From contig RPGP01000001.1 in assembly GCA_004193555.1 (NCBI GenBank), forward strand, positions 338,156 through 402,155: a stretch of 64,000 nt of DNA, in the 5' to 3' direction. Below the pieces are notes generated by a model. The model was not told the DNA's origin and did no database searches. It saw only the letters and a program-made list of their open reading frames with translations. The position numbers and the translations under genes were made by a program. This document shows, piece after piece, positions 1-64,000 of the stretch (within the stretch, counting starts at the first letter, position 1; every line of letters starts with the position of its first letter). Origin of the DNA: Desulfobacteraceae bacterium Eth-SRB1. GTDB taxonomy: Bacteria; Desulfobacterota; Desulfobacteria; Desulfobacterales; ETH-SRB1.

Positions 1-374
1 GCCCTCTTAGATTCTTATCTCTTATTTTCGTGTTTTTTTGGCAAAAGAATTATGTTTTCTATACATGCCGTACGCAAATAGGTCATAAAAAATTACAATA
101 TTCAAAAAAACAAATAACAAATAAATCATAATGACTAAAATTTCAAATTCCAAAATAGAACAAACAAATACGAATAACAGGCAATGCCAGGCTATGTGGG
201 AGCAATTTGCTTTGGCTTTTATTTGGATATTGAGAATTGGGATTTATTTGTAATTTAGTGCTTGTAATTTGTTATTTGCGGTTTATCCGCCTTAGGAATT
301 GCGAATTTAGGAAATAGGTGAATCCCTCAATTTGGCGCTAATAAATACAGATAGTGTCAAAAAAAATTGACTCA
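1..374. repeat. AT-rich gene-free window edge with inverted repeats
   Basis: No coding region is supported here. The stretch is AT-rich. Around 99-140 it carries segments of the type CAAATAACAAATAAATC, and around 225-280 matching segments in reverse orientation ending in TTTGTTATTTG, so the interval can fold back on itself. It resembles the short intergenic repeat found again near 52790-52850. The efflux permease gene ends just inside it at 375. No clear terminator with a U-tract was seen. Confidence 0.4.
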
Positions 375-3300
375 TTATAAGAGTAAATTACGAGGTCTGA
401 AGATATAGTAAATTGTGGGCATCAGAATAAGAGTAACAAGGGTGGAAAGGCTTAATCCACCGATCACGGTTAAAGCCATAGGAACCCATATCTCGGAACC
501 CTCCCCCCTGGATAAAGCCAGGGGAAGCATGGCTAAAACAGTTGTCACTGTCGTGCTTACTACAGGCCTCAGCCTTGCGCGTCCACCATCCATTACAGCC
601 TTTCTAACAGGCAGGCCCCTGCGGCAAAGCATGCCTATATAGCTGATAAGGACAATCCCGTCGTTCACCACGATGCCGATAAGCATTATTACTCCTATAA
701 AGGAGACGACTGATAATGTGTGGCCTGTAAGCGCAAGAATCCAGATAACACCAATGAAGCCGAACGGGATGGAAAAAAAGATGATAAAGGGATCTTTTAC
801 GGATTCAAACTGTGAGGCCATGATCATGTAAACAAGGACAAGACCGAGAGCCGCTGCTATGACAAGAAGACGGAAGGCTTTTTCCTTTTCTTTTTCCGCG
901 CCGGAAAATTTATATGAAAATCCAGGGGGTTTGGGAATTTTTTTTAGCATTTCTTTTGCCTCTGCAACCACGCTTCCAAGATCCCGGCCGTAAATGTCAG
1001 CGGAAACGGTGATTATCCGATCCTGATCCTTTCGTTCAATCTTTGTAGGACCCAGCCCCATTTTTAAGTGAGCAATGTTGGAAAGGGGTATTTTTCTTTT
1101 GTCAGGCATATTAATAAAAACATCTCGAAGATCCTCGATTTTTATACGGTCCTCAGGACGCAGCCGCACCTCAATGTCGTACTCATCACCCCTTTCCCTG
1201 TATTTAACGTCTGTATTTCCGGCAAAGAAGGTCTCCACGGTTTTACCAATATCGGTCACATTGAGACCGAGCATAGAGGCCTTTTCCCTGTCAACGATAA
1301 CCTGTAATTCCGGCCTGGTCTCTTTTCGGCTTATCTCTATATCTTTGACGCCCGGTATCTTTGCCAAAGCAGCCTTTATCGCCGCAGAGTAATTCCTGGC
1401 ATCATCGAGATCATACCCGTAAAGGTCGATACCTAAGAGCTTCCCTCCCCCAAACATGATCCCTGCTAGAGGATCGGACACGCCGAATCTTATTTCGGCC
1501 CCGGGAATCTTCTCAACCATTGGCCGAATCCGCTCAATGATCTCCCTTGGCGAGGCAGACCTTTCTTCTTTGGATACCAGCCTTACGTTAAGATTTCCGA
1601 TGTGAGAAGCCTCTTCTTGACCCAAAATAGAACCGATCCCTGTCTCGCCTGCTCCCCACCGATCAAAATACGTGGAAAGCTCGAGTACGTCTTTCTCAAT
1701 GATCTGATTGATCTTCCGGCAGACATCACCGGTTCTCTCAAAGCGAGTGCCGACAGGAAGTTCGACACCGGCTGTAAATCGATTCTGATCCTGCTCAGGC
1801 ATGAATTCTGTTCCGACCAGCGGAACAACGCTTAGGGAAATAATCAAAAGCAGCGCTGCGCCTGCGATAACCGATTTCCGGTGGTAAAGGGTCCAGTCAA
1901 GCAGCCTTGAATAACCATTCTCAAGAAATATGAAAAACTTTTCACTTGTTTTAAAAAAGCGGTTTGTGTGCTCTGTCTCAAGCTTCAGAAATCTGGAACA
2001 GAGCATGGGAGTCAGCATAAGGGAGGTGAACAAAGAGGCTGACAGAGCCATAGTAATCACTGCCGCCAAAGCGCCGAAAATAATCGCTGTGATCCCCCCG
2101 ACGAAAATGATAGGAGCAAAAATAGATATCGTGGTTAAGGTCGAGGCCGTCACTGCGGTTCCCACCTCGCTTGCCCCGAAGATTGCCCCCTCAGTGCGTT
2201 TCCGTCCTCTCTCTCTGTGCCGCTGAATATTATCCAGAACGACAATAGCGTTATCCACCACCATCCCCATGGCAATGGCCAGACTGGAAAGAGTGATCTG
2301 GTTGATGGTATATCCCATAATATACATCAACAAAAAGGTGATTACCATGGATGTAGGAATTGTTGATGCAACAATCAGGCTTGCCCTGACATTCCTGAGA
2401 AAAAAAAGCACAACGACAAAAACGAAGATCAATGCCCAAAGGATGGTATCACGAAGGTTGTCTATAGATTTTTTGATAAAATCGGAAGAATCTATAACGA
2501 CTTTGAGCTTAACATCCGGGGGAAGATCTTTCTTGAGCTCTTTAAGTTCTTCTTTTACCCTTTTTGCTACCATCACGGTATTTTCCCCGGATTGCTTCTG
2601 CACCATAACGATCATGCCCTGCTTGCCGTCAATAAGAACTTCGTGGGTCTTCTCGGCAAAGCCATCATATACCCTGGCAAGGTCATTAACATGGACGGGA
2701 GTTCCCTTATGGTGAGCCACCACAACTTGGCCGATTTCGTCAGGATCAGAAAACTCTTCGGGAGTTCGTATCAGATAATCCATGTCGCCTGATTTCAGAT
2801 GGCCGCCGGGGTTGCTCAGGTTTTGTAAAGCAAGTGCGCCGACAATATTGGAAGCGGTCAAACCATAGGCTTCGAGCCTTGTCCGGTCAAGTCCCACTTT
2901 GATCTGTCGTTTCAACCCGCCCCGGTAGGTTGCCGTGGCCACACCGGGAATTCTTTTTAAGGGATCGCAGATATCCTTATCCACGATATGCTCCAGCTTT
3001 TCCCAATTCTCATCAGCGCTAACGCCGATGATAATGACCGGAAACATGGCCAGGTCAAACTTAAAAAGAATAGGGTCATCTGCTTCGTCCGGAAGTCTTT
3101 TTCTGGTCAGATCCACCTTGTCCCTGATATCGTTGGTTGCCTCATCCAGATTCACTCCCCACTCAAATTTTGCAGTTACAACAGAGAGGCCTTCCATGGA
3201 GATGGATGTCAACTCATCCAGATTCTGAACCGTGCTGATTCTTTCTTCCATCGGCTCTGTTATTCTGGTTTCCACCTCCTGAGGCCCGGCTCCTCTATAG

Positions 3301-3449
3301 GTGGTGATCACTGAAACAGACGGGATATCAATATCCGGCATCAAGTCGAGCCCAAGCCTGAGAAAGGCTACAACTCCGAGCAAAACCATGGCCGTAAAGA
3401 TCATCAGAGTGGTAACAGGTCTTTTGACTCCGAGTTCCGGCAGGTTCAT
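375..3449 (-). CDS. RND efflux permease (HAE1/AcrB type)
   Basis: Inner-membrane proton-driven pump that works with a periplasmic adaptor and an outer-membrane channel. The 1024 residues match the family length. A first membrane helix (about 12-30) is followed by a large periplasmic loop, a helix bundle (about 335-490), a second large loop (about 555-860) and a C-terminal bundle. The proton-relay segment in the fourth helix reads GMVVDNAIVV, with Asp399 and Asn400 instead of the Asp-Asp pair. The tenth-helix segment reads VVNDGIVLI and lacks the usual Lys. This suggests a variant relay, common in non-AcrB HAE1 branches. The start ATG overlaps the adaptor stop by four bases (ATGA), so the two are translationally coupled. 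No TolC gene lies next to this pair. The substrate is unknown. Confidence 0.93.
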   Translation of the reverse strand: MNLPELGVKRPVTTLMIFTAMVLLGVVAFLRLGLDLMPDIDIPSVSVITTYRGAGPQEVETRITEPMEERISTVQNLDELTSISMEGLSVVTAKFEWGVNLDEATNDIRDKVDLTRKRLPDEADDPILFKFDLAMFPVIIIGVSADENWEKLEHIVDKDICDPLKRIPGVATATYRGGLKRQIKVGLDRTRLEAYGLTASNIVGALALQNLSNPGGHLKSGDMDYLIRTPEEFSDPDEIGQVVVAHHKGTPVHVNDLARVYDGFAEKTHEVLIDGKQGMIVMVQKQSGENTVMVAKRVKEELKELKKDLPPDVKLKVVIDSSDFIKKSIDNLRDTILWALIFVFVVVLFFLRNVRASLIVASTIPTSMVITFLLMYIMGYTINQITLSSLAIAMGMVVDNAIVVLDNIQRHRERGRKRTEGAIFGASEVGTAVTASTLTTISIFAPIIFVGGITAIIFGALAAVITMALSASLFTSLMLTPMLCSRFLKLETEHTNRFFKTSEKFFIFLENGYSRLLDWTLYHRKSVIAGAALLLIISLSVVPLVGTEFMPEQDQNRFTAGVELPVGTRFERTGDVCRKINQIIEKDVLELSTYFDRWGAGETGIGSILGQEEASHIGNLNVRLVSKEERSASPREIIERIRPMVEKIPGAEIRFGVSDPLAGIMFGGGKLLGIDLYGYDLDDARNYSAAIKAALAKIPGVKDIEISRKETRPELQVIVDREKASMLGLNVTDIGKTVETFFAGNTDVKYRERGDEYDIEVRLRPEDRIKIEDLRDVFINMPDKRKIPLSNIAHLKMGLGPTKIERKDQDRIITVSADIYGRDLGSVVAEAKEMLKKIPKPPGFSYKFSGAEKEKEKAFRLLVIAAALGLVLVYMIMASQFESVKDPFIIFFSIPFGFIGVIWILALTGHTLSVVSFIGVIMLIGIVVNDGIVLISYIGMLCRRGLPVRKAVMDGGRARLRPVVSTTVTTVLAMLPLALSRGEGSEIWVPMALTVIGGLSLSTLVTLILMPTIYYIFRPRNLLL

Positions 3450-4636
3450 TCTTTAAGTTCCTCTTCTACGATCTCGACATCATCTCCATCCTGGAGAAAA
3501 TTCATTCCCCTGGTCACCAGTTTATCTCCCGGTTTGAGCCCTTCAACCACCTCGACAAGAGCGCCCTGTTTGAGTCCGAGCTTTACAGGTACCTGATAAG
3601 CCTTCAGAACCTTTACTACATAAACGTATTTCTCTCCTCCTTCCCGGGCCAGGATCGTATCTCGATAAATTACTATGGTGTTATCTTTGTGTGCCAGAGT
3701 AAGAAAGATACGGGCAAACATCCCGGGTTTCAGCAGCTTTTCCTCGTTTGCCACCTTAAGTTCAACCTGAAGCGTTCGTGTCTGCCTATCCACACCGGGA
3801 TAAATGGTCAACACCTCTGCCGGAAATTCTCTCTCCGGAAAGGCATCAACCTTGATAAAAGCATAAGTCATCCCGGGCTTGATTCTCTTCAGATAGCGCT
3901 CAGGCACTCCCGCCTCCACTTTGACCGTCCGGATATCCTCAATACTCACAATGGGGGTATTTTTATCCACCATATTTCCTTCATCAATATGCTTTTTAGT
4001 TACCACACCGTTTATTGATGAAACAATGGTGGATTCTCTAAATTGAATCCCGGCAAGATCAAAGGCTGCCCTAGCTTCCCTGACCCTTGCTTCGGCGAGG
4101 GCCTTTGCCGCTGAAGCCCGATTGCAATCTGCCACGGCCTTGTCACGCCTTTGCTCTGATGCAGAGCCCTTTTTGAAGAGAGCGACCCATCGGACGTTTT
4201 CCTTTCTCGTATCCTCAAGGGTAACTACAGCAGATTCGAGACCTGCTTCAGATACAGCTATCGCTGCCTCAGCACGTCTGACCCGGGCAAGATATTCATC
4301 GTGATCAATCAGGGCAATTTTCTGCCCCTTTTTTAAGTAAACCCCTTCCTTTACGGGGATGGTTCTTCCGTTGCTTGATACTGTCCGCAGTTTTTCCAGT
4401 CGACCAGGAACCTTTGATTTTATAATCACTTTTCTGCTTGCTTTAATCTCGCCGGAGATTTCAAGAATCTCACTGATCGAACTAAAATTAACAGGAATGA
4501 CAGTAACAGGCACTGCTCTTGCTTTCTCTCCTGTTACCCTGGTTTTCTTTGGGCCGACAATAAAAGCTCGGTACACGGAAAAACCCACGCCCAGAATTAA
4601 AACTATCCAGATTAAGGCGGCTGTATATTTTTTCAT
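3446..4636 (-). CDS. RND efflux periplasmic adaptor (membrane fusion protein)
   Basis: HlyD/AcrA-type adaptor of 396 residues that bridges the permease encoded immediately downstream to an outer-membrane channel. An N-terminal membrane anchor or signal (about 6-24, rich in Ile, Leu and Val) is followed by a lipoyl-like half motif, a coiled-coil hairpin rich in Ala, Glu and Arg (about 110-190), the second lipoyl half (VVTKKHIDEGNMV) and a beta-barrel with a membrane-proximal domain. The start at 4636 is preceded by AGAGGGAT. It is the first gene of a two-gene operon. The upstream region carries two near-identical 14 bp direct repeats that could be regulator sites. Confidence 0.92.
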   Translation of the reverse strand: MKKYTAALIWIVLILGVGFSVYRAFIVGPKKTRVTGEKARAVPVTVIPVNFSSISEILEISGEIKASRKVIIKSKVPGRLEKLRTVSSNGRTIPVKEGVYLKKGQKIALIDHDEYLARVRRAEAAIAVSEAGLESAVVTLEDTRKENVRWVALFKKGSASEQRRDKAVADCNRASAAKALAEARVREARAAFDLAGIQFRESTIVSSINGVVTKKHIDEGNMVDKNTPIVSIEDIRTVKVEAGVPERYLKRIKPGMTYAFIKVDAFPEREFPAEVLTIYPGVDRQTRTLQVELKVANEEKLLKPGMFARIFLTLAHKDNTIVIYRDTILAREGGEKYVYVVKVLKAYQVPVKLGLKQGALVEVVEGLKPGDKLVTRGMNFLQDGDDVEIVEEELKE

Positions 4637-4670
4637 CTATCCCTCTTGTCCTGGTTTATGTTGAATAAAC

Positions 4671-4720
4671 ATATAGTATATCTTGTTCTGATAATTTTCT
4701 AATGATATATAGAATATCTT
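4671..4720. promoter_or_regulatory. 14 bp direct repeats in divergent promoter region
   Basis: ATATAGTATATCTT (4671-4684) and ATATAGAATATCTT (4707-4720) differ at one base and lie in the intergenic space between the divergent adaptor and helicase genes. Repeats spaced about 36 bp start to start could be regulator-binding sites. No regulator gene is adjacent, so this is inference from spacing and position only. Confidence 0.3.
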
Positions 4721-4805
4721 ATAAAATCAATCCAAATTAATAACTTAGAGATTCCTTTGCAAAACTTTCCCGTCTTATCGGGTCTGAAGCTCAGGAAAAC
4801 AAATA

Positions 4806-6935
4806 ATGTATAGACAAAATAAATATCGGCCAGGGAGAAGAGGCCGAAAGAAAAAACCTGATAAGGCTTTGCGGGCGCTGAAGTTAAAGCCGGGTATGGA
4901 CGCCGGGCTGAAAAAAGTTTTTTCGTCCATAGGTGTGCCCAAAAAATCGGTATTTAAGCCTGATTCATTCCAGCTTGAGGCGCTTGCCGCAATAAGCAGG
5001 GCGGACTGTCTTGTTACCGCGCCCACAGGGGCAGGAAAGACCTGGATAGCTGAAAAAGCAATGGCCCGCATACATGCAAATGGCGGGAAATCCTGGTATG
5101 CCTCCCCTTTAAAGGCTTTATCAAATTCAAAGTATCATGAGTTTTCGGAAATATTCGGCAAAGAAAATGTCGGCATATTAACAGGCGACAGAAAAGAAAA
5201 TCCTGGCGCGCCGATTATTGTCGGGACCACTGAAATTCTTCGCAATCAGTTGTACGATGTCATGCATTCAGGAGAGACCCTGTCTGCTGATTTGGTTGTT
5301 CTTGATGAGGCGCATTTTTTAGGCGATGAAGAAAGGGGAGTTGTCTGGGAAGAAATAATGATATATCTTCCCTCCAGAATACCACTGCTTTTGCTTTCCG
5401 CCACTATAGGAAATGCAAACCAAATAGCAAGATGGCTTTCATCAATACGATCAAAAAAATGCATTGTTGTTGAGGATAAAAAAAGGCCTGTTCCGCTTTT
5501 TCCGCTTTTTTTTCATCCTTCAGGCAAACTTTTTCCACTGACCATTAAAAGCAGCAAGGGAAGAAGAAACAGAATTTACAAAAATGTTTCCGATTATTTA
5601 AAGATCAAACGTCCTCCGCTTCTTGCTCCTCCCCGCAAATTGCCTCCTTTTGGGGAAATTATGCGGGTATTAAACAAATATCATCTCCTTCCAGCTATTT
5701 TTTTTCTTAAATCACGCGCAGATTGTGATAATGCGCTGAAGCTTTGTGAAAAAAACATTATCAGTAATCAGGCTATAAAAACAAGGCTCAGCCGGAGAAT
5801 CGATGAGCTTGTAGCGCAGAACCCCTACATTACAAAACACCGCCAGCGCAGGTTTCTTGAACATTTGGCGGTGGGAGCGCACCACAGCGGCCAACTGCCC
5901 GCATGGAAACTGGTATTGGAGAGCCTTATGACAGAAGGGCTTCTTGACGCAATCTTTGCGACCTCAACTGTTGCCGCAGGAGTGAACTTTCCGGCCAGAA
6001 CAATTATTCTTCTTAATTCAGACAGGTTCAACGGCAAAGAATTTCTGCCATTAAACCCTACGGAATTTCATCAGATGACAGGAAGAGCAGGCAGAAGGGG
6101 AAAAGACAATATCGGATTTGCGGTGACAATCCCCGGCAAATTCATGGATATAAGGCTGGTTGCAAAGCTTGTAAATTCCTCTTCGTCAGATGTGCTGAGC
6201 CAGATCAGGATAAACTTCTCAATGGTACTTAATTTGCTGATGTCGTATAATCCCGGGCAGATAGAGGATCTTCTTGATAAATCTTTTGCAGCATACCTGG
6301 CCTCGAAGAAAAAAAAGGCAGGCATGAAGCTTGTTGAAAACAGCCACAGGTATTTATGGCAGGATTTCATGCAGCATTATAATTTCCTGATAAAAACAGG
6401 ATATGTGTCTAAGAATGGAGAGTTGACAGATGACGGAATATGGGCGTCCCATCTTAGGATTGATCAGCCTCTTCTGGTAGCAGAGGGTTTCAGGTTAGGC
6501 GTTTTTCCCGAATCTGACCCAGCCCTTCTTGCTGCTATAATAGCGGTATTTGTTTATGAAGAAAAATCGGATGATGAAACTGAAAAACAGGTAATGCCAA
6601 AAAAACTTCTAACTACTTTTAATCATGTAGAAAAAAAGCTCAGGCCGTTTTTAAATCATATGGAAAGTAATGGGTTTGAAGTCAGGCAGCCTGTTTTAAA
6701 GCCAGCCGCCATAATTTATGCCTGGGCAACGGGACAGCCATGGGAAGAGATAATTTCGCTTTATAAAATTGAAGAAGGAAACCTTGTCTCGCTGATTTTC
6801 AGAACCGCTGATAATCTGAGACATATTAAAGCGCTTATAGAAATATTTCCCTTAGCTGCTTTAACAGCTGAACAATCTATTGAACTTATCCTGCGGGAAC
6901 CAGTGCTTATGGATTATGATTTGATGGTCTCGTGA
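4806..6935 (+). CDS. DEAD/DEAH-box (Ski2-like) ATP-dependent helicase
   Basis: Superfamily 2 nucleic-acid helicase of 709 residues. After a basic N-terminus (RRGRKKKP) come the Q-type region, Walker A APTGAGKTW (about 71-79), motif Ia SPLKALSNSK, motif II LDEAHFL (about 167-173), motif III SATIGN and motif VI TGRAGRRG. The C-terminal part looks like the winged-helix and ratchet region of the Ski2/Hel308 group. The role could be RNA unwinding or DNA repair; the sequence alone does not decide. It is transcribed away from the RND operon and converges on the DinD-like gene. A weak ribosome site (CAGGAA) lies upstream. Confidence 0.88.
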   Translation: MYRQNKYRPGRRGRKKKPDKALRALKLKPGMDAGLKKVFSSIGVPKKSVFKPDSFQLEALAAISRADCLVTAPTGAGKTWIAEKAMARIHANGGKSWYASPLKALSNSKYHEFSEIFGKENVGILTGDRKENPGAPIIVGTTEILRNQLYDVMHSGETLSADLVVLDEAHFLGDEERGVVWEEIMIYLPSRIPLLLLSATIGNANQIARWLSSIRSKKCIVVEDKKRPVPLFPLFFHPSGKLFPLTIKSSKGRRNRIYKNVSDYLKIKRPPLLAPPRKLPPFGEIMRVLNKYHLLPAIFFLKSRADCDNALKLCEKNIISNQAIKTRLSRRIDELVAQNPYITKHRQRRFLEHLAVGAHHSGQLPAWKLVLESLMTEGLLDAIFATSTVAAGVNFPARTIILLNSDRFNGKEFLPLNPTEFHQMTGRAGRRGKDNIGFAVTIPGKFMDIRLVAKLVNSSSSDVLSQIRINFSMVLNLLMSYNPGQIEDLLDKSFAAYLASKKKKAGMKLVENSHRYLWQDFMQHYNFLIKTGYVSKNGELTDDGIWASHLRIDQPLLVAEGFRLGVFPESDPALLAAIIAVFVYEEKSDDETEKQVMPKKLLTTFNHVEKKLRPFLNHMESNGFEVRQPVLKPAAIIYAWATGQPWEEIISLYKIEEGNLVSLIFRTADNLRHIKALIEIFPLAALTAEQSIELILREPVLMDYDLMVS

Positions 6936-7010
6936 AAAGCTATAATATACCGCTTCACGGCACTGTAACCAAAAAAATAACTTATCCTATGAAAGGTTAA
7001 TTTATTATAC

Positions 7011-7079
7011 CAGAGAAAATATATGTCTGCGATCTCCGTAAAAGACCAACAATAAAACAAGAAATGCATAAAATCATGG
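7011..7079 (+). repeat. 69 bp dispersed repeat, copy a
   Basis: One of three long copies in this window (others at 10327-10395 and 57380-57448; a partial copy at 54872-54900). Shared features are CAGAGAAAATATAT at the start, a central CTCCGTAAAAGACC-type core, and GCATAAAATCATGG at the end. This copy lies just beyond the 3' end of the DinD-like gene, in opposite orientation to it. It can be read as a short peptide, but the copies carry many non-synonymous differences and one has a stop, so I treat it as a non-coding repeat. Confidence 0.6.
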
Positions 7080-7105
7080 GGTTGTATGCTCTTTCGTCCA
7101 AAATC

Positions 7106-7140
7106 TCTTTTGATTCTCTTAAAACTGTTTCATCATTATT
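7106..7140 (+). repeat. 35 bp direct repeat, left copy flanking DinD-like gene
   Basis: Matches 8018-8052 in the same orientation with three mismatches over 35 bp; the last 20 bases are identical. It overlaps the last five bases of the gene at 7136-7990, so the two copies bracket that gene almost exactly. This may be the trace of a duplication or of integration of a small cassette. Confidence 0.6.
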
Positions 7141-7990
7141 CATCACCGTTCTCAAGTAAATTCTGTTCGCTTGATAGCAAATAATTAGTTTTTGTACTTA
7201 CTTTTTTCCGTGTTTTCTTTTCCAGTTCTTTTCGTGCATTGCCGGCAATGCCTCCGCCTTCTCTGGAGTCTTCTTTCAGTTTATTAAAACCTTGCGAGTC
7301 ATCCGACTTAGTAATTTCTGTGGTTGCCCGCTCGCCGAGCATTGAAAAAATAAGCTCAAGGTCAGTCATATGGTCACGCAAATTTTCCCGTTTCAGATTT
7401 TTAAATTCCTTATATTCAGCTGGCGTCATCCCAAATATGGCTTTAGAAATTTCCGCAGTTAGGATGGAATAGTCTTTTTGTTCTTCTATCCCTCTGTTTT
7501 GCCATTCATTTGTCAACTCTTCCCGAATGGCAATGCCGCGCATTCTTTTTTCTATCCAGTCATCCGGATAGCCTTTAGCCTTGTACAAAGCCCTTGCTCT
7601 TTTGGTTGATAGTTCCGGATCTTCTATTTCCTGTACACGTTCATAACCGACTTTAGCCAGCCATCGTTTGAATGGCTCAGCCTTTGGCGATGGGATAGAT
7701 TGTATGAGCCTGAAAACACCTTCGGTATTCCAGCAATAAGCCTTCTGCTTGCCGCCGGCAGTATCAATTTCTAACCTAAGGGGTGGTACAAACTGTACCC
7801 CCCCTTGATCAACCAGGTTTTTCAGTTCTGAGTCACGTAACTTCATTCTCTTAAAGTACTGTGCGGGATCTTTAGAATCTGTAAGCGCTTGGATTACATC
7901 ATTAATCACAAACCACCATTCGTTATTATAAATGGTTTTTCTAATTTCTTTTTTTCTAAAGATAGCTATTCTGGTTGTTTTGTCGTTCAT
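7136..7990 (-). CDS. BRO-N / DinD-like protein
   Basis: 284 residues. The N-terminal half is a BRO-N (phage antirepressor-type) DNA-binding domain: WWFVINDVIQALTDSKDPAQY, then a segment ending in SIPSPKAEPFKRWLAKVG. The C-terminal half resembles E. coli DinD: DHMTDLELIFSMLGERATTEI followed by an AGNARKELE segment. DinD is a LexA-controlled, RecA-inhibiting protein, but the role here is unknown. The start is backed by AAAGGA six bases upstream. The gene lies between two 35 bp direct repeats and just downstream of a group II intron, inside an accessory region. A truncated relative is at 57478-57666. Confidence 0.75.
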   Translation of the reverse strand: MNDKTTRIAIFRKKEIRKTIYNNEWWFVINDVIQALTDSKDPAQYFKRMKLRDSELKNLVDQGGVQFVPPLRLEIDTAGGKQKAYCWNTEGVFRLIQSIPSPKAEPFKRWLAKVGYERVQEIEDPELSTKRARALYKAKGYPDDWIEKRMRGIAIREELTNEWQNRGIEEQKDYSILTAEISKAIFGMTPAEYKEFKNLKRENLRDHMTDLELIFSMLGERATTEITKSDDSQGFNKLKEDSREGGGIAGNARKELEKKTRKKVSTKTNYLLSSEQNLLENGDE

Positions 7991-8017
7991 AAAAAATCCT
8001 TTATGGTTTTCAGATTT

Positions 8018-8052
8018 TCTTTTGGCTCTCTCAAAACTGTTTCATCATTATT
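8018..8052 (+). repeat. 35 bp direct repeat, right copy flanking DinD-like gene
   Basis: Second copy of the repeat at 7106-7140, placed 28 bp upstream of the DinD-like start and 33 bp from the predicted 3' end of the group II intron. Confidence 0.6.
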
Positions 8053-8123
8053 GCTGGTAACCTCCAACATTCACTTTCGGGACGATTGGGTAAAAACCAC
8101 AGTCACCTGAGGTAATCCCCGTT

Positions 8124-8157
8124 AGAACCCATCGTGCCCTATTAAGGCAATGGGCTC
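8124..8157 (-). ncRNA. group II intron domain V
   Basis: 34 nt that fold into a lower stem GAGCCCAT/ATGGGTTC, a two-base CG bulge, and an upper stem TGCCT/GGGCA closed by a short loop. The AGC catalytic triad is at bases 2-4. Length, bulge and triad fit domain V of a splicing-competent intron. Confidence 0.85.
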
Positions 8158-8185
8158 ACGATTAAATCTTTGTATCTTTAGATAT

Positions 8186-9472
8186 TCAAAACAGCCTATG
8201 GTATATCTTCGCTTCCGGTGGTGGAAATCTTAATAGAAATAGTCCAAATTGATCAAAGGTCATCGATTTTCTTTGACTACGACGGTTTATCCATTTGAAA
8301 AATATCTTTACAGATTTAAATATAAAACCTTGAACGGCTTTAGAATTAAAGGATATGCCATAGTATTGAACGTGACCTCTTAATTTTCTACAAAAAGATC
8401 TCCATAATTCCGGTAATGGGTGAATATTGCGATTTTCTTTGCACCACACATTTACTTTAGTAAGTTTACTTCTTAATTTCTTACCACAGCTTTTAAGTTT
8501 TGGTACAACCCTGCCACTTTTTGTTAATCCGAGGTAAAATGTAAAGCCTAATAAATCAAACGATTTACTATTTTTCCTCTCAAATTTGTTAAAAACAATT
8601 GTTTTAGTTTTGTCGCTATTCAATCGAAGTTTAAACTTTGACAACCGTTTTGGTAGAACTGCCCTGATTCTTTCAGCATCATTTGTGTTTTCACAGCAGA
8701 TAACTGCATCATCGGCATAACGGAAAATTTCGACATTACCTTTACAATGATTCTTAACAGTCATGTTAAACCAATCATCAAGTGCATGATGTGCATAGAT
8801 ATTGGCTAATATTGGACTACAAATGCTGCCTTGTGGCACTCCTTCATCGCTTACTATTAGTTCTCCATCACTAAGAATACCTGCTTTAAACATACGCCGG
8901 ATATATCTTAAAAAGCGTTTATCTTGTATCTTGTTTGACAATTGCTCCATCAATAGTTCATGGTCGATTGTTCCAAAATAGTTCGATAAGTCAAGATCAA
9001 TAATTTTCCTCACTGGCTGGCTGTATAGATGTCCCCGAAGTGCTTTAATCGCATCATGGCAACCTAATTTTGGTCTAAACCCATATGAGCTATTCCAAAA
9101 TAATGGCTCATAGATAGCTTCAAGAACTTTCTGCACTCCCTTTTGAACAGTTTTATCTTCAAAATTGCCTATCCCCAATGGTCTTGTAGCTCCTTTACTT
9201 CCTTCTTTAGGAATTAATATTTGCTTTACAGAACCGGGAACATAGGACATTGTCTTCAGCTTTTCCAGTAGAGTATCAAGATTCTCTTCAAGATTTTTAC
9301 CATATTCTTCTTTTGTCATACCATCACTACCGACCGCTGCTTTTCTTTTGAGCGATTGATACCAATTCAGCAAATTTTCTTTATTGAAGTGGTGCATCAA
9401 TTGATTAAACACCATTTCAGGATTTTCTGCTGATAATCTATTTATTATTGCAAATTTTGTTCTCATAATCAC
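8186..9472 (-). CDS. ltrA: group II intron reverse transcriptase/maturase
   Basis: 428 residues. RT blocks include the RPLGIGNFEDKTVQKGVQ region, SSYGFRPKLGCHDAI, GVPQGSICSPILANIY and the catalytic FRYADDAVICC (YADD near residue 252). The maturase (X) region contains WRSFCRKLRGHVQYYGI. There is no C-terminal HNH endonuclease domain, so mobility would rely on single-stranded or replication-fork DNA targets. Translation may begin at GTG 9472 or at ATG 9466 two codons later; neither has a strong ribosome site. All RT motifs are intact, so the intron may be active. Confidence 0.93.
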   Translation of the reverse strand: MIMRTKFAIINRLSAENPEMVFNQLMHHFNKENLLNWYQSLKRKAAVGSDGMTKEEYGKNLEENLDTLLEKLKTMSYVPGSVKQILIPKEGSKGATRPLGIGNFEDKTVQKGVQKVLEAIYEPLFWNSSYGFRPKLGCHDAIKALRGHLYSQPVRKIIDLDLSNYFGTIDHELLMEQLSNKIQDKRFLRYIRRMFKAGILSDGELIVSDEGVPQGSICSPILANIYAHHALDDWFNMTVKNHCKGNVEIFRYADDAVICCENTNDAERIRAVLPKRLSKFKLRLNSDKTKTIVFNKFERKNSKSFDLLGFTFYLGLTKSGRVVPKLKSCGKKLRSKLTKVNVWCKENRNIHPLPELWRSFCRKLRGHVQYYGISFNSKAVQGFIFKSVKIFFKWINRRSQRKSMTFDQFGLFLLRFPPPEAKIYHRLF

Positions 9473-10020
9473 CGATATTCTGTGTTATCTATTATGTGTC
9501 CTTCACAATAGCGATTTAACCTGAACCCCTTCCCTCCACCGGCATTACCCGGCTTCTTCAGTACTATGAGTTCTCTGACTCCCTATTATTCGTCTCAACT
9601 TTCTCGCTTATTAGGCTTGTAATTGATACTCTATCCTTGGAGAAACAATAGGGTCTCCCACGTTTATAAAATAGCTTTGTTTGCATGCCAGGCTCTACGA
9701 TCCCGAAGGTGTCATAGCTTCCTCCCCATTTAGTGTCGGCTATGATATTGCTTTCTGACGCCGCGAAGCCATCAGCCATCCTCAAATGACAAAATTAACG
9801 GAACTCAATCACTTCAACATATGTTTCCGGCCTACAAACTCTCTGTCTACGCTTTACAGTGCCTGTTACCAGACACCGCACAAGACTCGATAATCGATGT
9901 GCTGGGTTGCACTTTCGATGCATTCACTTTCAGATGCCAGTTATTTTACACTTCGTGGCGCACCGCGGCGATTCCCGCCAGCAGGAATGACAAAAGCGTG
10001 TGCTTGGTGGTTTAACTTAA

Positions 10021-10315
10021 CTCAAGTTTCGCACCCTTAATTTCTATCAATGTCAAGACGGTAAGGGTTGAAAATAACATTTTTACAGTGAATTCATTTG
10101 CTTATATCTTGTAAACAGCACCCTGTGCGACATACATTACGATCAGGCGCAAAGGAGATATAACATATTGAATTTAACAACGTATTAAGCATCAATTTTA
10201 TACTTAATTGATTGGCGCCGTTGTTAAAACCACAGGTAATATGTTTCGCTTTAAAATTTATTTTTAGCCCTTACCGTCTAACGCTTCGGCTAAATTAAAG
10301 GGTGCGAAACTTGAG
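10021..10315. mobile_element. 295 bp MITE with terminal inverted repeats, copy 1
   Basis: The ends are inverted copies: CTCAAGTTTCGCACCCTT on the left and its exact complement on the right. A second inner pair is GACGGTAAGGG and CCCTTACCGTC. ACTTAA flanks both ends (10015-10020 and 10316-10321), a probable target-site duplication. There is no ORF inside. A near-identical copy lies at 32379-32673 and a 5'-truncated one at 27591-27718. No transposase with matching ends was found in the window. Confidence 0.8.
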
Positions 10316-10326
10316 ACTTAATAAGC

Positions 10327-10395
10327 CAGAGAAAATATATATCTGCGATTTCCGTAAAAGATCAAAAATAAAACAGGAGACGCATAAAATCATGG
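10327..10395 (+). repeat. 69 bp dispersed repeat, copy b
   Basis: Second copy of the repeat at 7011-7079, starting 11 bp after the MITE. The surrounding 10316-10654 holds no gene I can support. An open frame of 62 codons (10302-10490) runs through the repeat, but its repeat portion is interrupted by a stop in the copy at 57380. Confidence 0.6.
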
Positions 10396-10654
10396 ACGTT
10401 TCGCTGACTGAAGCCAGCCGTCATCCGGGGATGTCGCCTTCTGTAATTGCTAAAACGCTTTATCGGTTAAATAACCATAAGTCTAATTAGTCGAGGATAT
10501 CCCCAAAAACATAAATTGCCCGCAATGGTTGGATCTGGTCAAACAATAAAAACCGAGCGGTGATACCGATTCTAAGGGCAACAGATTTTAAAGTTGAGTT
10601 AGGGCTATACGGTGAGGTAAAAATGTCTAACTTTCCCCTTTTACCCTGCAAGAC

Positions 10655-11251
10655 TCAAAATTTGGCACCAAAGCAATGCTCTCCCAGAATGTCCTGTGGT
10701 TTTCCATATATTCCGGGTTTATACTTTTTCTGCAACCATTTCAGAAAGCCATTTACAATTTCAGTGTCATGGCTGCATTTGCAACCCTGCCGCTTTAATA
10801 TCAGCTCTCCATATCTGCCCGGCAGAGAACCCGCATGCTCACCAAAATAATAAAAACGTTTTGATATATACACAAACGGATTCTTGAGATCTTTTTTTCT
10901 ATCTTTCGGCGTATTATGAAATTGTGAGGGGTGCTGCTTCCATTTACCTCTTTTGTCCTTAAAATACATATTATCTCCACACTGTCTGCGCCATGTTCCG
11001 TTTTTATCCGGTTTCTTTCTTTTAAACCGCGGATCATTATAATATTGATAAAATGAAAGAATCTCTTCCACCTGCATGGCAAAGATCAGTTTATTGCCTT
11101 TTGCTACCGAACTATTCCCAACAAACCAGTCACCCTTTTCAGCTTTTATCCCCATATGGTTTGGAGTGCACAAGGCCAGAGTGCAGTATCCCCAAAAAGG
11201 ATTAGGCGCTAGACCTTTATCGTTTTTTACCACATAAGAGCATAAGCGCAT
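10655..11251 (-). CDS. Nmad2-domain protein (nucleotide-modification-associated)
   Basis: 198 residues from ATG 11251, which has AGGAG eight bases upstream; a longer frame from 11317 would overlap the preceding gene. The protein begins MRLCSYVVKNDKGLAPNPF and continues WGYCTLALCTP, GDWFVGNSS, QVEEILSFYQYYNDPRF, GDNMYF and RFYYFGEHAGSLP. This order is the hallmark of the Nmad2 family, which was predicted from gene neighbourhoods to act with modified bases or nucleotides in phage and bacterial systems. Its biochemical activity is not known to me. It is the last gene of a three-gene cassette, 31 bp after the NucS-like nuclease. I am fairly sure of the family and unsure of the role. Confidence 0.72.
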   Translation of the reverse strand: MRLCSYVVKNDKGLAPNPFWGYCTLALCTPNHMGIKAEKGDWFVGNSSVAKGNKLIFAMQVEEILSFYQYYNDPRFKRKKPDKNGTWRRQCGDNMYFKDKRGKWKQHPSQFHNTPKDRKKDLKNPFVYISKRFYYFGEHAGSLPGRYGELILKRQGCKCSHDTEIVNGFLKWLQKKYKPGIYGKPQDILGEHCFGAKF

Positions 11252-11282
11252 ATATTTGTCTCCTGAGATGTGGTTATTGGCC

Positions 11283-12191
11283 TTAAGTCCATTGATTAAC
11301 TGAAAGCAGCCATCCATAGGTAAAAATCTTTATGCTTTTAAGTTTTTTAAACTCTTCCTCAAAAGCAGGCATAACCCCTTTACAAATTATAACACCCGTG
11401 ACATCTTTTTTGGTGTCCTTTTTTAGCTGGCTAATGTATCTTTTAATTTGCTTTACAGCATCTCTTCCGATTTTATTCAGTTTCAACTCAACTACGATTA
11501 ATCTTTTTTTCTTATCCTCAAAAAGCAAATCAATCCTTCCCGCAGGTGTGTCACACTGCCGTCTTATCAATTTTAATGATCTTCCAATAAGCCCAGGGTT
11601 CTTCTCGACAAACCCCTCAATATCTTTTTCGATGATTTCCGTTACTTCATCAGTGGAAAGAATTGTGTCAACACCAATGCTTTTATCCTCAGACAATTTA
11701 ATTTCTTTTAATAGTGTTTTAACATCGTTATCAGTTAGCTCTCGCCAGGATCTTGTTGCTGAGCCTATAGCTTGTGTTTCTGTTTTATCTTTTGGAAATT
11801 TGATGTTAAGCGAAAGTCTGTTCGCAAGCGCTTTATCAAACAATAAGGGCCTTTCTAAAATCCTTGATAAAATAGGATCCCCAAATAAAATAACATTATT
11901 TTCGACATCAGTTACTTCTCCTGATTTTAGTTCTGACATATGAGGATTTTTAAATTTAGCAGTGATATTCCTGTCTTTAACTGCCTCAACTGTATCTATT
12001 ACACGGTCTACCACATAATAAGCAGTAATATGTTTTCTACCTCCAATACTTGTATGGAAAAATACATGTTCTCCTTTCTGAAGACCGGTCTTAAGCTTTT
12101 TGCTCCTTGATCCTCCTTCCCCATAGGTAAACTCATCAAAAAGCGGATCAGGATGATTATATAAATATATATATGGAATAAGCAGGTTCAT
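11283..12191 (-). CDS. putative reader domain fused to NucS/DUF91-like nuclease
   Basis: 302 residues. The C-terminal half (about 185-300) is a PD-(D/E)XK nuclease of the NucS/DUF91 type: EGFVEKNPGLIG, then GRIDLLFEDKKKRLIVVELK with the catalytic Asp, Glu and Lys, then VKQIKRYISQLKK. NucS enzymes cut mismatched or branched DNA. The N-terminal half has FFHTSIGGRKHITAYYVVDRV, FGDPILSRILERPLLFD and IGSATRSWREL. I do not recognise it as a named family; its pattern could fit a small PUA/EVE-like beta-barrel that reads modified bases, which is inference. GGAG lies 12 bases upstream of the start. It is 16 bp downstream of the glycosylase-like gene and 31 bp upstream of the Nmad2 gene. Confidence 0.68.
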   Translation of the reverse strand: MNLLIPYIYLYNHPDPLFDEFTYGEGGSRSKKLKTGLQKGEHVFFHTSIGGRKHITAYYVVDRVIDTVEAVKDRNITAKFKNPHMSELKSGEVTDVENNVILFGDPILSRILERPLLFDKALANRLSLNIKFPKDKTETQAIGSATRSWRELTDNDVKTLLKEIKLSEDKSIGVDTILSTDEVTEIIEKDIEGFVEKNPGLIGRSLKLIRRQCDTPAGRIDLLFEDKKKRLIVVELKLNKIGRDAVKQIKRYISQLKKDTKKDVTGVIICKGVMPAFEEEFKKLKSIKIFTYGWLLSVNQWT

Positions 12192-12207
12192 AATATAAAT
12201 TTACTCC

Positions 12208-13024
12208 TTATTTAATTAATTTTTTCAAAACCCTGCTGCATGGTCCGCACAACCGTGTTGGCGGAACACAGAACAGAGGGATCTTTGAATTTCCTTTAAT
12301 ATGTCCTTTCAGCTTCCTTGTACTGGCAAGCTTTACATTATATTCTGGATCATTTTCAGAGCGAAGACTATTCCAGGCGTTTTTCTGAAATGCTATTACA
12401 GCACCTTTGGGTGTTACAAACTTTTTCGCGCATTCAAGCACTCTTTCTGTTTCTTCTTTTTGAAGACGCCTTAAGGCTCTTTTGCCAAGAAGTTTATGAA
12501 TACCAGCAATTCCGCCCCATTTGCCGCCGGGCGCGCTTGGCATGGATATGATCACGCAAAGTCCTATGCGGAATGGAGAATCATATTTCAGGTTAAATAA
12601 AGTTTCACGTTGTTGCCTGTTAAGTTTAGCTATTGTTTGATTAGAATCAAAAGGAAGATCCAGAAGACCAGCTGGTTTAAGGATATTTTTCCAAAAACGG
12701 TGTTCCTTTTTGTTGCCTTCAAATGAAAAGAACATTCCAGCTTCAACAGAATGCGTTGCAGGATTGCCGAAAACGAACAAGAGGGGAGGACGCTTATCTT
12801 TTTTAATTGGAATAAGTTGTTCAGATCTATATGTAAGCAGATTGCCTTTTTTTTCTATATACCTTTTTATTATCAGGATCAGAGTTAATAAAATCTGCCC
12901 ATTTTGCATTAAACTTTATTCTTTCTTCTTTTGTTTTAAAAAGTTCGCCAAAATTAATTTCACAATCAATAGTACAGCCTTTTGATTTACGCCATGCAAG
13001 AAGATTTTGATGTTTATTTATCAT
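12208..13024 (-). CDS. UDG-superfamily DNA glycosylase-like protein, split by frameshift in A8 tract
   Basis: Two overlapping frames make one protein. Frame one (13024 to 12827) gives about 59 residues ending in NKKVYRKK, and frame two continues GNLLTYRSEQLIPIKK. They meet at a run of eight A (plus-strand T8 at 12847-12854); with seven A they would be one ORF of about 271 residues. The main part has PLLFVFGNPATHSVEAGMFF, then HRFWKNILKPAGLL, like the GINP-x-S-x-G-x-F and RFW-x-L-x-AG motifs of Mug/TDG-type uracil-DNA glycosylases, and ends IPLFCVPPTRL where the second active-site loop would lie. It is first in the cassette with the nuclease and Nmad2 genes. The slip could be real, expressed by polymerase slippage, or an assembly error. 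Confidence 0.58.
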
Positions 13025-13063
13025 CTGTTAAGAATGTCTTTAATCACTGACCAAGGTTTGATA

Positions 13064-13069
13064 ATTATA
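13064..13069 (-). promoter_or_regulatory. -10 box upstream of glycosylase-nuclease-Nmad2 cassette
   Basis: On the minus strand a perfect TATAAT lies 40 bp before the first ATG of the cassette. The upstream -35 region (around 13087-13093) is poor, so activation or a weak basal promoter is possible. This would let the cassette be transcribed independently of anything upstream. Confidence 0.35.
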
Positions 13070-13130
13070 TAAAGTGCTTCATAACCAGACTTGAATAAAT
13101 ATACGCTGGAATCGATTTACATTCAAGGGT

Positions 13131-13169
13131 AAAAAATAAGGGCGGCATGTCGCGAATAACCCCCTTATT
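13131..13169 (-). terminator. hairpin with T6 tail on minus strand, upstream of cassette
   Basis: On the minus strand AATAAGGG (13169-13162) pairs with CCCTTATT (13142-13135) and is followed by a T run (13136-13131). It lies upstream of the cassette start, so it would insulate the cassette from read-through or act as an attenuator. Confidence 0.45.
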
Positions 13170-13285
13170 TGGAAAAAATAACTTTCAATTTCTTGTCCAA
13201 CATTATATCCTCTGAGCAATACATCAGGTTATTCCTCTTCAGTCCCAAATTCATCCGACAAAGCGATGATGACAGATGGTTATTC

Positions 13286-13416
13286 TTGACTATTAAATAA
13301 TATATGATACTTTACACTCAATGATTTTTGAGTGCTGGCTTTAACCTTCAGCAGGAGTAGCCATAAAATGAATATAAAGATCCCATTTCTCAGATAGCAG
13401 AGAGATGGGGTTTTTT
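13286..13416 (+). ncRNA. candidate small RNA ending in an intrinsic terminator
   Basis: The 516 bp between the cassette and the lipoprotein gene has no ORF but is structured. TTGACT (13286-13291) could be a -35; the best -10 candidates are imperfect. Downstream is a perfect 7 bp hairpin CACTCAA/TTGAGTG (13315-13334), then a TGGCT/AGCCA stem (13336-13363), then a terminator hairpin CCCAT-TT-CTC/GAGATGGG followed by T6 (13382-13416). The expected transcript is about 100 nt. No known RNA family was recognised. It could instead be a leader of an inactivated gene. Confidence 0.33.
13382..13416 (+). terminator. intrinsic terminator of candidate small RNA
   Basis: CCCAT and CTC pair with GAG and ATGGG across a ten-base loop, with a two-base TT bulge, followed by six T. 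The shape and U-tract are convincing. No plus-strand gene ends here, so it must terminate either a small RNA or read-through. Confidence 0.55.
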
Positions 13417-13540
13417 CTTTCTTTTGAAAGGGAGAGGGCATGGAATTAAAAAATTTGGTTCTTCTCCGAATTGGTTGTAAAAAGCCTGATAGATTTTTAG
13501 TGTAAAGTAGAGTAGATCAAAGAATAGGGATATTAAGCCA

Positions 13541-14038
13541 ATGAAAAAATACCTAATTGTTATCTTGACTCTTTTATTTGTGGGGTGTAGTTCGATTCCA
13601 ATTAAATCTGACAACGGTAGTTTTAGAAATAGTCTCAAATCTAAATATTATAAAAAAGCTGATTATATAGAATATAGCAAGCCCTCCCGAGAAATGCTAA
13701 ATAATGTCGATATTGATGAAGTTGTTCGACGTGGCCTGAGAACTGCTTATCTTTCCAATATTGGCATGGTTATATATATAAGATTAAATAAAGACGGGCT
13801 AAGACCAAGTATAAATGATGATAAACTATGGGTCTTTTTTAATCGAATTTATGCTGATGGTAAAATAAAAGGATTTAAAATAACAATTTGTGAAGAACTT
13901 CCAGGTAAGAAGTGTTTTAATTTTGTTACTTATCAAGAAATATTTATAAATAAAAAAGGAGAATTTATTATCCGTGAAAATATTTCTAAAAAAGAAGCAA
14001 CAAGAAAACGAGTTAAATGGGACGATACAAGGATATAG
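13541..14038 (+). CDS. hypothetical lipoprotein
   Basis: 165 residues. A short signal peptide MKKYLIVILTLLFVGC ends in a lipobox (LFVGC), so the mature protein should be lipid-anchored at Cys16. The rest is rich in Lys, Asn and Ile and contains NIGMVIYIRLNKDGLRPSI, a stretch reminiscent of TonB-C-like folds, but I do not recognise the family. The gene is markedly AT-rich compared with the housekeeping genes, suggesting acquisition. AGGGAT lies about ten bases before the ATG. It stands alone. Confidence 0.65.
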   Translation: MKKYLIVILTLLFVGCSSIPIKSDNGSFRNSLKSKYYKKADYIEYSKPSREMLNNVDIDEVVRRGLRTAYLSNIGMVIYIRLNKDGLRPSINDDKLWVFFNRIYADGKIKGFKITICEELPGKKCFNFVTYQEIFINKKGEFIIRENISKKEATRKRVKWDDTRI

Positions 14039-14656
14039 GGACTTAACCTATCAACTTATTTGCCAGTCAGCGAATATTTTATAATTTTTTTAGCTTTTCT
14101 TCTCGAATTACCGATTTATCGATCCGCATAGAATATCCAAGAGCATGGTATCATGGCACCTGCCTGTGTAATGAAAGAAAGGATATCTTTCCTGGGCCGG
14201 ATTATTCTTAATAACAAAGTCCAATCATGAACCACCTGTCAACAACTTTCCAGAACTGACTCGCTTAGTTCACCTTCATAAATAAATACCGGGCGAATAG
14301 AAATATTTTTAGGGTTTTTCAGGGTTGAAATTTTCTTATCAATTTCTCTGTATTTACTCAGCCTGAATTGTTTGCGTCTATAAAACGTTTTTTATTTTTT
14401 GAGACCTTTACAAAACGCCCCCTTTTGCCCAATTAAGCGCTGATGGTTAGCGCTTTCGCTTCACTACGTGTCAGCATCAGTCTCAAATTTTAAGCCTTGA
14501 AACACTCAATTTATCCCTACATTCATAATTCCTTGTTCGACACTCTGCGGTTCAGAAAAAGTACTTACAAAACCGATAGTTACCATATCTTCGCTCCCAC
14601 GCTCCTGCATTGGAATGCATAAGGGAGAAGGAGTTTTTTGACTTTTTACGACGCCA
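14039..14656. other. 618 bp gene-free region
   Basis: No gene is supported. It contains the dispersed repeat at 14401-14510, a segment CCTTGTTCGACACTCTGCGG (14531-14550) that recurs in diverged, inverted form near 39015-39085, and GACTTTTTACGACGCCATCA (14639-14658), which matches the end of the inverted-repeat element at 32218-32366. It looks like a graveyard of small mobile repeats. Confidence 0.5.
14401..14510 (-). repeat. dispersed intergenic repeat, inverted relative to 34755-34860
   Basis: Read on the minus strand it gives TTGAGTGTTTCAAGGCTTAA, AATTTGAGACTGA, a variable middle, then GGGCAAAAGGGGGCGTTTTG. The plus strand at 34755-34860 carries the same blocks in the same order with a different middle. 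Conserved ends with a variable centre suggest a folded mobile element. Confidence 0.5.
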
Positions 14657-15232
14657 TCAAAATTTTACTTTCGGCACAGCCTTCTCCGCTTCTGGAATTT
14701 CATAATACTCAGCTTTAGAAACCCCGGCAAATGCGGCATATAACCTTCCAACAAATGTCCGGATATATGTGTTTAAACCCTGAACCGCATCGTTATACCT
14801 CTTTCGTTCAACCGCAATTCTATTTTCGGTGCCTTCGAGGCTGTCCTGAAGCTTCAGAAATGACTGATTTGCCTTAAGATCCGGGTATCTTTCCTGAAGA
14901 AGAAGAAGTCTTGAGAGTGTGCCTTCAAGACGGTTTGCGCTTTCGACTTTATCTTTTACGGTTTTTGCCTGGAAGTATTTTGTCCTGGCCTCTGCAATAT
15001 TTTCAAATAATTCTTTCTCGTGTTTTGCATAGCCCTTAACTGTTTCAATCAGATTCGGAATGAGGTCATATCTCCGCTTTAGCTGATTTTCAACCTGAGC
15101 CCACTTACCTTTGACATTTTCATCCATTGCAATGACTGTATTATAACCACTGATAAGCCTTCCTATTACAAGGATACCAACAAGTAAAACAACACCTGCA
15201 ATTATAAGAATTGTTTTTAACGATTTTGACAT
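14657..15232 (-). CDS. lemA: LemA family protein
   Basis: 191 residues from ATG 15232, chosen because GGAGGG lies just upstream; an ORF extension of 15 residues to 15277 lacks a ribosome site. One N-terminal membrane helix (about 5-25) is followed by an all-helical domain with the family signature: YNTVIAMDENVKGKWAQVEN, QLKRRYDLIPNLIETVKGYA, FENIAEAR, and a C-terminal FVGRLYAAFAG. LemA proteins commonly neighbour TPM-domain proteins, as here. The molecular role is not established. The gap to the TPM gene is filled by an IS200-ended palindromic element. Confidence 0.9.
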   Translation of the reverse strand: MSKSLKTILIIAGVVLLVGILVIGRLISGYNTVIAMDENVKGKWAQVENQLKRRYDLIPNLIETVKGYAKHEKELFENIAEARTKYFQAKTVKDKVESANRLEGTLSRLLLLQERYPDLKANQSFLKLQDSLEGTENRIAVERKRYNDAVQGLNTYIRTFVGRLYAAFAGVSKAEYYEIPEAEKAVPKVKF

Positions 15233-15269
15233 AAAGCCCTCCATGAAAATGTAAAGAATCCTAGCCCAA

Positions 15270-15515
15270 AGGACCATGCTTTGGTTTGCCCCTGAAAGGA
15301 GCTGTTTTGCTTAAAGACGTACAAATTTAAAGTGCCTAAAGTGAGCTAAAGTGCCTAAAGTTATGGAGTCGCTTTGCTCCGCTGATTTTATATGATTGAC
15401 AAAATTCCTTAACTTTAGGCACTTTAAACTTTAGCTCACTTCAAACTCTTGCAGCGTTTCTTCAGGCAGAGCCGGAAAACTCTAACCTGGCCCTGAGAAC
15501 CAGATTTTTCGAGAT
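15270..15515. mobile_element. non-autonomous IS200-like palindromic element, copy 1
   Basis: Its left end (TCCTAGCCCAAAGGACCATG, then TTTGCCCCTGAAAGG) is clearly related to the left end of the element at 52707-52900, and its right end (CTAACCTGGCCCTGAGAACC then TTTTTCGAG) matches both that element and the right end of the IS200 copy near 54867. There is no ORF. Internally, GTGCCTAAAG repeats form an inverted pair (15325-15363 with 15409-15444). Such palindrome-ended elements can be moved by an IS200 TnpA acting in trans. Confidence 0.55.
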
Positions 15516-15522
15516 AAAATAA

Positions 15523-16302
15523 CTACCAGCCTCCGGAAACGCCGCCTCCGCCGAATCCGCCGCCTCCGCCACCGAAACCGCTACCTCCGAAACCGCCCCC
15601 GCCACCCCATGAGCCACGCCTTCCACCCATCGATGATAAAAGAAAGAGCATCAGGAAGAGTCTTGGGTTTTTTATAAACAGGATAGCAAGAATTACAAAA
15701 AAAAGCAGCGATATTATAGTGCCGAAAATACCGGCAGGTTCATCTTTTCCTGTCCGTTGAACTGAGCGTTTCAATGCCGGCATTCCGGTTATCTTTACCC
15801 CGGCGTCCTCGGCAATCAAATTTGCCATTACTGCGGCAGCGGCAAAAATACCGTTTGAATAGTCACCCTTTCTAAAAAAAGGAACAAGATAAGAACGGCC
15901 GATGCTTCCGGCCAGGCTGTCGGGGATCACGCCCTCAAGGCCGTAACCGACTTCAATCCTGTATTTTCTTTCCCTGTAAGATACCAGCAGTAAAATTCCA
16001 TTGTCTTTTCCTTTTTGGCCGAGTTTCCATTGATCATGAGCCACGGTTATTGATAAATCTTCAATCGATTCTCCTTCAAGACTCTTGATAGTAAGAATGG
16101 CAATCTGTGCTGTTGTCTTTTGTTCGAGTTCTTTCAGATATTGATTGAGTCTAGCCTCGGTAGAGTTATCAATGATTCCTGCAAGGTCAACAACATGGCT
16201 GCCTGGATTTTCCGGTATGCTGACAGCATGCGAAAAAGACACCGGCAGAAGAAATAAACACAGGATTAAAAAAAGGGCAATCAAATTAAACTTTAATTTC
16301 AC
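15523..16302 (-). CDS. TPM-domain protein (YgcG-like), secreted/membrane-anchored
   Basis: 259 residues from GTG 16302, where a clean signal peptide begins (KLKFNLIALFLILCLFLLPV, cleavage near SHA). The frame is open to ATG 16368, but those extra codons coincide with a dispersed repeat of the ATCTGTGTGAATCTGTGGC type, so I prefer the GTG. The TPM domain (about 25-150) has VVDLAGIIDNSTEARLNQYL, the ILTIKSLEG strand, DNGILLLVSYRERKYRIEVG and GYGLEGVIPD. A membrane helix (IISLLFFVILAILFI) and a Gly-rich tail ending VSGGW follow. It pairs with LemA downstream. TPM domains have been linked to phosphatase activity and photosystem maintenance; the role here is unknown. Confidence 0.85.
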   Translation of the reverse strand: MKLKFNLIALFLILCLFLLPVSFSHAVSIPENPGSHVVDLAGIIDNSTEARLNQYLKELEQKTTAQIAILTIKSLEGESIEDLSITVAHDQWKLGQKGKDNGILLLVSYRERKYRIEVGYGLEGVIPDSLAGSIGRSYLVPFFRKGDYSNGIFAAAAVMANLIAEDAGVKITGMPALKRSVQRTGKDEPAGIFGTIISLLFFVILAILFIKNPRLFLMLFLLSSMGGRRGSWGGGGGFGGSGFGGGGGGFGGGGVSGGW

Positions 16303-16564
16303 GCAACTATTCAGCCACCGATCTACGCTGATCATCACTGATATTTTTTCTTTTATTATCATATACAACTCATTTGAATTCTGGTTTTTGCTAAAATTTA
16401 ATAATAAGCCAACTTCAACATTTGTTGCCTGCCCGCCATTACGAGCTCAGGCGAGGCGGGTGGATTTTCAAGTAATTGATTGATTAAGCTTCAACCTTCT
16501 AAAAATAATAGCTGTAATTTCTTTATATTTAAACCTATCTGCGTTCATCTGTGTGAATCTGTGG

Positions 16565-17305
16565 CTAAATAATTACAATTTCATCTGTAATATCCCCCAA
16601 CTTCTCGATAGCTTTGTAATAGTCTTCGAATATTGAGTTAAGAACTTCAATAGAAAGTTTTGTTTTATCTTTCTTAGCCTTTAAAACCGTCCTGAATACA
16701 CCGGTGTTGACGCCGGATACTTCCTGCAGGGTTGAAAGTACTTTTTCATTTTCTCTGGCCGCTGGTTTATCAAAAAGAACAATTATGCCCCTGAAAAGCG
16801 GGATATATCCTGAAAAGGAACTAATAAACAGGTCTGAAAGGAATTTCCTGTTTCCGGCAGAGGTAAGGTATCCCTGCCTGAGTCCGATTAATCTGACTTT
16901 CAGTTCCCGTTCGCACTGGTGCCTGAGATCAGCCCTTTTAATTTCAAGATCGCTAAAGATATCCTCGCCAAAAACGGTTTTATGAAGCGTCTTTATTGTC
17001 AGAAATTCAACAGGAAAAACATCAAGGGAGCTAAGGATATACTCCTGGGTCATAATAAGAGGGGAAGAAATCTTTTTTTTTCCGAATTTCTTTCCAAGAG
17101 GCGCAAAATCTTCAAGAAATTTCAAATCCATCTTATTAAGAACAAGGATAGAATTGATATCCGAAGTGTCAGGATTGAAATCTTCAGTCAAAGCGCTGCC
17201 TGTAATATGAATTGAATGGAGCTTGTCCTTGTAATTGTTTAATACAACATCCAGAAAAGGTTTAAATTTACCCGCAGCCCCCTCCTTCATGTTCAGATCA
17301 TTCAT
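16565..17305 (-). CDS. nucleotidyltransferase-fold protein
   Basis: 246 residues. The start has a strong site, AGGAGG four bases before ATG. Near residues 34-53, HITGSALTEDFNPDTSDINS matches the GS-x10-D-x-D core of Pol-beta-type nucleotidyltransferases. The middle has FPVEFLTIKTLHKTVFGED. The C-terminal half is helical. It may transfer nucleotides to a small molecule or protein, or be an inactive antitoxin-like relative; I cannot tell. It lies upstream of the TPM and LemA genes on the same strand, with a 262 bp gap. A dispersed repeat of the type TTAGCCACAGATTCACACAG begins at its stop codon. Confidence 0.6.
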   Translation of the reverse strand: MNDLNMKEGAAGKFKPFLDVVLNNYKDKLHSIHITGSALTEDFNPDTSDINSILVLNKMDLKFLEDFAPLGKKFGKKKISSPLIMTQEYILSSLDVFPVEFLTIKTLHKTVFGEDIFSDLEIKRADLRHQCERELKVRLIGLRQGYLTSAGNRKFLSDLFISSFSGYIPLFRGIIVLFDKPAARENEKVLSTLQEVSGVNTGVFRTVLKAKKDKTKLSIEVLNSIFEDYYKAIEKLGDITDEIVII

Positions 17306-17541
17306 AAAACCTCCTAAGATTTTATAGAGCTTAAAAAATCAAACAGATAACAGATTCAGCTAATAGCTAATAGCTTTATCACAAGTCGTCAACTATAGAT
17401 TTCCAGATAATCTGAATCCCCGCTCCCGGATCGGAGTCGAGGACAAGCTTCGCGGAAATAACGAGACAACACATGAGAGGAGTAACCGGTGGATTTTATG
17501 GCATAATTTTATCAACGATTAGAATTCGAAAACTCAAGCAA

Positions 17542-20500
17542 TTATTTTCGTATAAAACTACTCGCTTTTTTCCACAAATTCAACCCAGATACCCACGTTT
17601 TTGCTTTTTCAATTTCCAGTGACACATAATTGTCAAAGCCTATTGTATCTCTTGGCCAGATGCGGAAGCCGGAAAACAGTGGGGACTTTGCATGTCTGGT
17701 TGTCACTTCCTCCATATGCTTCATCTCCTCCCTGGCCGCAATGATCATGAAATGCAGCCTGTTTAAGATATTTACCTCGCTTGCCCCGGCGTCCATGTCA
17801 AGAGAAAGCAGATTTAGGCGGGGAAATATTTCTTTAAGTTTTTTCTCCATGCCTCTTCCGGTAATATGATTTGAAATACAACCGAACGGCTGAAGGCAGA
17901 CTATATTGCCGATTCCTTCATTGAGCATGGCAATCATCTCGCCAGTCAAAAGCCATCCCTCTCCGAACTGGTTGGCCAGGCTGACTACCTCTCCCGTGAC
18001 TTCAGCCAGATCTTTCAGATTAAAAGGCTTTCTGTAAAAACGAAATTGCTGCATGACCCTTTCTATCTGATAAAGATGATATCTTGTATAAAAATACATG
18101 AGCTTATGTTTAAGGCTGTCAGCAATGGAATGCTTAAAAAAAGCGCTTTGATCAAAATCTTCATTAACAAACCTCTGAGCAAAAAAGTTCTGCAAACAGG
18201 GAAGTGCCACTTCCACTCCCTGGTCAGAGAGCCACTCTATGATGTTTCCATTTGAAAAAAAGTTGTATTTAACAAATATCTCGCCCACCACCCCTATCTT
18301 GGGAACAGGCCGATCTGCAACTTTAACGCTGTTAAAGTCTGTTACCGCCTTTTCCAGCACGTTAAGAAGATAATGATAATCCGCTCTTTCAATACCTGTT
18401 TCCATTGCCGAAAGATATTTGGCATGCAGGGCCTTTGAGTCGCCCCGACTCTCCTCCCTTACTATCGTAGCCAGGTACATCTGAGTCAGAGGATCAGTAA
18501 AAATTACACCCAGAGCCATCCGTTTGATCAGTTCCTTTTTATCAATAATAAATCCAGGTTGAGAATTGATATCATTATTAGATATAGCAATTATCGGAAC
18601 ATCTTCCAGCCCTGCATCAGTCAGTCCTTTCCTGATAAGCGAAACATAAGAGGATGCCCGGCATTGGCCGCCGGTCTGGGTTAAGATTATTGATGTCTTC
18701 TTTGGATCATATTGACCGGATTGAAATGCCTTGATTATATCCCCTGCAACAAGAATCGCCGGATAGCACATGTCGTTATTAATGTTCTTAAGGCCGTATT
18801 CCACAGATGCCTTGTCCTGTGGCGGCAACACATCGAGCCGGTAGCCCAGGGGCTTGAAAGCGGCAGGAAGAAGCGGAGAAGAAAATGGAGAAAAATAGGG
18901 GGCAATAAGAGTTCTATCCCTGTCTTCTGGCATGAAGACACGGTTTGTTTTCTTTTTCCAGCGTTTTGAGCGCAAAGATCTATTCGCATTTTCTTTCACC
19001 GCTTCCAGCATGGAACGTAGTCTGATCCTGACCGCGCCCAGATTGGATATTTCGTCCATCTTGATCGATGTGTAAATCTTTCCGTACCCCTTGAGGATAT
19101 CTCTTACTTCATCGGCAGACACAGCGTCAAGGCCACAGCCGAAAGAAATAAGGTGGACCAGTTCGCTATGATTATTTTTTCCGACCCAGCCGGCCGCAGC
19201 ATAGAGTCTGTTGGTGTATGTCCACTGGGTAAGAACGTCAACATCGGCAAGGGACTGATCTTTATCCACAGGAACAGCGTCTTCGCTTATAACATCGACC
19301 CCCATAGAGGTCAAAAGTTCCGGAATGCCGTGGTTGATAAGCGGGTCTATATGATAAGGCCGACCCGCCAGGACAATGATTAGCCGACCTTTGTTTTTGG
19401 CCTCATTTATTAGAGGGGCAGCCCTGTCTCTCAGTTCTTTCTTGAATTTCTTTTGAGAGGCTAATCCCTGTTTTACGCCCTTTGCAACACTCCTGTAGTC
19501 AATGCCGAATTGCCTGAAAAAAACGTAAAGCTGCTTTTTTAACAACTCGCTGTCCCGAAAGCTGACAGCCGGATTATCAAGAGGTATTTTGTATTTTCCT
19601 TCCGGGTCGATTGCGCTTTTCACCACATCCGGATATCCGGTAACAACCGGGCAGTTAAAACTGTTCAGGATATCCTGGTATTCTTTTCTTTCGTGAACCA
19701 CAATCGGATAAAAGATTCTGTCAACTTTACGTTCCAGAAGGTCAAAAATATGTCCATGCGCAAGTTTTGCAGGAAAACAGATATTTTCCGACATTACTGT
19801 TGAGGCTCCTTTTTCAAAGAGCTTGAAATTAGATGGAGAAGAAATAACAACCTTAAAACCGCATGTAGTCAAAAAGGCAGACCAGAAAGGAAAATTTTCA
19901 TACATGTTCAAACAGAGCGGGATGCCAAAGGTAAGGATCGGATCGCCTTCAGGTTCCATTTGACGATCAAACAGGAGTTGTAATTTTTGTGCTATTAAAT
20001 TGCTTCCCCTGTCTTTTGTTCTGGCGCTATTACTAAAATGCCGTTCACAGCGGTTGCCCGTAAAAAACTTGTTCCCACTGGCGAATGTGAGTTTCATGAC
20101 AGCGCACCTGTTTTCGCAGCCGCCACATTCTATTTCCTTTTTGGTGAAATCGATTTTTAAATCAGAAGCATTTTCAAGGCCGGCAAATCCTTTTGATTCA
20201 TCAGGACTTAAGCGATGGTTATTAAGGGCTGTAATGGCTGCTCCGTATGCTCCCATTAACGCCGGAATATCAGGACGAACAACCTCTTTGTTAAGCAGAA
20301 GTTCAAATGCCCGCAATACCGCCGGATTGCGAAAGGTTCCCCCCTGGGCAACAATTTTGTTCCCTAAGACCTCGACATCTCTTAATTTGAGAACCTTGTA
20401 AATAGAATTTTTAATTACCGAATAAGCAAGTCCCGCTGAAACGTCGGCAACTGTTGCTCCTTCGCGCAATGCCTGCTTGACCTTTGAGTTCATAAAAACA

Positions 20501-21990
20501 GTGCATCTGGTTCCCAGATCAAATGGAGCATTTTTTTCGCAGGCTATTTTGGCAAAATCCGCAATACCATATCCCAGGGAAGAGGCAAATGTCTCAAGAA
20601 ATGAACCACATCCGGATGAACACGCTTCATTGACCTGGATGTCCGATACAGCATGGTCGCGGATATAGATTGCCTTCATGTCCTGGCCGCCGATATCTAA
20701 AATAAACGAAACTTCATTGTCAAAGCGCCTGGCCGCACGATAGTGCGCCATGGTTTCCACCACTCCATCATCTAAACCAAAGGCTGCTTTAATCAGGTCT
20801 TCACCATAACCGGTTGCGGCTGTTCTGATAATGCGTGGCAGAAAACCGGCCTTTTTGAATTTTTTTGCAAATTCAGATAAAGCGTCTTTTACAGCCTGGA
20901 TAGGGTTGCCGTTATTGGGCCGGTAATGACCGATGACAAATCTTTCCCTGTCATCAGCAAGAACTATCTTTGTAGTAGTAGAACCGGAATCTATGCCAAG
21001 GAAAAGATCTTTGTCTTTTACCTGGTCCAGACTGATCCTGGGCACCGGATTTTTAAGGTGCTTTTTCTGCCATGATTCAAATTCCGCTTTACTTTCAAAA
21101 AGGGGCGGAAGCCTCCTCGAAGCCTGCTTTATCTTTCCGAAATCTTTGGTTTTGGACATTAACAGCAAGTCTTTAAGCTTTATCTGATGCAGTTGCTCCT
21201 CATGGAGCAAGGCTGCGCCCATGGCAGGGATGAGTTCAGGCCGGTCGGGAATAATCATCTCGTTTGGATTCTTTATTGCCAGAACTTTAACAAACGCCCG
21301 CCTTAGCTCAGGATAAAAGCTCAACGGGCCACCGCCAAGGAGTATTTTGCTTTTGATGTCGCGGCCTCGCGAAAGAGCGGTTATTACCTGAATGGCAACC
21401 GCGTGAAATACAGAAGCAGCTACATCTTCCCTGGAAACATCCCGGCTCAACAAGACCTGAATGTCTGTCTTGGCAAAAACACCGCACCGGGAAGCAATGG
21501 GATAAATGGATACAGCCTTTTCAGCCAGCGCGTTAAATTCGGAGACAGGCACGTCTAAAAGCACGGCCATCTGATCAATAAATGCCCCTGTGCCTCCGGC
21601 ACAACTGCCGTTCATTCTCATGTCAGGACGAAAATGATCATCAAAAAAAATGATTTTGGAGTCTTCTCCTCCTATCTCAATGAACGTTCTGACTTCAGGA
21701 TAGACATTCTTTATAAAGCGGGCTGAAGCAACCACCTCCTGGATGAACGGGAGATGATATGCCTCGGCAAGCCCCATACCTGCTGAGCCTGTAATCGCCA
21801 GATTAAATTCGATATCACCTAATTCTTTGAGGGCTTCATTAAATATTTCCAGCGTAACCGCCTCGGTTCTTGCTTTATGACGATAGTAGCGTGAGAAAAT
21901 CATATTGCCGCTGTTGTCGCATATTACTACCTTGGCTGTTGTGGAGCCGATATCAACACCGGCTGAATAAGTATTTTTCATCCCTGTCAT
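17542..21990 (-). CDS. giant 2-hydroxyacyl-CoA dehydratase activase-type fusion protein (1)
   Basis: 1482 residues. It carries two ASKHA ATPase domains of the HgdC/BcrA-BadF type: the first with DIGSTTAK (13-20), GGEDSK (107-112), SCAGGTG (Cys130) and RCGVF (Cys169); the second with GIDSGSTTTK (332-341), GGQDMK, NEACSSGCGSF and RCTVF. Each has the two Cys that bind a shared 4Fe-4S cluster in the family. A DUF2229-like segment (FGIPLCLNMYENFPFWSAF) and an HgdB-like region (GRPYHIDPLINHGIPELL; ILTQTGGQCRASSYVSLIRK) follow. Known activases couple ATP hydrolysis to low-potential electron transfer to a dehydratase or reductase. The real start may be ATG 21981, which has AAGGA upstream. A paralogue is at 40956. 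Confidence 0.85.
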   Translation of the reverse strand: MTGMKNTYSAGVDIGSTTAKVVICDNSGNMIFSRYYRHKARTEAVTLEIFNEALKELGDIEFNLAITGSAGMGLAEAYHLPFIQEVVASARFIKNVYPEVRTFIEIGGEDSKIIFFDDHFRPDMRMNGSCAGGTGAFIDQMAVLLDVPVSEFNALAEKAVSIYPIASRCGVFAKTDIQVLLSRDVSREDVAASVFHAVAIQVITALSRGRDIKSKILLGGGPLSFYPELRRAFVKVLAIKNPNEMIIPDRPELIPAMGAALLHEEQLHQIKLKDLLLMSKTKDFGKIKQASRRLPPLFESKAEFESWQKKHLKNPVPRISLDQVKDKDLFLGIDSGSTTTKIVLADDRERFVIGHYRPNNGNPIQAVKDALSEFAKKFKKAGFLPRIIRTAATGYGEDLIKAAFGLDDGVVETMAHYRAARRFDNEVSFILDIGGQDMKAIYIRDHAVSDIQVNEACSSGCGSFLETFASSLGYGIADFAKIACEKNAPFDLGTRCTVFMNSKVKQALREGATVADVSAGLAYSVIKNSIYKVLKLRDVEVLGNKIVAQGGTFRNPAVLRAFELLLNKEVVRPDIPALMGAYGAAITALNNHRLSPDESKGFAGLENASDLKIDFTKKEIECGGCENRCAVMKLTFASGNKFFTGNRCERHFSNSARTKDRGSNLIAQKLQLLFDRQMEPEGDPILTFGIPLCLNMYENFPFWSAFLTTCGFKVVISSPSNFKLFEKGASTVMSENICFPAKLAHGHIFDLLERKVDRIFYPIVVHERKEYQDILNSFNCPVVTGYPDVVKSAIDPEGKYKIPLDNPAVSFRDSELLKKQLYVFFRQFGIDYRSVAKGVKQGLASQKKFKKELRDRAAPLINEAKNKGRLIIVLAGRPYHIDPLINHGIPELLTSMGVDVISEDAVPVDKDQSLADVDVLTQWTYTNRLYAAAGWVGKNNHSELVHLISFGCGLDAVSADEVRDILKGYGKIYTSIKMDEISNLGAVRIRLRSMLEAVKENANRSLRSKRWKKKTNRVFMPEDRDRTLIAPYFSPFSSPLLPAAFKPLGYRLDVLPPQDKASVEYGLKNINNDMCYPAILVAGDIIKAFQSGQYDPKKTSIILTQTGGQCRASSYVSLIRKGLTDAGLEDVPIIAISNNDINSQPGFIIDKKELIKRMALGVIFTDPLTQMYLATIVREESRGDSKALHAKYLSAMETGIERADYHYLLNVLEKAVTDFNSVKVADRPVPKIGVVGEIFVKYNFFSNGNIIEWLSDQGVEVALPCLQNFFAQRFVNEDFDQSAFFKHSIADSLKHKLMYFYTRYHLYQIERVMQQFRFYRKPFNLKDLAEVTGEVVSLANQFGEGWLLTGEMIAMLNEGIGNIVCLQPFGCISNHITGRGMEKKLKEIFPRLNLLSLDMDAGASEVNILNRLHFMIIAAREEMKHMEEVTTRHAKSPLFSGFRIWPRDTIGFDNYVSLEIEKAKTWVSGLNLWKKASSFIRK

Positions 21991-22026
21991 CCTTCAGCTT
22001 TGAGCCTTTGAGCCTTGAGCTTTCCC

Positions 22027-22070
22027 CGTAACCGTTAACAGTCATCAGTTTACGGTTCACGGTTCACGGT
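22027..22070. repeat. GTTCACGG-type dispersed repeat
   Basis: ACGGTTCACGGTTCACGG with surrounding variants. It forms an inverted pair with 22155-22188. Related copies lie at 29279-29313, 53549-53570 and 53695-53736. Confidence 0.6.
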
Positions 22071-22084
22071 TTTTTTGTTGAATT

Positions 22085-22108
22085 ATGTTCTGAATTTTTT
22101 CAGAACAT
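22085..22108. repeat. perfect 10 bp hairpin between the two repeat arms
   Basis: ATGTTCTGAA, four T, then TTCAGAACAT. There is no following U-tract in either direction, so terminator function is doubtful. It lies between the membrane-HD gene and the first giant activase gene. Confidence 0.45.
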
Positions 22109-22159
22109 ATTTTAACTTCACATACAATATAAACTTGAGTTTTCAGTTTCAACCAACCG

Positions 22160-23185
22160 TTAACTGTGAACTGTAAACCGTGAACGGTCCCCTTTTCCCT
22201 TTGAGCTTCTTATATAATCTCGCGTAGAACAAAATGTGTCCACCAGAGAAACAATAAGAGATTCTTTATAAAACGGAGGAATAATTGTAAGCGGCCACAT
22301 GTGTTTTTTTATAATGTCCTCTTCTTTTTTGGAAAGAGATGTTATTTTGCGCGCATTTTTTAAGGAAATATTTGGGTGCCTGAATCCGTGAAGTCTTGGC
22401 CCTTCGCGCAGCCAGTCATAAAAAAAGAGATCATGCAGCAAAGCTCCACGCACTATTGCCCGGCAATCCAGAGAAAGCCGTTTCCCCCAGAGAAAACTAA
22501 GCCATGCTACTTCCTTTACATGATCCAGTCTGGTCTTGCCCTTGTGGTGGTTGTATTGCGACAGGGCTTTTACTGTTGGATTGTCAAGTAATGGTGCCGC
22601 TGTCTCTAAGAACTCAGTCTCTATCGCAGCCTCTTCTTTTTTTGTCCATTTATTTGCAAACAGAAATTGCCTCACGGATAATACTGCAAGATCAACAAGT
22701 ATCATTGAAACAACTACCCCTGCAAAAAGGGTTTTAATGCCATGCGGCAGCCAATTGAACAGGCTTTGATACGGGGGCAGTAAAAGATATTCAAAAGCAA
22801 ATGCTAACAGTATCCAGTAAGTGGAGAATTTTAAACATATATGACCTTTATACTGGAAAGGCTGATCCGAATAATCCCACAGCCTGGTATGAAAGAAATA
22901 TTGCGCATTAAAACCGGAGATCAGCTCAAGGCCTGTTGTAGCCGCAAAATAGACAAAAATTTTGACCAGAAAGTTAGATTCATGGACCAGCGAAACACAC
23001 CCCATAAGTATCAGAGCGCCGGCGCCGTAAAGAATAAGATAAGGACCTTTCAAAAGGCCTGGGTTGACAAAGCGCCTGTCACGCACAGAACGGTAAAAAA
23101 CCTCCAGAATCCAGCCAAGAATGGAAAAGAGGCAAAAAGAAAAGAATATATTCAGACTGTCCGAAATCATATCAATATGCTCCAT
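22160..23185 (-). CDS. CmpB-type membrane domain fused to HD domain
   Basis: 341 residues. The N-terminal half is a multi-helix membrane domain of the putative ABC_trans_CmpB family (FSFCLFSILGWILEVFYRSV, FVNPGLLKGPYLILYGAGA, WDYSDQPFQYKGHICLKFS). The C-terminal half (about 205-330) is an HD-type metal-dependent hydrolase: DHVKEVAWLSFLWGKRL, then LLHDLFFYDW and KKHMWPL. This could be a membrane-tethered phosphohydrolase, possibly acting on a nucleotide second messenger. It lies 24 bp after the RND permease. The start may be ATG 23185 or ATG 23170, which has GGAG nine bases upstream. The last residues (SRFTVHS) are encoded by a dispersed GTTCAC repeat, so the native C-terminus may have been replaced. 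Confidence 0.75.
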   Translation of the reverse strand: MEHIDMISDSLNIFFSFCLFSILGWILEVFYRSVRDRRFVNPGLLKGPYLILYGAGALILMGCVSLVHESNFLVKIFVYFAATTGLELISGFNAQYFFHTRLWDYSDQPFQYKGHICLKFSTYWILLAFAFEYLLLPPYQSLFNWLPHGIKTLFAGVVVSMILVDLAVLSVRQFLFANKWTKKEEAAIETEFLETAAPLLDNPTVKALSQYNHHKGKTRLDHVKEVAWLSFLWGKRLSLDCRAIVRGALLHDLFFYDWLREGPRLHGFRHPNISLKNARKITSLSKKEEDIIKKHMWPLTIIPPFYKESLIVSLVDTFCSTRDYIRSSKGKGDRSRFTVHS

Positions 23186-23209
23186 CTGCCGGCTTTCAGC
23201 TTTTCCCTT

Positions 23210-26200
23210 TTAGCCTTCAGCTTTGAGCTCTTGTCTGTATCCATGAACAACGGAATATATCAGCGGCACCAGAATCAAGCTGACAAGTGCACTGATTAGA
23301 AGCCCGCTGATGACCGTGATGCCCAAAGCGTTCCATATCTCCGACCCCTCTCCCCTGGAAATGGCCAGAGGGGTCATACCAAAGATAGTTGTCAGGCTGG
23401 TCATGAGAATAGGACGCAGACGCGTCTTCCCTCCATTGACAATGGCGTCATGGAGGTTCATACCGCGCTTTTTCAATTGCTTGGTGTAATCCACAAGCAC
23501 GATGGCATTTTTTACCACAATACCCATGAGCATGATGATACCGATAAAGGTTATGATATTGAGCGCGGTTCCTGTGAGTGTAAAAGCCCAGATCACTCCT
23601 GCAAAGGCAAAGGGAACAGAAAACATGATAATAAACGGATCTATAAAATCCTCAAACTGGGCAGCCATGACCATGTAAACAAGAGTCACGCCAAGAATCA
23701 AAAGAAGGGTCAGATCATTAAATGCCTTTCGCTGCTCCTCTACCTCACCGCCCCATTCGATGGAAACGCCGGGTGGCAGATCAAGTGTAACCATTTTCCC
23801 CCGAATATCGCGCACAACATCCCCCAGAACTCTACCTTGAACACCTGCACGGACGTGAGTGATCCTGATACGATTCTTTCGAGCAATCTCCACTGGCCCG
23901 AACGTCTCTTCAATGGTTGCCACGTTGCGAAGCTTGACAATCTGTCCCGTCAGGGTCATCAGCGGGGTTTCTCCGATCTGCTGAATGCTTCTCCGCTCGT
24001 CCTTCTTCAAGCGCAGTTCAATATCAAAATCGTCTCCGGCCTCTCTGAATTTTGTATCATCAAATCCATAGTAGTTGGTCCTCAATGCATCAGCCACAAT
24101 CGCGACATTCAACCCTAAAGAGGCTGCCTTATCCCGGTCAAGACGGACGCGGATTTCCGGCCGCGGCTGTTTTCTGCTGACTGATATGTCCACCGTTCCC
24201 GGTACGTTCTTCACTATACCCTGGATTTTTTCGGCGATTTTGTTAGTCGCTTCAATGTCGTGACCCAGCACCTCAATGCTGATGGACTGTCCGCCTCCTA
24301 AAAAAGCCTTTTGAATGGAGCTGACCGCACTGGCCGAAAACTTTGAAATACCCGGCAATTCCATGACCCGATCTCGAAGGGTCGATGCAATTACCTTGGC
24401 AGAACGGGCTCGCTCTGATTTATCGATAAGACGTCCGCCGATTCGCCCGATATTTGTGCCTTCATCAAAACCAAGGGCCGTTAAAAAACCCTTCTTGGTC
24501 TGGCCGGCCAGAGCGTAGGAAGCTTCCATCTCCGGCACGGCATTGACGGCGCTGAGCATCTGCTCTGTTGTCCGGGCTGTGACCTCACCGCGGGTGCCCT
24601 CAGCCATTTCAAGAACTACTTCCACTTCACCTGAATCCACTTCCGGAAAAAATTCGGTCCCCACAACAGGGATGAGCGTCAGACTGCCGAAAAACACAAG
24701 ACAGATCAGAACGAGAGATGCCCGTCGGTGTTTCAATGCCCATACGATAATGCGGGCATAGGCAGCTTCAATTTTGTTAAATATTCGTTCGCTCCATTCA
24801 AACACCCGGTTTGTCTTTCTTTTGCTCAGGGGACGGATCAATCGTGAACAGGCCATGGGCGTCAACGTCATTGCGACAAAATTAGATGTGGAAATGACGA
24901 CTACCATGATAAAGGCCAGTTGACTGAAAAGGATGCCGGCAATTCCCTTGACAAAAAGAAGCGGAATAAAAACAACAACTATACTCAACGCGGATGCGGC
25001 CACCGCCATACCCACCTCAGAGGCGCCTGTAACTGCCGCTGTTTTCGGGTCCTCACCTCCATCGATATGCCGGACCACGTTTTCCAGCACCACGATGGCA
25101 TCATCCACCACCATACCCATGGCAATGGCAATGCTCATTAGGGAGATCACGTTAAAGGTATATCCCATAAAATAGAGACCGATAAAGGAGGCTACAATCG
25201 ATAAGGGGATGGCGAGTGTTACGATCAGGCTGGATCGATATCTTCGGAGAAATAGAAAACAGACGATAACCACAAGAATGCCCCCGACAATCGCTGATCC
25301 GGCCAGACTTTTGATCATATTATAAATGTGGTCGGAGTTGTCCAGGATGGTATGAACCTCGATATCCGCGGGAAGCCGGCGCTTTAGCGTTTTCAGGTTT
25401 TCTTTTATGTGGTTAATGACGTTCACAGTGTTGGCGCCGGACTGTTTCTGGATAATAAGGGCTACAGCGGGCAGCTCGCCTGACCAGGCCCATTCCTGCG
25501 GCTCATCAAAAGCGTCGCTGACTTCGGCCACATCTCTGAGACGCACCAGGGCATCGTTGTGACTTCCGATCACAATGCCGGCAATCTCGTTTGCGTTCTT
25601 GAAGCGGCCCGCCACCCTGATCTGGAGCTCTTTTTTCCCCACCTTGACTGTGCCTGCGGGTAGGTTGAGATTTTCGGCGGAAAGTACGTTCCTGATGTGC
25701 TGAACAGAAATGCGATAGGCCTCCAGCGCCTCCCGGTCGAAATGGACGTTGATCTGTCTCTCATGACCGCCGACGTAGAGAATGGCTCCCACACCGGGAA
25801 CACGTTTCAGTGGATCGGCAATCTGCTTGTCCACAATTCTGTAAAGATCAGGGCTGCTCTCTCTGGCTGTAACCGTCATGACCAGCACCGGAACCATGGA
25901 GCTGCTGAATTTGAAGATAAAAGGCTCTTTGGCGCCATCTGCCATGTCCGGCTTTGCCAGATCGATCTTTTCCCGGATATCGTTGACCGCTACATCCAGG
26001 TTCGTACCCCAATTGAATATGCAGGTGACGATGGATATGTTATCCTTGGATTTTGATTCCAGGCGGTCGAGATCGGGTGTGGTGGAAAGCTGGTCTTCGA
26101 GGTATTTGGTAACCTCGGACTCCACATCCACAGCAGATGCCCCCGGATATGGGGTAATCACGCTCACAGCCGGCGGTTCAATATCCGGCAGCAAATCCAG

Positions 26201-26299
26201 ATTGAGCTTGAAAAACGCGACCGTCCCAATCATGACAAGGGCGGCAAAAATCATTATTGTTGTTACCGGCCGTCTTACTGCTGTTTCAGGCAGCTTCAC
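23210..26299 (-). CDS. RND efflux permease (HAE1 type), second system
   Basis: 1029 residues with the usual AcrB-like layout. The proton relay is canonical: AIAMGMVVDDAIVVLENV with Asp399 and Asp400 in helix 4, and MGIVVKNAIVLVDYT with the Lys in helix 10. It therefore differs from the other permease in this window. The start overlaps the adaptor stop by four bases. TolC, adaptor and permease are co-directional, giving a complete tripartite pump. The TetR gene at 31542 heads the same strand and may control it. Confidence 0.94.
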   Translation of the reverse strand: MKLPETAVRRPVTTIMIFAALVMIGTVAFFKLNLDLLPDIEPPAVSVITPYPGASAVDVESEVTKYLEDQLSTTPDLDRLESKSKDNISIVTCIFNWGTNLDVAVNDIREKIDLAKPDMADGAKEPFIFKFSSSMVPVLVMTVTARESSPDLYRIVDKQIADPLKRVPGVGAILYVGGHERQINVHFDREALEAYRISVQHIRNVLSAENLNLPAGTVKVGKKELQIRVAGRFKNANEIAGIVIGSHNDALVRLRDVAEVSDAFDEPQEWAWSGELPAVALIIQKQSGANTVNVINHIKENLKTLKRRLPADIEVHTILDNSDHIYNMIKSLAGSAIVGGILVVIVCFLFLRRYRSSLIVTLAIPLSIVASFIGLYFMGYTFNVISLMSIAIAMGMVVDDAIVVLENVVRHIDGGEDPKTAAVTGASEVGMAVAASALSIVVVFIPLLFVKGIAGILFSQLAFIMVVVISTSNFVAMTLTPMACSRLIRPLSKRKTNRVFEWSERIFNKIEAAYARIIVWALKHRRASLVLICLVFFGSLTLIPVVGTEFFPEVDSGEVEVVLEMAEGTRGEVTARTTEQMLSAVNAVPEMEASYALAGQTKKGFLTALGFDEGTNIGRIGGRLIDKSERARSAKVIASTLRDRVMELPGISKFSASAVSSIQKAFLGGGQSISIEVLGHDIEATNKIAEKIQGIVKNVPGTVDISVSRKQPRPEIRVRLDRDKAASLGLNVAIVADALRTNYYGFDDTKFREAGDDFDIELRLKKDERRSIQQIGETPLMTLTGQIVKLRNVATIEETFGPVEIARKNRIRITHVRAGVQGRVLGDVVRDIRGKMVTLDLPPGVSIEWGGEVEEQRKAFNDLTLLLILGVTLVYMVMAAQFEDFIDPFIIMFSVPFAFAGVIWAFTLTGTALNIITFIGIIMLMGIVVKNAIVLVDYTKQLKKRGMNLHDAIVNGGKTRLRPILMTSLTTIFGMTPLAISRGEGSEIWNALGITVISGLLISALVSLILVPLIYSVVHGYRQELKAEG

Positions 26300-27480
26300 A
26301 GTTGCTTCTCCTTGTGTGTGATTTTTCTTTCACCGGATGTTTCACCGGAAACCGTTACACTCATTCCCGATCGCAACCGTCCGTCGCCACTTGTGACTAC
26401 TCTTTCACCTTGGACCAGGCCTTTCAGCGCCTCGGCATATTGATCACCTACTTTTCCTGTTTTTATGGTTCGTTTTACGACCTTGTCCCCTTGTACAACA
26501 AACACATAGAAAGTCCCGCTTCCCGGCAGCCGGTGAAGCGCATCGCGGGGAACAGCCAATGCTGTTCTCTGTCCAGTCAAAAACTTCACTCTGGCAAACA
26601 TGCCGTCCACAAGTTTTCCGGATGGATTAGGCGCTTCAATCCGAACCCGAAAAGTTCGCGCTCGCGGGTCAACCATCGGATTGATAACCGTCACCTTTCC
26701 GGGAAATTTCTGCCCTTGAAATGCATCCACTCTTATTACAGCAGCGGTCCCTACCGTAACACGTCCAAAGTCTTTCTCAGGGAGTTCAATATCTCCTTTC
26801 ATCGTTGTCTGGTCAAGAATTCTAAGAATTTGAACACCCGGCGACACCGATTGTCCAATCTCCACATTTCTATCCACAACAACCCCGGCAATGGAAGATC
26901 GTATCCGTGCGTCTTTTAAATGCTCCCGGGCTGTTTCCATGGCGGTTTGCGCCTGACTATACTTCCCCCTTGCCACAGCCAATCCTTCCCGTGCTGCCTT
27001 ATAGGTCGATTCTGCGGCATCGAACCGGATTTGCGGGATAACCTTTTCGGCCAAAAGCTTTGAAGCGCGACGATATTCTTTTTGCGCCTGTTCAAACTGG
27101 GACACTGCTTGCGCCACCGCGGCTTTGGCTGCCTGACAGGCCGCTTCCGACTGATCGACGCCAAGTTTAAACCGCGTGCGATCCAGCAGCACAACAACCT
27201 GACCCGCCTCGACCCAATCGCCGATATCCACCAGAACAGCATCGACGTTGCCGGCCACTTTGGGATTCAAAAGATTTGTTTCACGCGCTCTGAGCGTGCC
27301 GACAGCGTCAGTCCTGTCTTGAAATTCATGAAAAACGGCGGGAACAGCATCTACCGATAGTGAGGCCTGGCCCACTCTTATATCGTTCCTGGTTTTGTCT
27401 TTATTCATAGCTCGAAAGATAAAAAACAAAGCACATAGAACAACTACGGCAATGAAAATATATATAAAGATTCGTTTCAT
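26296..27480 (-). CDS. RND efflux periplasmic adaptor, second system
   Basis: 394 residues. A membrane anchor (IFIYIFIAVVVLCALFFIF) leads into a lipoyl half (NPKVAGNVDAVLVDIGDWV), an Ala/Gln-rich coiled coil (about 105-185), the second lipoyl half (VVVDRNVEIGQSV) and barrel domains. The start is supported by AAAAGGAACC upstream. The 250 bp upstream, between TolC and this gene, holds an inverted repeat and a truncated MITE rather than a gene, so transcription may be partly uncoupled from TolC. Confidence 0.92.
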   Translation of the reverse strand: MKRIFIYIFIAVVVLCALFFIFRAMNKDKTRNDIRVGQASLSVDAVPAVFHEFQDRTDAVGTLRARETNLLNPKVAGNVDAVLVDIGDWVEAGQVVVLLDRTRFKLGVDQSEAACQAAKAAVAQAVSQFEQAQKEYRRASKLLAEKVIPQIRFDAAESTYKAAREGLAVARGKYSQAQTAMETAREHLKDARIRSSIAGVVVDRNVEIGQSVSPGVQILRILDQTTMKGDIELPEKDFGRVTVGTAAVIRVDAFQGQKFPGKVTVINPMVDPRARTFRVRIEAPNPSGKLVDGMFARVKFLTGQRTALAVPRDALHRLPGSGTFYVFVVQGDKVVKRTIKTGKVGDQYAEALKGLVQGERVVTSGDGRLRSGMSVTVSGETSGERKITHKEKQL

Positions 27481-27522
27481 TGGATCGGTTCCTTTTTGTC
27501 ACGGTTCAGGGTTCAGGGTGCC

Positions 27523-27587
27523 TGGTTCCCATGCTCCAGCGTGGGAACCAATATGGTATGCATTCCCACTCTGGAGCATGGGAACGA
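27523..27587. repeat. REP-like inverted repeat
   Basis: GTTCCCATGCTCCAG near the left and CTGGAGCATGGGAAC at the right form a 15 bp stem around an internal stem GCGTGGGAA/TTCCCAC-type. Similar blocks (GCTCCCACGCTCCTGCATTG) occur near 14595-14615. It sits between the TolC and adaptor genes and may stabilise or end the upstream transcript. Confidence 0.55.
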
Positions 27588-27590
27588 GAG

Positions 27591-27718
27591 AATTTTATAT
27601 TAATTGATTGGCGCCGCCGTTAAAACTACAGGCAGTATATTTCGCTTTAAAATTTATTTTTAGCCCTTGCCGTTTTAGCCCTAACGCTTTTGATGCATTA
27701 ATGTGTGCGAAACTTGAG
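27591..27718. mobile_element. MITE, 5'-truncated copy 3
   Basis: Corresponds to the right 125 bases of the MITEs at 10021 and 32379: TTGATTGGCGCCG, then TTCGCTTTAAAATTTATTTT, AGCCCTTGCCGTTTTAGCCC, ending GTGCGAAACTTGAG. The left half is missing and the right part is diverged (an extra TTTTAGCCC block), so this copy is older. Confidence 0.7.
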
Positions 27719-27730
27719 ATAGTTACTATT

Positions 27731-29173
27731 TCATTTAACGAGGTTTGAGTTATCTCCAGTCGCCCGTTCAAGCGCTGCCAGAGCCACATTATATTCAAAA
27801 AGGGCCTGGGCATGATTTGCTTCAGCCCGGCTGAAAGCAATTCGGGCGTCCAGCACATCGGTATTGGTGCCTACTCCTGCCTGGTAGCCGGCTCTTGACA
27901 GACGATAAGCTTCCTTAGATGTTTTAAGGGCGGCTTCTGCTGCCGCGATGTTCTTTTCCGCTTTTCCGAGATTTAAGAAAGCCTTTCGAACTTCAAGACA
28001 TATCTGTTCCTCGATCTTCTTATACTCAATTTTCGCCTGATTAAGCTTAGAAGCGGCTTTTATGACCTCTGACCTGGTTTTTCCCCAGTTCCAGAGAGGA
28101 ACCTCGGCGCCGACTCCGACTGTGCAGTGATAATCTCCGTCCATCTCCCTAATATCTCCCTGAATGTATTCATAACGTCCCTCCAGGGCAACACTTGGGA
28201 AGTACTCTCCCCTGGCCGCTGCCAACCCTTGTTCAGCCGCCGCAACCTGTAATTTTAAAGACGAAAGCGCCGGCCGATTTTCAATGGCCATTTGGGTGAA
28301 TATGGCAAGATTGCCTGCTGGTTTTGGAGGGCGGTCAAGGCCCTGGGTCAAGAAAACCGGCTCCTCCAGATCGATAACCAGAAGATTTTTCAGCCCAGAC
28401 AATGCAATATCAAAAGCATTGGCAGAAGCATTGAGATTTTTTTTAGCATCTGCAAGATCCGTCTTAGTGCGAAGAAGATCGACCTCCGGATTCGCCCCCT
28501 CACGAACCAGTATAGAAACGTCATGCTCATGTTTCTCGAGGAGCTCGACGGCCTCTATAGCAACATGATGGAATGCCTCGGCTACCTCTGCTGTCCAGTA
28601 AACCCTGGTGACCTGAAAAACAATTTCCTCTTCAATATTTTCTTTGTCCTGAATGCGGGCGTCCCGTGAATATCTGGCTGCCTTGCGTGCTGCATTGAGT
28701 CTCCCTCCCGTATAAATCGGCTGCCGGAGAACAACTCCGCCCTTGTAAATATCCCGCTCCATGAACGTTACAGAGGCCGGACCCAAACCAAACACCAGAT
28801 CTTCATCCAGTCGTGTGTAACTTGTCTCAACGCCGGCAAAAGGAAGCATAGCCGACCACGCCCTGGTGATATCGGCATCGGCCTGAGCCAGTGTCTCTTC
28901 AATGAGGTGAATATCCAGATTTCTCTCCAGCGCTATGTCAATACAGTCTGTTAATGATAGATGGAGTTTTCCGTTTTGCCTGAAAGGCAGAAGCATTTCG
29001 CTGCCTGAATGGGATATCCTGCTGCCGAGACCGAAAACAGTGGTGAGTTGGCTGGAAAAAGATCCGCCATCCAACGGACGGTTTTGCCCGGACATGGCCT
29101 CCGATACCTGATACGGTTCAATCCAGAAAAGCAAGAGCAATATAACAACCAATACTTTCCGTGAATTTATCAT
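27731..29173 (-). CDS. TolC family outer-membrane channel
   Basis: 480 residues. A signal peptide (about 1-27; VLVVILLLLFWIEPYQVSEA) leads into two repeated OEP halves: LSLTDCIDIALERNLDIHLI, the A/E-rich helices with SLKLQVAAAEQGLAAARGEY, and the second AYRLSRAGYQAGVGTNTDVL with AALERATGD near the end. Such proteins form trimeric outer-membrane beta barrels with a periplasmic helical tunnel. AAAGGAG nine bases before ATG supports the start. Downstream are the adaptor and RND permease. The 104 bp gap to the patatin gene includes a GTGAACC-type repeat. Confidence 0.93.
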   Translation of the reverse strand: MINSRKVLVVILLLLFWIEPYQVSEAMSGQNRPLDGGSFSSQLTTVFGLGSRISHSGSEMLLPFRQNGKLHLSLTDCIDIALERNLDIHLIEETLAQADADITRAWSAMLPFAGVETSYTRLDEDLVFGLGPASVTFMERDIYKGGVVLRQPIYTGGRLNAARKAARYSRDARIQDKENIEEEIVFQVTRVYWTAEVAEAFHHVAIEAVELLEKHEHDVSILVREGANPEVDLLRTKTDLADAKKNLNASANAFDIALSGLKNLLVIDLEEPVFLTQGLDRPPKPAGNLAIFTQMAIENRPALSSLKLQVAAAEQGLAAARGEYFPSVALEGRYEYIQGDIREMDGDYHCTVGVGAEVPLWNWGKTRSEVIKAASKLNQAKIEYKKIEEQICLEVRKAFLNLGKAEKNIAAAEAALKTSKEAYRLSRAGYQAGVGTNTDVLDARIAFSRAEANHAQALFEYNVALAALERATGDNSNLVK

Positions 29174-29277
29174 TTGATAAAAACTCCTTTAAATTTTCAG
29201 ATTGCTCACGCAAAGGCGCTAAGCTCACAAAGAAGAAATAAAACAATATTTTTAACACGTTTAATTCTCGTCGTTCT

Positions 29278-30261
29278 TTAACCGTGAACCCTGAACTGTG
29301 AACCTGAGTAATTACAAAATTTTTTTATTTGTTTGCGACCTTCTTTATATCCTTCGGCAATAGCCTCTTTCGCTCGATTGAATTCAAGGAACCTGAGATG
29401 ACCCAAGTTGGGCTGAATTAGAATGTCAGGCGGATCGGTTTTCAGGTTTGTGGCTGTAATTTGTGTCTCCATTATATTGATGGAGGTCATTAACACTTCA
29501 AAAATGTTAGGGACTGGGTCCTCCATCCCCACCCATTGTCTTACCTGCGTTAGTGTCGGAATATCAATAGCCCTGACTCTTTTGTTCAGAGCATTCAGCA
29601 CCTTGTTTTTTCCTGAAAGGGTCTTTACAGGTTCTTTATCTGAATTCATATTTTCGGGGCTGGAAACAGGCGCCCTTTTGCCAACGATATCGTGATTAAG
29701 GTCAACCGCTATGACGAAATCGGCCCCCATATCTCTTGCAACGCTCACAGGAACCGGATTGACCAGGCCGCCGTCCACCAGGATCGTGCCGTTTTTTTTG
29801 ACCGGTGTAAATATTCCTGGAACAGATATGCTGGCCCTGACAGCTTCAATGATGTCCCCATCTTGTATGGCGACCTCGTCCCCGGTATCCAGATCAGTTG
29901 ACACTGCGCAAAAAGGAAAAGGAAGATCTTCGATATTAATTTTCTTAACATTATTGCCGATAAAGACAGAAACCTTTTTCCCATCAATAAGACCCGATTT
30001 CGGCAAGACTACATCAAAGAAATAAACGATCTGCTTCCAGTCAAGCCGCAACACAACCTCTTTTAGAGTATCAATTTCACCGGATGCATAAGCCGCCCCC
30101 ACCAGCGCGCCGATACTTGTGCCTGCAACATAGTCCACGCGGATACCTGCCTCGGCCAGAGCCCGAATCACTCCAATATGCGCCCACCCACGGGCGGAAC
30201 CGCTTCCCAGAGCCAAACCAACTCTTGCTTGAGGAATTTTTTTATGAAAGGTGTTGATCAT
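29278..30261 (-). CDS. patatin-like phospholipase
   Basis: 327 residues, single RssA/NTE-type catalytic domain. The oxyanion-hole motif is GSGSARGWAHIG (about 19-30), the nucleophile motif GTSIG has Ser49, and the second dyad residue is Asp163 in VDGGLVNPVP. It probably acts on membrane lipids or lysolipids in the cytoplasm or at the membrane face. Its ATG overlaps the stop of the 30-codon upstream ORF (ATGA). The last ten residues (YSGSQFRVHG) are encoded by a dispersed GTTCAC-type repeat, so the original end has probably been replaced. Between a membrane-stress-like operon and a pump, it may adjust the envelope. Confidence 0.9.
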   Translation of the reverse strand: MINTFHKKIPQARVGLALGSGSARGWAHIGVIRALAEAGIRVDYVAGTSIGALVGAAYASGEIDTLKEVVLRLDWKQIVYFFDVVLPKSGLIDGKKVSVFIGNNVKKINIEDLPFPFCAVSTDLDTGDEVAIQDGDIIEAVRASISVPGIFTPVKKNGTILVDGGLVNPVPVSVARDMGADFVIAVDLNHDIVGKRAPVSSPENMNSDKEPVKTLSGKNKVLNALNKRVRAIDIPTLTQVRQWVGMEDPVPNIFEVLMTSINIMETQITATNLKTDPPDILIQPNLGHLRFLEFNRAKEAIAEGYKEGRKQIKKFCNYSGSQFRVHG

Positions 30262-30350
30262 TTTGTCTGCTCAGCAGCAAAGACCGCGGGCGCTGAAAAA
30301 CCAATGACCAGACCAAACGCTAAAAGTATTATTATCATCCTTTTGGTCAT
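30258..30350 (-). CDS. 30-residue signal-peptide-like small protein
   Basis: Small ORF with ATG at 30350, eight bases after AGGAGG-type sequence located at the end of the upstream gene. It encodes a Lys/Arg start, a hydrophobic stretch (MIIILLAFGLVIGFSAPAV) and AEQTK, then a stop overlapping the patatin start (ATGA). It could be a tiny membrane protein, a leader that couples translation of the patatin gene, or the remnant of a longer exported protein. Conserved spacing and overlaps argue it is translated. Confidence 0.5.
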   Translation of the reverse strand: MTKRMIIILLAFGLVIGFSAPAVFAAEQTK

Positions 30351-30352
30351 GA

Positions 30353-31495
30353 TTATTCCTCCTTTTCTTTTTTAATGGCCTCTTTTGCTCCCTTCCACAT
30401 GCCGGAGATAGCTCCCTTTGCCACGGCCACAGACCTTTTTCCGAGTTCCTTTGTTTCTTCGGCCATAATATGGGCTGCCTTGCCGACAGCTTCCGTGCTT
30501 GCTTTTGCAGCATTCTTCCCTGCTTGTTTCAGACTTGCAGTAGTTTCTTCCGCAGCATGGCGAGCCTTTTCCCTCAAGACAGAGGTTGTTTTTTTAGTCT
30601 GATCGGCAAGATCATTTAATACATCCTTTGCCACATCTCCCGAACGTTGGGCTACTTTGCGGGTAGTCTCTATGAAAAGACCCTCGATTGCTTCAAGATC
30701 TTCCTTTGTCCGGGCAAGGTCCTCACGGACAAATGCCTTTGTCTTATCCCCAGCAGATTCTACTGCCGATGCGATTCCTTTCTGAACTCCTTCAAAAGCG
30801 CCAACTGCAACATCTTTAATCTCTTTGCCGGCCTCCTCGGCGGCTTCCACAGCGCCGGACATGACCTTCTCGGCAATTTCCTTCGCCCTGTCAGCGCTGA
30901 ACCGGCCTTCTTTCAAAGCTTTTTCGGTGGTATCGCCGGCAATCTGAACAACAGTTTCTTTCACATCTTTACCGGACTCAATGGCCTCTTTGACTGCTTC
31001 TTTAACAGTCTGTCTGGTCAAACCTAACAGTTCCGTGCTTTTCAGCTTGATGTCGGATACAGCAGATTCAACCCTGCCTCTGAGATCTTCGGGCAATGCA
31101 GCGCCTGCCTCTTTTGCTCCTTCCAGGCCTTCCCTGAGACTTTTTGCCAACTCCGTTTTCTCATCTTCGAGCCGTTTTTCGAGTTTCCGGAGTTCATCCC
31201 GGGTAGCCTCCACTGCCTGATCCCCGCGGCTGCGTGCTCCGGCGATCGCGCCTTCTATAACTCCCTCTACAGGCTCTTTCACATCTGCGCCGGCTTCCTT
31301 TAAACCTTCAACAGCAGCGGTTACAGCATCCTTAACAACAGGACGAAGCTCCTCAACACCGCCCATGGTTTCAGCCACAGCGGCAGATACCGCTTTGCTG
31401 ACGATTTCACGGGCCTTTTCCGTAGTGATCTGCCCAGCCTCTTTAGCCTTCTTCAACTCTTCTACAATGCGATCTTTCATCTGATTTTCTGACAT
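30353..31495 (-). CDS. alanine/lysine/glutamate-rich amphipathic helical protein
   Basis: 380 residues, almost entirely predicted amphipathic helix with heptad-like repeats such as AVSAAVAETM, AVKEAIESGKDVKETV and AKEIAEKVMSGAVEAAEEAG. No Cys and no signal peptide. The pattern resembles DUF6781-like, phasin-like or LEA-like proteins that coat lipid surfaces; I am not sure of the exact family. A strong site (TAAGGAGG) precedes the ATG. It follows the TetR gene by 46 bp and is followed at once by the 30-codon ORF and patatin, so it is likely in the same operon and tied to membrane lipid state. Confidence 0.7.
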   Translation of the reverse strand: MSENQMKDRIVEELKKAKEAGQITTEKAREIVSKAVSAAVAETMGGVEELRPVVKDAVTAAVEGLKEAGADVKEPVEGVIEGAIAGARSRGDQAVEATRDELRKLEKRLEDEKTELAKSLREGLEGAKEAGAALPEDLRGRVESAVSDIKLKSTELLGLTRQTVKEAVKEAIESGKDVKETVVQIAGDTTEKALKEGRFSADRAKEIAEKVMSGAVEAAEEAGKEIKDVAVGAFEGVQKGIASAVESAGDKTKAFVREDLARTKEDLEAIEGLFIETTRKVAQRSGDVAKDVLNDLADQTKKTTSVLREKARHAAEETTASLKQAGKNAAKASTEAVGKAAHIMAEETKELGKRSVAVAKGAISGMWKGAKEAIKKEKEE

Positions 31496-31541
31496 GATTC
31501 ATACCTCCTTAAGATTGATATTGGTGTTTGCTCTCAAAAGT

Positions 31542-32135
31542 TCACGCATTGACACACCGCTTCTCGGACGTCAGGCCATAGAAAGCGATATTCATCAATT
31601 CATCGAGATAATGTTCAATCTGCTCTTCACCTTCCTGAACAAGCCAGTTAATCTTAAACCCCCTCAAGCCATGACCAATGGCCCTGGCTGCCAGTGGGAC
31701 ATTATTAAGGCGAAAAATGTCTTTTTCCACCCCTTCCTCCAGGATAGAGCGAATGATATTCACCTCCCGCTCGAAAAGTTCGCTACGAATGCTCTCAGCA
31801 CCAGGCAAGATCTTCTCTATACCTTCCCGATCCAGGTTGAGAATATTTATTGCCTTACGCATATATCGGAACTTGGTTCTGGCAAAGGCGATCAGCTTAT
31901 CGCCCGGCAAAACCTTTTGATCTACTGAAGATGATATCTTTTCTACTATCTCGTTTGCTTCCCGGCGAAGAACTTCGAGGTAAACACGCTCTTTACTTCC
32001 GAAATAATTATATATGGTCGCCTTTGCAACGCGCGCTACACGTGCGATTTCATCAAGAGTGGTTTTTTGGGGACCATAGCGGCCGAACATTTTCTTTGCG
32101 GTATCAAGTATCAATTTTGCTTTTTCCTGTTTCAT
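31542..32135 (-). CDS. TetR family transcriptional regulator
   Basis: 197 residues. The N-terminal helix-turn-helix domain is ILDTAKKMFGRYGPQKTTLD then IARVARVAKATIYNYFGSKE, typical of the family. The C-terminal ligand-binding domain is helical. It has GGGAGGG just before the ATG. It heads the minus-strand series leading to the patatin, TolC and RND genes and probably represses them and itself, with the palindrome at 32152-32162 as a possible operator. The ligand may be a lipid or a drug (inference). Confidence 0.92.
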   Translation of the reverse strand: MKQEKAKLILDTAKKMFGRYGPQKTTLDEIARVARVAKATIYNYFGSKERVYLEVLRREANEIVEKISSSVDQKVLPGDKLIAFARTKFRYMRKAINILNLDREGIEKILPGAESIRSELFEREVNIIRSILEEGVEKDIFRLNNVPLAARAIGHGLRGFKINWLVQEGEEQIEHYLDELMNIAFYGLTSEKRCVNA

Positions 32136-32151
32136 TAACCCTCCCTATATA

Positions 32152-32162
32152 ATTAGACTAAT
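32152..32162. promoter_or_regulatory. palindrome in TetR promoter region
   Basis: ATTAGACTAAT is a perfect 11 bp palindrome (ATTAG-A-CTAAT) 17 bp upstream of the TetR start, the usual place for an autoregulatory operator. A second AT-rich segment follows. No footprint data; position only. Confidence 0.35.
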
Positions 32163-32217
32163 ATCGTTTTTTAGTATATTTTAAGCATAAAAAATATATT
32201 GTCAACAAACTTATGAC

Positions 32218-32366
32218 GCACTCGTAAAAAGTCAAAAAATACCGTTTTCCGTCATTCCGGCGAAAGCCGGGCACGTAGTGAAGCTTTAGCGCTATCCAGT
32301 CTTTTCAAGTAGTTGCAGAGCATCTGGACTCCGGTTTTCACCGGAGTAACGACTTTTTACGAGTGC
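32218..32366. mobile_element. 149 bp inverted-repeat element
   Basis: The ends GCACTCGTAAAAAGTC and GACTTTTTACGAGTGC are perfect 16 bp inverted repeats. Inside is a GTCATTCCGGCGAAAGCCGG hairpin segment. There is no ORF. Related ends occur as GACTTTTTACGACGCCATCA (14639) and in the hairpin at 46743-46772. It lies directly before MITE copy 2. Confidence 0.65.
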
Positions 32367-32378
32367 ATCAACTTATAA

Positions 32379-32673
32379 TTCAAGTTTCGCACCCTTGATT
32401 TCTATCAATATCAAGACGGTAAGGGTTGAAAATAACATTTTTACAGCGAAATCATTTGCTTATATTTTGTAAACAACATCTAAGTGCAACATAGATTATG
32501 ATCAGGCGCAAAGGAGATATAACTTATTGAATTTAATAAAGTGTCAGGCATCAATCTTATATTTATTGATTGGCGCCGTTGTAAAAACCACAGGCAGTAT
32601 ATTTCGCTTTAAAATTTATTTTTAGCCCTTACCGTCTAACGCTTTGGCTAAATTAAAGGGTGCGAAACTTGAG
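32379..32673. mobile_element. 295 bp MITE, copy 2
   Basis: Nearly collinear with copy 1 (10021-10315) over its full length, with scattered substitutions. The left end here begins TTCAAGTTTCGCACCCTT and the right end is AAGGGTGCGAAACTTGAG. Flanks TTATAA and TTATGA may be a mutated target duplication. The whole 32136-32919 interval upstream of the methyltransferase holds no gene apart from these elements. Confidence 0.8.
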
Positions 32674-32919
32674 TTATGAGCCTCTTGCAGAAACAAAAAA
32701 CTTTTGAATTATTTTGATCAGCAGAGGAATAAATTATGGTAAAGAAACTGTCTCTATGATATAGTATAACTAAATGGTTTTGTTGAATAATTGGTTATAA
32801 CAAAAAGACAGCTTCATAAAAAAAAATATCACAGATCCAGTTTACAATATGGCTACTACGCGGGAATTGCTGTAATTTCTCACTTGAAAGGAAGAACTGT
32901 TTTTTTGTATGGTAATTTA

Positions 32920-33471
32920 ATGTATTATATATTGATTCCATCGGCTTTTGAGCGACCCCTTAGTATTGTCTGGCAGGAAACCATAGATGGGCCAAAAATT
33001 TATCAAATTTTTTTATCGGATAAAAAAGAGCCCCTGGAAAAGCTTGTCCATAGTAATTTTGCTGATGCGAGTCTTCAATCATGTTCTTTTATTAAAGTGC
33101 TTGGCGAACAGATAAATAAATTTCTTGCTGGTGAATCGGTTGCTTTTAACTTGGAAGCTGTCGCCCTTGAAGAGTGCTCAGAGTTTCAAAGAAAGGTTCT
33201 CTCAGCATGTTTTGATATTCCTCGCGGGTGGATAAGTACTTATGGAAGAATTGCAGAAAGTATGGGAATTCCCGGCGGCGCGAGGGCTGTTGGCTCTGCG
33301 TTATCGCATAATCCGTTTCCAGTAGTTATTCCATGCCATCGGGTTGTCAGGTCAGACGGCCATTCTGGTGGATTCAGGAGCGGGCCGGAGATGAAACGGT
33401 CTTTGCTTGAACTTGAAAAGGTTAAGTTTACAAAAAACGGGAAAGTATTAACAGATAGAATTTACTATTGA
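32920..33471 (+). CDS. ogt: methylated-DNA--protein-cysteine S-methyltransferase
   Basis: Suicide repair protein that removes methyl groups from O6-methylguanine. The active-site motif is IPCHRVVRSDG, with GWISTYGRIAESMGIPGGAR forming the DNA-binding helix-turn-helix and arginine finger region. With the start at ATG 32920 it has 183 residues, near the usual 160-180; the frame is open to 32791, but the extra N-terminus is not family-like. The N-terminal domain is poorly conserved. It stands alone, downstream of MITE copy 2. Confidence 0.9.
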   Translation: MYYILIPSAFERPLSIVWQETIDGPKIYQIFLSDKKEPLEKLVHSNFADASLQSCSFIKVLGEQINKFLAGESVAFNLEAVALEECSEFQRKVLSACFDIPRGWISTYGRIAESMGIPGGARAVGSALSHNPFPVVIPCHRVVRSDGHSGGFRSGPEMKRSLLELEKVKFTKNGKVLTDRIYY

Positions 33472-33495
33472 CGGTCTGGTAAAAAAACAAATGTA

Positions 33496-33656
33496 CTACT
33501 CAGGTAGATAGGCTGAAGGCTTTTAGGGAAAAGACTCACAAAACCTACTAATAGCATAGCCATTCAAGTATACTGTTCCCAAATGCGGCTTTTGCTATTG
33601 GGCGGGTGATCAGTATCCTTCAGTCTACAGCCTTCAGGCTAATAACCTGAGCAGTT
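33496..33656. repeat. long inverted repeat downstream of ogt
   Basis: ACTCAGGTAGATAGGCTGAA with GGCT (33498-33521) is mirrored by AGCCTTCAGGCTAATAACCT with GAG (33629-33652). The arms pair imperfectly around a 107 bp centre. It could be another palindromic element, or a fold-back separating the convergent ogt and phosphatase genes. Confidence 0.45.
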
Positions 33657-33685
33657 ACAGATCTTCTTTGTGTTGCTCTGTGTAC

Positions 33686-34465
33686 TCAGTGGTAAAAAGT
33701 GTTATTAACAGCTTTTACATTTAAAGCAATAACAGTAATATTGTCATCTCCACCACGCTTGTTGGCCAGATCCACAAGGGAGCGGCAGGCCTTGTCTGGC
33801 CGCTCTTTATTTGCAATGTCAAGTATTTCTTCCTGAGAGACTTTGTTGCTCAACCCGTCAGAACTGATGACCAGGATATCTTCTTTGAAATACCGAATTT
33901 CGCAGATATCAGCTTTTACGCTTTTTTGTGTTCCCATAGCTCTGGTGAGTATATGTTTAAACCCGGGGCTAATCTGCGTCGCTGAGTCTGGGTCAAGAGC
34001 CGCCATATCGGAAAACAGGTTGTGAGTTGTGGACAGAAGCTCTATATTTTTGTTGCGAATAAGATAAATCGGGCTGTCACCAACATTGGCGCAGATAAGG
34101 GTTTCGTCGGTGAAATATACAGCCGATACAGTGGAGCCCATCCCGCTGTAAATATTTTTTGTATGGGAGACATTATGGACGACATTATTGGCCAGTTTGA
34201 TGCCGGCTAATAACCGGTTAGCCTCTCTGGAAAGAGTTTCGTCGGAGTCATCCAGTTCTTCAGCTTCACCCTCATCCTTGAATCGTTTCATATAGTCCCG
34301 GATTGTCTCCACCACGAGCTTGCTGGCAACTTCTCCGGCCTGATGCCCGCCCATGCCGTCGGCAACAACATAGAGCCTCTGATCGTCATCAAGTAACAGA
34401 GAGTCTTCGTTGCCCTTCCGTTTTTTACCAACATCGGTGATGCCTGCCGATTCAATGATAGCCAT
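33686..34465 (-). CDS. PP2C-family serine/threonine protein phosphatase
   Basis: 259 residues, a complete soluble PP2C domain. Metal-binding motifs: TDVGKKRKGNEDSLL with its Asp, VVADGMGGHQAGEVAS (Asp-Gly-Met-Gly-Gly), ICANVGDSPIYLIRN, LVISSDGLSN and GGDDNITVIAL. It dephosphorylates Ser/Thr proteins, often opposite a Hanks-type kinase, but no kinase is visible in this window. It is transcribed toward ogt. The upstream sequence carries no clear ribosome site. Confidence 0.92.
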   Translation of the reverse strand: MAIIESAGITDVGKKRKGNEDSLLLDDDQRLYVVADGMGGHQAGEVASKLVVETIRDYMKRFKDEGEAEELDDSDETLSREANRLLAGIKLANNVVHNVSHTKNIYSGMGSTVSAVYFTDETLICANVGDSPIYLIRNKNIELLSTTHNLFSDMAALDPDSATQISPGFKHILTRAMGTQKSVKADICEIRYFKEDILVISSDGLSNKVSQEEILDIANKERPDKACRSLVDLANKRGGDDNITVIALNVKAVNNTFYH

Positions 34466-34876
34466 GGGTTATTATATTCGACTCGTTATTTGAATATTAG
34501 CTTTTTTTGTTCTTATACCACAAAAAAAAGCTTCAGCGTCAAGTATATTGATTTTTGATTGATTAGTTGACACAAACCGTCTTATTTAATAAATCTTACC
34601 GTGTTAGATAAATAATTTTTATAACTTTTTACGAGAATATCAAAGCGTTGTAAAAAAGGGGAAACCTTTGAAAAATGCTCAATTTTGTTCGAGTACAAGC
34701 CTGCCTGTGCGTCGCACGCAGACAGGAAAGGCGAAAATCTTAACCGTAGGAATACATTGAGTATTTCGAGGCTTAAAATTTGAGACTGACCCCTGTACCA
34801 TCTGCTGGAGCTGCGTGGCAGGCGCAGTAATCGAGCAAAAGTGGGCGTTTTGCAAAGATCCCATGGGGCAATTCTA
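34466..34876. other. 411 bp gene-free region upstream of yraN
   Basis: No gene. It contains GCGTCGCACGCAG hairpin-forming sequence (about 34709-34724), the dispersed repeat at 34755-34860, and an AACTTTTTACGAG block (34622-34634) similar to the ends of the 149 bp inverted-repeat element. Confidence 0.45.
34755..34860 (+). repeat. dispersed intergenic repeat, second copy
   Basis: Shares with 14401-14510 (opposite strand) the blocks TTGAGTATTTCGAGGCTTAA, AATTTGAGACTGA and GAGCAAAAGTGGGCGTTTTG. It ends 17 bp before the yraN start codon. Confidence 0.5.
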
Positions 34877-35248
34877 ATGACAAACAGAGATCAGCAATTT
34901 GGTGAAATATGTGAAGCAATTGCCGTTGAGTACCTTAATAAACATGGATACAGGATTGTTGAGCAAAATTACCGCACTAAACTTGGCGAAATCGATATAA
35001 TAGCAAAAGATAAAGGCGTTCTTGTTTTTATAGAGGTCAAAGCAAGAAAATCGTTTCGTTTCGGAAATCCCAAATGGGCAGTAACCCCTAAAAAACAACG
35101 GAAGATTTCGATGGTTGCTCTGTATTATCTCAAAGCCACAAAACAAAGAGATGTCAAGGCAAGGTTTGATGTGGTCTCTATTTATCCTATACAGGGCAGC
35201 CAGGGTATAGAACTAATTAAAAATGCCTTTGAACTCGCTTATACATAA
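34877..35248 (+). CDS. yraN: UPF0102 / YraN family protein
   Basis: 123 residues from ATG 34877; a longer frame from 34841 adds 12 residues encoded in a repeat. The nuclease-like fold of the Holliday-junction-resolvase type shows GEICEAIAVEYLNKHGYRIV, GEIDIIAKD, VFIEVKARKS and a C-terminal RFDVVSIYP. The Asp, Glu and Lys of the PD-(D/E)XK core are present. No activity is firmly assigned to the family. It sits before rsmI, as in many bacteria. Its last codons are part of a short duplication (35227-35249 and 35286-35308). Confidence 0.92.
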   Translation: MTNRDQQFGEICEAIAVEYLNKHGYRIVEQNYRTKLGEIDIIAKDKGVLVFIEVKARKSFRFGNPKWAVTPKKQRKISMVALYYLKATKQRDVKARFDVVSIYPIQGSQGIELIKNAFELAYT

Positions 35249-35308
35249 TAAGGATTGATGATTTATGATTGTCGATTGAAAAGACTTTGAACATGCTTAT
35301 ACATAATC
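35227..35308 (+). repeat. 22 bp duplication bridging yraN and rsmI
   Basis: TTTGAACTCGCTTATACATA followed by AT at the end of yraN recurs as TTTGAACATGCTTATACATA followed by AT at 35286-35308, with two differences. The second copy provides the ATG at 35293, so the rsmI N-terminus may have been rebuilt from yraN sequence. Confidence 0.55.
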
Positions 35309-36183
35309 CGGAATTCATTAATTATCAAGCAACAAGCCTTAAGGGTAATCTTTACGTTGTTGCCACTCCCATAGGAAACATGGAGGATATAACTCTAAGG
35401 GCCCTTAAGATACTTGGCCAGGTTGATATCATTGCAGCTGAAGATACAAGGCACACCAAAAAGCTTCTTTCTTTTTATAAGATTAAGGGGCGTCTCATAT
35501 CCTGTCACGAACACAATGAAAGAAAGAAAATACCTGCCCTGTTAGATAAGCTTAATTCAGGATTGTCTGTTGCGCTTGTGTCGAATGCGGGGACGCCGCT
35601 ACTTTCTGATCCGGGCTATCACTTGATAAAAGGGGCTGCTGCAAGCGGCATTCAGATCATTCCGGCGCCGGGTGTGTCGGCAGCTATTACCGCCCTCAGC
35701 GTTGCCGGGCTGCCCACAGACTCCTTTGTTTTTGCAGGTTTTCCAGCAAGAAAAAAGGCAAAACGTCTTGAACAGTTAAAGCAGCTTGCAGGTGAACGCA
35801 GAACAATAATATTTTATGAGTCTCCAAAGCGTATTTTAAAATTTTTAGAGGAAATAATAATGGTTCTTGGAGACAGAAAGGGTGTTTTGTCTCGTGAAAT
35901 GACCAAACTTCATGAAGAATATATCAGAAGCGATTTGTCGGATATCCTTTTCAGGTTAAAGGAACGTCCTGAAGTAAAAGGGGAATGCACTCTTCTTGTC
36001 GGCGGTTGTAAAAAAAAGAAAGACATTTCCATGAAAACCGTAAGCGATGAAATAAAAAAACGGCTGCAAATAAAAGGGACAAGGCTTTCTGAGCTTGCAA
36101 AAGAGATGTCAAAGCAATATAATATTCCTAAAAATAAAGTATATAATGAAGGTTTGAAGATTAAAAGATTGATGAGTTCATAA
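35293..36183 (+). CDS. rsmI: 16S rRNA (cytidine-1402-2'-O)-methyltransferase
   Basis: 296 residues from ATG 35293; a TTG at 35269 is also possible. SAM-dependent tetrapyrrole-methylase-fold enzyme that methylates C1402 in the ribosomal decoding site. Motifs: GNLYVVATPIGNMEDITLRA, AAEDTRHTKKLLSFY, VSNAGTPLLSDPGYHL, PGVSAAITALSVAGLPTDSF and RTIIFYESPKRI. All are typical. A C-terminal helical domain ends with an HTH-like segment. It is co-directional with yraN and the acyl-CoA ligase, 12 bp before the ligase start, so probably co-transcribed. Confidence 0.93.
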   Translation: MLIHNPEFINYQATSLKGNLYVVATPIGNMEDITLRALKILGQVDIIAAEDTRHTKKLLSFYKIKGRLISCHEHNERKKIPALLDKLNSGLSVALVSNAGTPLLSDPGYHLIKGAAASGIQIIPAPGVSAAITALSVAGLPTDSFVFAGFPARKKAKRLEQLKQLAGERRTIIFYESPKRILKFLEEIIMVLGDRKGVLSREMTKLHEEYIRSDLSDILFRLKERPEVKGECTLLVGGCKKKKDISMKTVSDEIKKRLQIKGTRLSELAKEMSKQYNIPKNKVYNEGLKIKRLMSS

Positions 36184-36195
36184 AGGAGAACCAAC

Positions 36196-38349
36196 ATGCG
36201 AGATCTAGATGCAATTTTTTCTCCGCAATCGGTGGCTGTTATAGGTGCTTCCGCAAAGCCCGGAAAGGTCGGACATGATATTTTTGCCAATATTTTAAAA
36301 GGAGATTATAAAGGAACCTTATATCCTGTTAATCCCAACGCAAAATCGATTTTAAGCGTAAGAGCATATCCGTCAATTACAGATGTGCCCGATGATGTTG
36401 ATCTTGCAATAATAATTCTTCCTCCTAAATTTGCCATGAAAGCGGTTGAAGATGCTGTTGAGAAAAAAGTAAAGGGAATTGTGATTGTTTCTGCGGGATT
36501 TCGAGAAGTCGGGGGCGAAGGGCTTGAGCTGGAAAACAGGATAGCATCAATTTGCAAGAAGGCAGGGGTGCGTCTGGTCGGCCCCAACTGCCTTGGCGTT
36601 ATCAACCCGCTTCCTTCGGTAAGCATGAATGCCAGTTTTGCTGTCCGTATGCCGGCAAGCGGCGATATTTCATTTATTTCCCAGAGCGGGGCATTGTGTA
36701 CAGCGGTTCTCGATTTTGCGGCGGACAGGGATTTTGGCTTTTCAAAGTTTATTTCCATCGGCAACAAGGCTGATGTGGATGAGCTTGATCTATTGCGTTA
36801 TCTGCACGAGGATATTGATACGAGAGTTATAATGGTTTATCTGGAGGAACTCCGGAGGGGACGTGAGTTTATAGACATTGTTAAGGAGATTACCTCCGGC
36901 AACAGGCCCACGCCGATACTTGTAATAAAGTCGGGCAGAACTATCGCGGGAGCCCATGCAGCGGCATCCCATACAGGCTCTCTGTCAGGCTCCGAGGCAA
37001 TATACAATGCTATTTTCCAGCAGGCAGGGATAATTCGAGTAGATTCAATTGATGAGCTTTTTGATTTTGCAACCGCCTTTGCTTACAAAAGCGAAAGCGC
37101 GCTTGGAAAACTGACAAGGAAGGTGCCGCGCGGAAACAGGGTTGCTATCGTTACAAATGCCGGCGGACCCGGAATTCTGGCAACAGATATCACAACGTCA
37201 TCCGGCTTGAGACTTGCCGAATTCCAGGAAGAGACAGTCGATGAGCTTGCAAGCCATCTTCCTTTTACCGCAAACCTTCATAATCCGGTGGATATTATCG
37301 GAGATGCGGCCCAGGATCGTTATAAGGATGCGCTGGGCACTGTAATAAACGATGATGGGGTAGATGGAGCCCTTGTAATTCTTACGCCTCAATCCATGAC
37401 AAATGCTCTTGGCACGGCAGAAGCTATTGTAGGAATTGCCATGCACACCCATAAGCCTATTTTATGCTGCTTTATGGGAATTGTGGATGTGTCTCAGGGG
37501 GTTAAATTTCTTCAAGAGCATGGTTATCCGGTTTACAAGTTCCCTGAAAATGCAGCAAAGGCCTTCGGGGCTCTTTACAGATATTTCAAGTGGCTGAGCA
37601 GACCTCATTTGGAGCAGTACGTGTTAAAGCACGACACAGAGAGGGCTGCCGGGATTATTGCAAACTGTCTTGCAGACGGCAAAACCCATCTCGGCGAACT
37701 TGATGGAGTGGAACTGCTGAAATGTTATGGTTTTAATGTGTTGCCGACCATTTTTGCAAAAAGTGAAAACGAGGCTGCAGACATTGCAGAGAGCATGAAA
37801 TTTCCGGTGGCAATGAAAATTGTTTCACCGCAAATTCTTCATAAAACAGATGCGGGCGGTGTTATGTTACGGCTTGAAAACCGTGAAGATGTAAAAAAAG
37901 GTTTTAAAGAAATTATTGAAGGGGCCGCGAAGTACGATCCTGAGGCCGAGATCAAGGGCGTTCTGATTCAAAAAATGGCCATGCCTGGGGAAGAGGTGAT
38001 ACTTGGTATGAGTCGTAAACCGGTGTTCGGCCCTTTACTGATGTTTGGTCTTGGTGGAATATTCGTTGAAGTTTTCCAGGATGTTGCATTTCGTCTTGCC
38101 CCTGTTGGCAGAAACGAATCCCGCAGAATGATTAGTAGCATCAGGGGATACAAATTGTTACAGGGATTCAGAGGAAGACCAAAGGCGGATATCGAAATTC
38201 TTGAAAAGTCGATGGTCAGCCTGTCGGATATGGCAATAAATCATCCGGACATAAGCGAACTGGATATCAATCCACTTCTGGTTCATGAGGAAGGAAAGGG
38301 CGCTACGGTGGCTGATTGCAGGATCATTCTTAAGAGGATTAAGGAGTAA
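36196..38349 (+). CDS. acetate/acyl-CoA ligase (ADP-forming), fused subunits
   Basis: 717 residues. The order is a CoA-binding Rossmann domain (about 5-125; SVAVIGASAKPGKVGHDIF), a flavodoxin-like succinyl-CoA-synthetase alpha-type domain with SHTGSLSGSEAIY, a second such domain, and an ATP-grasp beta-type domain from about 490 (KIVSPQILHKTDAGGVML; GEEVILGMSRKPVFGPLLMF; DINPLLVHEEG). This enzyme class converts acyl-CoA plus ADP and phosphate to acid plus ATP, or the reverse, and supports energy conservation in anaerobes. AAGGAG precedes the ATG. It lies 12 bp after rsmI. Confidence 0.92.
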   Translation: MRDLDAIFSPQSVAVIGASAKPGKVGHDIFANILKGDYKGTLYPVNPNAKSILSVRAYPSITDVPDDVDLAIIILPPKFAMKAVEDAVEKKVKGIVIVSAGFREVGGEGLELENRIASICKKAGVRLVGPNCLGVINPLPSVSMNASFAVRMPASGDISFISQSGALCTAVLDFAADRDFGFSKFISIGNKADVDELDLLRYLHEDIDTRVIMVYLEELRRGREFIDIVKEITSGNRPTPILVIKSGRTIAGAHAAASHTGSLSGSEAIYNAIFQQAGIIRVDSIDELFDFATAFAYKSESALGKLTRKVPRGNRVAIVTNAGGPGILATDITTSSGLRLAEFQEETVDELASHLPFTANLHNPVDIIGDAAQDRYKDALGTVINDDGVDGALVILTPQSMTNALGTAEAIVGIAMHTHKPILCCFMGIVDVSQGVKFLQEHGYPVYKFPENAAKAFGALYRYFKWLSRPHLEQYVLKHDTERAAGIIANCLADGKTHLGELDGVELLKCYGFNVLPTIFAKSENEAADIAESMKFPVAMKIVSPQILHKTDAGGVMLRLENREDVKKGFKEIIEGAAKYDPEAEIKGVLIQKMAMPGEEVILGMSRKPVFGPLLMFGLGGIFVEVFQDVAFRLAPVGRNESRRMISSIRGYKLLQGFRGRPKADIEILEKSMVSLSDMAINHPDISELDINPLLVHEEGKGATVADCRIILKRIKE

Positions 38350-38397
38350 GGATTAGTGGATTAAAATCTTACCCCTTACCACTCTAATCCTTATCCC
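38349..38397. terminator. hairpin after acyl-CoA ligase gene
   Basis: TAAGGATTAGTGG (38348-38360) pairs with CCACTCTAATCCTTA (38380-38394), followed by CCCTTTAATT. The T-rich tail is short, so this is a weak terminator candidate or a repeat remnant before the phosphopantetheinyl transferase gene. Confidence 0.4.
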
Positions 38398-38407
38398 TTT
38401 AATTGCA

Positions 38408-38980
38408 ATGAATACTATTTATCCGGTTATACTTTCTGTCCCTGAAGAAAACATAACCCTTTCAGGCAGAGAGAGGGTATCGTATCTCAGCGAATATGCA
38501 AGGAAGGCGCTTGAAATTTCCGCAAAAAAGAGTTTTATTCATCTCGGCGACCCTTTAAAAGATGAAAAAGGTGTCCCCATGCCTGTTGATGGGAACTATT
38601 GGTCTGTTTCGCATAAACCAAAATATGTTGCCGGAGTTACAGCTCCTGAAAAAATCGGTATTGATATAGAAGAAATAAAGACTTGTTCAGAATCTCTTTT
38701 TAAGAAAGTAGCGGACCACAGAGAATGGGGGCTTGATAATGGGGATAAATTCAAACTTTTTTTTCGTTACTGGACGGCCAAAGAGGCTGTGCTTAAAGCA
38801 GCCGGAACAGGTCTGAGAGATCTTTCAAAATGCAAAATCACGCAGATTATTGATGAAAATAATCTAATGATAGACTATATGGACAGAACCTGGCCTGTTG
38901 AACACCTGTTTTTTAATGGTCATATTGCTTCTGTAAACAAAGGGGTATATGATATTGATTGGTCAGTGGTCATGGATTAG
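38408..38980 (+). CDS. 4'-phosphopantetheinyl transferase family protein
   Basis: 190 residues. It transfers phosphopantetheine from CoA to carrier proteins. Motifs: the Sfp/AcpT-type PVDGNYWSVSHKPKYVAGV, IGIDIEEI with the Mg-binding Asp and Glu, and FRYWTAKEAVLKAAGTGLRD. No carrier-protein gene lies next to it, so the target is probably the fatty-acid ACP or a distant synthase. It starts 59 bp after the ligase stop. Confidence 0.9.
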   Translation: MNTIYPVILSVPEENITLSGRERVSYLSEYARKALEISAKKSFIHLGDPLKDEKGVPMPVDGNYWSVSHKPKYVAGVTAPEKIGIDIEEIKTCSESLFKKVADHREWGLDNGDKFKLFFRYWTAKEAVLKAAGTGLRDLSKCKITQIIDENNLMIDYMDRTWPVEHLFFNGHIASVNKGVYDIDWSVVMD

Positions 38981-39158
38981 AAGATTAGAAGGTGAGCAGA
39001 TAAGAGCAATTTGAACCGCAGAACAACGAACCGCAGAATGTCGAAGTGCTTTAATACTTCACAATTCGAAATTCCTTGTTCGATATTCGTTAGTTAGATA
39101 ATGGCTGAGTTTATGTTGGGTTTTGAATTAAAGGATTAGGGAATTAAGGAATATTGAT

Positions 39159-40739
39159 ATGAATGTAACTTTTTACGGCGCTGTGCGTGAAGTGACCGGC
39201 TCGATGCATCTTGTAACCACAGAAAATGACAGGATACTGCTGGATTGCGGGTTGTTCCAGGGCAGGCGGAAAGAAACCGAGCAAAAAAACAGGGTTTTGC
39301 CCTTTGACCCGCAAATTATTAGCAACATTATACTTTCTCATGCTCATATAGATCATTCCGGTCGAATTCCCATGCTGACGAAGAACGGATTCAACGGCCA
39401 GATTATATGCACGCGTGCAACAGCCGATGCGTGTGAATATCTTCTGCCGGATTCTGCTTATATCCAGGAATCGGACGCAAATTATCTTAATTATAAAGTT
39501 GTACGTTCATCTTTGTCCGGAACGAGCAGTTCAACAGGCATGGAAAACATATCAAATCAGGAAAGAAAAGAAATAAGAAAAATTTTAAAAACAAATCGTA
39601 ATAAACTTAACATTGATAAAATTAACGAGTTGATTAATAAGTTGAACCTAAATGCAGTCCGGCCGATTTATACTGTTTTTGATGCAGAGCAATCACTCAA
39701 ATGTTTTAACGGTTATCCTTACCGACGCCCTGTAACTGTTGGACACGACATAACCTGCACATTTTATGATGCCGGTCATATTTTAGGGTCGGCCTTTTCC
39801 ATAATCAAGGCAAAAGAAAACGGCCGTTTATATAATATCTGTTATACAGGGGATATCGGCAGGTTTGGCACACCTATTCTCAGGGACCCAACCCTGGTTT
39901 TTCCTGAAGAAGATTGCGAAATAGATTTGCTGATTATGGAAAGCACCTACGGCAATCGTTTCCATGGGCCGATGAAGGATTTAAAACAGCAGTTAAAACA
40001 GGTGATAATCGATACTGTTAACCGCGGCGGATCGGTTTTAATACCCTCCTTTGCATTCGGCCGCGCACAGGAGCTTTTGTATATTCTTCATGAGCTTTAC
40101 GATGAGGGTGATATTCCGCGACTTCCGGTGTATGTTGACAGCCCCCTTGCTATAAAGTTAACCAGGGTTTATGGTGAGCATCCTGAAGTATATGACAGGG
40201 AAACAAATAAAATATTTCTCGAGCAGGGCAAAAACCCCTTTTCTTTTGATAAAATTCATTTTGTAAGCTCGGTTGATGAATCAATGGAGCTCATGCGGGA
40301 GGAAAAACAGCATATTGTAATTGCGGCATCAGGGATGTGTGAGGCAGGACGTATATTGCATCATCTCCGTTATAAGATTCATAACCATAAAAATACTATT
40401 ATTATAGTCGGTTATATGGCCCAGAATACCCTTGGGCGGCGCATCCTGGAAAAAGGCATGGAATATGAAAAATCCGGCAGAAAGGATAACCCGCCGATGC
40501 TTAAGTTTTTTAACAAAACCTATCCCCTGAAAGCGCATGTTGTCAGGCTGGGTGGTTTCAGCGCTCATGCAGATAAGGATGAAATGCTTCGCTTTGTCAG
40601 GGAATCAAACTTGCGAATAAAAAAAATTGCTGTTGTTCATGGAGAAGAGGATCAGTCCCTTTTATTTGCAGGGCATCTTGCAAATGAAGGTTTTAAGGTG
40701 ATTGTTCCGAGAGCCGGAGAAGTTTTGCAAATTAAATAA
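39159..40739 (+). CDS. metallo-beta-lactamase fold exonuclease-like protein (beta-CASP/YSH1 family)
   Basis: 526 residues. The MBL core has LLDCGLFQGRRKETEQKN, LSHAHIDHSGRIPML (HxHxDH with an Ile variation) and YDAGHILGSAFSI-like FYDAGHILGSAF, then YTGDIGRFG. The beta-CASP insert includes VLIPSFAFGRAQELL, VIAASGMCEAGRILHH, and the end has LGGFSAHADKDEMLRFV. This set defines the RNA-processing beta-CASP group (CPSF-73/YSH1-like). The substrate is probably RNA. AAGGA lies upstream of the ATG. Confidence 0.9.
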   Translation: MNVTFYGAVREVTGSMHLVTTENDRILLDCGLFQGRRKETEQKNRVLPFDPQIISNIILSHAHIDHSGRIPMLTKNGFNGQIICTRATADACEYLLPDSAYIQESDANYLNYKVVRSSLSGTSSSTGMENISNQERKEIRKILKTNRNKLNIDKINELINKLNLNAVRPIYTVFDAEQSLKCFNGYPYRRPVTVGHDITCTFYDAGHILGSAFSIIKAKENGRLYNICYTGDIGRFGTPILRDPTLVFPEEDCEIDLLIMESTYGNRFHGPMKDLKQQLKQVIIDTVNRGGSVLIPSFAFGRAQELLYILHELYDEGDIPRLPVYVDSPLAIKLTRVYGEHPEVYDRETNKIFLEQGKNPFSFDKIHFVSSVDESMELMREEKQHIVIAASGMCEAGRILHHLRYKIHNHKNTIIIVGYMAQNTLGRRILEKGMEYEKSGRKDNPPMLKFFNKTYPLKAHVVRLGGFSAHADKDEMLRFVRESNLRIKKIAVVHGEEDQSLLFAGHLANEGFKVIVPRAGEVLQIK

Positions 40740-40792
40740 AAAATAATCGTAGCCGCTCACGGCTCGAAACTTAGAAGGTGAGAAGGGGAAAA

Positions 40793-40852
40793 GATGAACG
40801 TCAAACATCGAACGTCCAACATCGAATGATGAATGATGATGTCGCTTCGCTC
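40793..40852. repeat. GATGAACGTC-type dispersed repeat
   Basis: GATGAACGTCAAACATCGAA followed by CGTCCAACATCGAATGATGA. A related copy in reverse orientation lies at 48525-48572 (GATGTTGGACGTTCATC-type). Both precede or follow genes on the plus strand and contain no ORF. The rest of 40740-40955 also shows no gene. Confidence 0.5.
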
Positions 40853-40955
40853 TTCAGTTTGGGGAAATAGCAACGAGCAAAAGAAACGAATGTCGGATGT
40901 CGGATATCGGAGGTCGGAAAATCAGTAACCAGCAACGAGCAACAATCAACTATCT

Positions 40956-43900
40956 ATGAAAACAAAAAACACAGACAATCAGACAGATGAAAAAAGACAG
41001 TCGCCCGGCAAGATAAGCTCCCTTGGCATATGCCTTGGAGCATCTACCGTATCGATAGTTCATACCATACAGGAGGCCAGCGGGCAAGGCGGGCGCGAGT
41101 CAAAGCCCGAAGTGGTTGAATATTCGCTTTATACCCACGAGGGGAACCCAAAGCAGATACTGCTTTCAGCTCTCAAATCGCTAAATATAAATTCATACGA
41201 CAGGATTGCCGTAACCGGCAGGAAATTTCGCAACTTTGTAAACCTGTCGACCATATCTGAACCCGAAGCTGTGGAATACGCATACCGTTTTGTCAAACCA
41301 GCTGATATTGCATGCCCTGCCGTTGTTTCCGCAGGCGGGGAGACCTTCATGGTATATGTAATGGACGGTCAGGGGCAGATATCTAATGTTTTGACAGGCA
41401 ACAAATGCGCATCCGGAACCGGTGAATTTTTTCTTCAGCAGTTGCGCAGGATGAAAGTAACGCTAAAAGAGGCGGCCCAGTGGGCTGCCACAGAGGAGCC
41501 GTATCAGCTTTCGGGACGTTGTTCGGTTTTTTGCAAATCAGACTGCACCCATGCAACCAATAAAGGTGTTCCCAAATCAAAGGTAACCGCCGGGCTTTGC
41601 AAAATGATGGCGGAGAAAATACTTGAGCTGTTAAAAAAGGTGCAAAGGAAAAACATTATGATTGCCGGGGGCGCCGCGCTTAACCGGATGATGATTGAGT
41701 ATCTGCGTAAAGATATAACCGGTCTTATTATTCCTGAGGAGGCCCCGTATTTCGAAGCTCTTGGAGTCGCTCTCTGGGCGCTGGAAAATGAGACCGCTGA
41801 ATTTCCTGGGATGTCGAAATTATTAAGAACAGAAGTCACATCCTTTGATACACTTATGCCGCTTATCGATTTTAAAGAAATGGTTGAATTCAAGTCTGTC
41901 GCGATGGGGGATGTCAGGCAGGGGGATGAATGTATTTTAGGGCTTGATGTCGGCTCGACAACAACAAAAGCAATTCTTTTGCGGATCGAAGATGATGCAA
42001 TCCTTGCATCCGTTTATCTGCGTACCGACGGCGACCCTGTTGGAGCTTCCCGCAAGTGTTACGCTTCTATTCTTGAACAGATAAGTGAAAAGGTAAATCC
42101 TGATGAGATAAGTATAACAGGGCTGGGTGTTACCGGCTCGGGCCGTCAGATAGCCGGTCTTCATGCGCTCACAAAAGGCGTTATTAACGAGATAATTGCT
42201 CATGCAACCGCTGCGGTGTACTTTGATCCGGAGGTAGATACTATTTTTGAGATAGGAGGGCAGGATGCAAAATATACATATATCACAAATTCCGTGCCAT
42301 CCGATTATGCTATGAACGAAGGCTGTTCCGCAGGCACAGGCTCTTTTCTCGAAGAGTCCGCGCACGAGACTCTCGGAGTAAAAATGGAGGATATTGCCGA
42401 CATCGCTTTTAAAGGCAAGAATCCGCCTAATTTCAATGATCAGTGTGCTGCATTTATCGCATCCGACATAAAGAATGCAATCCACGAAGGTGTGAAACAC
42501 GATGATATTCTTGCTGGTCTGGTATATTCCATCTGTATGAATTACTCAAACAGGGTCAAGGGAAATAAGCCGGTAGGAGAAAAGGTCTTTATGCAGGGAG
42601 GTGTATGCTATAACAGAGCGGTTCCTTTTGCTATGGCTGCGCTTGTAGGCAAACCGATAATCGTTCCTCCTGAGCCGGGGCTTATGGGCTCTTTTGGCGT
42701 TGCGTTAGAGGTCAAGAAAAGGATTGAAACAGGTTTGATGGAAAAGAAGATCTTTGACCTGAATGCTCTGTCGAACCGTGAGGTGCAATACGGAAAATCG
42801 TTTATATGCAAAGGCGGAAAGGAAAAATGTGACCGGCGCTGCAATATAGCTATAATTAAACTGGAAGGAAAGAAATATCCGTTTGGCGGGGCCTGCAACA
42901 GATATTACAATTTGCGTAACAAGGTGAAATACGATGTAAAGAAGCTTGACCTTGTTCGTGTCCGTCAGGAATTAATTTTTGATAAATACGCAGGCAAACT
43001 GCCGGAGGGCGGCGGGAAAAAGCCAAGGGAGAGGATCGGGATAAACAGGAGTTTTATGGTAAATACTTTTTATCCTCTCTATTCCACATTTTTTACCGAA
43101 TTAGGGTTTGAGCCGGTTGTGCCTGACTCCCCCTCTAAAGAAGGAATGGATCAAAAAGAGGCAGCCTTTTGCTATCCTGCTGAACTGACTCACGGTTTTT
43201 TCTATTCCCTTATTTATATGGAAAATCCTCCGGAGTTTATATTCCTGCCCCACTTCAAAGCTGTTCCGGCTCAAAAGGGCTACACAAGCTCGCAGGTTTG
43301 CCCTTTTGTTCAGGGTGAAACCTTTTTTTTAAGGACTGCATTCAGGAAAAAGCTTGACGAACTTAAAGCCGGAGGCACACAAGTGTTGACCCCGCTGCTT
43401 GACCTGACAGAAGGGCTGGAAACCGCGAGGAAGCCTCTTATCGAAACCGCTGTAAAAATGGGCGTTGGGAAAAAAGAGGCTAAAAATGCTTTTCAAAAGG
43501 CTGTGAAGAAACAAACGGAATGTATGGATGAAATGAAAAAGATCGGTGATAAAGCCCTTGAAGATCTGGAAAAAGATCCGGACAAAACAGCGGTAGTGAT
43601 ATTTGGCAGGCCTTACAACGGATTTGTTAAAGAAGCGCATATGGGCATTCCAAACAAGCTTGCATCAAGAGGAGTTCTGGTAATGCCGTTTGATTTTCTT
43701 ACGTTTGATGATGAGAAAACAAAGCGGCATATGTACTGGGGAATGGGACAGATCATATTAAAGGCGGCCAGAGTAGTCAAGAGGCATCCTCAACTGTTTG
43801 GGACTTATATAACAAACTTTTCCTGCGGGCCGGATTCATTCCTGGTCGGATATTTCAGAACTCTTATGGGTCAAAAACCGTCGCTGACTCTTGAATTAGA

Positions 43901-45356
43901 CAGTCATACGGCAGATGCCGGCATTGAAACCAGGGTCGAGGCGTTTCTTGATATTGTCGCAGCTTACAGACAACTTCTCGCAGATAAGGTAATAGTCCTG
44001 AAAAAGCGGGCTTTTGTTCCTGCTCATATAGAAATGGGAAATGGAAGTGTTAACATGGTAACATCTTCCGGCGAAACACTGCGGGTCGGGGACCCGCGCG
44101 TGACCCTTATGTTTCCCTCTATGGGCAGAATTTCCACGGAATCCCTGGCAGCGGTATTTCGCGGTTTCGGGTTTAATGCAATTGCCCATCCACCGTCTGA
44201 TAAGGCCATATTGAAAATTGGACGCGCAAATACTTCATGCAAAGAGTGCTTGCCGCTGATACTCACTACAGGAACGTTGCTTAACTATATTTACAATATA
44301 AAAAAAGAAAATGAGGTTTTAGCCTATTTTATGCCTACGGCCTCGGGCCCATGCCGGTTCGGCCAGTATTATGTATTCATGGAAGACCTTGTAAAAAGGC
44401 TTGAGATTCCGGATGTAGCCCTGTTTTCGCTGACATCAGAGAATTCTTACGCGGGCCTGGGAAAAGATTTCCAGTTAAGAGCATGGACCGCTGTTGTAAC
44501 ATCCGACGTTATGGAAGATAGCAGGTCGATGATATTAGCCAATGCAACAGATGCCGAAGATGGGATAAGGATATTTAATGAGGAATGGAACCTGATATTG
44601 GAAGAGATGGAAAGAGGAGACTTTTCCAGACTGGAAAAACAACTGATGCGTACTTCCGAACGTTTTAGCCGGATTCCAATGAAGCGTCCGCCAGAAGAGG
44701 TGCCTGTAATCTGCCTTATAGGTGAAATATTTGTCCGCAGGGATTCAATATCACGCCAGTACTTGACAGGACGTCTGGCAAAAAGCGGATTTGCGACTGT
44801 CTGTACGCCTGTTGCGGAATGGGTATTATATTCCGACTATCTGATGCGCAAAGGGCTTGTTGACTACAAGGTATCAAAAATAGAGAAGCTTGAATTAACA
44901 ATAAAGCAAAAATATATGGCTAACTACGAAAAGCGTATTAAATCCATTTTATCCGGATCAGGACTTGTTCACTCAGAGCTTATTGACGTTGACGCAATAA
45001 TAAACAATGCCGAGCCCTATATATCGCCAAACCTGACTGGTGAGGCAGTTCTTACAGTGGGCGGCACTATAACCGAGGTAGCTTCTCAAGCATGCGGCGC
45101 TATCGCCATAGGGCCCTTTGGTTGTATGCCAAACCGTTTGTCAGAGTCTGTCTTAAACACGATAATGAATCGTGAAGGGAAACTGGCAACAGACCCGACA
45201 AATGAGCGGCTCCGAAAAATCCTGACGAACATTGAAGACCTGCCTTTTCTCGCAATTGAAAGCGACGGCTCCCCTTTCCCCCAACTGATAAACGCAAAGC
45301 TGGAAACCTTCTGCCTGCGGGCAGAGCGTTTGCATAAAAAAATGCTTGATACATGA
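40956..45356 (+). CDS. giant 2-hydroxyacyl-CoA dehydratase activase-type fusion protein (2)
   Basis: 1466 residues. The N-terminal ASKHA-like domain is degenerate at phosphate loop 1 (LGICLGASTVSIVH) yet keeps CASGTGEF and GRCSVFCKSDCTH. The second ASKHA domain (from about 327) is canonical: LGLDVGSTTTKAILL, GGQDAKYTYI, NEGCSAGTGSFLEE and DQCAAFIASDIK. A Cys-rich spacer (CKGGKEKCDRRCNIAI) follows, then DUF2229-like and HgdB-like regions (GRPYNGFVKEAHMGIPNKLA; FSCGPDSFLVGYFR; ASGPCRFGQYYVFMEDLVKR). It probably hydrolyses ATP to raise electrons to low potential for a CoA-ester reaction. It is the only gene between repeat-filled gaps. Confidence 0.85.
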   Translation: MKTKNTDNQTDEKRQSPGKISSLGICLGASTVSIVHTIQEASGQGGRESKPEVVEYSLYTHEGNPKQILLSALKSLNINSYDRIAVTGRKFRNFVNLSTISEPEAVEYAYRFVKPADIACPAVVSAGGETFMVYVMDGQGQISNVLTGNKCASGTGEFFLQQLRRMKVTLKEAAQWAATEEPYQLSGRCSVFCKSDCTHATNKGVPKSKVTAGLCKMMAEKILELLKKVQRKNIMIAGGAALNRMMIEYLRKDITGLIIPEEAPYFEALGVALWALENETAEFPGMSKLLRTEVTSFDTLMPLIDFKEMVEFKSVAMGDVRQGDECILGLDVGSTTTKAILLRIEDDAILASVYLRTDGDPVGASRKCYASILEQISEKVNPDEISITGLGVTGSGRQIAGLHALTKGVINEIIAHATAAVYFDPEVDTIFEIGGQDAKYTYITNSVPSDYAMNEGCSAGTGSFLEESAHETLGVKMEDIADIAFKGKNPPNFNDQCAAFIASDIKNAIHEGVKHDDILAGLVYSICMNYSNRVKGNKPVGEKVFMQGGVCYNRAVPFAMAALVGKPIIVPPEPGLMGSFGVALEVKKRIETGLMEKKIFDLNALSNREVQYGKSFICKGGKEKCDRRCNIAIIKLEGKKYPFGGACNRYYNLRNKVKYDVKKLDLVRVRQELIFDKYAGKLPEGGGKKPRERIGINRSFMVNTFYPLYSTFFTELGFEPVVPDSPSKEGMDQKEAAFCYPAELTHGFFYSLIYMENPPEFIFLPHFKAVPAQKGYTSSQVCPFVQGETFFLRTAFRKKLDELKAGGTQVLTPLLDLTEGLETARKPLIETAVKMGVGKKEAKNAFQKAVKKQTECMDEMKKIGDKALEDLEKDPDKTAVVIFGRPYNGFVKEAHMGIPNKLASRGVLVMPFDFLTFDDEKTKRHMYWGMGQIILKAARVVKRHPQLFGTYITNFSCGPDSFLVGYFRTLMGQKPSLTLELDSHTADAGIETRVEAFLDIVAAYRQLLADKVIVLKKRAFVPAHIEMGNGSVNMVTSSGETLRVGDPRVTLMFPSMGRISTESLAAVFRGFGFNAIAHPPSDKAILKIGRANTSCKECLPLILTTGTLLNYIYNIKKENEVLAYFMPTASGPCRFGQYYVFMEDLVKRLEIPDVALFSLTSENSYAGLGKDFQLRAWTAVVTSDVMEDSRSMILANATDAEDGIRIFNEEWNLILEEMERGDFSRLEKQLMRTSERFSRIPMKRPPEEVPVICLIGEIFVRRDSISRQYLTGRLAKSGFATVCTPVAEWVLYSDYLMRKGLVDYKVSKIEKLELTIKQKYMANYEKRIKSILSGSGLVHSELIDVDAIINNAEPYISPNLTGEAVLTVGGTITEVASQACGAIAIGPFGCMPNRLSESVLNTIMNREGKLATDPTNERLRKILTNIEDLPFLAIESDGSPFPQLINAKLETFCLRAERLHKKMLDT

Positions 45357-45528
45357 TCTTTGAGCCATAGAAGCCTGTCCGAAAATTATGTCTGTAACAA
45401 AGTTGACAAAGTTATTTTAAAATCAGGAAAAGAAATTAAAGCCGGTGCAGTAATAATTTCGGCTGGACGAGCCGGCAAGCCATGCCAGCGGTGACTACAT
45501 GTCGATTTTAAAACCACGGTGAACAGTT

Positions 45529-46617
45529 CTGAATTATCTTTTTATAGAAACATACTGTATAGGTTCGCATTCACTTTTTGTGAACGGATTGTCTGCACAT
45601 TCCTCGCATAATATTGATATTGTGACCATGCCTGGCGAAAACTGGCGCTGGCGTATGCTTGGCGCGGCGCTTCATATTGCAGACAACATTCCCAGGATTG
45701 AAAAATATGATGGTATTATTGTGACCGATCTTTTTAACCTCGCTGATTTTAAGGCGCTTATTGGCTCACAATGTCCGCCTGTTCTGGCGTATTTTCATGA
45801 AAACCAGATGACTTATCCGCAGCCGCCTGGAGACAAAGGAGCGTTTCAGTTGGGGATAATAAACATTACTACCGCGCTTGTGGCTGACATGGTTGTCTTT
45901 AATTCAAAAACGCATAAGGATGCTTTTTTAAATGCCGTGCCTGAGTTTCTGAAAAGGGGGAGTGACTATAAGCCAAAAGGAATTGCGGATAAAATACGTG
46001 AAAAAGCAGAGGTGCTTTATCCTGGTATAGCTGTGCCGTTTGACAGGGATATTGATGCTGAAAAACAGACAGATCCTCCTCTTATTGTCTGGAACCACAG
46101 GTGGGGATTTGACAAAAACTGTGAAATGTTTTTCAGCACTCTTGAAGAGATAGACAGCATGGGGCTTGATTTTAATCTAACGCTTATGGGAGAAAATTTT
46201 GGCAAGATCCCTGAAGAATTTAAAGAAGCGGAAAAGAAGTTTAAGGACAGAATACTTCAGTTCGGATATGTGCCTTTACGGGAGGAGTATGAAAAATGGC
46301 TTAAACGGGGCGCAATTGTTATAAGCGCCGCAATACAGGAGAATTTCGGTATTTCCGTGATAGAAGCAATGCTGATGGGATGTGTTCCACTTTTGCCTGA
46401 CAGGCTTTCATATCCCGAAATACTTCCTGAAGAGTTCCATGAGCATTTTCTGTATAAAAGCAGACAGGATCTTATTGAAAAACTTTTCCTGATAATTTCA
46501 GATTATAAACAATATGAACAAATTCAGAGCAGGCTGGCAAAGAAAATGAGGTTCTTTTTATGGGAAAATGTTATCAGCGGGTATGACAAAACGCTTGAAC
46601 GGCTTGCTGAATTTTAA
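45529..46617 (+). CDS. DUF3524 glycosyltransferase (tRNA-queuosine mannosyltransferase-like), CTG start
   Basis: 362 residues if read from CTG 45529. The family normally starts with a MNxLYLEPxxGGSHxxFxxGL pattern. Here the same frame reads NYLFIETYCIGSHSLFVNGL from this CTG, with a stop codon three codons upstream and no ATG, GTG or TTG before an internal GTG at 45580, which would remove the conserved N-terminus. The C-terminal glycosyltransferase part has WNHRWGFDKNCEMFFSTLEE, LTLMGENFG and SAAIQENFGISVIEAMLMG. Homologues (GTDC1 family) attach mannose to queuosine in tRNA-Asp. A CTG start is rare; a start-codon mutation is an alternative. Confidence 0.72.
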   Translation: MNYLFIETYCIGSHSLFVNGLSAHSSHNIDIVTMPGENWRWRMLGAALHIADNIPRIEKYDGIIVTDLFNLADFKALIGSQCPPVLAYFHENQMTYPQPPGDKGAFQLGIINITTALVADMVVFNSKTHKDAFLNAVPEFLKRGSDYKPKGIADKIREKAEVLYPGIAVPFDRDIDAEKQTDPPLIVWNHRWGFDKNCEMFFSTLEEIDSMGLDFNLTLMGENFGKIPEEFKEAEKKFKDRILQFGYVPLREEYEKWLKRGAIVISAAIQENFGISVIEAMLMGCVPLLPDRLSYPEILPEEFHEHFLYKSRQDLIEKLFLIISDYKQYEQIQSRLAKKMRFFLWENVISGYDKTLERLAEF

Positions 46618-46742
46618 AATTGATGGCGTTGTAACAAAGTCCAAAAATTGCTATTTGCGAAATGTATTAGGTGTTAAGTGTTAAATATTTGATACGACAA
46701 AAAATGTTTTATCTTAACACCTAACACTTAACACCTAACACT

Positions 46743-46772
46743 TGATGAATTCGACTTTTTACGAATTCATCA
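46743..46772. repeat. 11 bp stem hairpin upstream of prfC
   Basis: TGATGAATTCG, loop ACTTTTTA, then CGAATTCATCA, a perfect stem. The loop sequence is the same as in the 149 bp inverted-repeat element. It lies 31-60 bp before the RF3 start. Preceding it, TTAGGTGTTAAGTGTTAA (about 46669-46686) has inverted counterparts near 46713-46742. Confidence 0.55.
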
Positions 46773-46802
46773 GGACATAAGGGAGTAAACAAAGAGATAT
46801 TT

Positions 46803-48389
46803 ATGGGTAATTTTAATCAAAAAGAGATTAACCGGAGACGAACATTCGGAATTATCAGCCATCCTGATGCAGGCAAAACTACGCTGACGGAAAAGCTTCT
46901 CCTTTTTGGCGGGGCGATTCAGCAGGCAGGGGCTGTTAAGGCAAGAAAAGCTGCCAGACATGCTACGAGTGATTGGATGTCGATTGAAAAGGAAAGAGGT
47001 ATTTCAGTTACAACTTCTGTAATGAAGTTTAACTACAGGGATTTTGAGATTAATTTGTTAGACACACCGGGCCACCAGGATTTTTCAGAAGATACATACA
47101 GGGTATTGACTGCTGTTGACAGCGCCCTGATGGTGATTGACAGCGCCAAAGGGGTGGAACCTCAGACCGAAAAGCTCATGGAGGTTTGCAGGATGCGCAA
47201 TACCCCGATCATTACATTCATAAACAAGCTTGACCGTGAAGGTATGGCGCCTCTTGATATCCTTGATGACATCGAGAATAAACTGCAGATCGAATGCACA
47301 CCGCTTTCCTGGCCTGTTGGTATGGGCAAGCGCTTTAAAGGTGTATATAATCTCTTTCACAGGCAACTGCATATTTTTGAACCCGGCATGGAAACCCTTG
47401 GGCAAGAGGGGATCGTTATTAATGATTTGTCTGATCCTGCTTTGAACGAACTTTTAAAGGAGCAGGCCGATGAATTGCGGGAAGATATCGCGCTGCTTGA
47501 AGGCGCCGTCGATCCGTTTGAGCGCCGGCATTTTCTAAAAGGAAGCCAGACGCCGGTTTTTTTCGGAAGCGCCATTAATAATTTCGGTGTTAAAGAGATG
47601 CTGGATGCATTTGTAAAACTCGCTCCTCATCCAGGTGTGCGACCGGCTGTTTCCCGTGAGGTTTCGCCATACGAAAAAGAGTTCTCAGGTTTTGCTTTTA
47701 AAATACAGGCAAATATGAACCCTGCTCACCGGGACAGGATTGCATTTGTCAGGATCTGTTCAGGAAAATTTATAAGAGGAATGAAAGTCGTTCACCACAG
47801 GATAGGGAAAGAGGTAACCTTTGCCAATGCAACTATATTTATGGCTCAGGACAGGAAAAATGTGGAAGAGGCTTTTCCAGGGGATATTATCGGTATCTAT
47901 AACCACGGAACCATAAAGATCGGCGATACATTTACCGAAAAAGAGCCTTTGAAATTCAGCGGAATACCCAATTTTGCGTCTGAGCATTTCAGGCGTGTGC
48001 GCCTGAAGAACCCGTTAAAGGCCAAACACCTTCAGAAAGGATTGATCCAGCTTGCAGAGGAAGGGGCTATCCAGGTTTTTATGCCTGTTGCAGGAAAAGA
48101 CTACATTCTGGGGGCGGTTGGTGTCCTCCAGTTTGATGTGGCCATGGCTCGTCTCAAGGCGGAATATGGTGTGGATGCCGTATATGAACCCGTGAATTTT
48201 AATGTGGCTCGCTGGGTCGGATGTAATGATCGCAAAAAAATGGCTGAATTTGAGAAAAAAAATATGGCTAACATAGCAAGAGATGCTGAAGGCTGTCTCT
48301 CCTTTCTGACAACGAGTGAATGGCAGTTAGGTTACTGTATGGAAGAGTGGCCGGAGATAGAGTTTTTTAAGACACGAGAGATTAACTGA
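46803..48389 (+). CDS. prfC: peptide chain release factor 3
   Basis: 528 residues, the normal length. GTPase that recycles RF1 and RF2 after termination. G1 loop [19 protein letters not shown]2/Switch I with [15 protein letters not shown]3 [13 protein letters not shown]4 NKLDREG; then the RF3-specific barrel and C-terminal domains including [24 protein letters not shown] lies about 20 bases before ATG and AAAGAG is nearer. It is a stand-alone gene downstream of a hairpin and repeat region. Confidence 0.97.
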
Positions 48390-48671
48390 TGCAGGTCAGT
48401 GCACATAAGCGCTAAGTTGTTTTTGCCCAAGAGTGACTGAAAAAAATGAACATTTGAAAAGAAACCACGCCTTGGCATGGTTGAATGTTCGTATTGGTTT
48501 TTTATTCGATTTTAAAATAATTTGAGGAGCGGAGCCACATCATTATTCGATGTTCGATGTTGGACGTTCATCTTTTAATATGTTCGACATTCGACATTAA
48601 ATCAGTATGTTCAATGGTTAAAGATATTATCATCAATGATGCACTTTTTTGTATTGCAGCAGGTTGACATT
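48390..48671. other. gene-poor region between prfC and uup
   Basis: No gene of normal size in 48390-48721 (332 bp). It holds the dispersed repeat at 48525-48572 (ATTCGATGTTCGATGTTGGA) and, near the uup start, a 19-codon ORF described separately. No clear terminator for prfC was found. Confidence 0.45.
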
Positions 48672-48731
48672 ATGTTGAAGAATGACCGGCTTAACAGGCG
48701 TCTGACCATAGGTATTGATTCATGGCGCTGA
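48672..48731 (+). CDS. possible 19-codon leader ORF overlapping uup start
   Basis: ATG 48672 opens MLKNDRLNRRLTIGIDSWR and stops at 48729-48731, seven bases after the uup ATG at 48722. GCAGCAGGTT lies before it, while uup itself lacks a clear ribosome site. An arginine-rich leader overlapping an ABC-F gene suits translational coupling or ribosome-stalling control. The ORF is short, so chance is possible. Confidence 0.25.
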   Translation: MLKNDRLNRRLTIGIDSWR

Positions 48732-50632
48732 TCGGCATGAGAAATGTATGCTGGGGATTTGGTGATCCTCCCCTGCTTGAAAAGGTAACGTTTCAGATTG
48801 CAAAAGGGGAACGTGTCTGCCTGCTGGGGCGTAACGGCGTTGGCAAGTCCACCATGCTGAAGCTTTTATCCGGCGAAATTCTTCCTGACAACGGTGATGT
48901 CTGGCGTCAGCAGGGAGCCACTGTGGCTGTGCTGGAGCAGGATGTGCCCACGGGAGACGGTACGATTTTTGATGTGGTTGCCGAGGGACTGGGGCCAAAG
49001 GGTAAGGCGCTGGCTGAGCACAACAGGATCTGTATACAGCTTGAGACCGTAAATACACCCGAACTTGTAAAAAGGCTGGATGAGCTACAAAACATATTGA
49101 ACTCCGACAACGGGTGGGAACTTTTAAGACAGGTCGAAAGCATTCTGTCTAGAACACTGCTCGACCCTGAAAAAAAATTCGCAGACCTTTCAGCGGGCAT
49201 GAAACGACGCACGCTTTTTGCCCGTGCCCTGGCCGGGCAGCCGGACATTCTTCTGTTAGACGAACCAACCAACCATCTTGACATCGACTCCATCATATGG
49301 ATGGAGGAATTTATTCTTCGTAACGTAACAACCCTGCTGTTTATCACCCATGATCGTGCTTTTCTGAAAAAGATCGCCAACCGGATCATGGAGCTGGATC
49401 GGGGCGGCCTTGCTTCTTATAACTGTGATTATGAAACCTATTTGGAACGAAGAGATGCTGCTCTTGAAGCCGAAGAAAGCCGGAACAGGGTGTTTGACCA
49501 AAAACTTTCAAAGGAGGAAACCTGGATCAGGCAGGGCATTAAGGCACGCAGAACCAGAAATGAAGGGCGTGTCAGAGCCCTGAAAAAGATGCGGGCAGCT
49601 TTTCAATCACGCCGCAGGCAAATCGGTAATGTCAGAATGCAGGTTCAGGAGGCGGAAAGGACCGGAAAGCTCGTTATCGAAGCAAAGAATATCAGTTTCC
49701 TGTATGGCGCAACCCCTATCATCCGGAATTTTGCCACTGTAATCATGCGCGGGGAGAAAGTGGGTATTATCGGCCCCAACGGAGTGGGTAAAACAACTCT
49801 GTTAAGAATTCTTTTAAAAGAAATTTCTCCGCATGACGGGTGTGTTCGCCACGGCGTCCATCTTCAGGTGGCCTATTTCGACCAGCTCAGGGCACAGTTA
49901 GATACGCACAAAACCGTCCAGGAGAATATCGGCGAAGGGAACGATTTTATCATTTTTAACAGCCAAAAGCGCCATGTAATAAGCTATCTTCAGGATTTTC
50001 TCTTTTCACCGGAGAGATGCCGTACACCGGTGCATGTTCTTTCAGGGGGAGAAAAAAACAGGCTGTTGCTGGCAAAGCTTTTTACAAGACCGGCCAACGT
50101 TCTTGTGCTGGATGAGCCCACTAACGACCTCGATGCGGAAACCCTGGAACTTTTAGAGAAACTTCTTTTCGAGTACCATGGAACCCTTTTACTTGTGAGC
50201 CATGACCGGGCTTTTTTGAACAATGTGGTTACAAGCACCCTGGTCTTTGAGGGCCAGGGACAAGTGAATGAATATGCCGGTGGTTACGATGACTGGCTGA
50301 TTCAAAGACCGCAGCCCGAACAGGAGCGTCTGTCCGCAAAAAAGCCTTGCAATAAACCCGGTCCTGAAACCAGGCATCTGAAGGCTCGCAAGTTGGGGTT
50401 TATGGAAAAGCGGGAACTTAAAGAGCTGCCCCTTAAGATCGACGCCTTTGAAGCTGAGCAAAAGGAGCTGTATGCTGCCATGTCCGATCCCATGTTTTAC
50501 AAAAAGGGAAGAGAGGAGCTCACAAGGGTTAAAACACATCTCGCTGAACTGGAAGATGAAATCAAAGCAGCCTATCTTCGCTGGGAAGCGCTTGAAAATA
50601 TCGAAAAGGACAACCCATTTCATCAAAAATAA
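48722..50632 (+). CDS. uup: ABC-F family ATPase, Uup-like
   Basis: 636 residues with two ABC domains and no membrane segment. First domain: Walker A GRNGVGKST, signature LSAGMKRR, Walker B LLLDEPTNHLD. Second: Walker A GPNGVGKTT, signature LSGGEKNR, Walker B LVLDEPTNDLD. The interdomain linker is helical (RQGIKARRTRNEGRVRALKK), and the C-terminal region (about 540-630) is a coiled coil typical of Uup. ABC-F proteins act on the ribosome; Uup is also linked to transposon excision and replication stress. This one is likely housekeeping. Confidence 0.92.
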   Translation: MALIGMRNVCWGFGDPPLLEKVTFQIAKGERVCLLGRNGVGKSTMLKLLSGEILPDNGDVWRQQGATVAVLEQDVPTGDGTIFDVVAEGLGPKGKALAEHNRICIQLETVNTPELVKRLDELQNILNSDNGWELLRQVESILSRTLLDPEKKFADLSAGMKRRTLFARALAGQPDILLLDEPTNHLDIDSIIWMEEFILRNVTTLLFITHDRAFLKKIANRIMELDRGGLASYNCDYETYLERRDAALEAEESRNRVFDQKLSKEETWIRQGIKARRTRNEGRVRALKKMRAAFQSRRRQIGNVRMQVQEAERTGKLVIEAKNISFLYGATPIIRNFATVIMRGEKVGIIGPNGVGKTTLLRILLKEISPHDGCVRHGVHLQVAYFDQLRAQLDTHKTVQENIGEGNDFIIFNSQKRHVISYLQDFLFSPERCRTPVHVLSGGEKNRLLLAKLFTRPANVLVLDEPTNDLDAETLELLEKLLFEYHGTLLLVSHDRAFLNNVVTSTLVFEGQGQVNEYAGGYDDWLIQRPQPEQERLSAKKPCNKPGPETRHLKARKLGFMEKRELKELPLKIDAFEAEQKELYAAMSDPMFYKKGREELTRVKTHLAELEDEIKAAYLRWEALENIEKDNPFHQK

Positions 50633-50647
50633 AAGTTTATTTTATTC

Positions 50648-50677
50648 TTGACTTAGAATCATTCTAAAATTCATAAT
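50648..50677 (+). promoter_or_regulatory. promoter with perfect PerR-type operator
   Basis: -35 TTGACT (50648-50653), 18 bp spacer, -10 CATAAT (50672-50677). Overlapping the -35 and spacer is TTAGAATCATTCTAA (50653-50667), a perfect 7-1-7 inverted repeat that closely matches the PerR box consensus TTATAATNATTATAA. It precedes the HAO-like, TlpA-like, redoxin and cytochrome genes, so these are probably repressed by PerR and induced by peroxide. Confidence 0.62.
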
Positions 50678-50767
50678 ATTGTTAATAATTGGGTGTTTTC
50701 CGTATGTGGGGTAAGTAAGAATAATTTTTAACCTGGGGAAATGACAGGAAAAGAGAAAGGAGGCCGC

Positions 50768-52036
50768 ATGAAAAGATTAATTATATTTTTTTTCACTTCC
50801 CTGATAACACCGATACTCATGACAGGCATTACTCCGGCAGAAGAGGGAAAAGTCTGTATCAGCTGTCATCGGGCAGTAACACCACTGTTGGTCAAGGACT
50901 GGCAGAGCAGCGAACATAGTAATAATGAAGTCACCTGTGATGTTTGTCATGGATCCGAGCACAAGAGTAAAAAAACCGCCCACTTAGCCACGATGCCTGA
51001 TGAGAACACTTGTGCCGAGTGTCATGAGGAACAGTTTGATCAATTCACTAAAGGGAAGCACAACTTAGGCTGGACATCCTTGAATGCTCTGCCGGTTACC
51101 CATATGGAGCCTGATGAGCTGATGGAAGGGGGGAAAGGGTGCGGCGGATGCCACAATATGGGAGTAAAATCTGAGGCGCAGAAAAAGGAGTTGCGTGAAA
51201 AAGGTTATATCTACCGGACAAATTCCTGCGATGAATGTCATACACGGCATACCTTCTCCAAAAAAGAGGCGCAGGATCCCAAGGCATGCCGGACATGCCA
51301 TATGGGGTTCGACCATCCTCAGTGGGAGATGTATGAAAGCTCCAAGCACGGAGTAAGATACCAACTAAAGGAAATTGGAAGACTGCCTGAAGACGCGGCC
51401 GCTCCTACCTGTCAGTTCTGTCATCTACCTGACGGAACACATACCAACAAAACGGCCTGGGGATTTTTGGCAGTAAGGCTTCCTCTGCCGAAAGATAAAC
51501 AATGGGCAAAAGACAGGACCACAATCCTCAAGGCGCTTGGGGTATTAGATCCGGCAGGGAAACCAACTGCCCGGTTGGATGTCGTTAAAACCGCTGATAT
51601 GGTACGGCTGACCGAAAAAAACTGGCAGGCCGAACGGAAAAAAATGATTAAGACCTGCAAAAAGTGCCATTCTGAAAAATATGCCAGGGGAGAGCTTGAA
51701 AAAGGCGATCAGATGATCAGGAAAGCGGATCATTTAATGGCAGAAGCCATAAACATTATAGCCGACCTGTACAAAGACGGTATTTTGAAGAAACCGGCTC
51801 ACTACACTTATGCTTATCCCGACTTTTTACATTTTTACCAAACCGGGGGTTCTTACATCGAACAGGTACTATTCAAGATGTACATGAAGCATCGAATGAG
51901 AACATACCAGGGAGTTTTTCATGCCAATCCTGATTATGCTTACTGGTATGGATGGGCAGCCATAACCAAAGATCTGGATGAAGTCAAGAAAATAGCCAAA
52001 GACTTGAGATTTAAGGTTAAACAAACAAGGAGGTAA
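50768..52036 (+). CDS. octahaem cytochrome c, hydroxylamine-oxidoreductase-like
   Basis: 422 residues from ATG 50768, chosen because AAAGGAGG is seven bases upstream; a frame from 50741 lacks a site. A signal peptide (KRLIIFFFTSLITPILMTG) is followed by eight CxxCH haem-binding motifs: CISCH, CDVCH, CAECH, CGGCH, CDECH, CRTCH, CQFCH and CKKCH, the count of HAO. The tail (PDFLHFYQTGGSYIEQ; RTYQGVFHANPDYAYWYG) is HAO-like. HAO enzymes oxidise hydroxylamine or hydrazine, and relatives reduce nitrogen compounds. Without structural alignment I cannot confirm the P460 cross-link Tyr. It is periplasmic, first of an apparent PerR-controlled group. Confidence 0.86.
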   Translation: MKRLIIFFFTSLITPILMTGITPAEEGKVCISCHRAVTPLLVKDWQSSEHSNNEVTCDVCHGSEHKSKKTAHLATMPDENTCAECHEEQFDQFTKGKHNLGWTSLNALPVTHMEPDELMEGGKGCGGCHNMGVKSEAQKKELREKGYIYRTNSCDECHTRHTFSKKEAQDPKACRTCHMGFDHPQWEMYESSKHGVRYQLKEIGRLPEDAAAPTCQFCHLPDGTHTNKTAWGFLAVRLPLPKDKQWAKDRTTILKALGVLDPAGKPTARLDVVKTADMVRLTEKNWQAERKKMIKTCKKCHSEKYARGELEKGDQMIRKADHLMAEAINIIADLYKDGILKKPAHYTYAYPDFLHFYQTGGSYIEQVLFKMYMKHRMRTYQGVFHANPDYAYWYGWAAITKDLDEVKKIAKDLRFKVKQTRR

Positions 52037-52086
52037 CACATAATTTTCCTCCTCTTGGGAGAGGGAGTAAGAAAGGAATGAAAGCC

Positions 52087-52662
52087 ATGAAAAAAATTCT
52101 AATACACTTTATAGCCCTTACTGTCTGTGTTTTTGTATTTAGCTCTCCTGTTACGGCCGCTAAATCACCGCCGGCAAAAGGGGCGATACTGCCGGAAATA
52201 AACCTTGCTGTACCTGTAAAAGATAGAGCTAAAAGCTATCTTGGCCTTTCCACTTCCGGTTTTTTCAAAATACCACAGATCAGGGCGAAGGTAGTGCTCA
52301 TTGAAATTTTCAGCATGTACTGCCCTCACTGCCAGGGCGATGCGCCCGACGTGAACAAGCTATATAATATGATAGAAGGTAATCCCAGGCTGAAAAATAA
52401 AGTCAAATTAATAGGAATCGGAGCAGGAAATTCTTCCTACGAGGTAGAAGTGTTCGCGAAAACATACGATATCCCTTTCCCTCTTTTTGCAGATATGGAT
52501 TATTCCATCCACAAGGTTCTGGGAGAGGTCAGAACTCCATACTTCATAGGAATCAAAATCAATAACGATGGAACTCACCGGGTTTTTTATTCCAAACTTG
52601 GCGGCGTCGATAATCCTGATCAATTTCTGGATTTGATGCTTCGACTGTCCGGAGTAAAGTAA
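52087..52662 (+). CDS. TlpA-like thioredoxin-fold protein, periplasmic
   Basis: 191 residues from ATG 52087, with AAGGA nine bases upstream; ATG 52078 is the alternative. A signal peptide (KKILIHFIALTVCVFVFSSP) leads to a thioredoxin fold with FSMYCPHCQGDAPDVNKLYN as active-site motif CPHC. CPHC is typical of DsbA-like enzymes, while the sequence context is TlpA/AhpC-like. It probably reduces periplasmic disulphides or peroxides. It lies 50 bp after the octahaem cytochrome and shares its promoter. Confidence 0.82.
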   Translation: MKKILIHFIALTVCVFVFSSPVTAAKSPPAKGAILPEINLAVPVKDRAKSYLGLSTSGFFKIPQIRAKVVLIEIFSMYCPHCQGDAPDVNKLYNMIEGNPRLKNKVKLIGIGAGNSSYEVEVFAKTYDIPFPLFADMDYSIHKVLGEVRTPYFIGIKINNDGTHRVFYSKLGGVDNPDQFLDLMLRLSGVK

Positions 52663-52706
52663 TAAGGAGCCTATTACATTGCTTCGCAAATTAACCAAAG
52701 GAGTAA

Positions 52707-52900
52707 AGCATCCTGGCCCAGAGGACCAGGCTTTGGCTAACCCCAGAGGGGATTTGCTTTGTTGGCAGTTCATTGATTTATCGAAATCCCAAATATCAAA
52801 TTGCAAATTACAAACAATTTCCAATGACCGAAATTCGAAAATCCAAGGCAAAGCCATCTATCTCTGACCTGGCCCAAAGGACCAGGTTTTTCAGGACAAA
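52707..52900. mobile_element. non-autonomous IS200-like palindromic element, copy 2
   Basis: The left end is TCCTGGCCCAGAGGACCAGG then CCCCAGAGGGG, two hairpins. The right end is CTGACCTGGCCCAAAGGACC then AGGTTTTTC, like the right flank of the IS200 copy near 54835-54867 (CTGACCTTGCCCTGAGGGCA then AGGTTTTCAC). The interior is AT-rich with no ORF. It is inserted between the TlpA-like and redoxin genes. Confidence 0.58.
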
Positions 52901-52945
52901 ATAAACTTGAGCATAGTTAAAATTAAGTTTATTGGGAGGTGTGAA

Positions 52946-53548
52946 ATGAAAAAAAGTAATTGTTTCAGTGTACTGCCGGGAATCGTGCTGATTTTCTTCC
53001 TGGCTGCAACTGCCTACGGCCTTTCAGATGCCTTTAAGGATAATATTTATCACCCTGAAAATCTAAAACCCACAGACAGTGTTTTAAAGGTAAAGGTGGG
53101 AGATCGTGCTCCTGACTTCACGCTTCCCGCGGTTTCCGGAGGAAAAATCTCCCTGAGCCGGTACTTAGGGAAAAAGAATGTGGTCATATCTTTTGTTCCT
53201 GCAGCATGGACACCGGTTTGTTCAGACCAGTGGCCCGGCTACAACATTGTGGAAGATCTGTTTAATAAAAATGATGCCATACTTCTCGGAATTACGGTGG
53301 ACAATATTCCCACTCTCTTTGCATGGACAAACCAGATGGGGAACTTATGGTTTCCTGTTCTTTCCGACTTCTGGCCCCACGGCAGGACAGCCGATGCGTA
53401 TGGCGTGTTACGTTCCGATGGAATTACGGAAAGAGCGCTTTTTATAATCGACAAGAAAGGTATCATCCGTGATATCAACGTAAACGATATCAACAAACGG
53501 CCGCGCCTTGAGTCCATTGTCAGGGAGCTGGAGAAGCTCAACAAATAG
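52946..53548 (+). CDS. peroxiredoxin-like (AhpC/TSA) periplasmic protein
   Basis: 200 residues from ATG 52946, where GGGAGGTG gives a strong site. A signal peptide (SVLPGIVLIFFLAATAYG) precedes a thioredoxin-fold domain: VGDRAPDFTLPAVSGG, then FVPAAWTPVCSDQWPGYN. The TPVC motif holds the peroxidatic Cys of peroxiredoxins. It would reduce H2O2 or organic peroxides in the periplasm, probably fed by a thiol or cytochrome partner such as the neighbours. This fits the PerR-type operator ahead of the gene group. Confidence 0.86.
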   Translation: MKKSNCFSVLPGIVLIFFLAATAYGLSDAFKDNIYHPENLKPTDSVLKVKVGDRAPDFTLPAVSGGKISLSRYLGKKNVVISFVPAAWTPVCSDQWPGYNIVEDLFNKNDAILLGITVDNIPTLFAWTNQMGNLWFPVLSDFWPHGRTADAYGVLRSDGITERALFIIDKKGIIRDINVNDINKRPRLESIVRELEKLNK

Positions 53549-53570
53549 GTTCACAGTTCACGGTTCAAGG
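53549..53570. repeat. GTTCACAGTTCACGGTTC repeat after redoxin gene
   Basis: Starts immediately after the stop codon. A second block, ACCATGAACCGTGAACCGCG, lies at 53695-53736, so 53549-53736 holds an inverted pair of the family also seen at 22027-22188 and 29279-29313. Confidence 0.6.
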
Positions 53571-53761
53571 TTGGGCGCATTCAAGGTGACGCAGGGTTCA
53601 CTCTGGACTTCCGTGCAAGACAGCCTACAGTATCGCAAGAACCAGATGAACTCAGCATTCATCTCGGAATCGAACCTCTATTTCATCTATTTAACCATGA
53701 ACCGTGAACCGCGGAACTTTGAACCTGAGTAATTACCTAAATTTTCAGGAGGGAATATAAG

Positions 53762-54103
53762 ATGAAAGCTAAGATAATTGGGGTAATCATTGGAATAGTT
53801 TTCTTAACAGTTGCAATAGCTGTCGCAGTTCAAAATCAGGGAGCAAAAGATATTGCGCTTGACAGCGGCAAAAAGGGTGAAGTTAATTTTCCCCACTACC
53901 TGCATCAAGACACGATAGGCGACTGCAACGTATGTCATGACCTGTTCCCAAAAACAGCGGGAATAATAAAGGATTTAAAAGAACAGAAGAAGCTGAAAAA
54001 AAAGCAGGTCATGAATAAGACGTGCATCAAATGCCATAAGGCAAAAAGAAATGCGGGAGAAAAAACAGGACCGATAAGATGTTCTAAGTGCCATGTCAAA
54101 TAA
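53762..54103 (+). CDS. trihaem cytochrome c7/c3-like
   Basis: 113 residues. An N-terminal signal or anchor (IIGVIIGIVFLTVAIAVAVQ) is followed by a small class III cytochrome with three haem sites, CNVCH, CIKCH and CSKCH, and extra His ligands (FPHYLHQD). Such proteins shuttle electrons in the periplasm of sulfate- and metal-reducing bacteria. AGGAGGGA lies eight bases before ATG. It may donate electrons to the octahaem or redoxin proteins encoded upstream. Confidence 0.87.
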   Translation: MKAKIIGVIIGIVFLTVAIAVAVQNQGAKDIALDSGKKGEVNFPHYLHQDTIGDCNVCHDLFPKTAGIIKDLKEQKKLKKKQVMNKTCIKCHKAKRNAGEKTGPIRCSKCHVK

Positions 54104-54320
54104 TATAGCCGTTCATGGTTTGAAACTTGAAATTGGAAATTGGGAAGAACAGCACAAAAGCATGAAGGCCAAATTTCCAATTTCTATTTTCCAATTTCAA
54201 CGTTCCGTGAACGCTTACCAAACAGCAATGAAACCATAGCCTGATCTTGAAGATGGGGATAAAATTGCCTTTGCCCCCTGAGGAAGCAAAGGTTGAGTTG
54301 CCTCCAATCATTAATTTATT

Positions 54321-54749
54321 TTAGTACCTTGATTTTTCGACTTTTTTCTCTTGCTTCTCTTGGTATTTTATATATTTACGTACCATTTCTGGGCCAGAGG
54401 CTACTGTGTTGACACAGTAGCCTCTGGCCCAGAAATGATCACCCCAATAGGGTTTTTGTTTCAGTTTACGAAACTTATTCAGTACTCGTATGGCTGTCCT
54501 TCCCTTCACTGTACCAACATAGTTTGAAATAGATATTTTGGGAGGAATCATCACCAGTAGATGCACACGATCAATCTGGACGTTCAATTCAAAAAGTTCA
54601 CATTTTTGCACTTCTGAAAACGTCTTGACACATTTTTCAACTTCTTTCTTGATTTCACCTTCCAGAACTCTGAACCTATATTTCGGGCACCAGATAATAT
54701 GATGTTGGCAATGCCATAAAGTTTGTGATAGTTTACGAAATCTACTCAT
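54321..54749 (-). CDS. tnpA: IS200 TnpA transposase, probably inactive
   Basis: 142 residues from ATG 54749 (an extension to 54785 lacks support). Y1 HUH single-strand transposase with HHIIWCPKYRFRVL, IPPKISISNYVGTVKGRTAI and KYIKYQE. The HUH motif, normally DHVHLL or similar, reads DRVHLL: the first metal-binding His is Arg (CGT, one base from CAT). Nearby the coding strand carries a perfect 26 bp palindrome (54384-54437) giving an unusual CVNTVASGPEMV stretch. The Tyr-containing helix is intact. Activity is doubtful unless another copy acts in trans. Confidence 0.85.
   Translation of the reverse strand: MSRFRKLSQTLWHCQHHIIWCPKYRFRVLEGEIKKEVEKCVKTFSEVQKCELFELNVQIDRVHLLVMIPPKISISNYVGTVKGRTAIRVLNKFRKLKQKPYWGDHFWARGYCVNTVASGPEMVRKYIKYQEKQEKKVEKSRY
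54384..54437. repeat. perfect 26 bp inverted repeat inside tnpA
   Basis: Two 26-base arms separated by two bases; the centre reads GTGT-TG-ACAC. It would extrude as a long cruciform or hairpin. It encodes part of the transposase and is far longer than expected by chance, so it probably arose by template switching. Confidence 0.9.
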
Positions 54750-54871
54750 TTTGTTACTCCTTTGTTGTAGTTGTTGTGGAGGCAACTCAACCTTGGAGTA
54801 ACAAATTGTTGTTCAGATGGCAAAGCCACTGAACTCTGACCTTGCCCTGAGGGCAAGGTTTTCACTGTTAG

Positions 54872-54900
54872 AATAAAATGAGAAACGCATAAAATTATGG
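54872..54900 (+). repeat. partial 69 bp dispersed repeat, copy d
   Basis: AATAAAATGAGAAACGCATA followed by AAATTATGG matches the last 29 bases of the copy at 57380-57448. The IS200 element lies immediately to its left, consistent with insertion of the IS into a formerly complete copy. Confidence 0.5.
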
Positions 54901-54964
54901 GTGTCCAAATTGCATATCGGCTCGCCGCTCAGATCTACGAGGCCCCCAAAAACGCGAAAAACAC

Positions 54965-55639
54965 ATGAAAAAGACTTTTGATATAAAAGTTTTCATATCA
55001 AACAGAGAATCTTGTTGTGAGGAGTGTCATGAAAATCTTGGACGAAAAGCCTGGATTACACTCGTCAAAGACAAAGGAGCGCTCTGTCTATCATGCGCCG
55101 ACCTTGATCAGCTTGTGTTTTTGCCGGCTGGTAATGCTACGCTGACGCGACGTGCACGAAAACATTCAACCTTATCGGCACTGGTCTTAAAGTGGAGCCG
55201 CGCCCGAAAACGATATGAAAGGCAGGGCCTTCTTGTCGAAGTCAAAGCGCTTGAACAGGCTGAACAAGAATGTCTTGCCGACAGTGAGGTTAGAGCACGC
55301 CGTGGAGAACGTGCAGCAGCACGGCGGGCAGAGCTTGATCAACAATACATAGGTCAATTTGCCCGACAAGTACACAAACTTTTTCCAGGGTGCCCGATAG
55401 GAAGGGAATTGAGCATTGCCGAACACGCTTGTCTGAAATACAGTGGCCGTGTCGGGCGCTCGGCAGCAGCCAAATCTTTTGACAAGCAAGCAATTCAATT
55501 GGCTGTAATCGCACATATTCGACACACTGAGACAAAATATGATTTTCTTCTTGCAAAAGGGTCTGACAGATTTGATGCACGAGTCTTGGTGAAAGATTCA
55601 GTCGATCAGATCCTGATGAAGTGGAGAAAAATCAACTGA
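54965..55639 (+). CDS. DUF2293 domain protein with N-terminal zinc ribbon
   Basis: 224 residues. Near the N-terminus two Cys pairs, CEECHENLGRKAW and LCLSCADLD, look like a zinc ribbon. The middle is basic and helical. The C-terminal part (about 130-222) is a DUF2293 domain: FARQVHKLFPGCPIGREL, AEHACLKYSGRVGRSAAAK and HIRHTETKYDFLLAKG. Function is unknown. It lies in an accessory stretch between an IS and a Fic gene. No good ribosome site was seen. Confidence 0.75.
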   Translation: MKKTFDIKVFISNRESCCEECHENLGRKAWITLVKDKGALCLSCADLDQLVFLPAGNATLTRRARKHSTLSALVLKWSRARKRYERQGLLVEVKALEQAEQECLADSEVRARRGERAAARRAELDQQYIGQFARQVHKLFPGCPIGRELSIAEHACLKYSGRVGRSAAAKSFDKQAIQLAVIAHIRHTETKYDFLLAKGSDRFDARVLVKDSVDQILMKWRKIN

Positions 55640-55763
55640 AAACCACTCTCAGACACCACTCCCAATGCGTTTGTAAACATGTTGGGCTTAATAAACGAAT
55701 CTTTCTACCACAAAATGCGTTTTCCCACGAATCCAAATAATAACAGCTTGTCGATTAAAATCC

Positions 55764-55791
55764 TTGTAAATAAAATGCTTTTTGCTATAAT
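55764..55791 (+). promoter_or_regulatory. extended -10 promoter of fic gene
   Basis: TTGTAA (55764-55769), 16 bp spacer, TATAAT (55786-55791) with a TGC extension just before it. It lies 57 bp upstream of the GTG start. A direct repeat AATGCTTTTT (55774-55783 and 55804-55813) surrounds it. Confidence 0.5.
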
Positions 55792-55847
55792 AAATACAAA
55801 TTGAATGCTTTTTTTTACGATAAAACATTTTCTACAACGGTGAGCCA

Positions 55848-57374
55848 GTGAATAATATAGAAATCAACCCAGCCGAAGGTCTTAGGCAGGTCGGTTACAG
55901 CGAATTAGTTTGCCGGTATTCCATCGATGCTATACCGCACTATGTTGAGTCATTCATCGCTGAGAAAGGGAGACGCAAGACGGTCATAGACGGCTACCGG
56001 AGAACTGAGATCTACACTAAGAGATATGATCCTGGCAACAGCTTGAAGGATCATTTGATATTTGCTCTGAAGTTTGAAGGAATAAATTTGGAAATCCTTA
56101 ACGCTCTTTTCCTGGTGGTAGATCACAAGGATATAGAACACTTCATTAAGGAAACCCCGGCAGGGAAGTATGCCCGAAAAATATGGTTCCTGTACGAGTA
56201 TCTTATGGACAGGGAACTCGACTTGCAGCCGTCCAAGACAACCAATTACGTTGATCTCCTCGATCAAGACAAATATTACACCTGCAAAGGTATCCCGCAC
56301 CGCCGGCAAAAAGTTACTGATAATCTCTTGGGGAATCAGCGCTTCTGCCCCATGATTAGACGAACTGAAACTCTGAAGAATTACATAGACCTTCAGTTAG
56401 ACAAAAAAGGGATGGAAGTAGTTGAAAGCTATCCGGAAGAAATCCTTCGGCGGGCTGTTTCTTATTTATACACCAGGGAGACAAAATCTTCATTCGAAAT
56501 TGAGCAGGCGACACCAGATCAGAAACGAGCGGCACGATTTGTTGAATTGCTTAGATCGGCAGGGGATCGAGAATTTTTTGACAAACTATCGTTGATAGAA
56601 CTTCAGCGGGCAATAGTTGATGAACGTTTTGCCAACAACGATTTTCGTGCGGATCAAAACTACGTCGGTCAAACAGTCAGTTTCGGTAATGAACTGGTAT
56701 ATTTTGTTGCGCCCAGGCCGGAAGATATTCCGATGCTCATGGAAGGCATGTTCGATGCGTATAAGCGCATGATGTCTTCCGAAGTTCATCCTGTCGTGGT
56801 TGCCACGGCAATCACATTTGGTTTTGTCTTTATGCATCCATTTGATGACGGCAATGGACGCATCCATCGTTTTTTGATTCATAATATTCTGGCAAAAAGA
56901 TGCTTTACCCCGAAAGGTCTCATCTTTCCTGTCTCGGCTACCATGTTGCGCAAAATAAAAGAATACGACGAAACGCTCGAACTTTTCTCAAAGCCTCTGT
57001 TGCCACTACTGGACTATGAGCTGGACAGCGACGGCAGGATGGAGGTCAAAAATGAAACGCTATTGCACTACAAGTATATCGACATGACAGCTATAGCTGA
57101 GAGGTTGTTCGGATTTATTCAGGATACAATTGAGAATGAGCTTGTGTCGGAACTGAACTACATTCTCGATTACGACAAGGCCAAACTAACTATAAGGGCA
57201 ATAGTAGATATGCCTGATCGGCTCATCGACCTCTTTATTCGTCTGTGTATTGAAAATAATGGCCGCCTGTCAAAGAACAAGCGTAAGGCCAAGTTTGAAA
57301 AGCTCACAGACAAAGAAATTTCTCAAATGGAAGGATGTGTCCGCAACGCCTTTAACCGGAAGAAAAGAATTTAA
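55848..57374 (+). CDS. Fic-domain protein
   Basis: 508 residues, GTG start. The Fic core HPFDDGNGRIHRFLIHNIL lies near residue 330 with the catalytic His. Fic enzymes transfer AMP or other phosphate groups from nucleotides to protein hydroxyls, and some act as toxins. N-terminal extension (about 1-190) and C-terminal helical region are unassigned. There is no evident antitoxin (S/T)xxxE(G/N) motif in a short neighbouring gene; one might be internal. It lies between the DUF2293 gene and a 69 bp repeat that starts six bases after its stop. Confidence 0.9.
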   Translation: MNNIEINPAEGLRQVGYSELVCRYSIDAIPHYVESFIAEKGRRKTVIDGYRRTEIYTKRYDPGNSLKDHLIFALKFEGINLEILNALFLVVDHKDIEHFIKETPAGKYARKIWFLYEYLMDRELDLQPSKTTNYVDLLDQDKYYTCKGIPHRRQKVTDNLLGNQRFCPMIRRTETLKNYIDLQLDKKGMEVVESYPEEILRRAVSYLYTRETKSSFEIEQATPDQKRAARFVELLRSAGDREFFDKLSLIELQRAIVDERFANNDFRADQNYVGQTVSFGNELVYFVAPRPEDIPMLMEGMFDAYKRMMSSEVHPVVVATAITFGFVFMHPFDDGNGRIHRFLIHNILAKRCFTPKGLIFPVSATMLRKIKEYDETLELFSKPLLPLLDYELDSDGRMEVKNETLLHYKYIDMTAIAERLFGFIQDTIENELVSELNYILDYDKAKLTIRAIVDMPDRLIDLFIRLCIENNGRLSKNKRKAKFEKLTDKEISQMEGCVRNAFNRKKRI

Positions 57375-57379
57375 TAAAT

Positions 57380-57448
57380 CAGAGAAAATATATGTCTGCG
57401 ATTTCCGTAAAAGACCAAAAATAAAATGAGACACGCATAAAATCATGG
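57380..57448 (+). repeat. 69 bp dispersed repeat, copy c
   Basis: Third full copy; begins six bases after the fic stop and ends 30 bp before the BRO-N fragment. Here the frame readable in copies a and b is broken by TGA in the second half (AAAATGAGAC). Confidence 0.6.
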
Positions 57449-57477
57449 TGTCCCGTTGTACGCCAAAAGGAAATATT

Positions 57478-57666
57478 ATGCCTGAACAACCCAACAAACT
57501 GGTGATTTTCCAGAGTAAAAAAATCCGCAGAATGTGGTATAAAGATGAATGGTATTACTCGGTGGTGGATATCATCGCCGCTCTAACCGACAGTCCTACG
57601 CGACGGCAATATTGGGGCAAAGTAAAACAGCGGGAATTTGTAAAATTTCAGTTGTCCCGAATTTGA
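57478..57666 (+). pseudogene. truncated BRO-N protein fragment
   Basis: 62 codons: MPEQPNKLVIFQSKKIRRMW and YKDEWYYSVVDIIAALTDSP resemble the N-terminus of the DinD-like protein (MNDKTTRIAIFRKKEIRKTI; WWFVINDVIQALTDS). It stops after FVKFQLSRI where the other protein runs on for 220 residues. Tandem GGGGACG sequences follow at once, so the gene was probably cut by insertion or recombination. Confidence 0.7.
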
Positions 57667-57727
57667 ACAAAGGGGGACGTTGAACAAAGGGGGACGGGGT
57701 TGTGAACAAAGGGGAACGGGGTTGAAT
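57661..57727 (+). repeat. tandem AAAGGGGGACG repeats
   Basis: Three consecutive GAACAAAGGGG(G/A)ACG-type units (about 20-24 bp each), beginning right at the end of the BRO fragment. Intergenic; no CRISPR-like spacers. Similar G-rich units are known near transposase genes in this group of bacteria (general knowledge, not checked). Confidence 0.55.
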
Positions 57728-57894
57728 TTAGGCGTTTCTTTTTTCATTTGTTTGTGGAATCTATGGGACTCCTCAGTTTATAAGTTTATAGCGTCAAGAA
57801 ATGAATATTGATTTTTTTTTGCAATTTTCTTCCTGTGTTTACACAAACTCCGAAAGAAACAGGTAAGCAGAAGCGAGCGCTGAACCTGGGTTGA

Positions 57895-58581
57895 CTATAT
57901 CCCTGATCGCCCGAAGTAATCTACCAGTATGCCGGGGTTATTGCTTCCAATACCATCAACACCAATATCGGCAAAAGGCTTAACAAGATCTGGAGTATCT
58001 ATATTCCATATAAAAACCTTCAAACCGTTCTTATGAGATAATTCAAGAAATTCCGCGTCAACAAAATTATATTTCATAACCAGCGCATCAGCCGATGCCT
58101 GATCTGCAATACTTGTGTCAACAGGACATCCAACCATGAGAACGCCTGTTTTAATATTGCTATCTATTTCCTTAACGTTTTTTACAAGTCTGTGCCAGAA
58201 TGAAATAACATAAACATTATCTTCAAAACTGTTCTTTTTTATCTGTTCAACAGCTATTCTTTCTGTACCTTTCTCCTTAAGCTCAATTACAAGCTTAACC
58301 TTTTTATCAGTTAATTCCATAACCTCCTGAAGAGTTGGAATACACTCACCCTTTCCGGCATCATACTTTTTTAGTTCAGATAAAGTATAATTATTAACCG
58401 GTCCGGTTCCGTTGGTCGTCCGGTCAAGAGTTGAATCATGTATTACAATTAGTTCGTTGTCTTTGCTCAGATGCACGTCAATTTCCACAGCATCTACACC
58501 AATATCCATTGCCTTTTTAATAGATAACAGAGTATTCTCCGGCTCAATAGCCGCAGCCCCGCGATGTCCCATTATCATCAT
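57895..58581 (-). CDS. glycerophosphodiester phosphodiesterase
   Basis: 228 residues. GDPD TIM-barrel enzyme that cleaves glycerophosphodiesters to glycerol-3-phosphate and an alcohol. Motifs: MGHRGAAAIEPENTLLSIKK, VDAVEIDVHLSKDNELIVIH (Glu-x-Asp metal site), DRTTNGTG and KVFIWNIDTP. All metal-site residues are present. GGAG lies 10 bases before ATG. No signal peptide, so it acts in the cytoplasm, perhaps recycling phospholipid headgroups. It is not in an operon. Confidence 0.9.
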   Translation of the reverse strand: MMIMGHRGAAAIEPENTLLSIKKAMDIGVDAVEIDVHLSKDNELIVIHDSTLDRTTNGTGPVNNYTLSELKKYDAGKGECIPTLQEVMELTDKKVKLVIELKEKGTERIAVEQIKKNSFEDNVYVISFWHRLVKNVKEIDSNIKTGVLMVGCPVDTSIADQASADALVMKYNFVDAEFLELSHKNGLKVFIWNIDTPDLVKPFADIGVDGIGSNNPGILVDYFGRSGI

Positions 58582-58965
58582 ATTATTTATTCTCCATTAA
58601 ACTCTTTAATTTAACTTTGGGGTCTTGATTAACGCATTAGCTGACATCTGTTTGCGCAGATACATCAAAAAAACATATCAAGGCCATAGAGAATGGAGTT
58701 TAAAGATAACTATGGCAAACCCGAAAGCCACTGGTATGCAGGAGCTACCAGTATATGTTGATCTCCATTTGGAATCATACGGTAACCTTTGCTTTTCTCG
58801 ACAAGTTGAACAGCAGGTTTTTTCAAAACAGACTGAAATTTCTTAAGCACCGGGGACGATTTTATGTCTGATTGAAAAATAGTCAAGACAATTTTGCAAC
58901 AAGCTGAAATATAGTCGAGGCCTCTTTTTTGCATAATCCGGAAAAAATTCGGGATATTCTGTAAA
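58582..58965. other. 384 bp gene-free region
   Basis: Downstream of the large nuclease-helicase and upstream of GDPD on the minus strand. Open frames here are short and lack family signals. Segments AATAGTCAAGACAATTTTGC and GAAATATAGTCGAGGCCTCT are weakly repetitive. No terminator or RNA was seen. Confidence 0.4.
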
Positions 58966-61900
58966 TCAATTATCAGAAACCGGAAATCTAACTGACGCGA
59001 GTTCAAAACAACAGTCATTTTCGCGGCAGTGTTCAAAAAAAGCCTTAAAACAGGCATTGGCCTGTAGTTGTTTTTCTGTGTGAGCAATAGCTGAAAAGAA
59101 GGTCTTGCTGCCTGCTACAATCAATTTCTTGCGGGCTCGTGTCATTGCTACGTTGAATCGGTTTGGATTATTCAGAAATTCGCTGAGAACGTGATCAGGG
59201 TCGGAGCATGTAAAGCCAAACAGGATCACATCCCGTTCAGCGCCTTGAATCCGTTCCACAGTGTCAATTAAAGGCAAATCCTCAGCGCTCATGCCTGAAA
59301 GTTCGCTCAGCCGCCGGGCAATCGCGTTGTTTTGGGCCCGGTGCGGAGAGATAAGCGCCAATTGTTCTTTATCCACACCTCTGTCTATCAGCAAACGGCA
59401 GGCTAATTGAGCCATTATTTCCGCCTCAATTGCTGACTCCTGATGACAGCCTTGATGATCCGTCAGTACAAGAACAACCGGTTTTTGCGGATTGATAATC
59501 TTATCAAGCAAGTCATTCTTTGCCGGGCCATTCAACGAGAGCCGGGTCCGAGCATTTTCCGGCGCCGGGCGTAACGTGGAATTATACCATGTCTGACTTG
59601 GAAACATGCAGATCTCCGCATTCATCCGATAGGTTATGTCTAACTGTTTGCTATGATGCGGATAACGCCGGAGCAAAATATTGAGCAATGAACGTCGCAC
59701 TTCCGTTTCAATCAAGTCGTCATGCAGAGTCTCGCTCCACGACTCTTCCTTGAATGTTGCCGAGCGGATTACCGGCGGCAACTGGTGGATATCTCCGAGA
59801 AAGATAAAATCACCTTTGCCGTAAATCAGACTCAGCATGGCCTGAGGCGCCAGCATCTGTGACGCTTCATCAAAGATTACCCAATCGAATGGTTTGGGGG
59901 ATGTAACGCTGTTGTTGTGGTTTTGGAACATATTATACAACCCGTAACCGGTCGATCCAAGAATAAGATAAGGAGAGAGTAAAGCCTGGCCGGCGTCTGT
60001 CAACGGTTCCACCTGCATGTTTTTATTTTCTTCTTCGAACTCCGGGCCTTCCCATCTTCCCAATTTAACGCAACGTGCCGGAAAATCCTGCAAATTGTGG
60101 GTATTCACCAGATTAACCACCTTGCTCAGCACCTGGTCAATTGCCTGATGGGTCGAACCGCTTACAGCAATACGAAGCTTGCAGCCGGTTGTTTGTGCGT
60201 GGCGAATCAAGGCGATCAGAATCCAGCCGAGAAGGTTTGTCTTGCCGGTTCCGGGCGGGCCCTGAATCAAACTCAATGCGTATTGAAAAGGCAATTGCAA
60301 TGCATGTTGCTGCGACTGATTCAACCGGGCCACAGTTCCCTCGGACTGAAGCCACCCGCGGACCCACTCCTGCCAGTCAGACGGTTGTTCAAAATCCCAT
60401 TTACCGGCAAACAGATCTGTCAAAGGATGACTGACCCTGGTAGAATAAACGGTTTGCACCACCTGGAGCAGCTTGGGCGTGTTCCAGTCATCCCCATCTT
60501 CTTCTAAGGAATAGGAAATGCCTTTATGCAATCTCATATTACCGTATTGACGCGAATGCAGGGCCACCTCGCCGATCTGGGGCAAATACTGAGCCATGAT
60601 TACAGACATACCGCTTTGCAGGTCATCTACACCTGCGGGAACCAGTTTCAGAAAGTCCCCTCTGCGAAATTTGGAAAGTCCGGATTCATCGGCAATGGTA
60701 AACATATAAAGAAATCGTCCCTCGTCATCAAGAACAGTGCCGGTAAAGTCAAGGGGTCCCAATGCCCTGAAACGTTCCACCCGCTCTTTGAGTGAAAGCT
60801 CCTGCAAGGCTTTTATGTCTGTTTCCTGACAGGCTTTTTCCACTTCGATAAAGTGTTGATATGCCTCAGCTCTGGTCGATCCGCCCTCTGGAATAATCCG
60901 CCACTCTTCCTGATTCCACTCGCTTTCGAGATGTGACAAAATCCATTTTTGGAGATTTGCCTTGAGTTTTAGGATTGTTGCAAGATATGCTTGGATTATC
61001 TCTTTACTGTTCTTGCCGTTCATTTCCGCATCAGGCAGCCTGTCCCCCTGAAAAAGAGTGTCAGGAACAGGAATTTCCGATTCATCTGCCAGTCCTAATA
61101 TTCGGTTCAGGGCAAAAAGAGTCATGTTGCCGGGAAACGGAAGCAAAAAATGCTTCTGAAGCGCCTGCCGCAAGTCGGTCCAATGAGGATTAAGGCCATG
61201 ACGAAGAAGTCCGCATACATGCATATCTTCCATAAGCGCTGCCCAATCCTTTATCCCCTGCCTGACTGCCATTCCGAAAAGGAAAATGTGTGGCCCCCTC
61301 CCATTGTCGATCGCGGCTTGCCAGAGCTCCTGAAAACAATTTGAAAAATCCTGCCAGATCTGACGCCGGTCCGTGTCGGCGCTTGTGCCATCCCGTAATT
61401 TATCGCTTACCTGCGAGGTAAATGTTGTCCAGGTTAATGTTTTCAGGTCTTCACCTCTCTTCTGCATACATAGACCTATTCCACAGGGCTGCATCGAAAC
61501 CGGGTCAAGCAGCAGATGCACGAAAAAGGACGTTGAGATATTAGCGGGAAACAAGCTGGTCTTCTTTTTGACAATGGCAATTTTGTTGTGGAGCAACGCA
61601 TTAAGAGCGCCCTGAAGACGCTCTCTTTGCAAAGGCGCAAATGGTGGTCTATTGCCGGAAGAAGCGTTTGCACCGCAGGCAGGTGATAGACTCTGGGAAG
61701 ATACACGTGGCTGCCCCGAAGATGCAAACCAGGCAGAGGTTTCTTCAAGACTCTTCATACCGAGAGTGCGTATTTTCTGCAGGGTGCCAAACGTCAGATG
61801 AGGAATAAACTGAACATCCTCTTGGGTCATGGCCTGCTGGTAACAAAACTCTAAATAAGGGCAGTTGGTGCAGTGTTTCTGCAATTGCCAGAATGTACTG

Positions 61901-63978
61901 GATGGAGAACCGGAAAGGCACGTATTAAGATTTCTAAAAATTGCTTTAAACGTGGTCATATAAGGCCGCAGGTCAAAGGTATGGCGCTGTGGAGCATCAT
62001 TAAGAGGCGAGCGAATGAGCAGAAAACCGGTGTCCGCCACTTTTACTTCGCAGGCAAACGATTGATTCCGAGAGGGCGCAAGAGACTGAAACCGCGCCAT
62101 GTCGGTATGGATCAATGTTTTGAGCAGAAAGGCATAAAACGCCACTTGCCATTTCTGGTAGTAGCGGGGAACAGAACTGCTTTTAATGTCCCCGACCTGA
62201 AGTAGAGTTTTCTCTTTTTGCCCGACCCCTGACCCCTGATCCCTGATCCCTGATCCACAGACCTGGATCAGATCAGGAATACCAACTCCGTCTATGGAGA
62301 TTTTTTTGCCGGCTTGCCCGTTAAAAAACGCAGGAGATGGAGACAAAACAGCATCAATTATCAAAACGCCCTGCGCAAGATAGAGATTACCGGCAAGAGA
62401 GTTTTGTTGCGCCATCCGCTGCAATTGCGCCCAGGTCTCATTAAACCTGTCTTTGAGCGACCGCATTTTTCCGGTCTCGTCTTTTTCTGAGATGATGGTA
62501 AGGATTTCATTCTGCTTGCGCAAATCAGTCAGTATTTCTCTTTCAAATTCCCGTCCTCTTGCCATGCGCAGGGTTGTCAGCTCATCATCCACCTGAGTAC
62601 GCCTGAACGGTTGATGCTCAGGCAGGAGAAAGTGAAAGCTTAGCCATCGGCTGCATAGTTGATGACGGAAGTATTCACCGATTATGGTTCCTGTCAAAGG
62701 CCGGGCCCGGTAACGCGCATCTTCGCATATGGAAAAAGGAATGCCGGTTGTCCGGCGATTTTTTTCCCATGTCAGCAAAGGCTCTGCGGAAGATGGCGTA
62801 TCAAGAAAGGCAATGACTTTTTTCTCTGGATGCCTGAGCATGGAATCAAGGTTCCGGAAATCAAGATTCCTTGATTCAATATTCCCTGATTTAATATTCA
62901 GTGGATCGCCCTGCACGATTTCGGATGATCTGCTCAAGTATTGTTTGAAAAAAACAATCAGGCGCTCATCATAGATAAAATCGTTCAGTTCACGCAGTAT
63001 TAATTCTTTCGGAAGGGTGGCGCAAAAGGAATTTAGAGGGAACATGGCCCGCATTACCTTGAAGTGACGATTAATCCAGGCGGTAAAGTCTTTTGGTTCT
63101 AAAGGAAGAGAGAGTTTTTCGAATTGAATCCAATGGGAGCATTCCAGACCAATCTCATCGGATACCACACAAAGATTCTCTATGTAGTTTGCAAATTTAT
63201 CTTTGATACTCCACGCAAGAATCATGTTGCCGATTACGCCAAGGAATGTCCGGTATTGGTACGTGCCGTTTGCAGAGAGGATTACCTCAATGCCGTTATC
63301 CAGCACAACAGCCTTTTTCTCTTTATTTAACTCATTGCGGACAAGTTTGCGGGTACGGGAAAAAAGCCCCGGCGCTGCCTCGTTTTCAGCGGTTTTTTCC
63401 GATTTCAGCACGTCCCGCATGGCTTGCGCCACTTCATAGGAAACGTGACACCCCATGCCAAGCCAGTACAGCTCTTTTTCATCAATCCGGTCAGCAGGTT
63501 CAGTCAGCACCCGCTTGCATTTTCCCTCATCAATCCATAAAATCCGCAGCCGCCGGCCGGCAAGAAGCACACGGTCGCCAGGATCGAATTGTTTGACAAT
63601 GGATTCAGGAATATCGGCCACGGACTCGTTAGACACCTCAAGCCTGTATTCTTCTTCATTTTTCGGAAAATTGCTCCAGATCCGATGCTCCAGCAATGCA
63701 TCCCGGTACTGCCAGCCACCGGTATAAAGACCGTTCATGCCGGACTTCTTTAGCCAGTTTTTTTTCAAAAGAGACTGGAATATATCATTGAGAATTGAAT
63801 GGTCATCTGTTCCTGCCATGCAAGAAAAGAGATCTTGAAGCGCAGCAAGGGAGAGCCGTTTTTTTTCGTACAAACACGAAATCACCTGCTGGCTCAACAC
63901 GCTTGGTAAATATTTAGGCAAAGGCGATTCCACCTTACCCTGACCGGCGAGACGCAGCAGGGCCAGAAAACGCAGCAT
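58966..63978 (-). CDS. very large RecB/Cas4-like nuclease-SF1 helicase fusion
   Basis: 1670 residues from ATG 63978; the frame stays open to the window edge, so the protein may start further upstream. The N-terminal 400 residues are unassigned. A RecB-like nuclease core follows: RGREFEREIL, then VGDIKSSSVPRYYQKWQVAF (Asp-x-Lys near 594, Gln-x3-Tyr type helix), and CTNCPYLEFC (near 704), a Cas4/AddB-type Fe-S cysteine cluster. A helical hairpin segment comes next. The C-terminal SF1 helicase (DNA2/UPF1-like) has IQGPPGTGKTNLLGWIL (near 1240), IFDEASQM (near 1369), LGDIHQLPP and IDTVERIQGAERDVILFGF. Likely a DNA end-processing or defence enzyme. Two short dispersed repeats are embedded in frame. 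Confidence 0.85.
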   Translation of the reverse strand: MLRFLALLRLAGQGKVESPLPKYLPSVLSQQVISCLYEKKRLSLAALQDLFSCMAGTDDHSILNDIFQSLLKKNWLKKSGMNGLYTGGWQYRDALLEHRIWSNFPKNEEEYRLEVSNESVADIPESIVKQFDPGDRVLLAGRRLRILWIDEGKCKRVLTEPADRIDEKELYWLGMGCHVSYEVAQAMRDVLKSEKTAENEAAPGLFSRTRKLVRNELNKEKKAVVLDNGIEVILSANGTYQYRTFLGVIGNMILAWSIKDKFANYIENLCVVSDEIGLECSHWIQFEKLSLPLEPKDFTAWINRHFKVMRAMFPLNSFCATLPKELILRELNDFIYDERLIVFFKQYLSRSSEIVQGDPLNIKSGNIESRNLDFRNLDSMLRHPEKKVIAFLDTPSSAEPLLTWEKNRRTTGIPFSICEDARYRARPLTGTIIGEYFRHQLCSRWLSFHFLLPEHQPFRRTQVDDELTTLRMARGREFEREILTDLRKQNEILTIISEKDETGKMRSLKDRFNETWAQLQRMAQQNSLAGNLYLAQGVLIIDAVLSPSPAFFNGQAGKKISIDGVGIPDLIQVCGSGIRDQGSGVGQKEKTLLQVGDIKSSSVPRYYQKWQVAFYAFLLKTLIHTDMARFQSLAPSRNQSFACEVKVADTGFLLIRSPLNDAPQRHTFDLRPYMTTFKAIFRNLNTCLSGSPSSTFWQLQKHCTNCPYLEFCYQQAMTQEDVQFIPHLTFGTLQKIRTLGMKSLEETSAWFASSGQPRVSSQSLSPACGANASSGNRPPFAPLQRERLQGALNALLHNKIAIVKKKTSLFPANISTSFFVHLLLDPVSMQPCGIGLCMQKRGEDLKTLTWTTFTSQVSDKLRDGTSADTDRRQIWQDFSNCFQELWQAAIDNGRGPHIFLFGMAVRQGIKDWAALMEDMHVCGLLRHGLNPHWTDLRQALQKHFLLPFPGNMTLFALNRILGLADESEIPVPDTLFQGDRLPDAEMNGKNSKEIIQAYLATILKLKANLQKWILSHLESEWNQEEWRIIPEGGSTRAEAYQHFIEVEKACQETDIKALQELSLKERVERFRALGPLDFTGTVLDDEGRFLYMFTIADESGLSKFRRGDFLKLVPAGVDDLQSGMSVIMAQYLPQIGEVALHSRQYGNMRLHKGISYSLEEDGDDWNTPKLLQVVQTVYSTRVSHPLTDLFAGKWDFEQPSDWQEWVRGWLQSEGTVARLNQSQQHALQLPFQYALSLIQGPPGTGKTNLLGWILIALIRHAQTTGCKLRIAVSGSTHQAIDQVLSKVVNLVNTHNLQDFPARCVKLGRWEGPEFEEENKNMQVEPLTDAGQALLSPYLILGSTGYGLYNMFQNHNNSVTSPKPFDWVIFDEASQMLAPQAMLSLIYGKGDFIFLGDIHQLPPVIRSATFKEESWSETLHDDLIETEVRRSLLNILLRRYPHHSKQLDITYRMNAEICMFPSQTWYNSTLRPAPENARTRLSLNGPAKNDLLDKIINPQKPVVLVLTDHQGCHQESAIEAEIMAQLACRLLIDRGVDKEQLALISPHRAQNNAIARRLSELSGMSAEDLPLIDTVERIQGAERDVILFGFTCSDPDHVLSEFLNNPNRFNVAMTRARKKLIVAGSKTFFSAIAHTEKQLQANACFKAFFEHCRENDCCFELASVRFPVSDN
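62222..62258. repeat. dispersed repeat inserted in frame in nuclease-helicase gene
   Basis: CCTGACCCCTGATCCCTGAT and following units, a known style of intergenic repeat, lie inside the coding sequence. They encode the low-complexity stretch SGIRDQGSGVGQ just before the nuclease GDIKSS motif, without disrupting the frame. Confidence 0.55.
62851..62902. repeat. second in-frame repeat in nuclease-helicase gene
   Basis: Imperfect inverted units (TCCGGAAATCAAGATTCC and following) encode NIKSGNIESRNLDFRNLD, again in frame. This and 62222-62258 lie in predicted surface loops. Confidence 0.45.
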
Positions 63979-64000
63979 TTGTTTTCCAGCCTGTTCACCA

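Follow-up and report, generated by a model that had tools for sequence, protein, structure and literature searches.

Three minus-strand genes stand in a row in a 64,000-nucleotide stretch of the Desulfobacteraceae bacterium Eth-SRB1 genome (hereafter the window): a glycosylase gene (12208-13024), a nuclease gene (11283-12191) and an Nmad2 gene (10655-11251). They raise the question of whether one system here senses a nucleotide modification, excises the modified base and cuts the DNA, as proposed in a preliminary description of the locus, which called it a type IV-like defence module. The proposal is partly supported: its domains are real and its logic is plausible, and the defence role would follow by inference from the genes that accompany these families elsewhere. 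Nmad stands for 'nucleotide modification associated', a name that the domains reportedly received in a paper of 2013.

Layout and setting of the cassette

The gap between the glycosylase and nuclease genes is 16 bp (12192-12207) and that between the nuclease and Nmad2 genes is 31 bp (11252-11282), in agreement with the spacing of 16-31 bp given earlier. The order and strand of the three-gene cassette also stood, but its first member does not run unbroken from 13024. The claims of an own -10 box and of an insulating hairpin were over-read. There are 10 promoter-like sites in 3.6 kb against 11.9 expected from shuffles, and the upstream hairpin (-13.4 kcal/mol) has a z value of -1.35, with 16 of 200 shuffles being as stable or more. 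Both features were dropped as evidence.

The GC content per 1-kb bin is 0.31-0.41 at 7001-14000, compared to 0.44-0.48 at 1001-6000 and 0.38-0.47 at 14001-22000. A group II intron lies near the cassette. The contrast in GC of the accessory island described earlier is modest on its right flank. Searches of the whole window by tblastn (E 0.01), in which three TIR and three MazG proteins were among the queries, gave no match to TIR, MazG, 5-hmdU kinase, thymidylate synthase or a second UDG.

The Nmad2 protein and its neighboring nuclease

The Nmad2 protein (198 aa) was recognized correctly from the outset, matching PF18753 with 170 bits and E 5.9e-50 against a gathering cut-off of 26.1 bits. Its closest counterpart among the loci compared shows 53-54% identity and belongs to locus L118 of a genome in the same order; the next shows 41%. 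Nmad2 occurs in 9 of the 291 genomes of the order, and a class-wide search (5 of 275) added no genome. Searches of phage records gave nothing, no PHROGs family matched at E 0.1, and the best sequence match to a solved structure has E 0.06. In viral contigs none was found with a single-protein query, and an alignment query found 7.

The nuclease (302 aa) consists of two domains. Its C-terminal half matches PF01939 (NucS_C) with E 4.5e-17 over residues 188-275 (11367-11630). Residues R219, D221, E235, K237 and Q248, which we take to be the catalytic positions, are also found in the Peribacillus protein described below. The domain thus appears to keep intact PD-(D/E)XK residues, as expected of a Type IV restriction nuclease. 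Against the NucS chain 2vld, residues 188-282 align to chain residues 127-217 of 251 (E 2.6e-8), and the NCBIfam NucS equivalog scores are 72 bits against a cut-off of 216, and 51.1 against 252. Because the alignment is confined to residues 188-282 and the equivalog cut-off is missed, the enzyme is not NucS/EndoMS. It shares the C-terminal nuclease domain with that family, but nothing in it matches the NucS N-terminal half. The NucS-type nuclease proposed earlier therefore holds for the domain and not for the enzyme. A single-sequence structure model of the nuclease was useless (pLDDT 38), so that its fold is argued from sequence.

The N-terminal domain had been left without an assignment. It has no Pfam match and misses the PF18754 (Nmad3) gathering cut-off of 27 bits. 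The sole full-length relative found, WP_061466399.1 on the Peribacillus simplex plasmid pSHB26 (39-40% identity over 95% of the query), reaches 13.1 bits with that model (E 0.076), also below the cut-off. Other nuclease matches, from the plasmid, phylum and order searches, start no earlier than position 149 of the protein or model. When the pair of N-terminal domains from the window and Peribacillus was aligned by hhalign to five Nmad3 proteins, the probability was 70.2 (E 4e-5), and with the two closest Nmad3 proteins it was 92.9 (E 3.8e-7), compared to 0.1-0.5 for six unrelated control profiles. It should be mentioned that these two were picked after the motif HxDPxFxxxTYG had been seen by eye, which makes 70 the less selected figure, and that the domain in the window escapes plain tblastn with Nmad3 proteins. 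Based on this remote profile homology, we regard residues 9-117 (11841-12167) as an Nmad3-like domain and a putative sensor of a modified base or nucleotide. The core of the cassette is then an Nmad3-NucS_C fusion with Nmad2. No sequence kinship between Nmad2 and Nmad3 is detected (hhalign probability 0.2).

The plasmid gene encoding WP_061466399.1, of the same two-domain architecture, is followed by MazG-like and HNH genes, and the 17 kb examined there contain neither an annotated Nmad2 nor an annotated UDG gene. A plasmid search with Nmad3 gave 4 records. Scans of viral contigs with single proteins and with alignments found no relative of the nuclease, phage records gave nothing for its N-terminal domain, and the best PHROGs match of the nuclease has E 0.0015. 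In the open-licence papers searched, which do not include the 2015 nucleotide-centric survey cited in the DefensePredictor paper, we found no description of an Nmad3-NucS fusion or of the trio.

The glycosylase, its frame and its fold

The glycosylase gene is split, which had been missed along with the Nmad3 identity of the neighboring domain. Two open reading frames, 12827-13024 and 12208-12909, lie in different frames and meet at a run of eight A residues on the coding strand (12847-12854), where the alignment of the relatives is continuous. The first, of 65 aa, corresponds to the N-terminus of the family (71% to L007 and 65% to L006 by tblastn), and in these two relatives the piece is in frame with the glycosylase. 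The main body (12208-12834) has 71% identity to four Desulfobacterota relatives. The 11 relatives that a scan of genome contigs detected are all from Desulfobacteraceae or 'Deltaproteobacteria' MAGs. A single frame of about 270 aa is present in 9 of them (with L005 and L009 extending further and L012 ending at a contig edge), whereas the copies in L014 and L015 are interrupted or incomplete. The offset in the window may stem from an assembly error, a real mutation or slippage, which the sequence does not distinguish. With dN of 0.17-0.21 and dS of 1.5-1.85 (saturated with L007), the body shows purifying selection relative to its relatives, which gives no date for the frame offset. The distribution of the family in Desulfobacterota is patchy; it is found in 20 of the 291 genomes of the order, several of them with fragments only.

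The glycosylase body has no family in Pfam, NCBIfam or PADLOC at E up to 1, and the UDG model PF03167 is not matched by its ORF (Pfam, E up to 1). For four full-length relatives, Pfam searched to E 10 and NCBIfam searched to E 1 yielded stray weak matches and none to a UDG model. The structure model of the relative L006 (pLDDT 83.6; two of five models were good) aligns with human TDG at Z 11.1, with an rmsd of 3.4 over 173 residues, and Foldseek gives E 6e-4, probability 1.00 and TM-scores of 0.40/0.52 for the same protein. UdgX follows at Z 10.9 and MUG at Z 10.6. The model thus supports an alpha/beta UDG fold for the family and bears out the membership in the UDG superfamily proposed earlier; since UdgX, family 4 UDG and MUG are all within 1 Z of TDG, the assignment stops short of a subfamily, and TDG-like is used here in that sense. 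The preliminary description had set a glycosylase fold and a NucS fold as its own check, and the former was obtained for the glycosylase family (Z about 10-11 for TDG, MUG and UdgX), with the latter indicated by the PF01939 and 2vld matches. G86-N87-P88-A89 and P255-T256-R257 are invariant in 10 aligned sequences and may correspond to the catalytic motifs of TDG/MUG.

Scans of viral contigs with single proteins and with alignments found no relative of the glycosylase, plasmid and phage-record searches gave nothing, no PHROGs family matched at E 0.1, and the best sequence match to a solved structure has E 0.91. In L010 and L013 the gene of this family sits immediately upstream of one for an Mrr-type restriction endonuclease, and in L008 and L010 a C5-cytosine methylase and an HhH-GPD glycosylase are encoded nearby.

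Recurrence of the roles and competing readings

The exact trio was rejected as a recurring operon. The window genome is the only one of 291 with both the glycosylase family and Nmad2, compared to a chance expectation of 20 x 9 / 291 = 0.6, and none of the 19 other glycosylase loci (at most 18 contigs, as L014 and L105 share one, and some below 6 kb) carries relatives of Nmad2, Nmad3 or NucS_C. Of the earlier view that the trio should co-occur, what survives is its roles, which recur in L118 and in plasmid and viral loci, played by parts without detectable sequence kinship. L118 has an HhH glycosylase, Nmad2 and a nuclease in this order, that is, the same three roles as the cassette with another glycosylase superfamily, another nuclease N-terminal domain and another gene order. 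Its glycosylase matches Ogg-HhH (E 3e-4) and an N-glycosylase/DNA lyase model (E 9e-7), both below curated cut-offs, and its nuclease joins DUF7669 to NucS_C (E 5e-15 and 5e-13) and matches the PADLOC candidate PDC-S02 (E 5e-26). Both plasmid homologues found for the HhH gene (2 of 2) are without Nmad2 or NucS among their annotated neighbors, many of which are 'hypothetical'.

On plasmids, 15 of 16 Nmad2 records were examined, H24 being left out with a match to 30% of the query. TIR adjoins Nmad2 in 14 of these 15 stretches (ThsB-like in the examples tested), and MazG is found in 11, a PF03167-type UDG in 8 (9 if one across a record's origin is counted) and a 5-hmdU DNA kinase in 5, the partner families being confirmed by Pfam on examples. 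The 7 viral contigs, with UDG in 4, MazG in 3 and TIR in 2, overlap this set in kind, as L163 resembles L144, the locus on the Parabacteroides plasmid. Homology among the plasmid and viral UDG operons means that they represent few independent events rather than separate origins, and the same plasmid UDG is on 45 plasmids compared to 16 with Nmad2, so it often lives without Nmad2. The chromosomal Nmad2 loci number 16 in 15 genomes; L120 and L123, on two contigs, share a genome and possibly belong to a single gene. Of the 16 loci, 5 have Nmad3 next to Nmad2 or close by, 2 have TIR with the kinase and 1 has the L118 arrangement; 8 have no partner that was sought (3 on contigs below 5 kb), and none has a PF03167-type UDG. 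UDG, MazG, TIR, kinase, Nmad2 and Nmad3 have no match in 65 control loci (342 kb), which were chosen for the window's glycosylase family or NucS_C rather than at random, many being about 3 kb. These absences are soft, since partners were sought with a small set of tblastn queries (E 1e-3). The fusion with Nmad2 is a variant of the recurring Nmad3/Nmad2 pair.

Compared to the Nmad2 sets (TIR, Nmad2, MazG or MazG_C, and UDG or 5-hmdU kinase), the cassette has in common Nmad2, a UDG-superfamily glycosylase and an effector-like gene adjoining Nmad2. Its effector, however, would be NucS_C fused to an Nmad3-like domain in place of TIR, the MazG, kinase and TIR of those sets were not found in the window, and no sequence relation between the two glycosylase families is detected (hhalign probability 0.4). 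Type IV (modification-dependent) endonucleases join a recognition part to a nuclease. The cassette shares this logic with Mrr-type and other such enzymes, but uses NucS_C with an Nmad3-like domain instead, and its modification-dependent cutting is a prediction.

Precedents for defence are found among DNA glycosylases. According to passages of the reports on them, Brig1 and Brig3 excise modified bases of phages and were derived by their authors from uracil DNA glycosylases (PMC11078745, PMC13160076). The window glycosylase is likewise related to uracil DNA glycosylases, judging by the fold of the L006 model; the operon partner of Brig3 is the hydrolase BapA, whereas that in the cassette is a nuclease. 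In the DefensePredictor paper, NMAD, thymidylate synthase and 5-hmdU DNA kinase appear in the legend of the figure on phage-tested, validated systems, while a passage of the text gives 5-hydroxymethyluracil kinase with thymidylate synthase as newly validated; another places MazG and an NMAD of unknown function among predicted defence domains awaiting validation, and UDG is among the abbreviations of the predicted-domain figure (PMC13092281). These passages, in text and legend alike, do not state which Nmad is meant (PMC13092281).

Considering all of this, we propose, at just short of an even chance, that the cassette is a modification-dependent conflict system, probably anti-phage, around Nmad2 and the Nmad3-like domain. 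The Nmad domains would recognize a modified pyrimidine, either as part of DNA or as a nucleotide. The fused NucS-type PD-(D/E)XK domain would be the effector that cuts DNA, in the place that TIR proteins fill in plasmid Nmad2 operons. If a working glycosylase is produced, it would remove modified bases of the same class, and the resulting abasic site would be a second lesion or a place to cut. We infer this order of steps and the cooperation of the glycosylase with the other two proteins. By analogy with the DefensePredictor passages and with Brig1 and Brig3, 5hmU, 5hmC or a similar modified pyrimidine is the most likely substrate. Support for a conflict system comes from the two Nmad-type domains in the cassette, one of them on the nuclease, together with the 5 chromosomal Nmad3/Nmad2 loci; from the exchange of roles among unrelated parts in L118, which holds the closest Nmad2 among the loci compared; from the plasmid and viral partners absent from the control loci; from the Mrr-type endonucleases downstream of the glycosylase family in L010 and L013; and from the DefensePredictor legend and the Brig precedents (PMC13092281, PMC11078745, PMC13160076). 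It is weakened by the uniqueness of the trio, the out-of-frame glycosylase and the missing TIR, MazG, kinase, thymidylate synthase and second UDG in the window. The homology of the UDG operons, the 8 chromosomal loci without partners sought, the neighbors of the plasmid HhH homologues and the passage listing NMAD among domains not validated (PMC13092281) weaken it as well.

The best-supported core is the Nmad3-NucS_C fusion with Nmad2. Membership of the glycosylase is favored by spacing and analogy and disfavored by uniqueness and the split frame, and it is possibly captured or damaged. That the fusion and Nmad2 alone form the functional unit, with the glycosylase a decaying, unrelated accessory gene that ended up 16 bp upstream, is possible but doubtful. 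All 19 other loci of its family are without the remaining parts, the gene is out of frame in the window, and broken or partial copies occur elsewhere (L014, L015 and several fragments); yet the body shows purifying selection, which gives no date for the offset, the 16-bp gap is compatible with co-transcription, and unrelated glycosylases accompany Nmad2 elsewhere. We consider it rather unlikely that the cassette is a complete excise-and-cut immune module, in which two sensors (Nmad2 and Nmad3), the fused NucS-type nuclease and a glycosylase that is TDG-like but belongs to a family not described before would act together and the cut would fall at or near the abasic site. The same logic would then have been assembled at least two times from unrelated glycosylases and reader domains, in the window and in L118, with TIR as the interchangeable plasmid effector.

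Repair of G:T or G:U by a TDG-like glycosylase and a NucS-like nuclease, similar to very-short-patch repair after deamination of 5-methylcytosine, would fit TDG and MUG being among the best fold matches and the C5-cytosine methylase and HhH-GPD glycosylase near relatives in L008 and L010. It is improbable, given that the nuclease has 72 of the 216 bits of the NucS equivalog cut-off and aligns to NucS over residues 188-282 only, that the glycosylase family is in just 20 of 291 genomes, and that Nmad2 and Nmad3 would be left unexplained. The split glycosylase, the group II intron and the low GC could also suggest a wholly non-functional remnant in a degrading island. However, the genes for Nmad2 and the nuclease keep open frames and conserved residues, and a lone offset at the A8 run in a draft of 52 contigs could be an assembly error or slippage, so that we hold this reading to be very improbable.

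With the conflict-system reading, the cassette looks like a new combination of components for which a part in phage defence was already suspected; its kind is known but largely untested. With an Nmad3-like domain naturally fused to a nuclease, and a nuclease in place of TIR beside Nmad2, glycosylases, Nmads and effectors would become parts of a single design, and the sensor role of these domains becomes directly testable.

Genes near the cassette in the window

Two further minus-strand genes lie near the cassette. One, at 7136-7990, encodes a Bro-N/DinD-like protein that matches the PADLOC candidate PDC-S13 (E = 3e-105). The other, in the stretch 8186-9930, encodes the reverse transcriptase of a group II intron, with a match to TIGR04416 (E = 6e-91); positions 9691-9930 of this stretch match group-II D1-D4-6 in Rfam.

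Relatives of the glycosylase and chromosomal Nmad2 loci

Genes of the window's glycosylase family are directly followed by Mrr-type restriction endonuclease genes at two loci, L010 (7812-9580, after a gap of 29 bp) and L013 (7818-9711, after 67 bp); of these two endonucleases, only that of L010 carries an Mrr_N domain.

The closest functional parallel to the window's cassette is found at L118, a locus from the same order, where an HhH glycosylase, Nmad2 and a DUF7669-NucS_C nuclease are encoded consecutively (2285-4499). Nmad2, TIR and a relative of 5-hmdU DNA kinase are co-located in L116 and L123, also from this order. At chromosomal locus L122, a 648-aa ORF (8827-10773) begins with an Nmad2 domain; its DNA methylase match is weak and under the cut-off.

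Nmad2 on plasmids and viral contigs

Nmad2 is accompanied by MazG/MazG_C and a PF03167-type UDG at plasmid and viral-contig loci L145, L146, L147, L151, L152, L154, L156, L157, L164, L165 and L169. This combination is a mobile, recurrent gene set. A TIR gene adjoins Nmad2 in 9 of these 11 loci.
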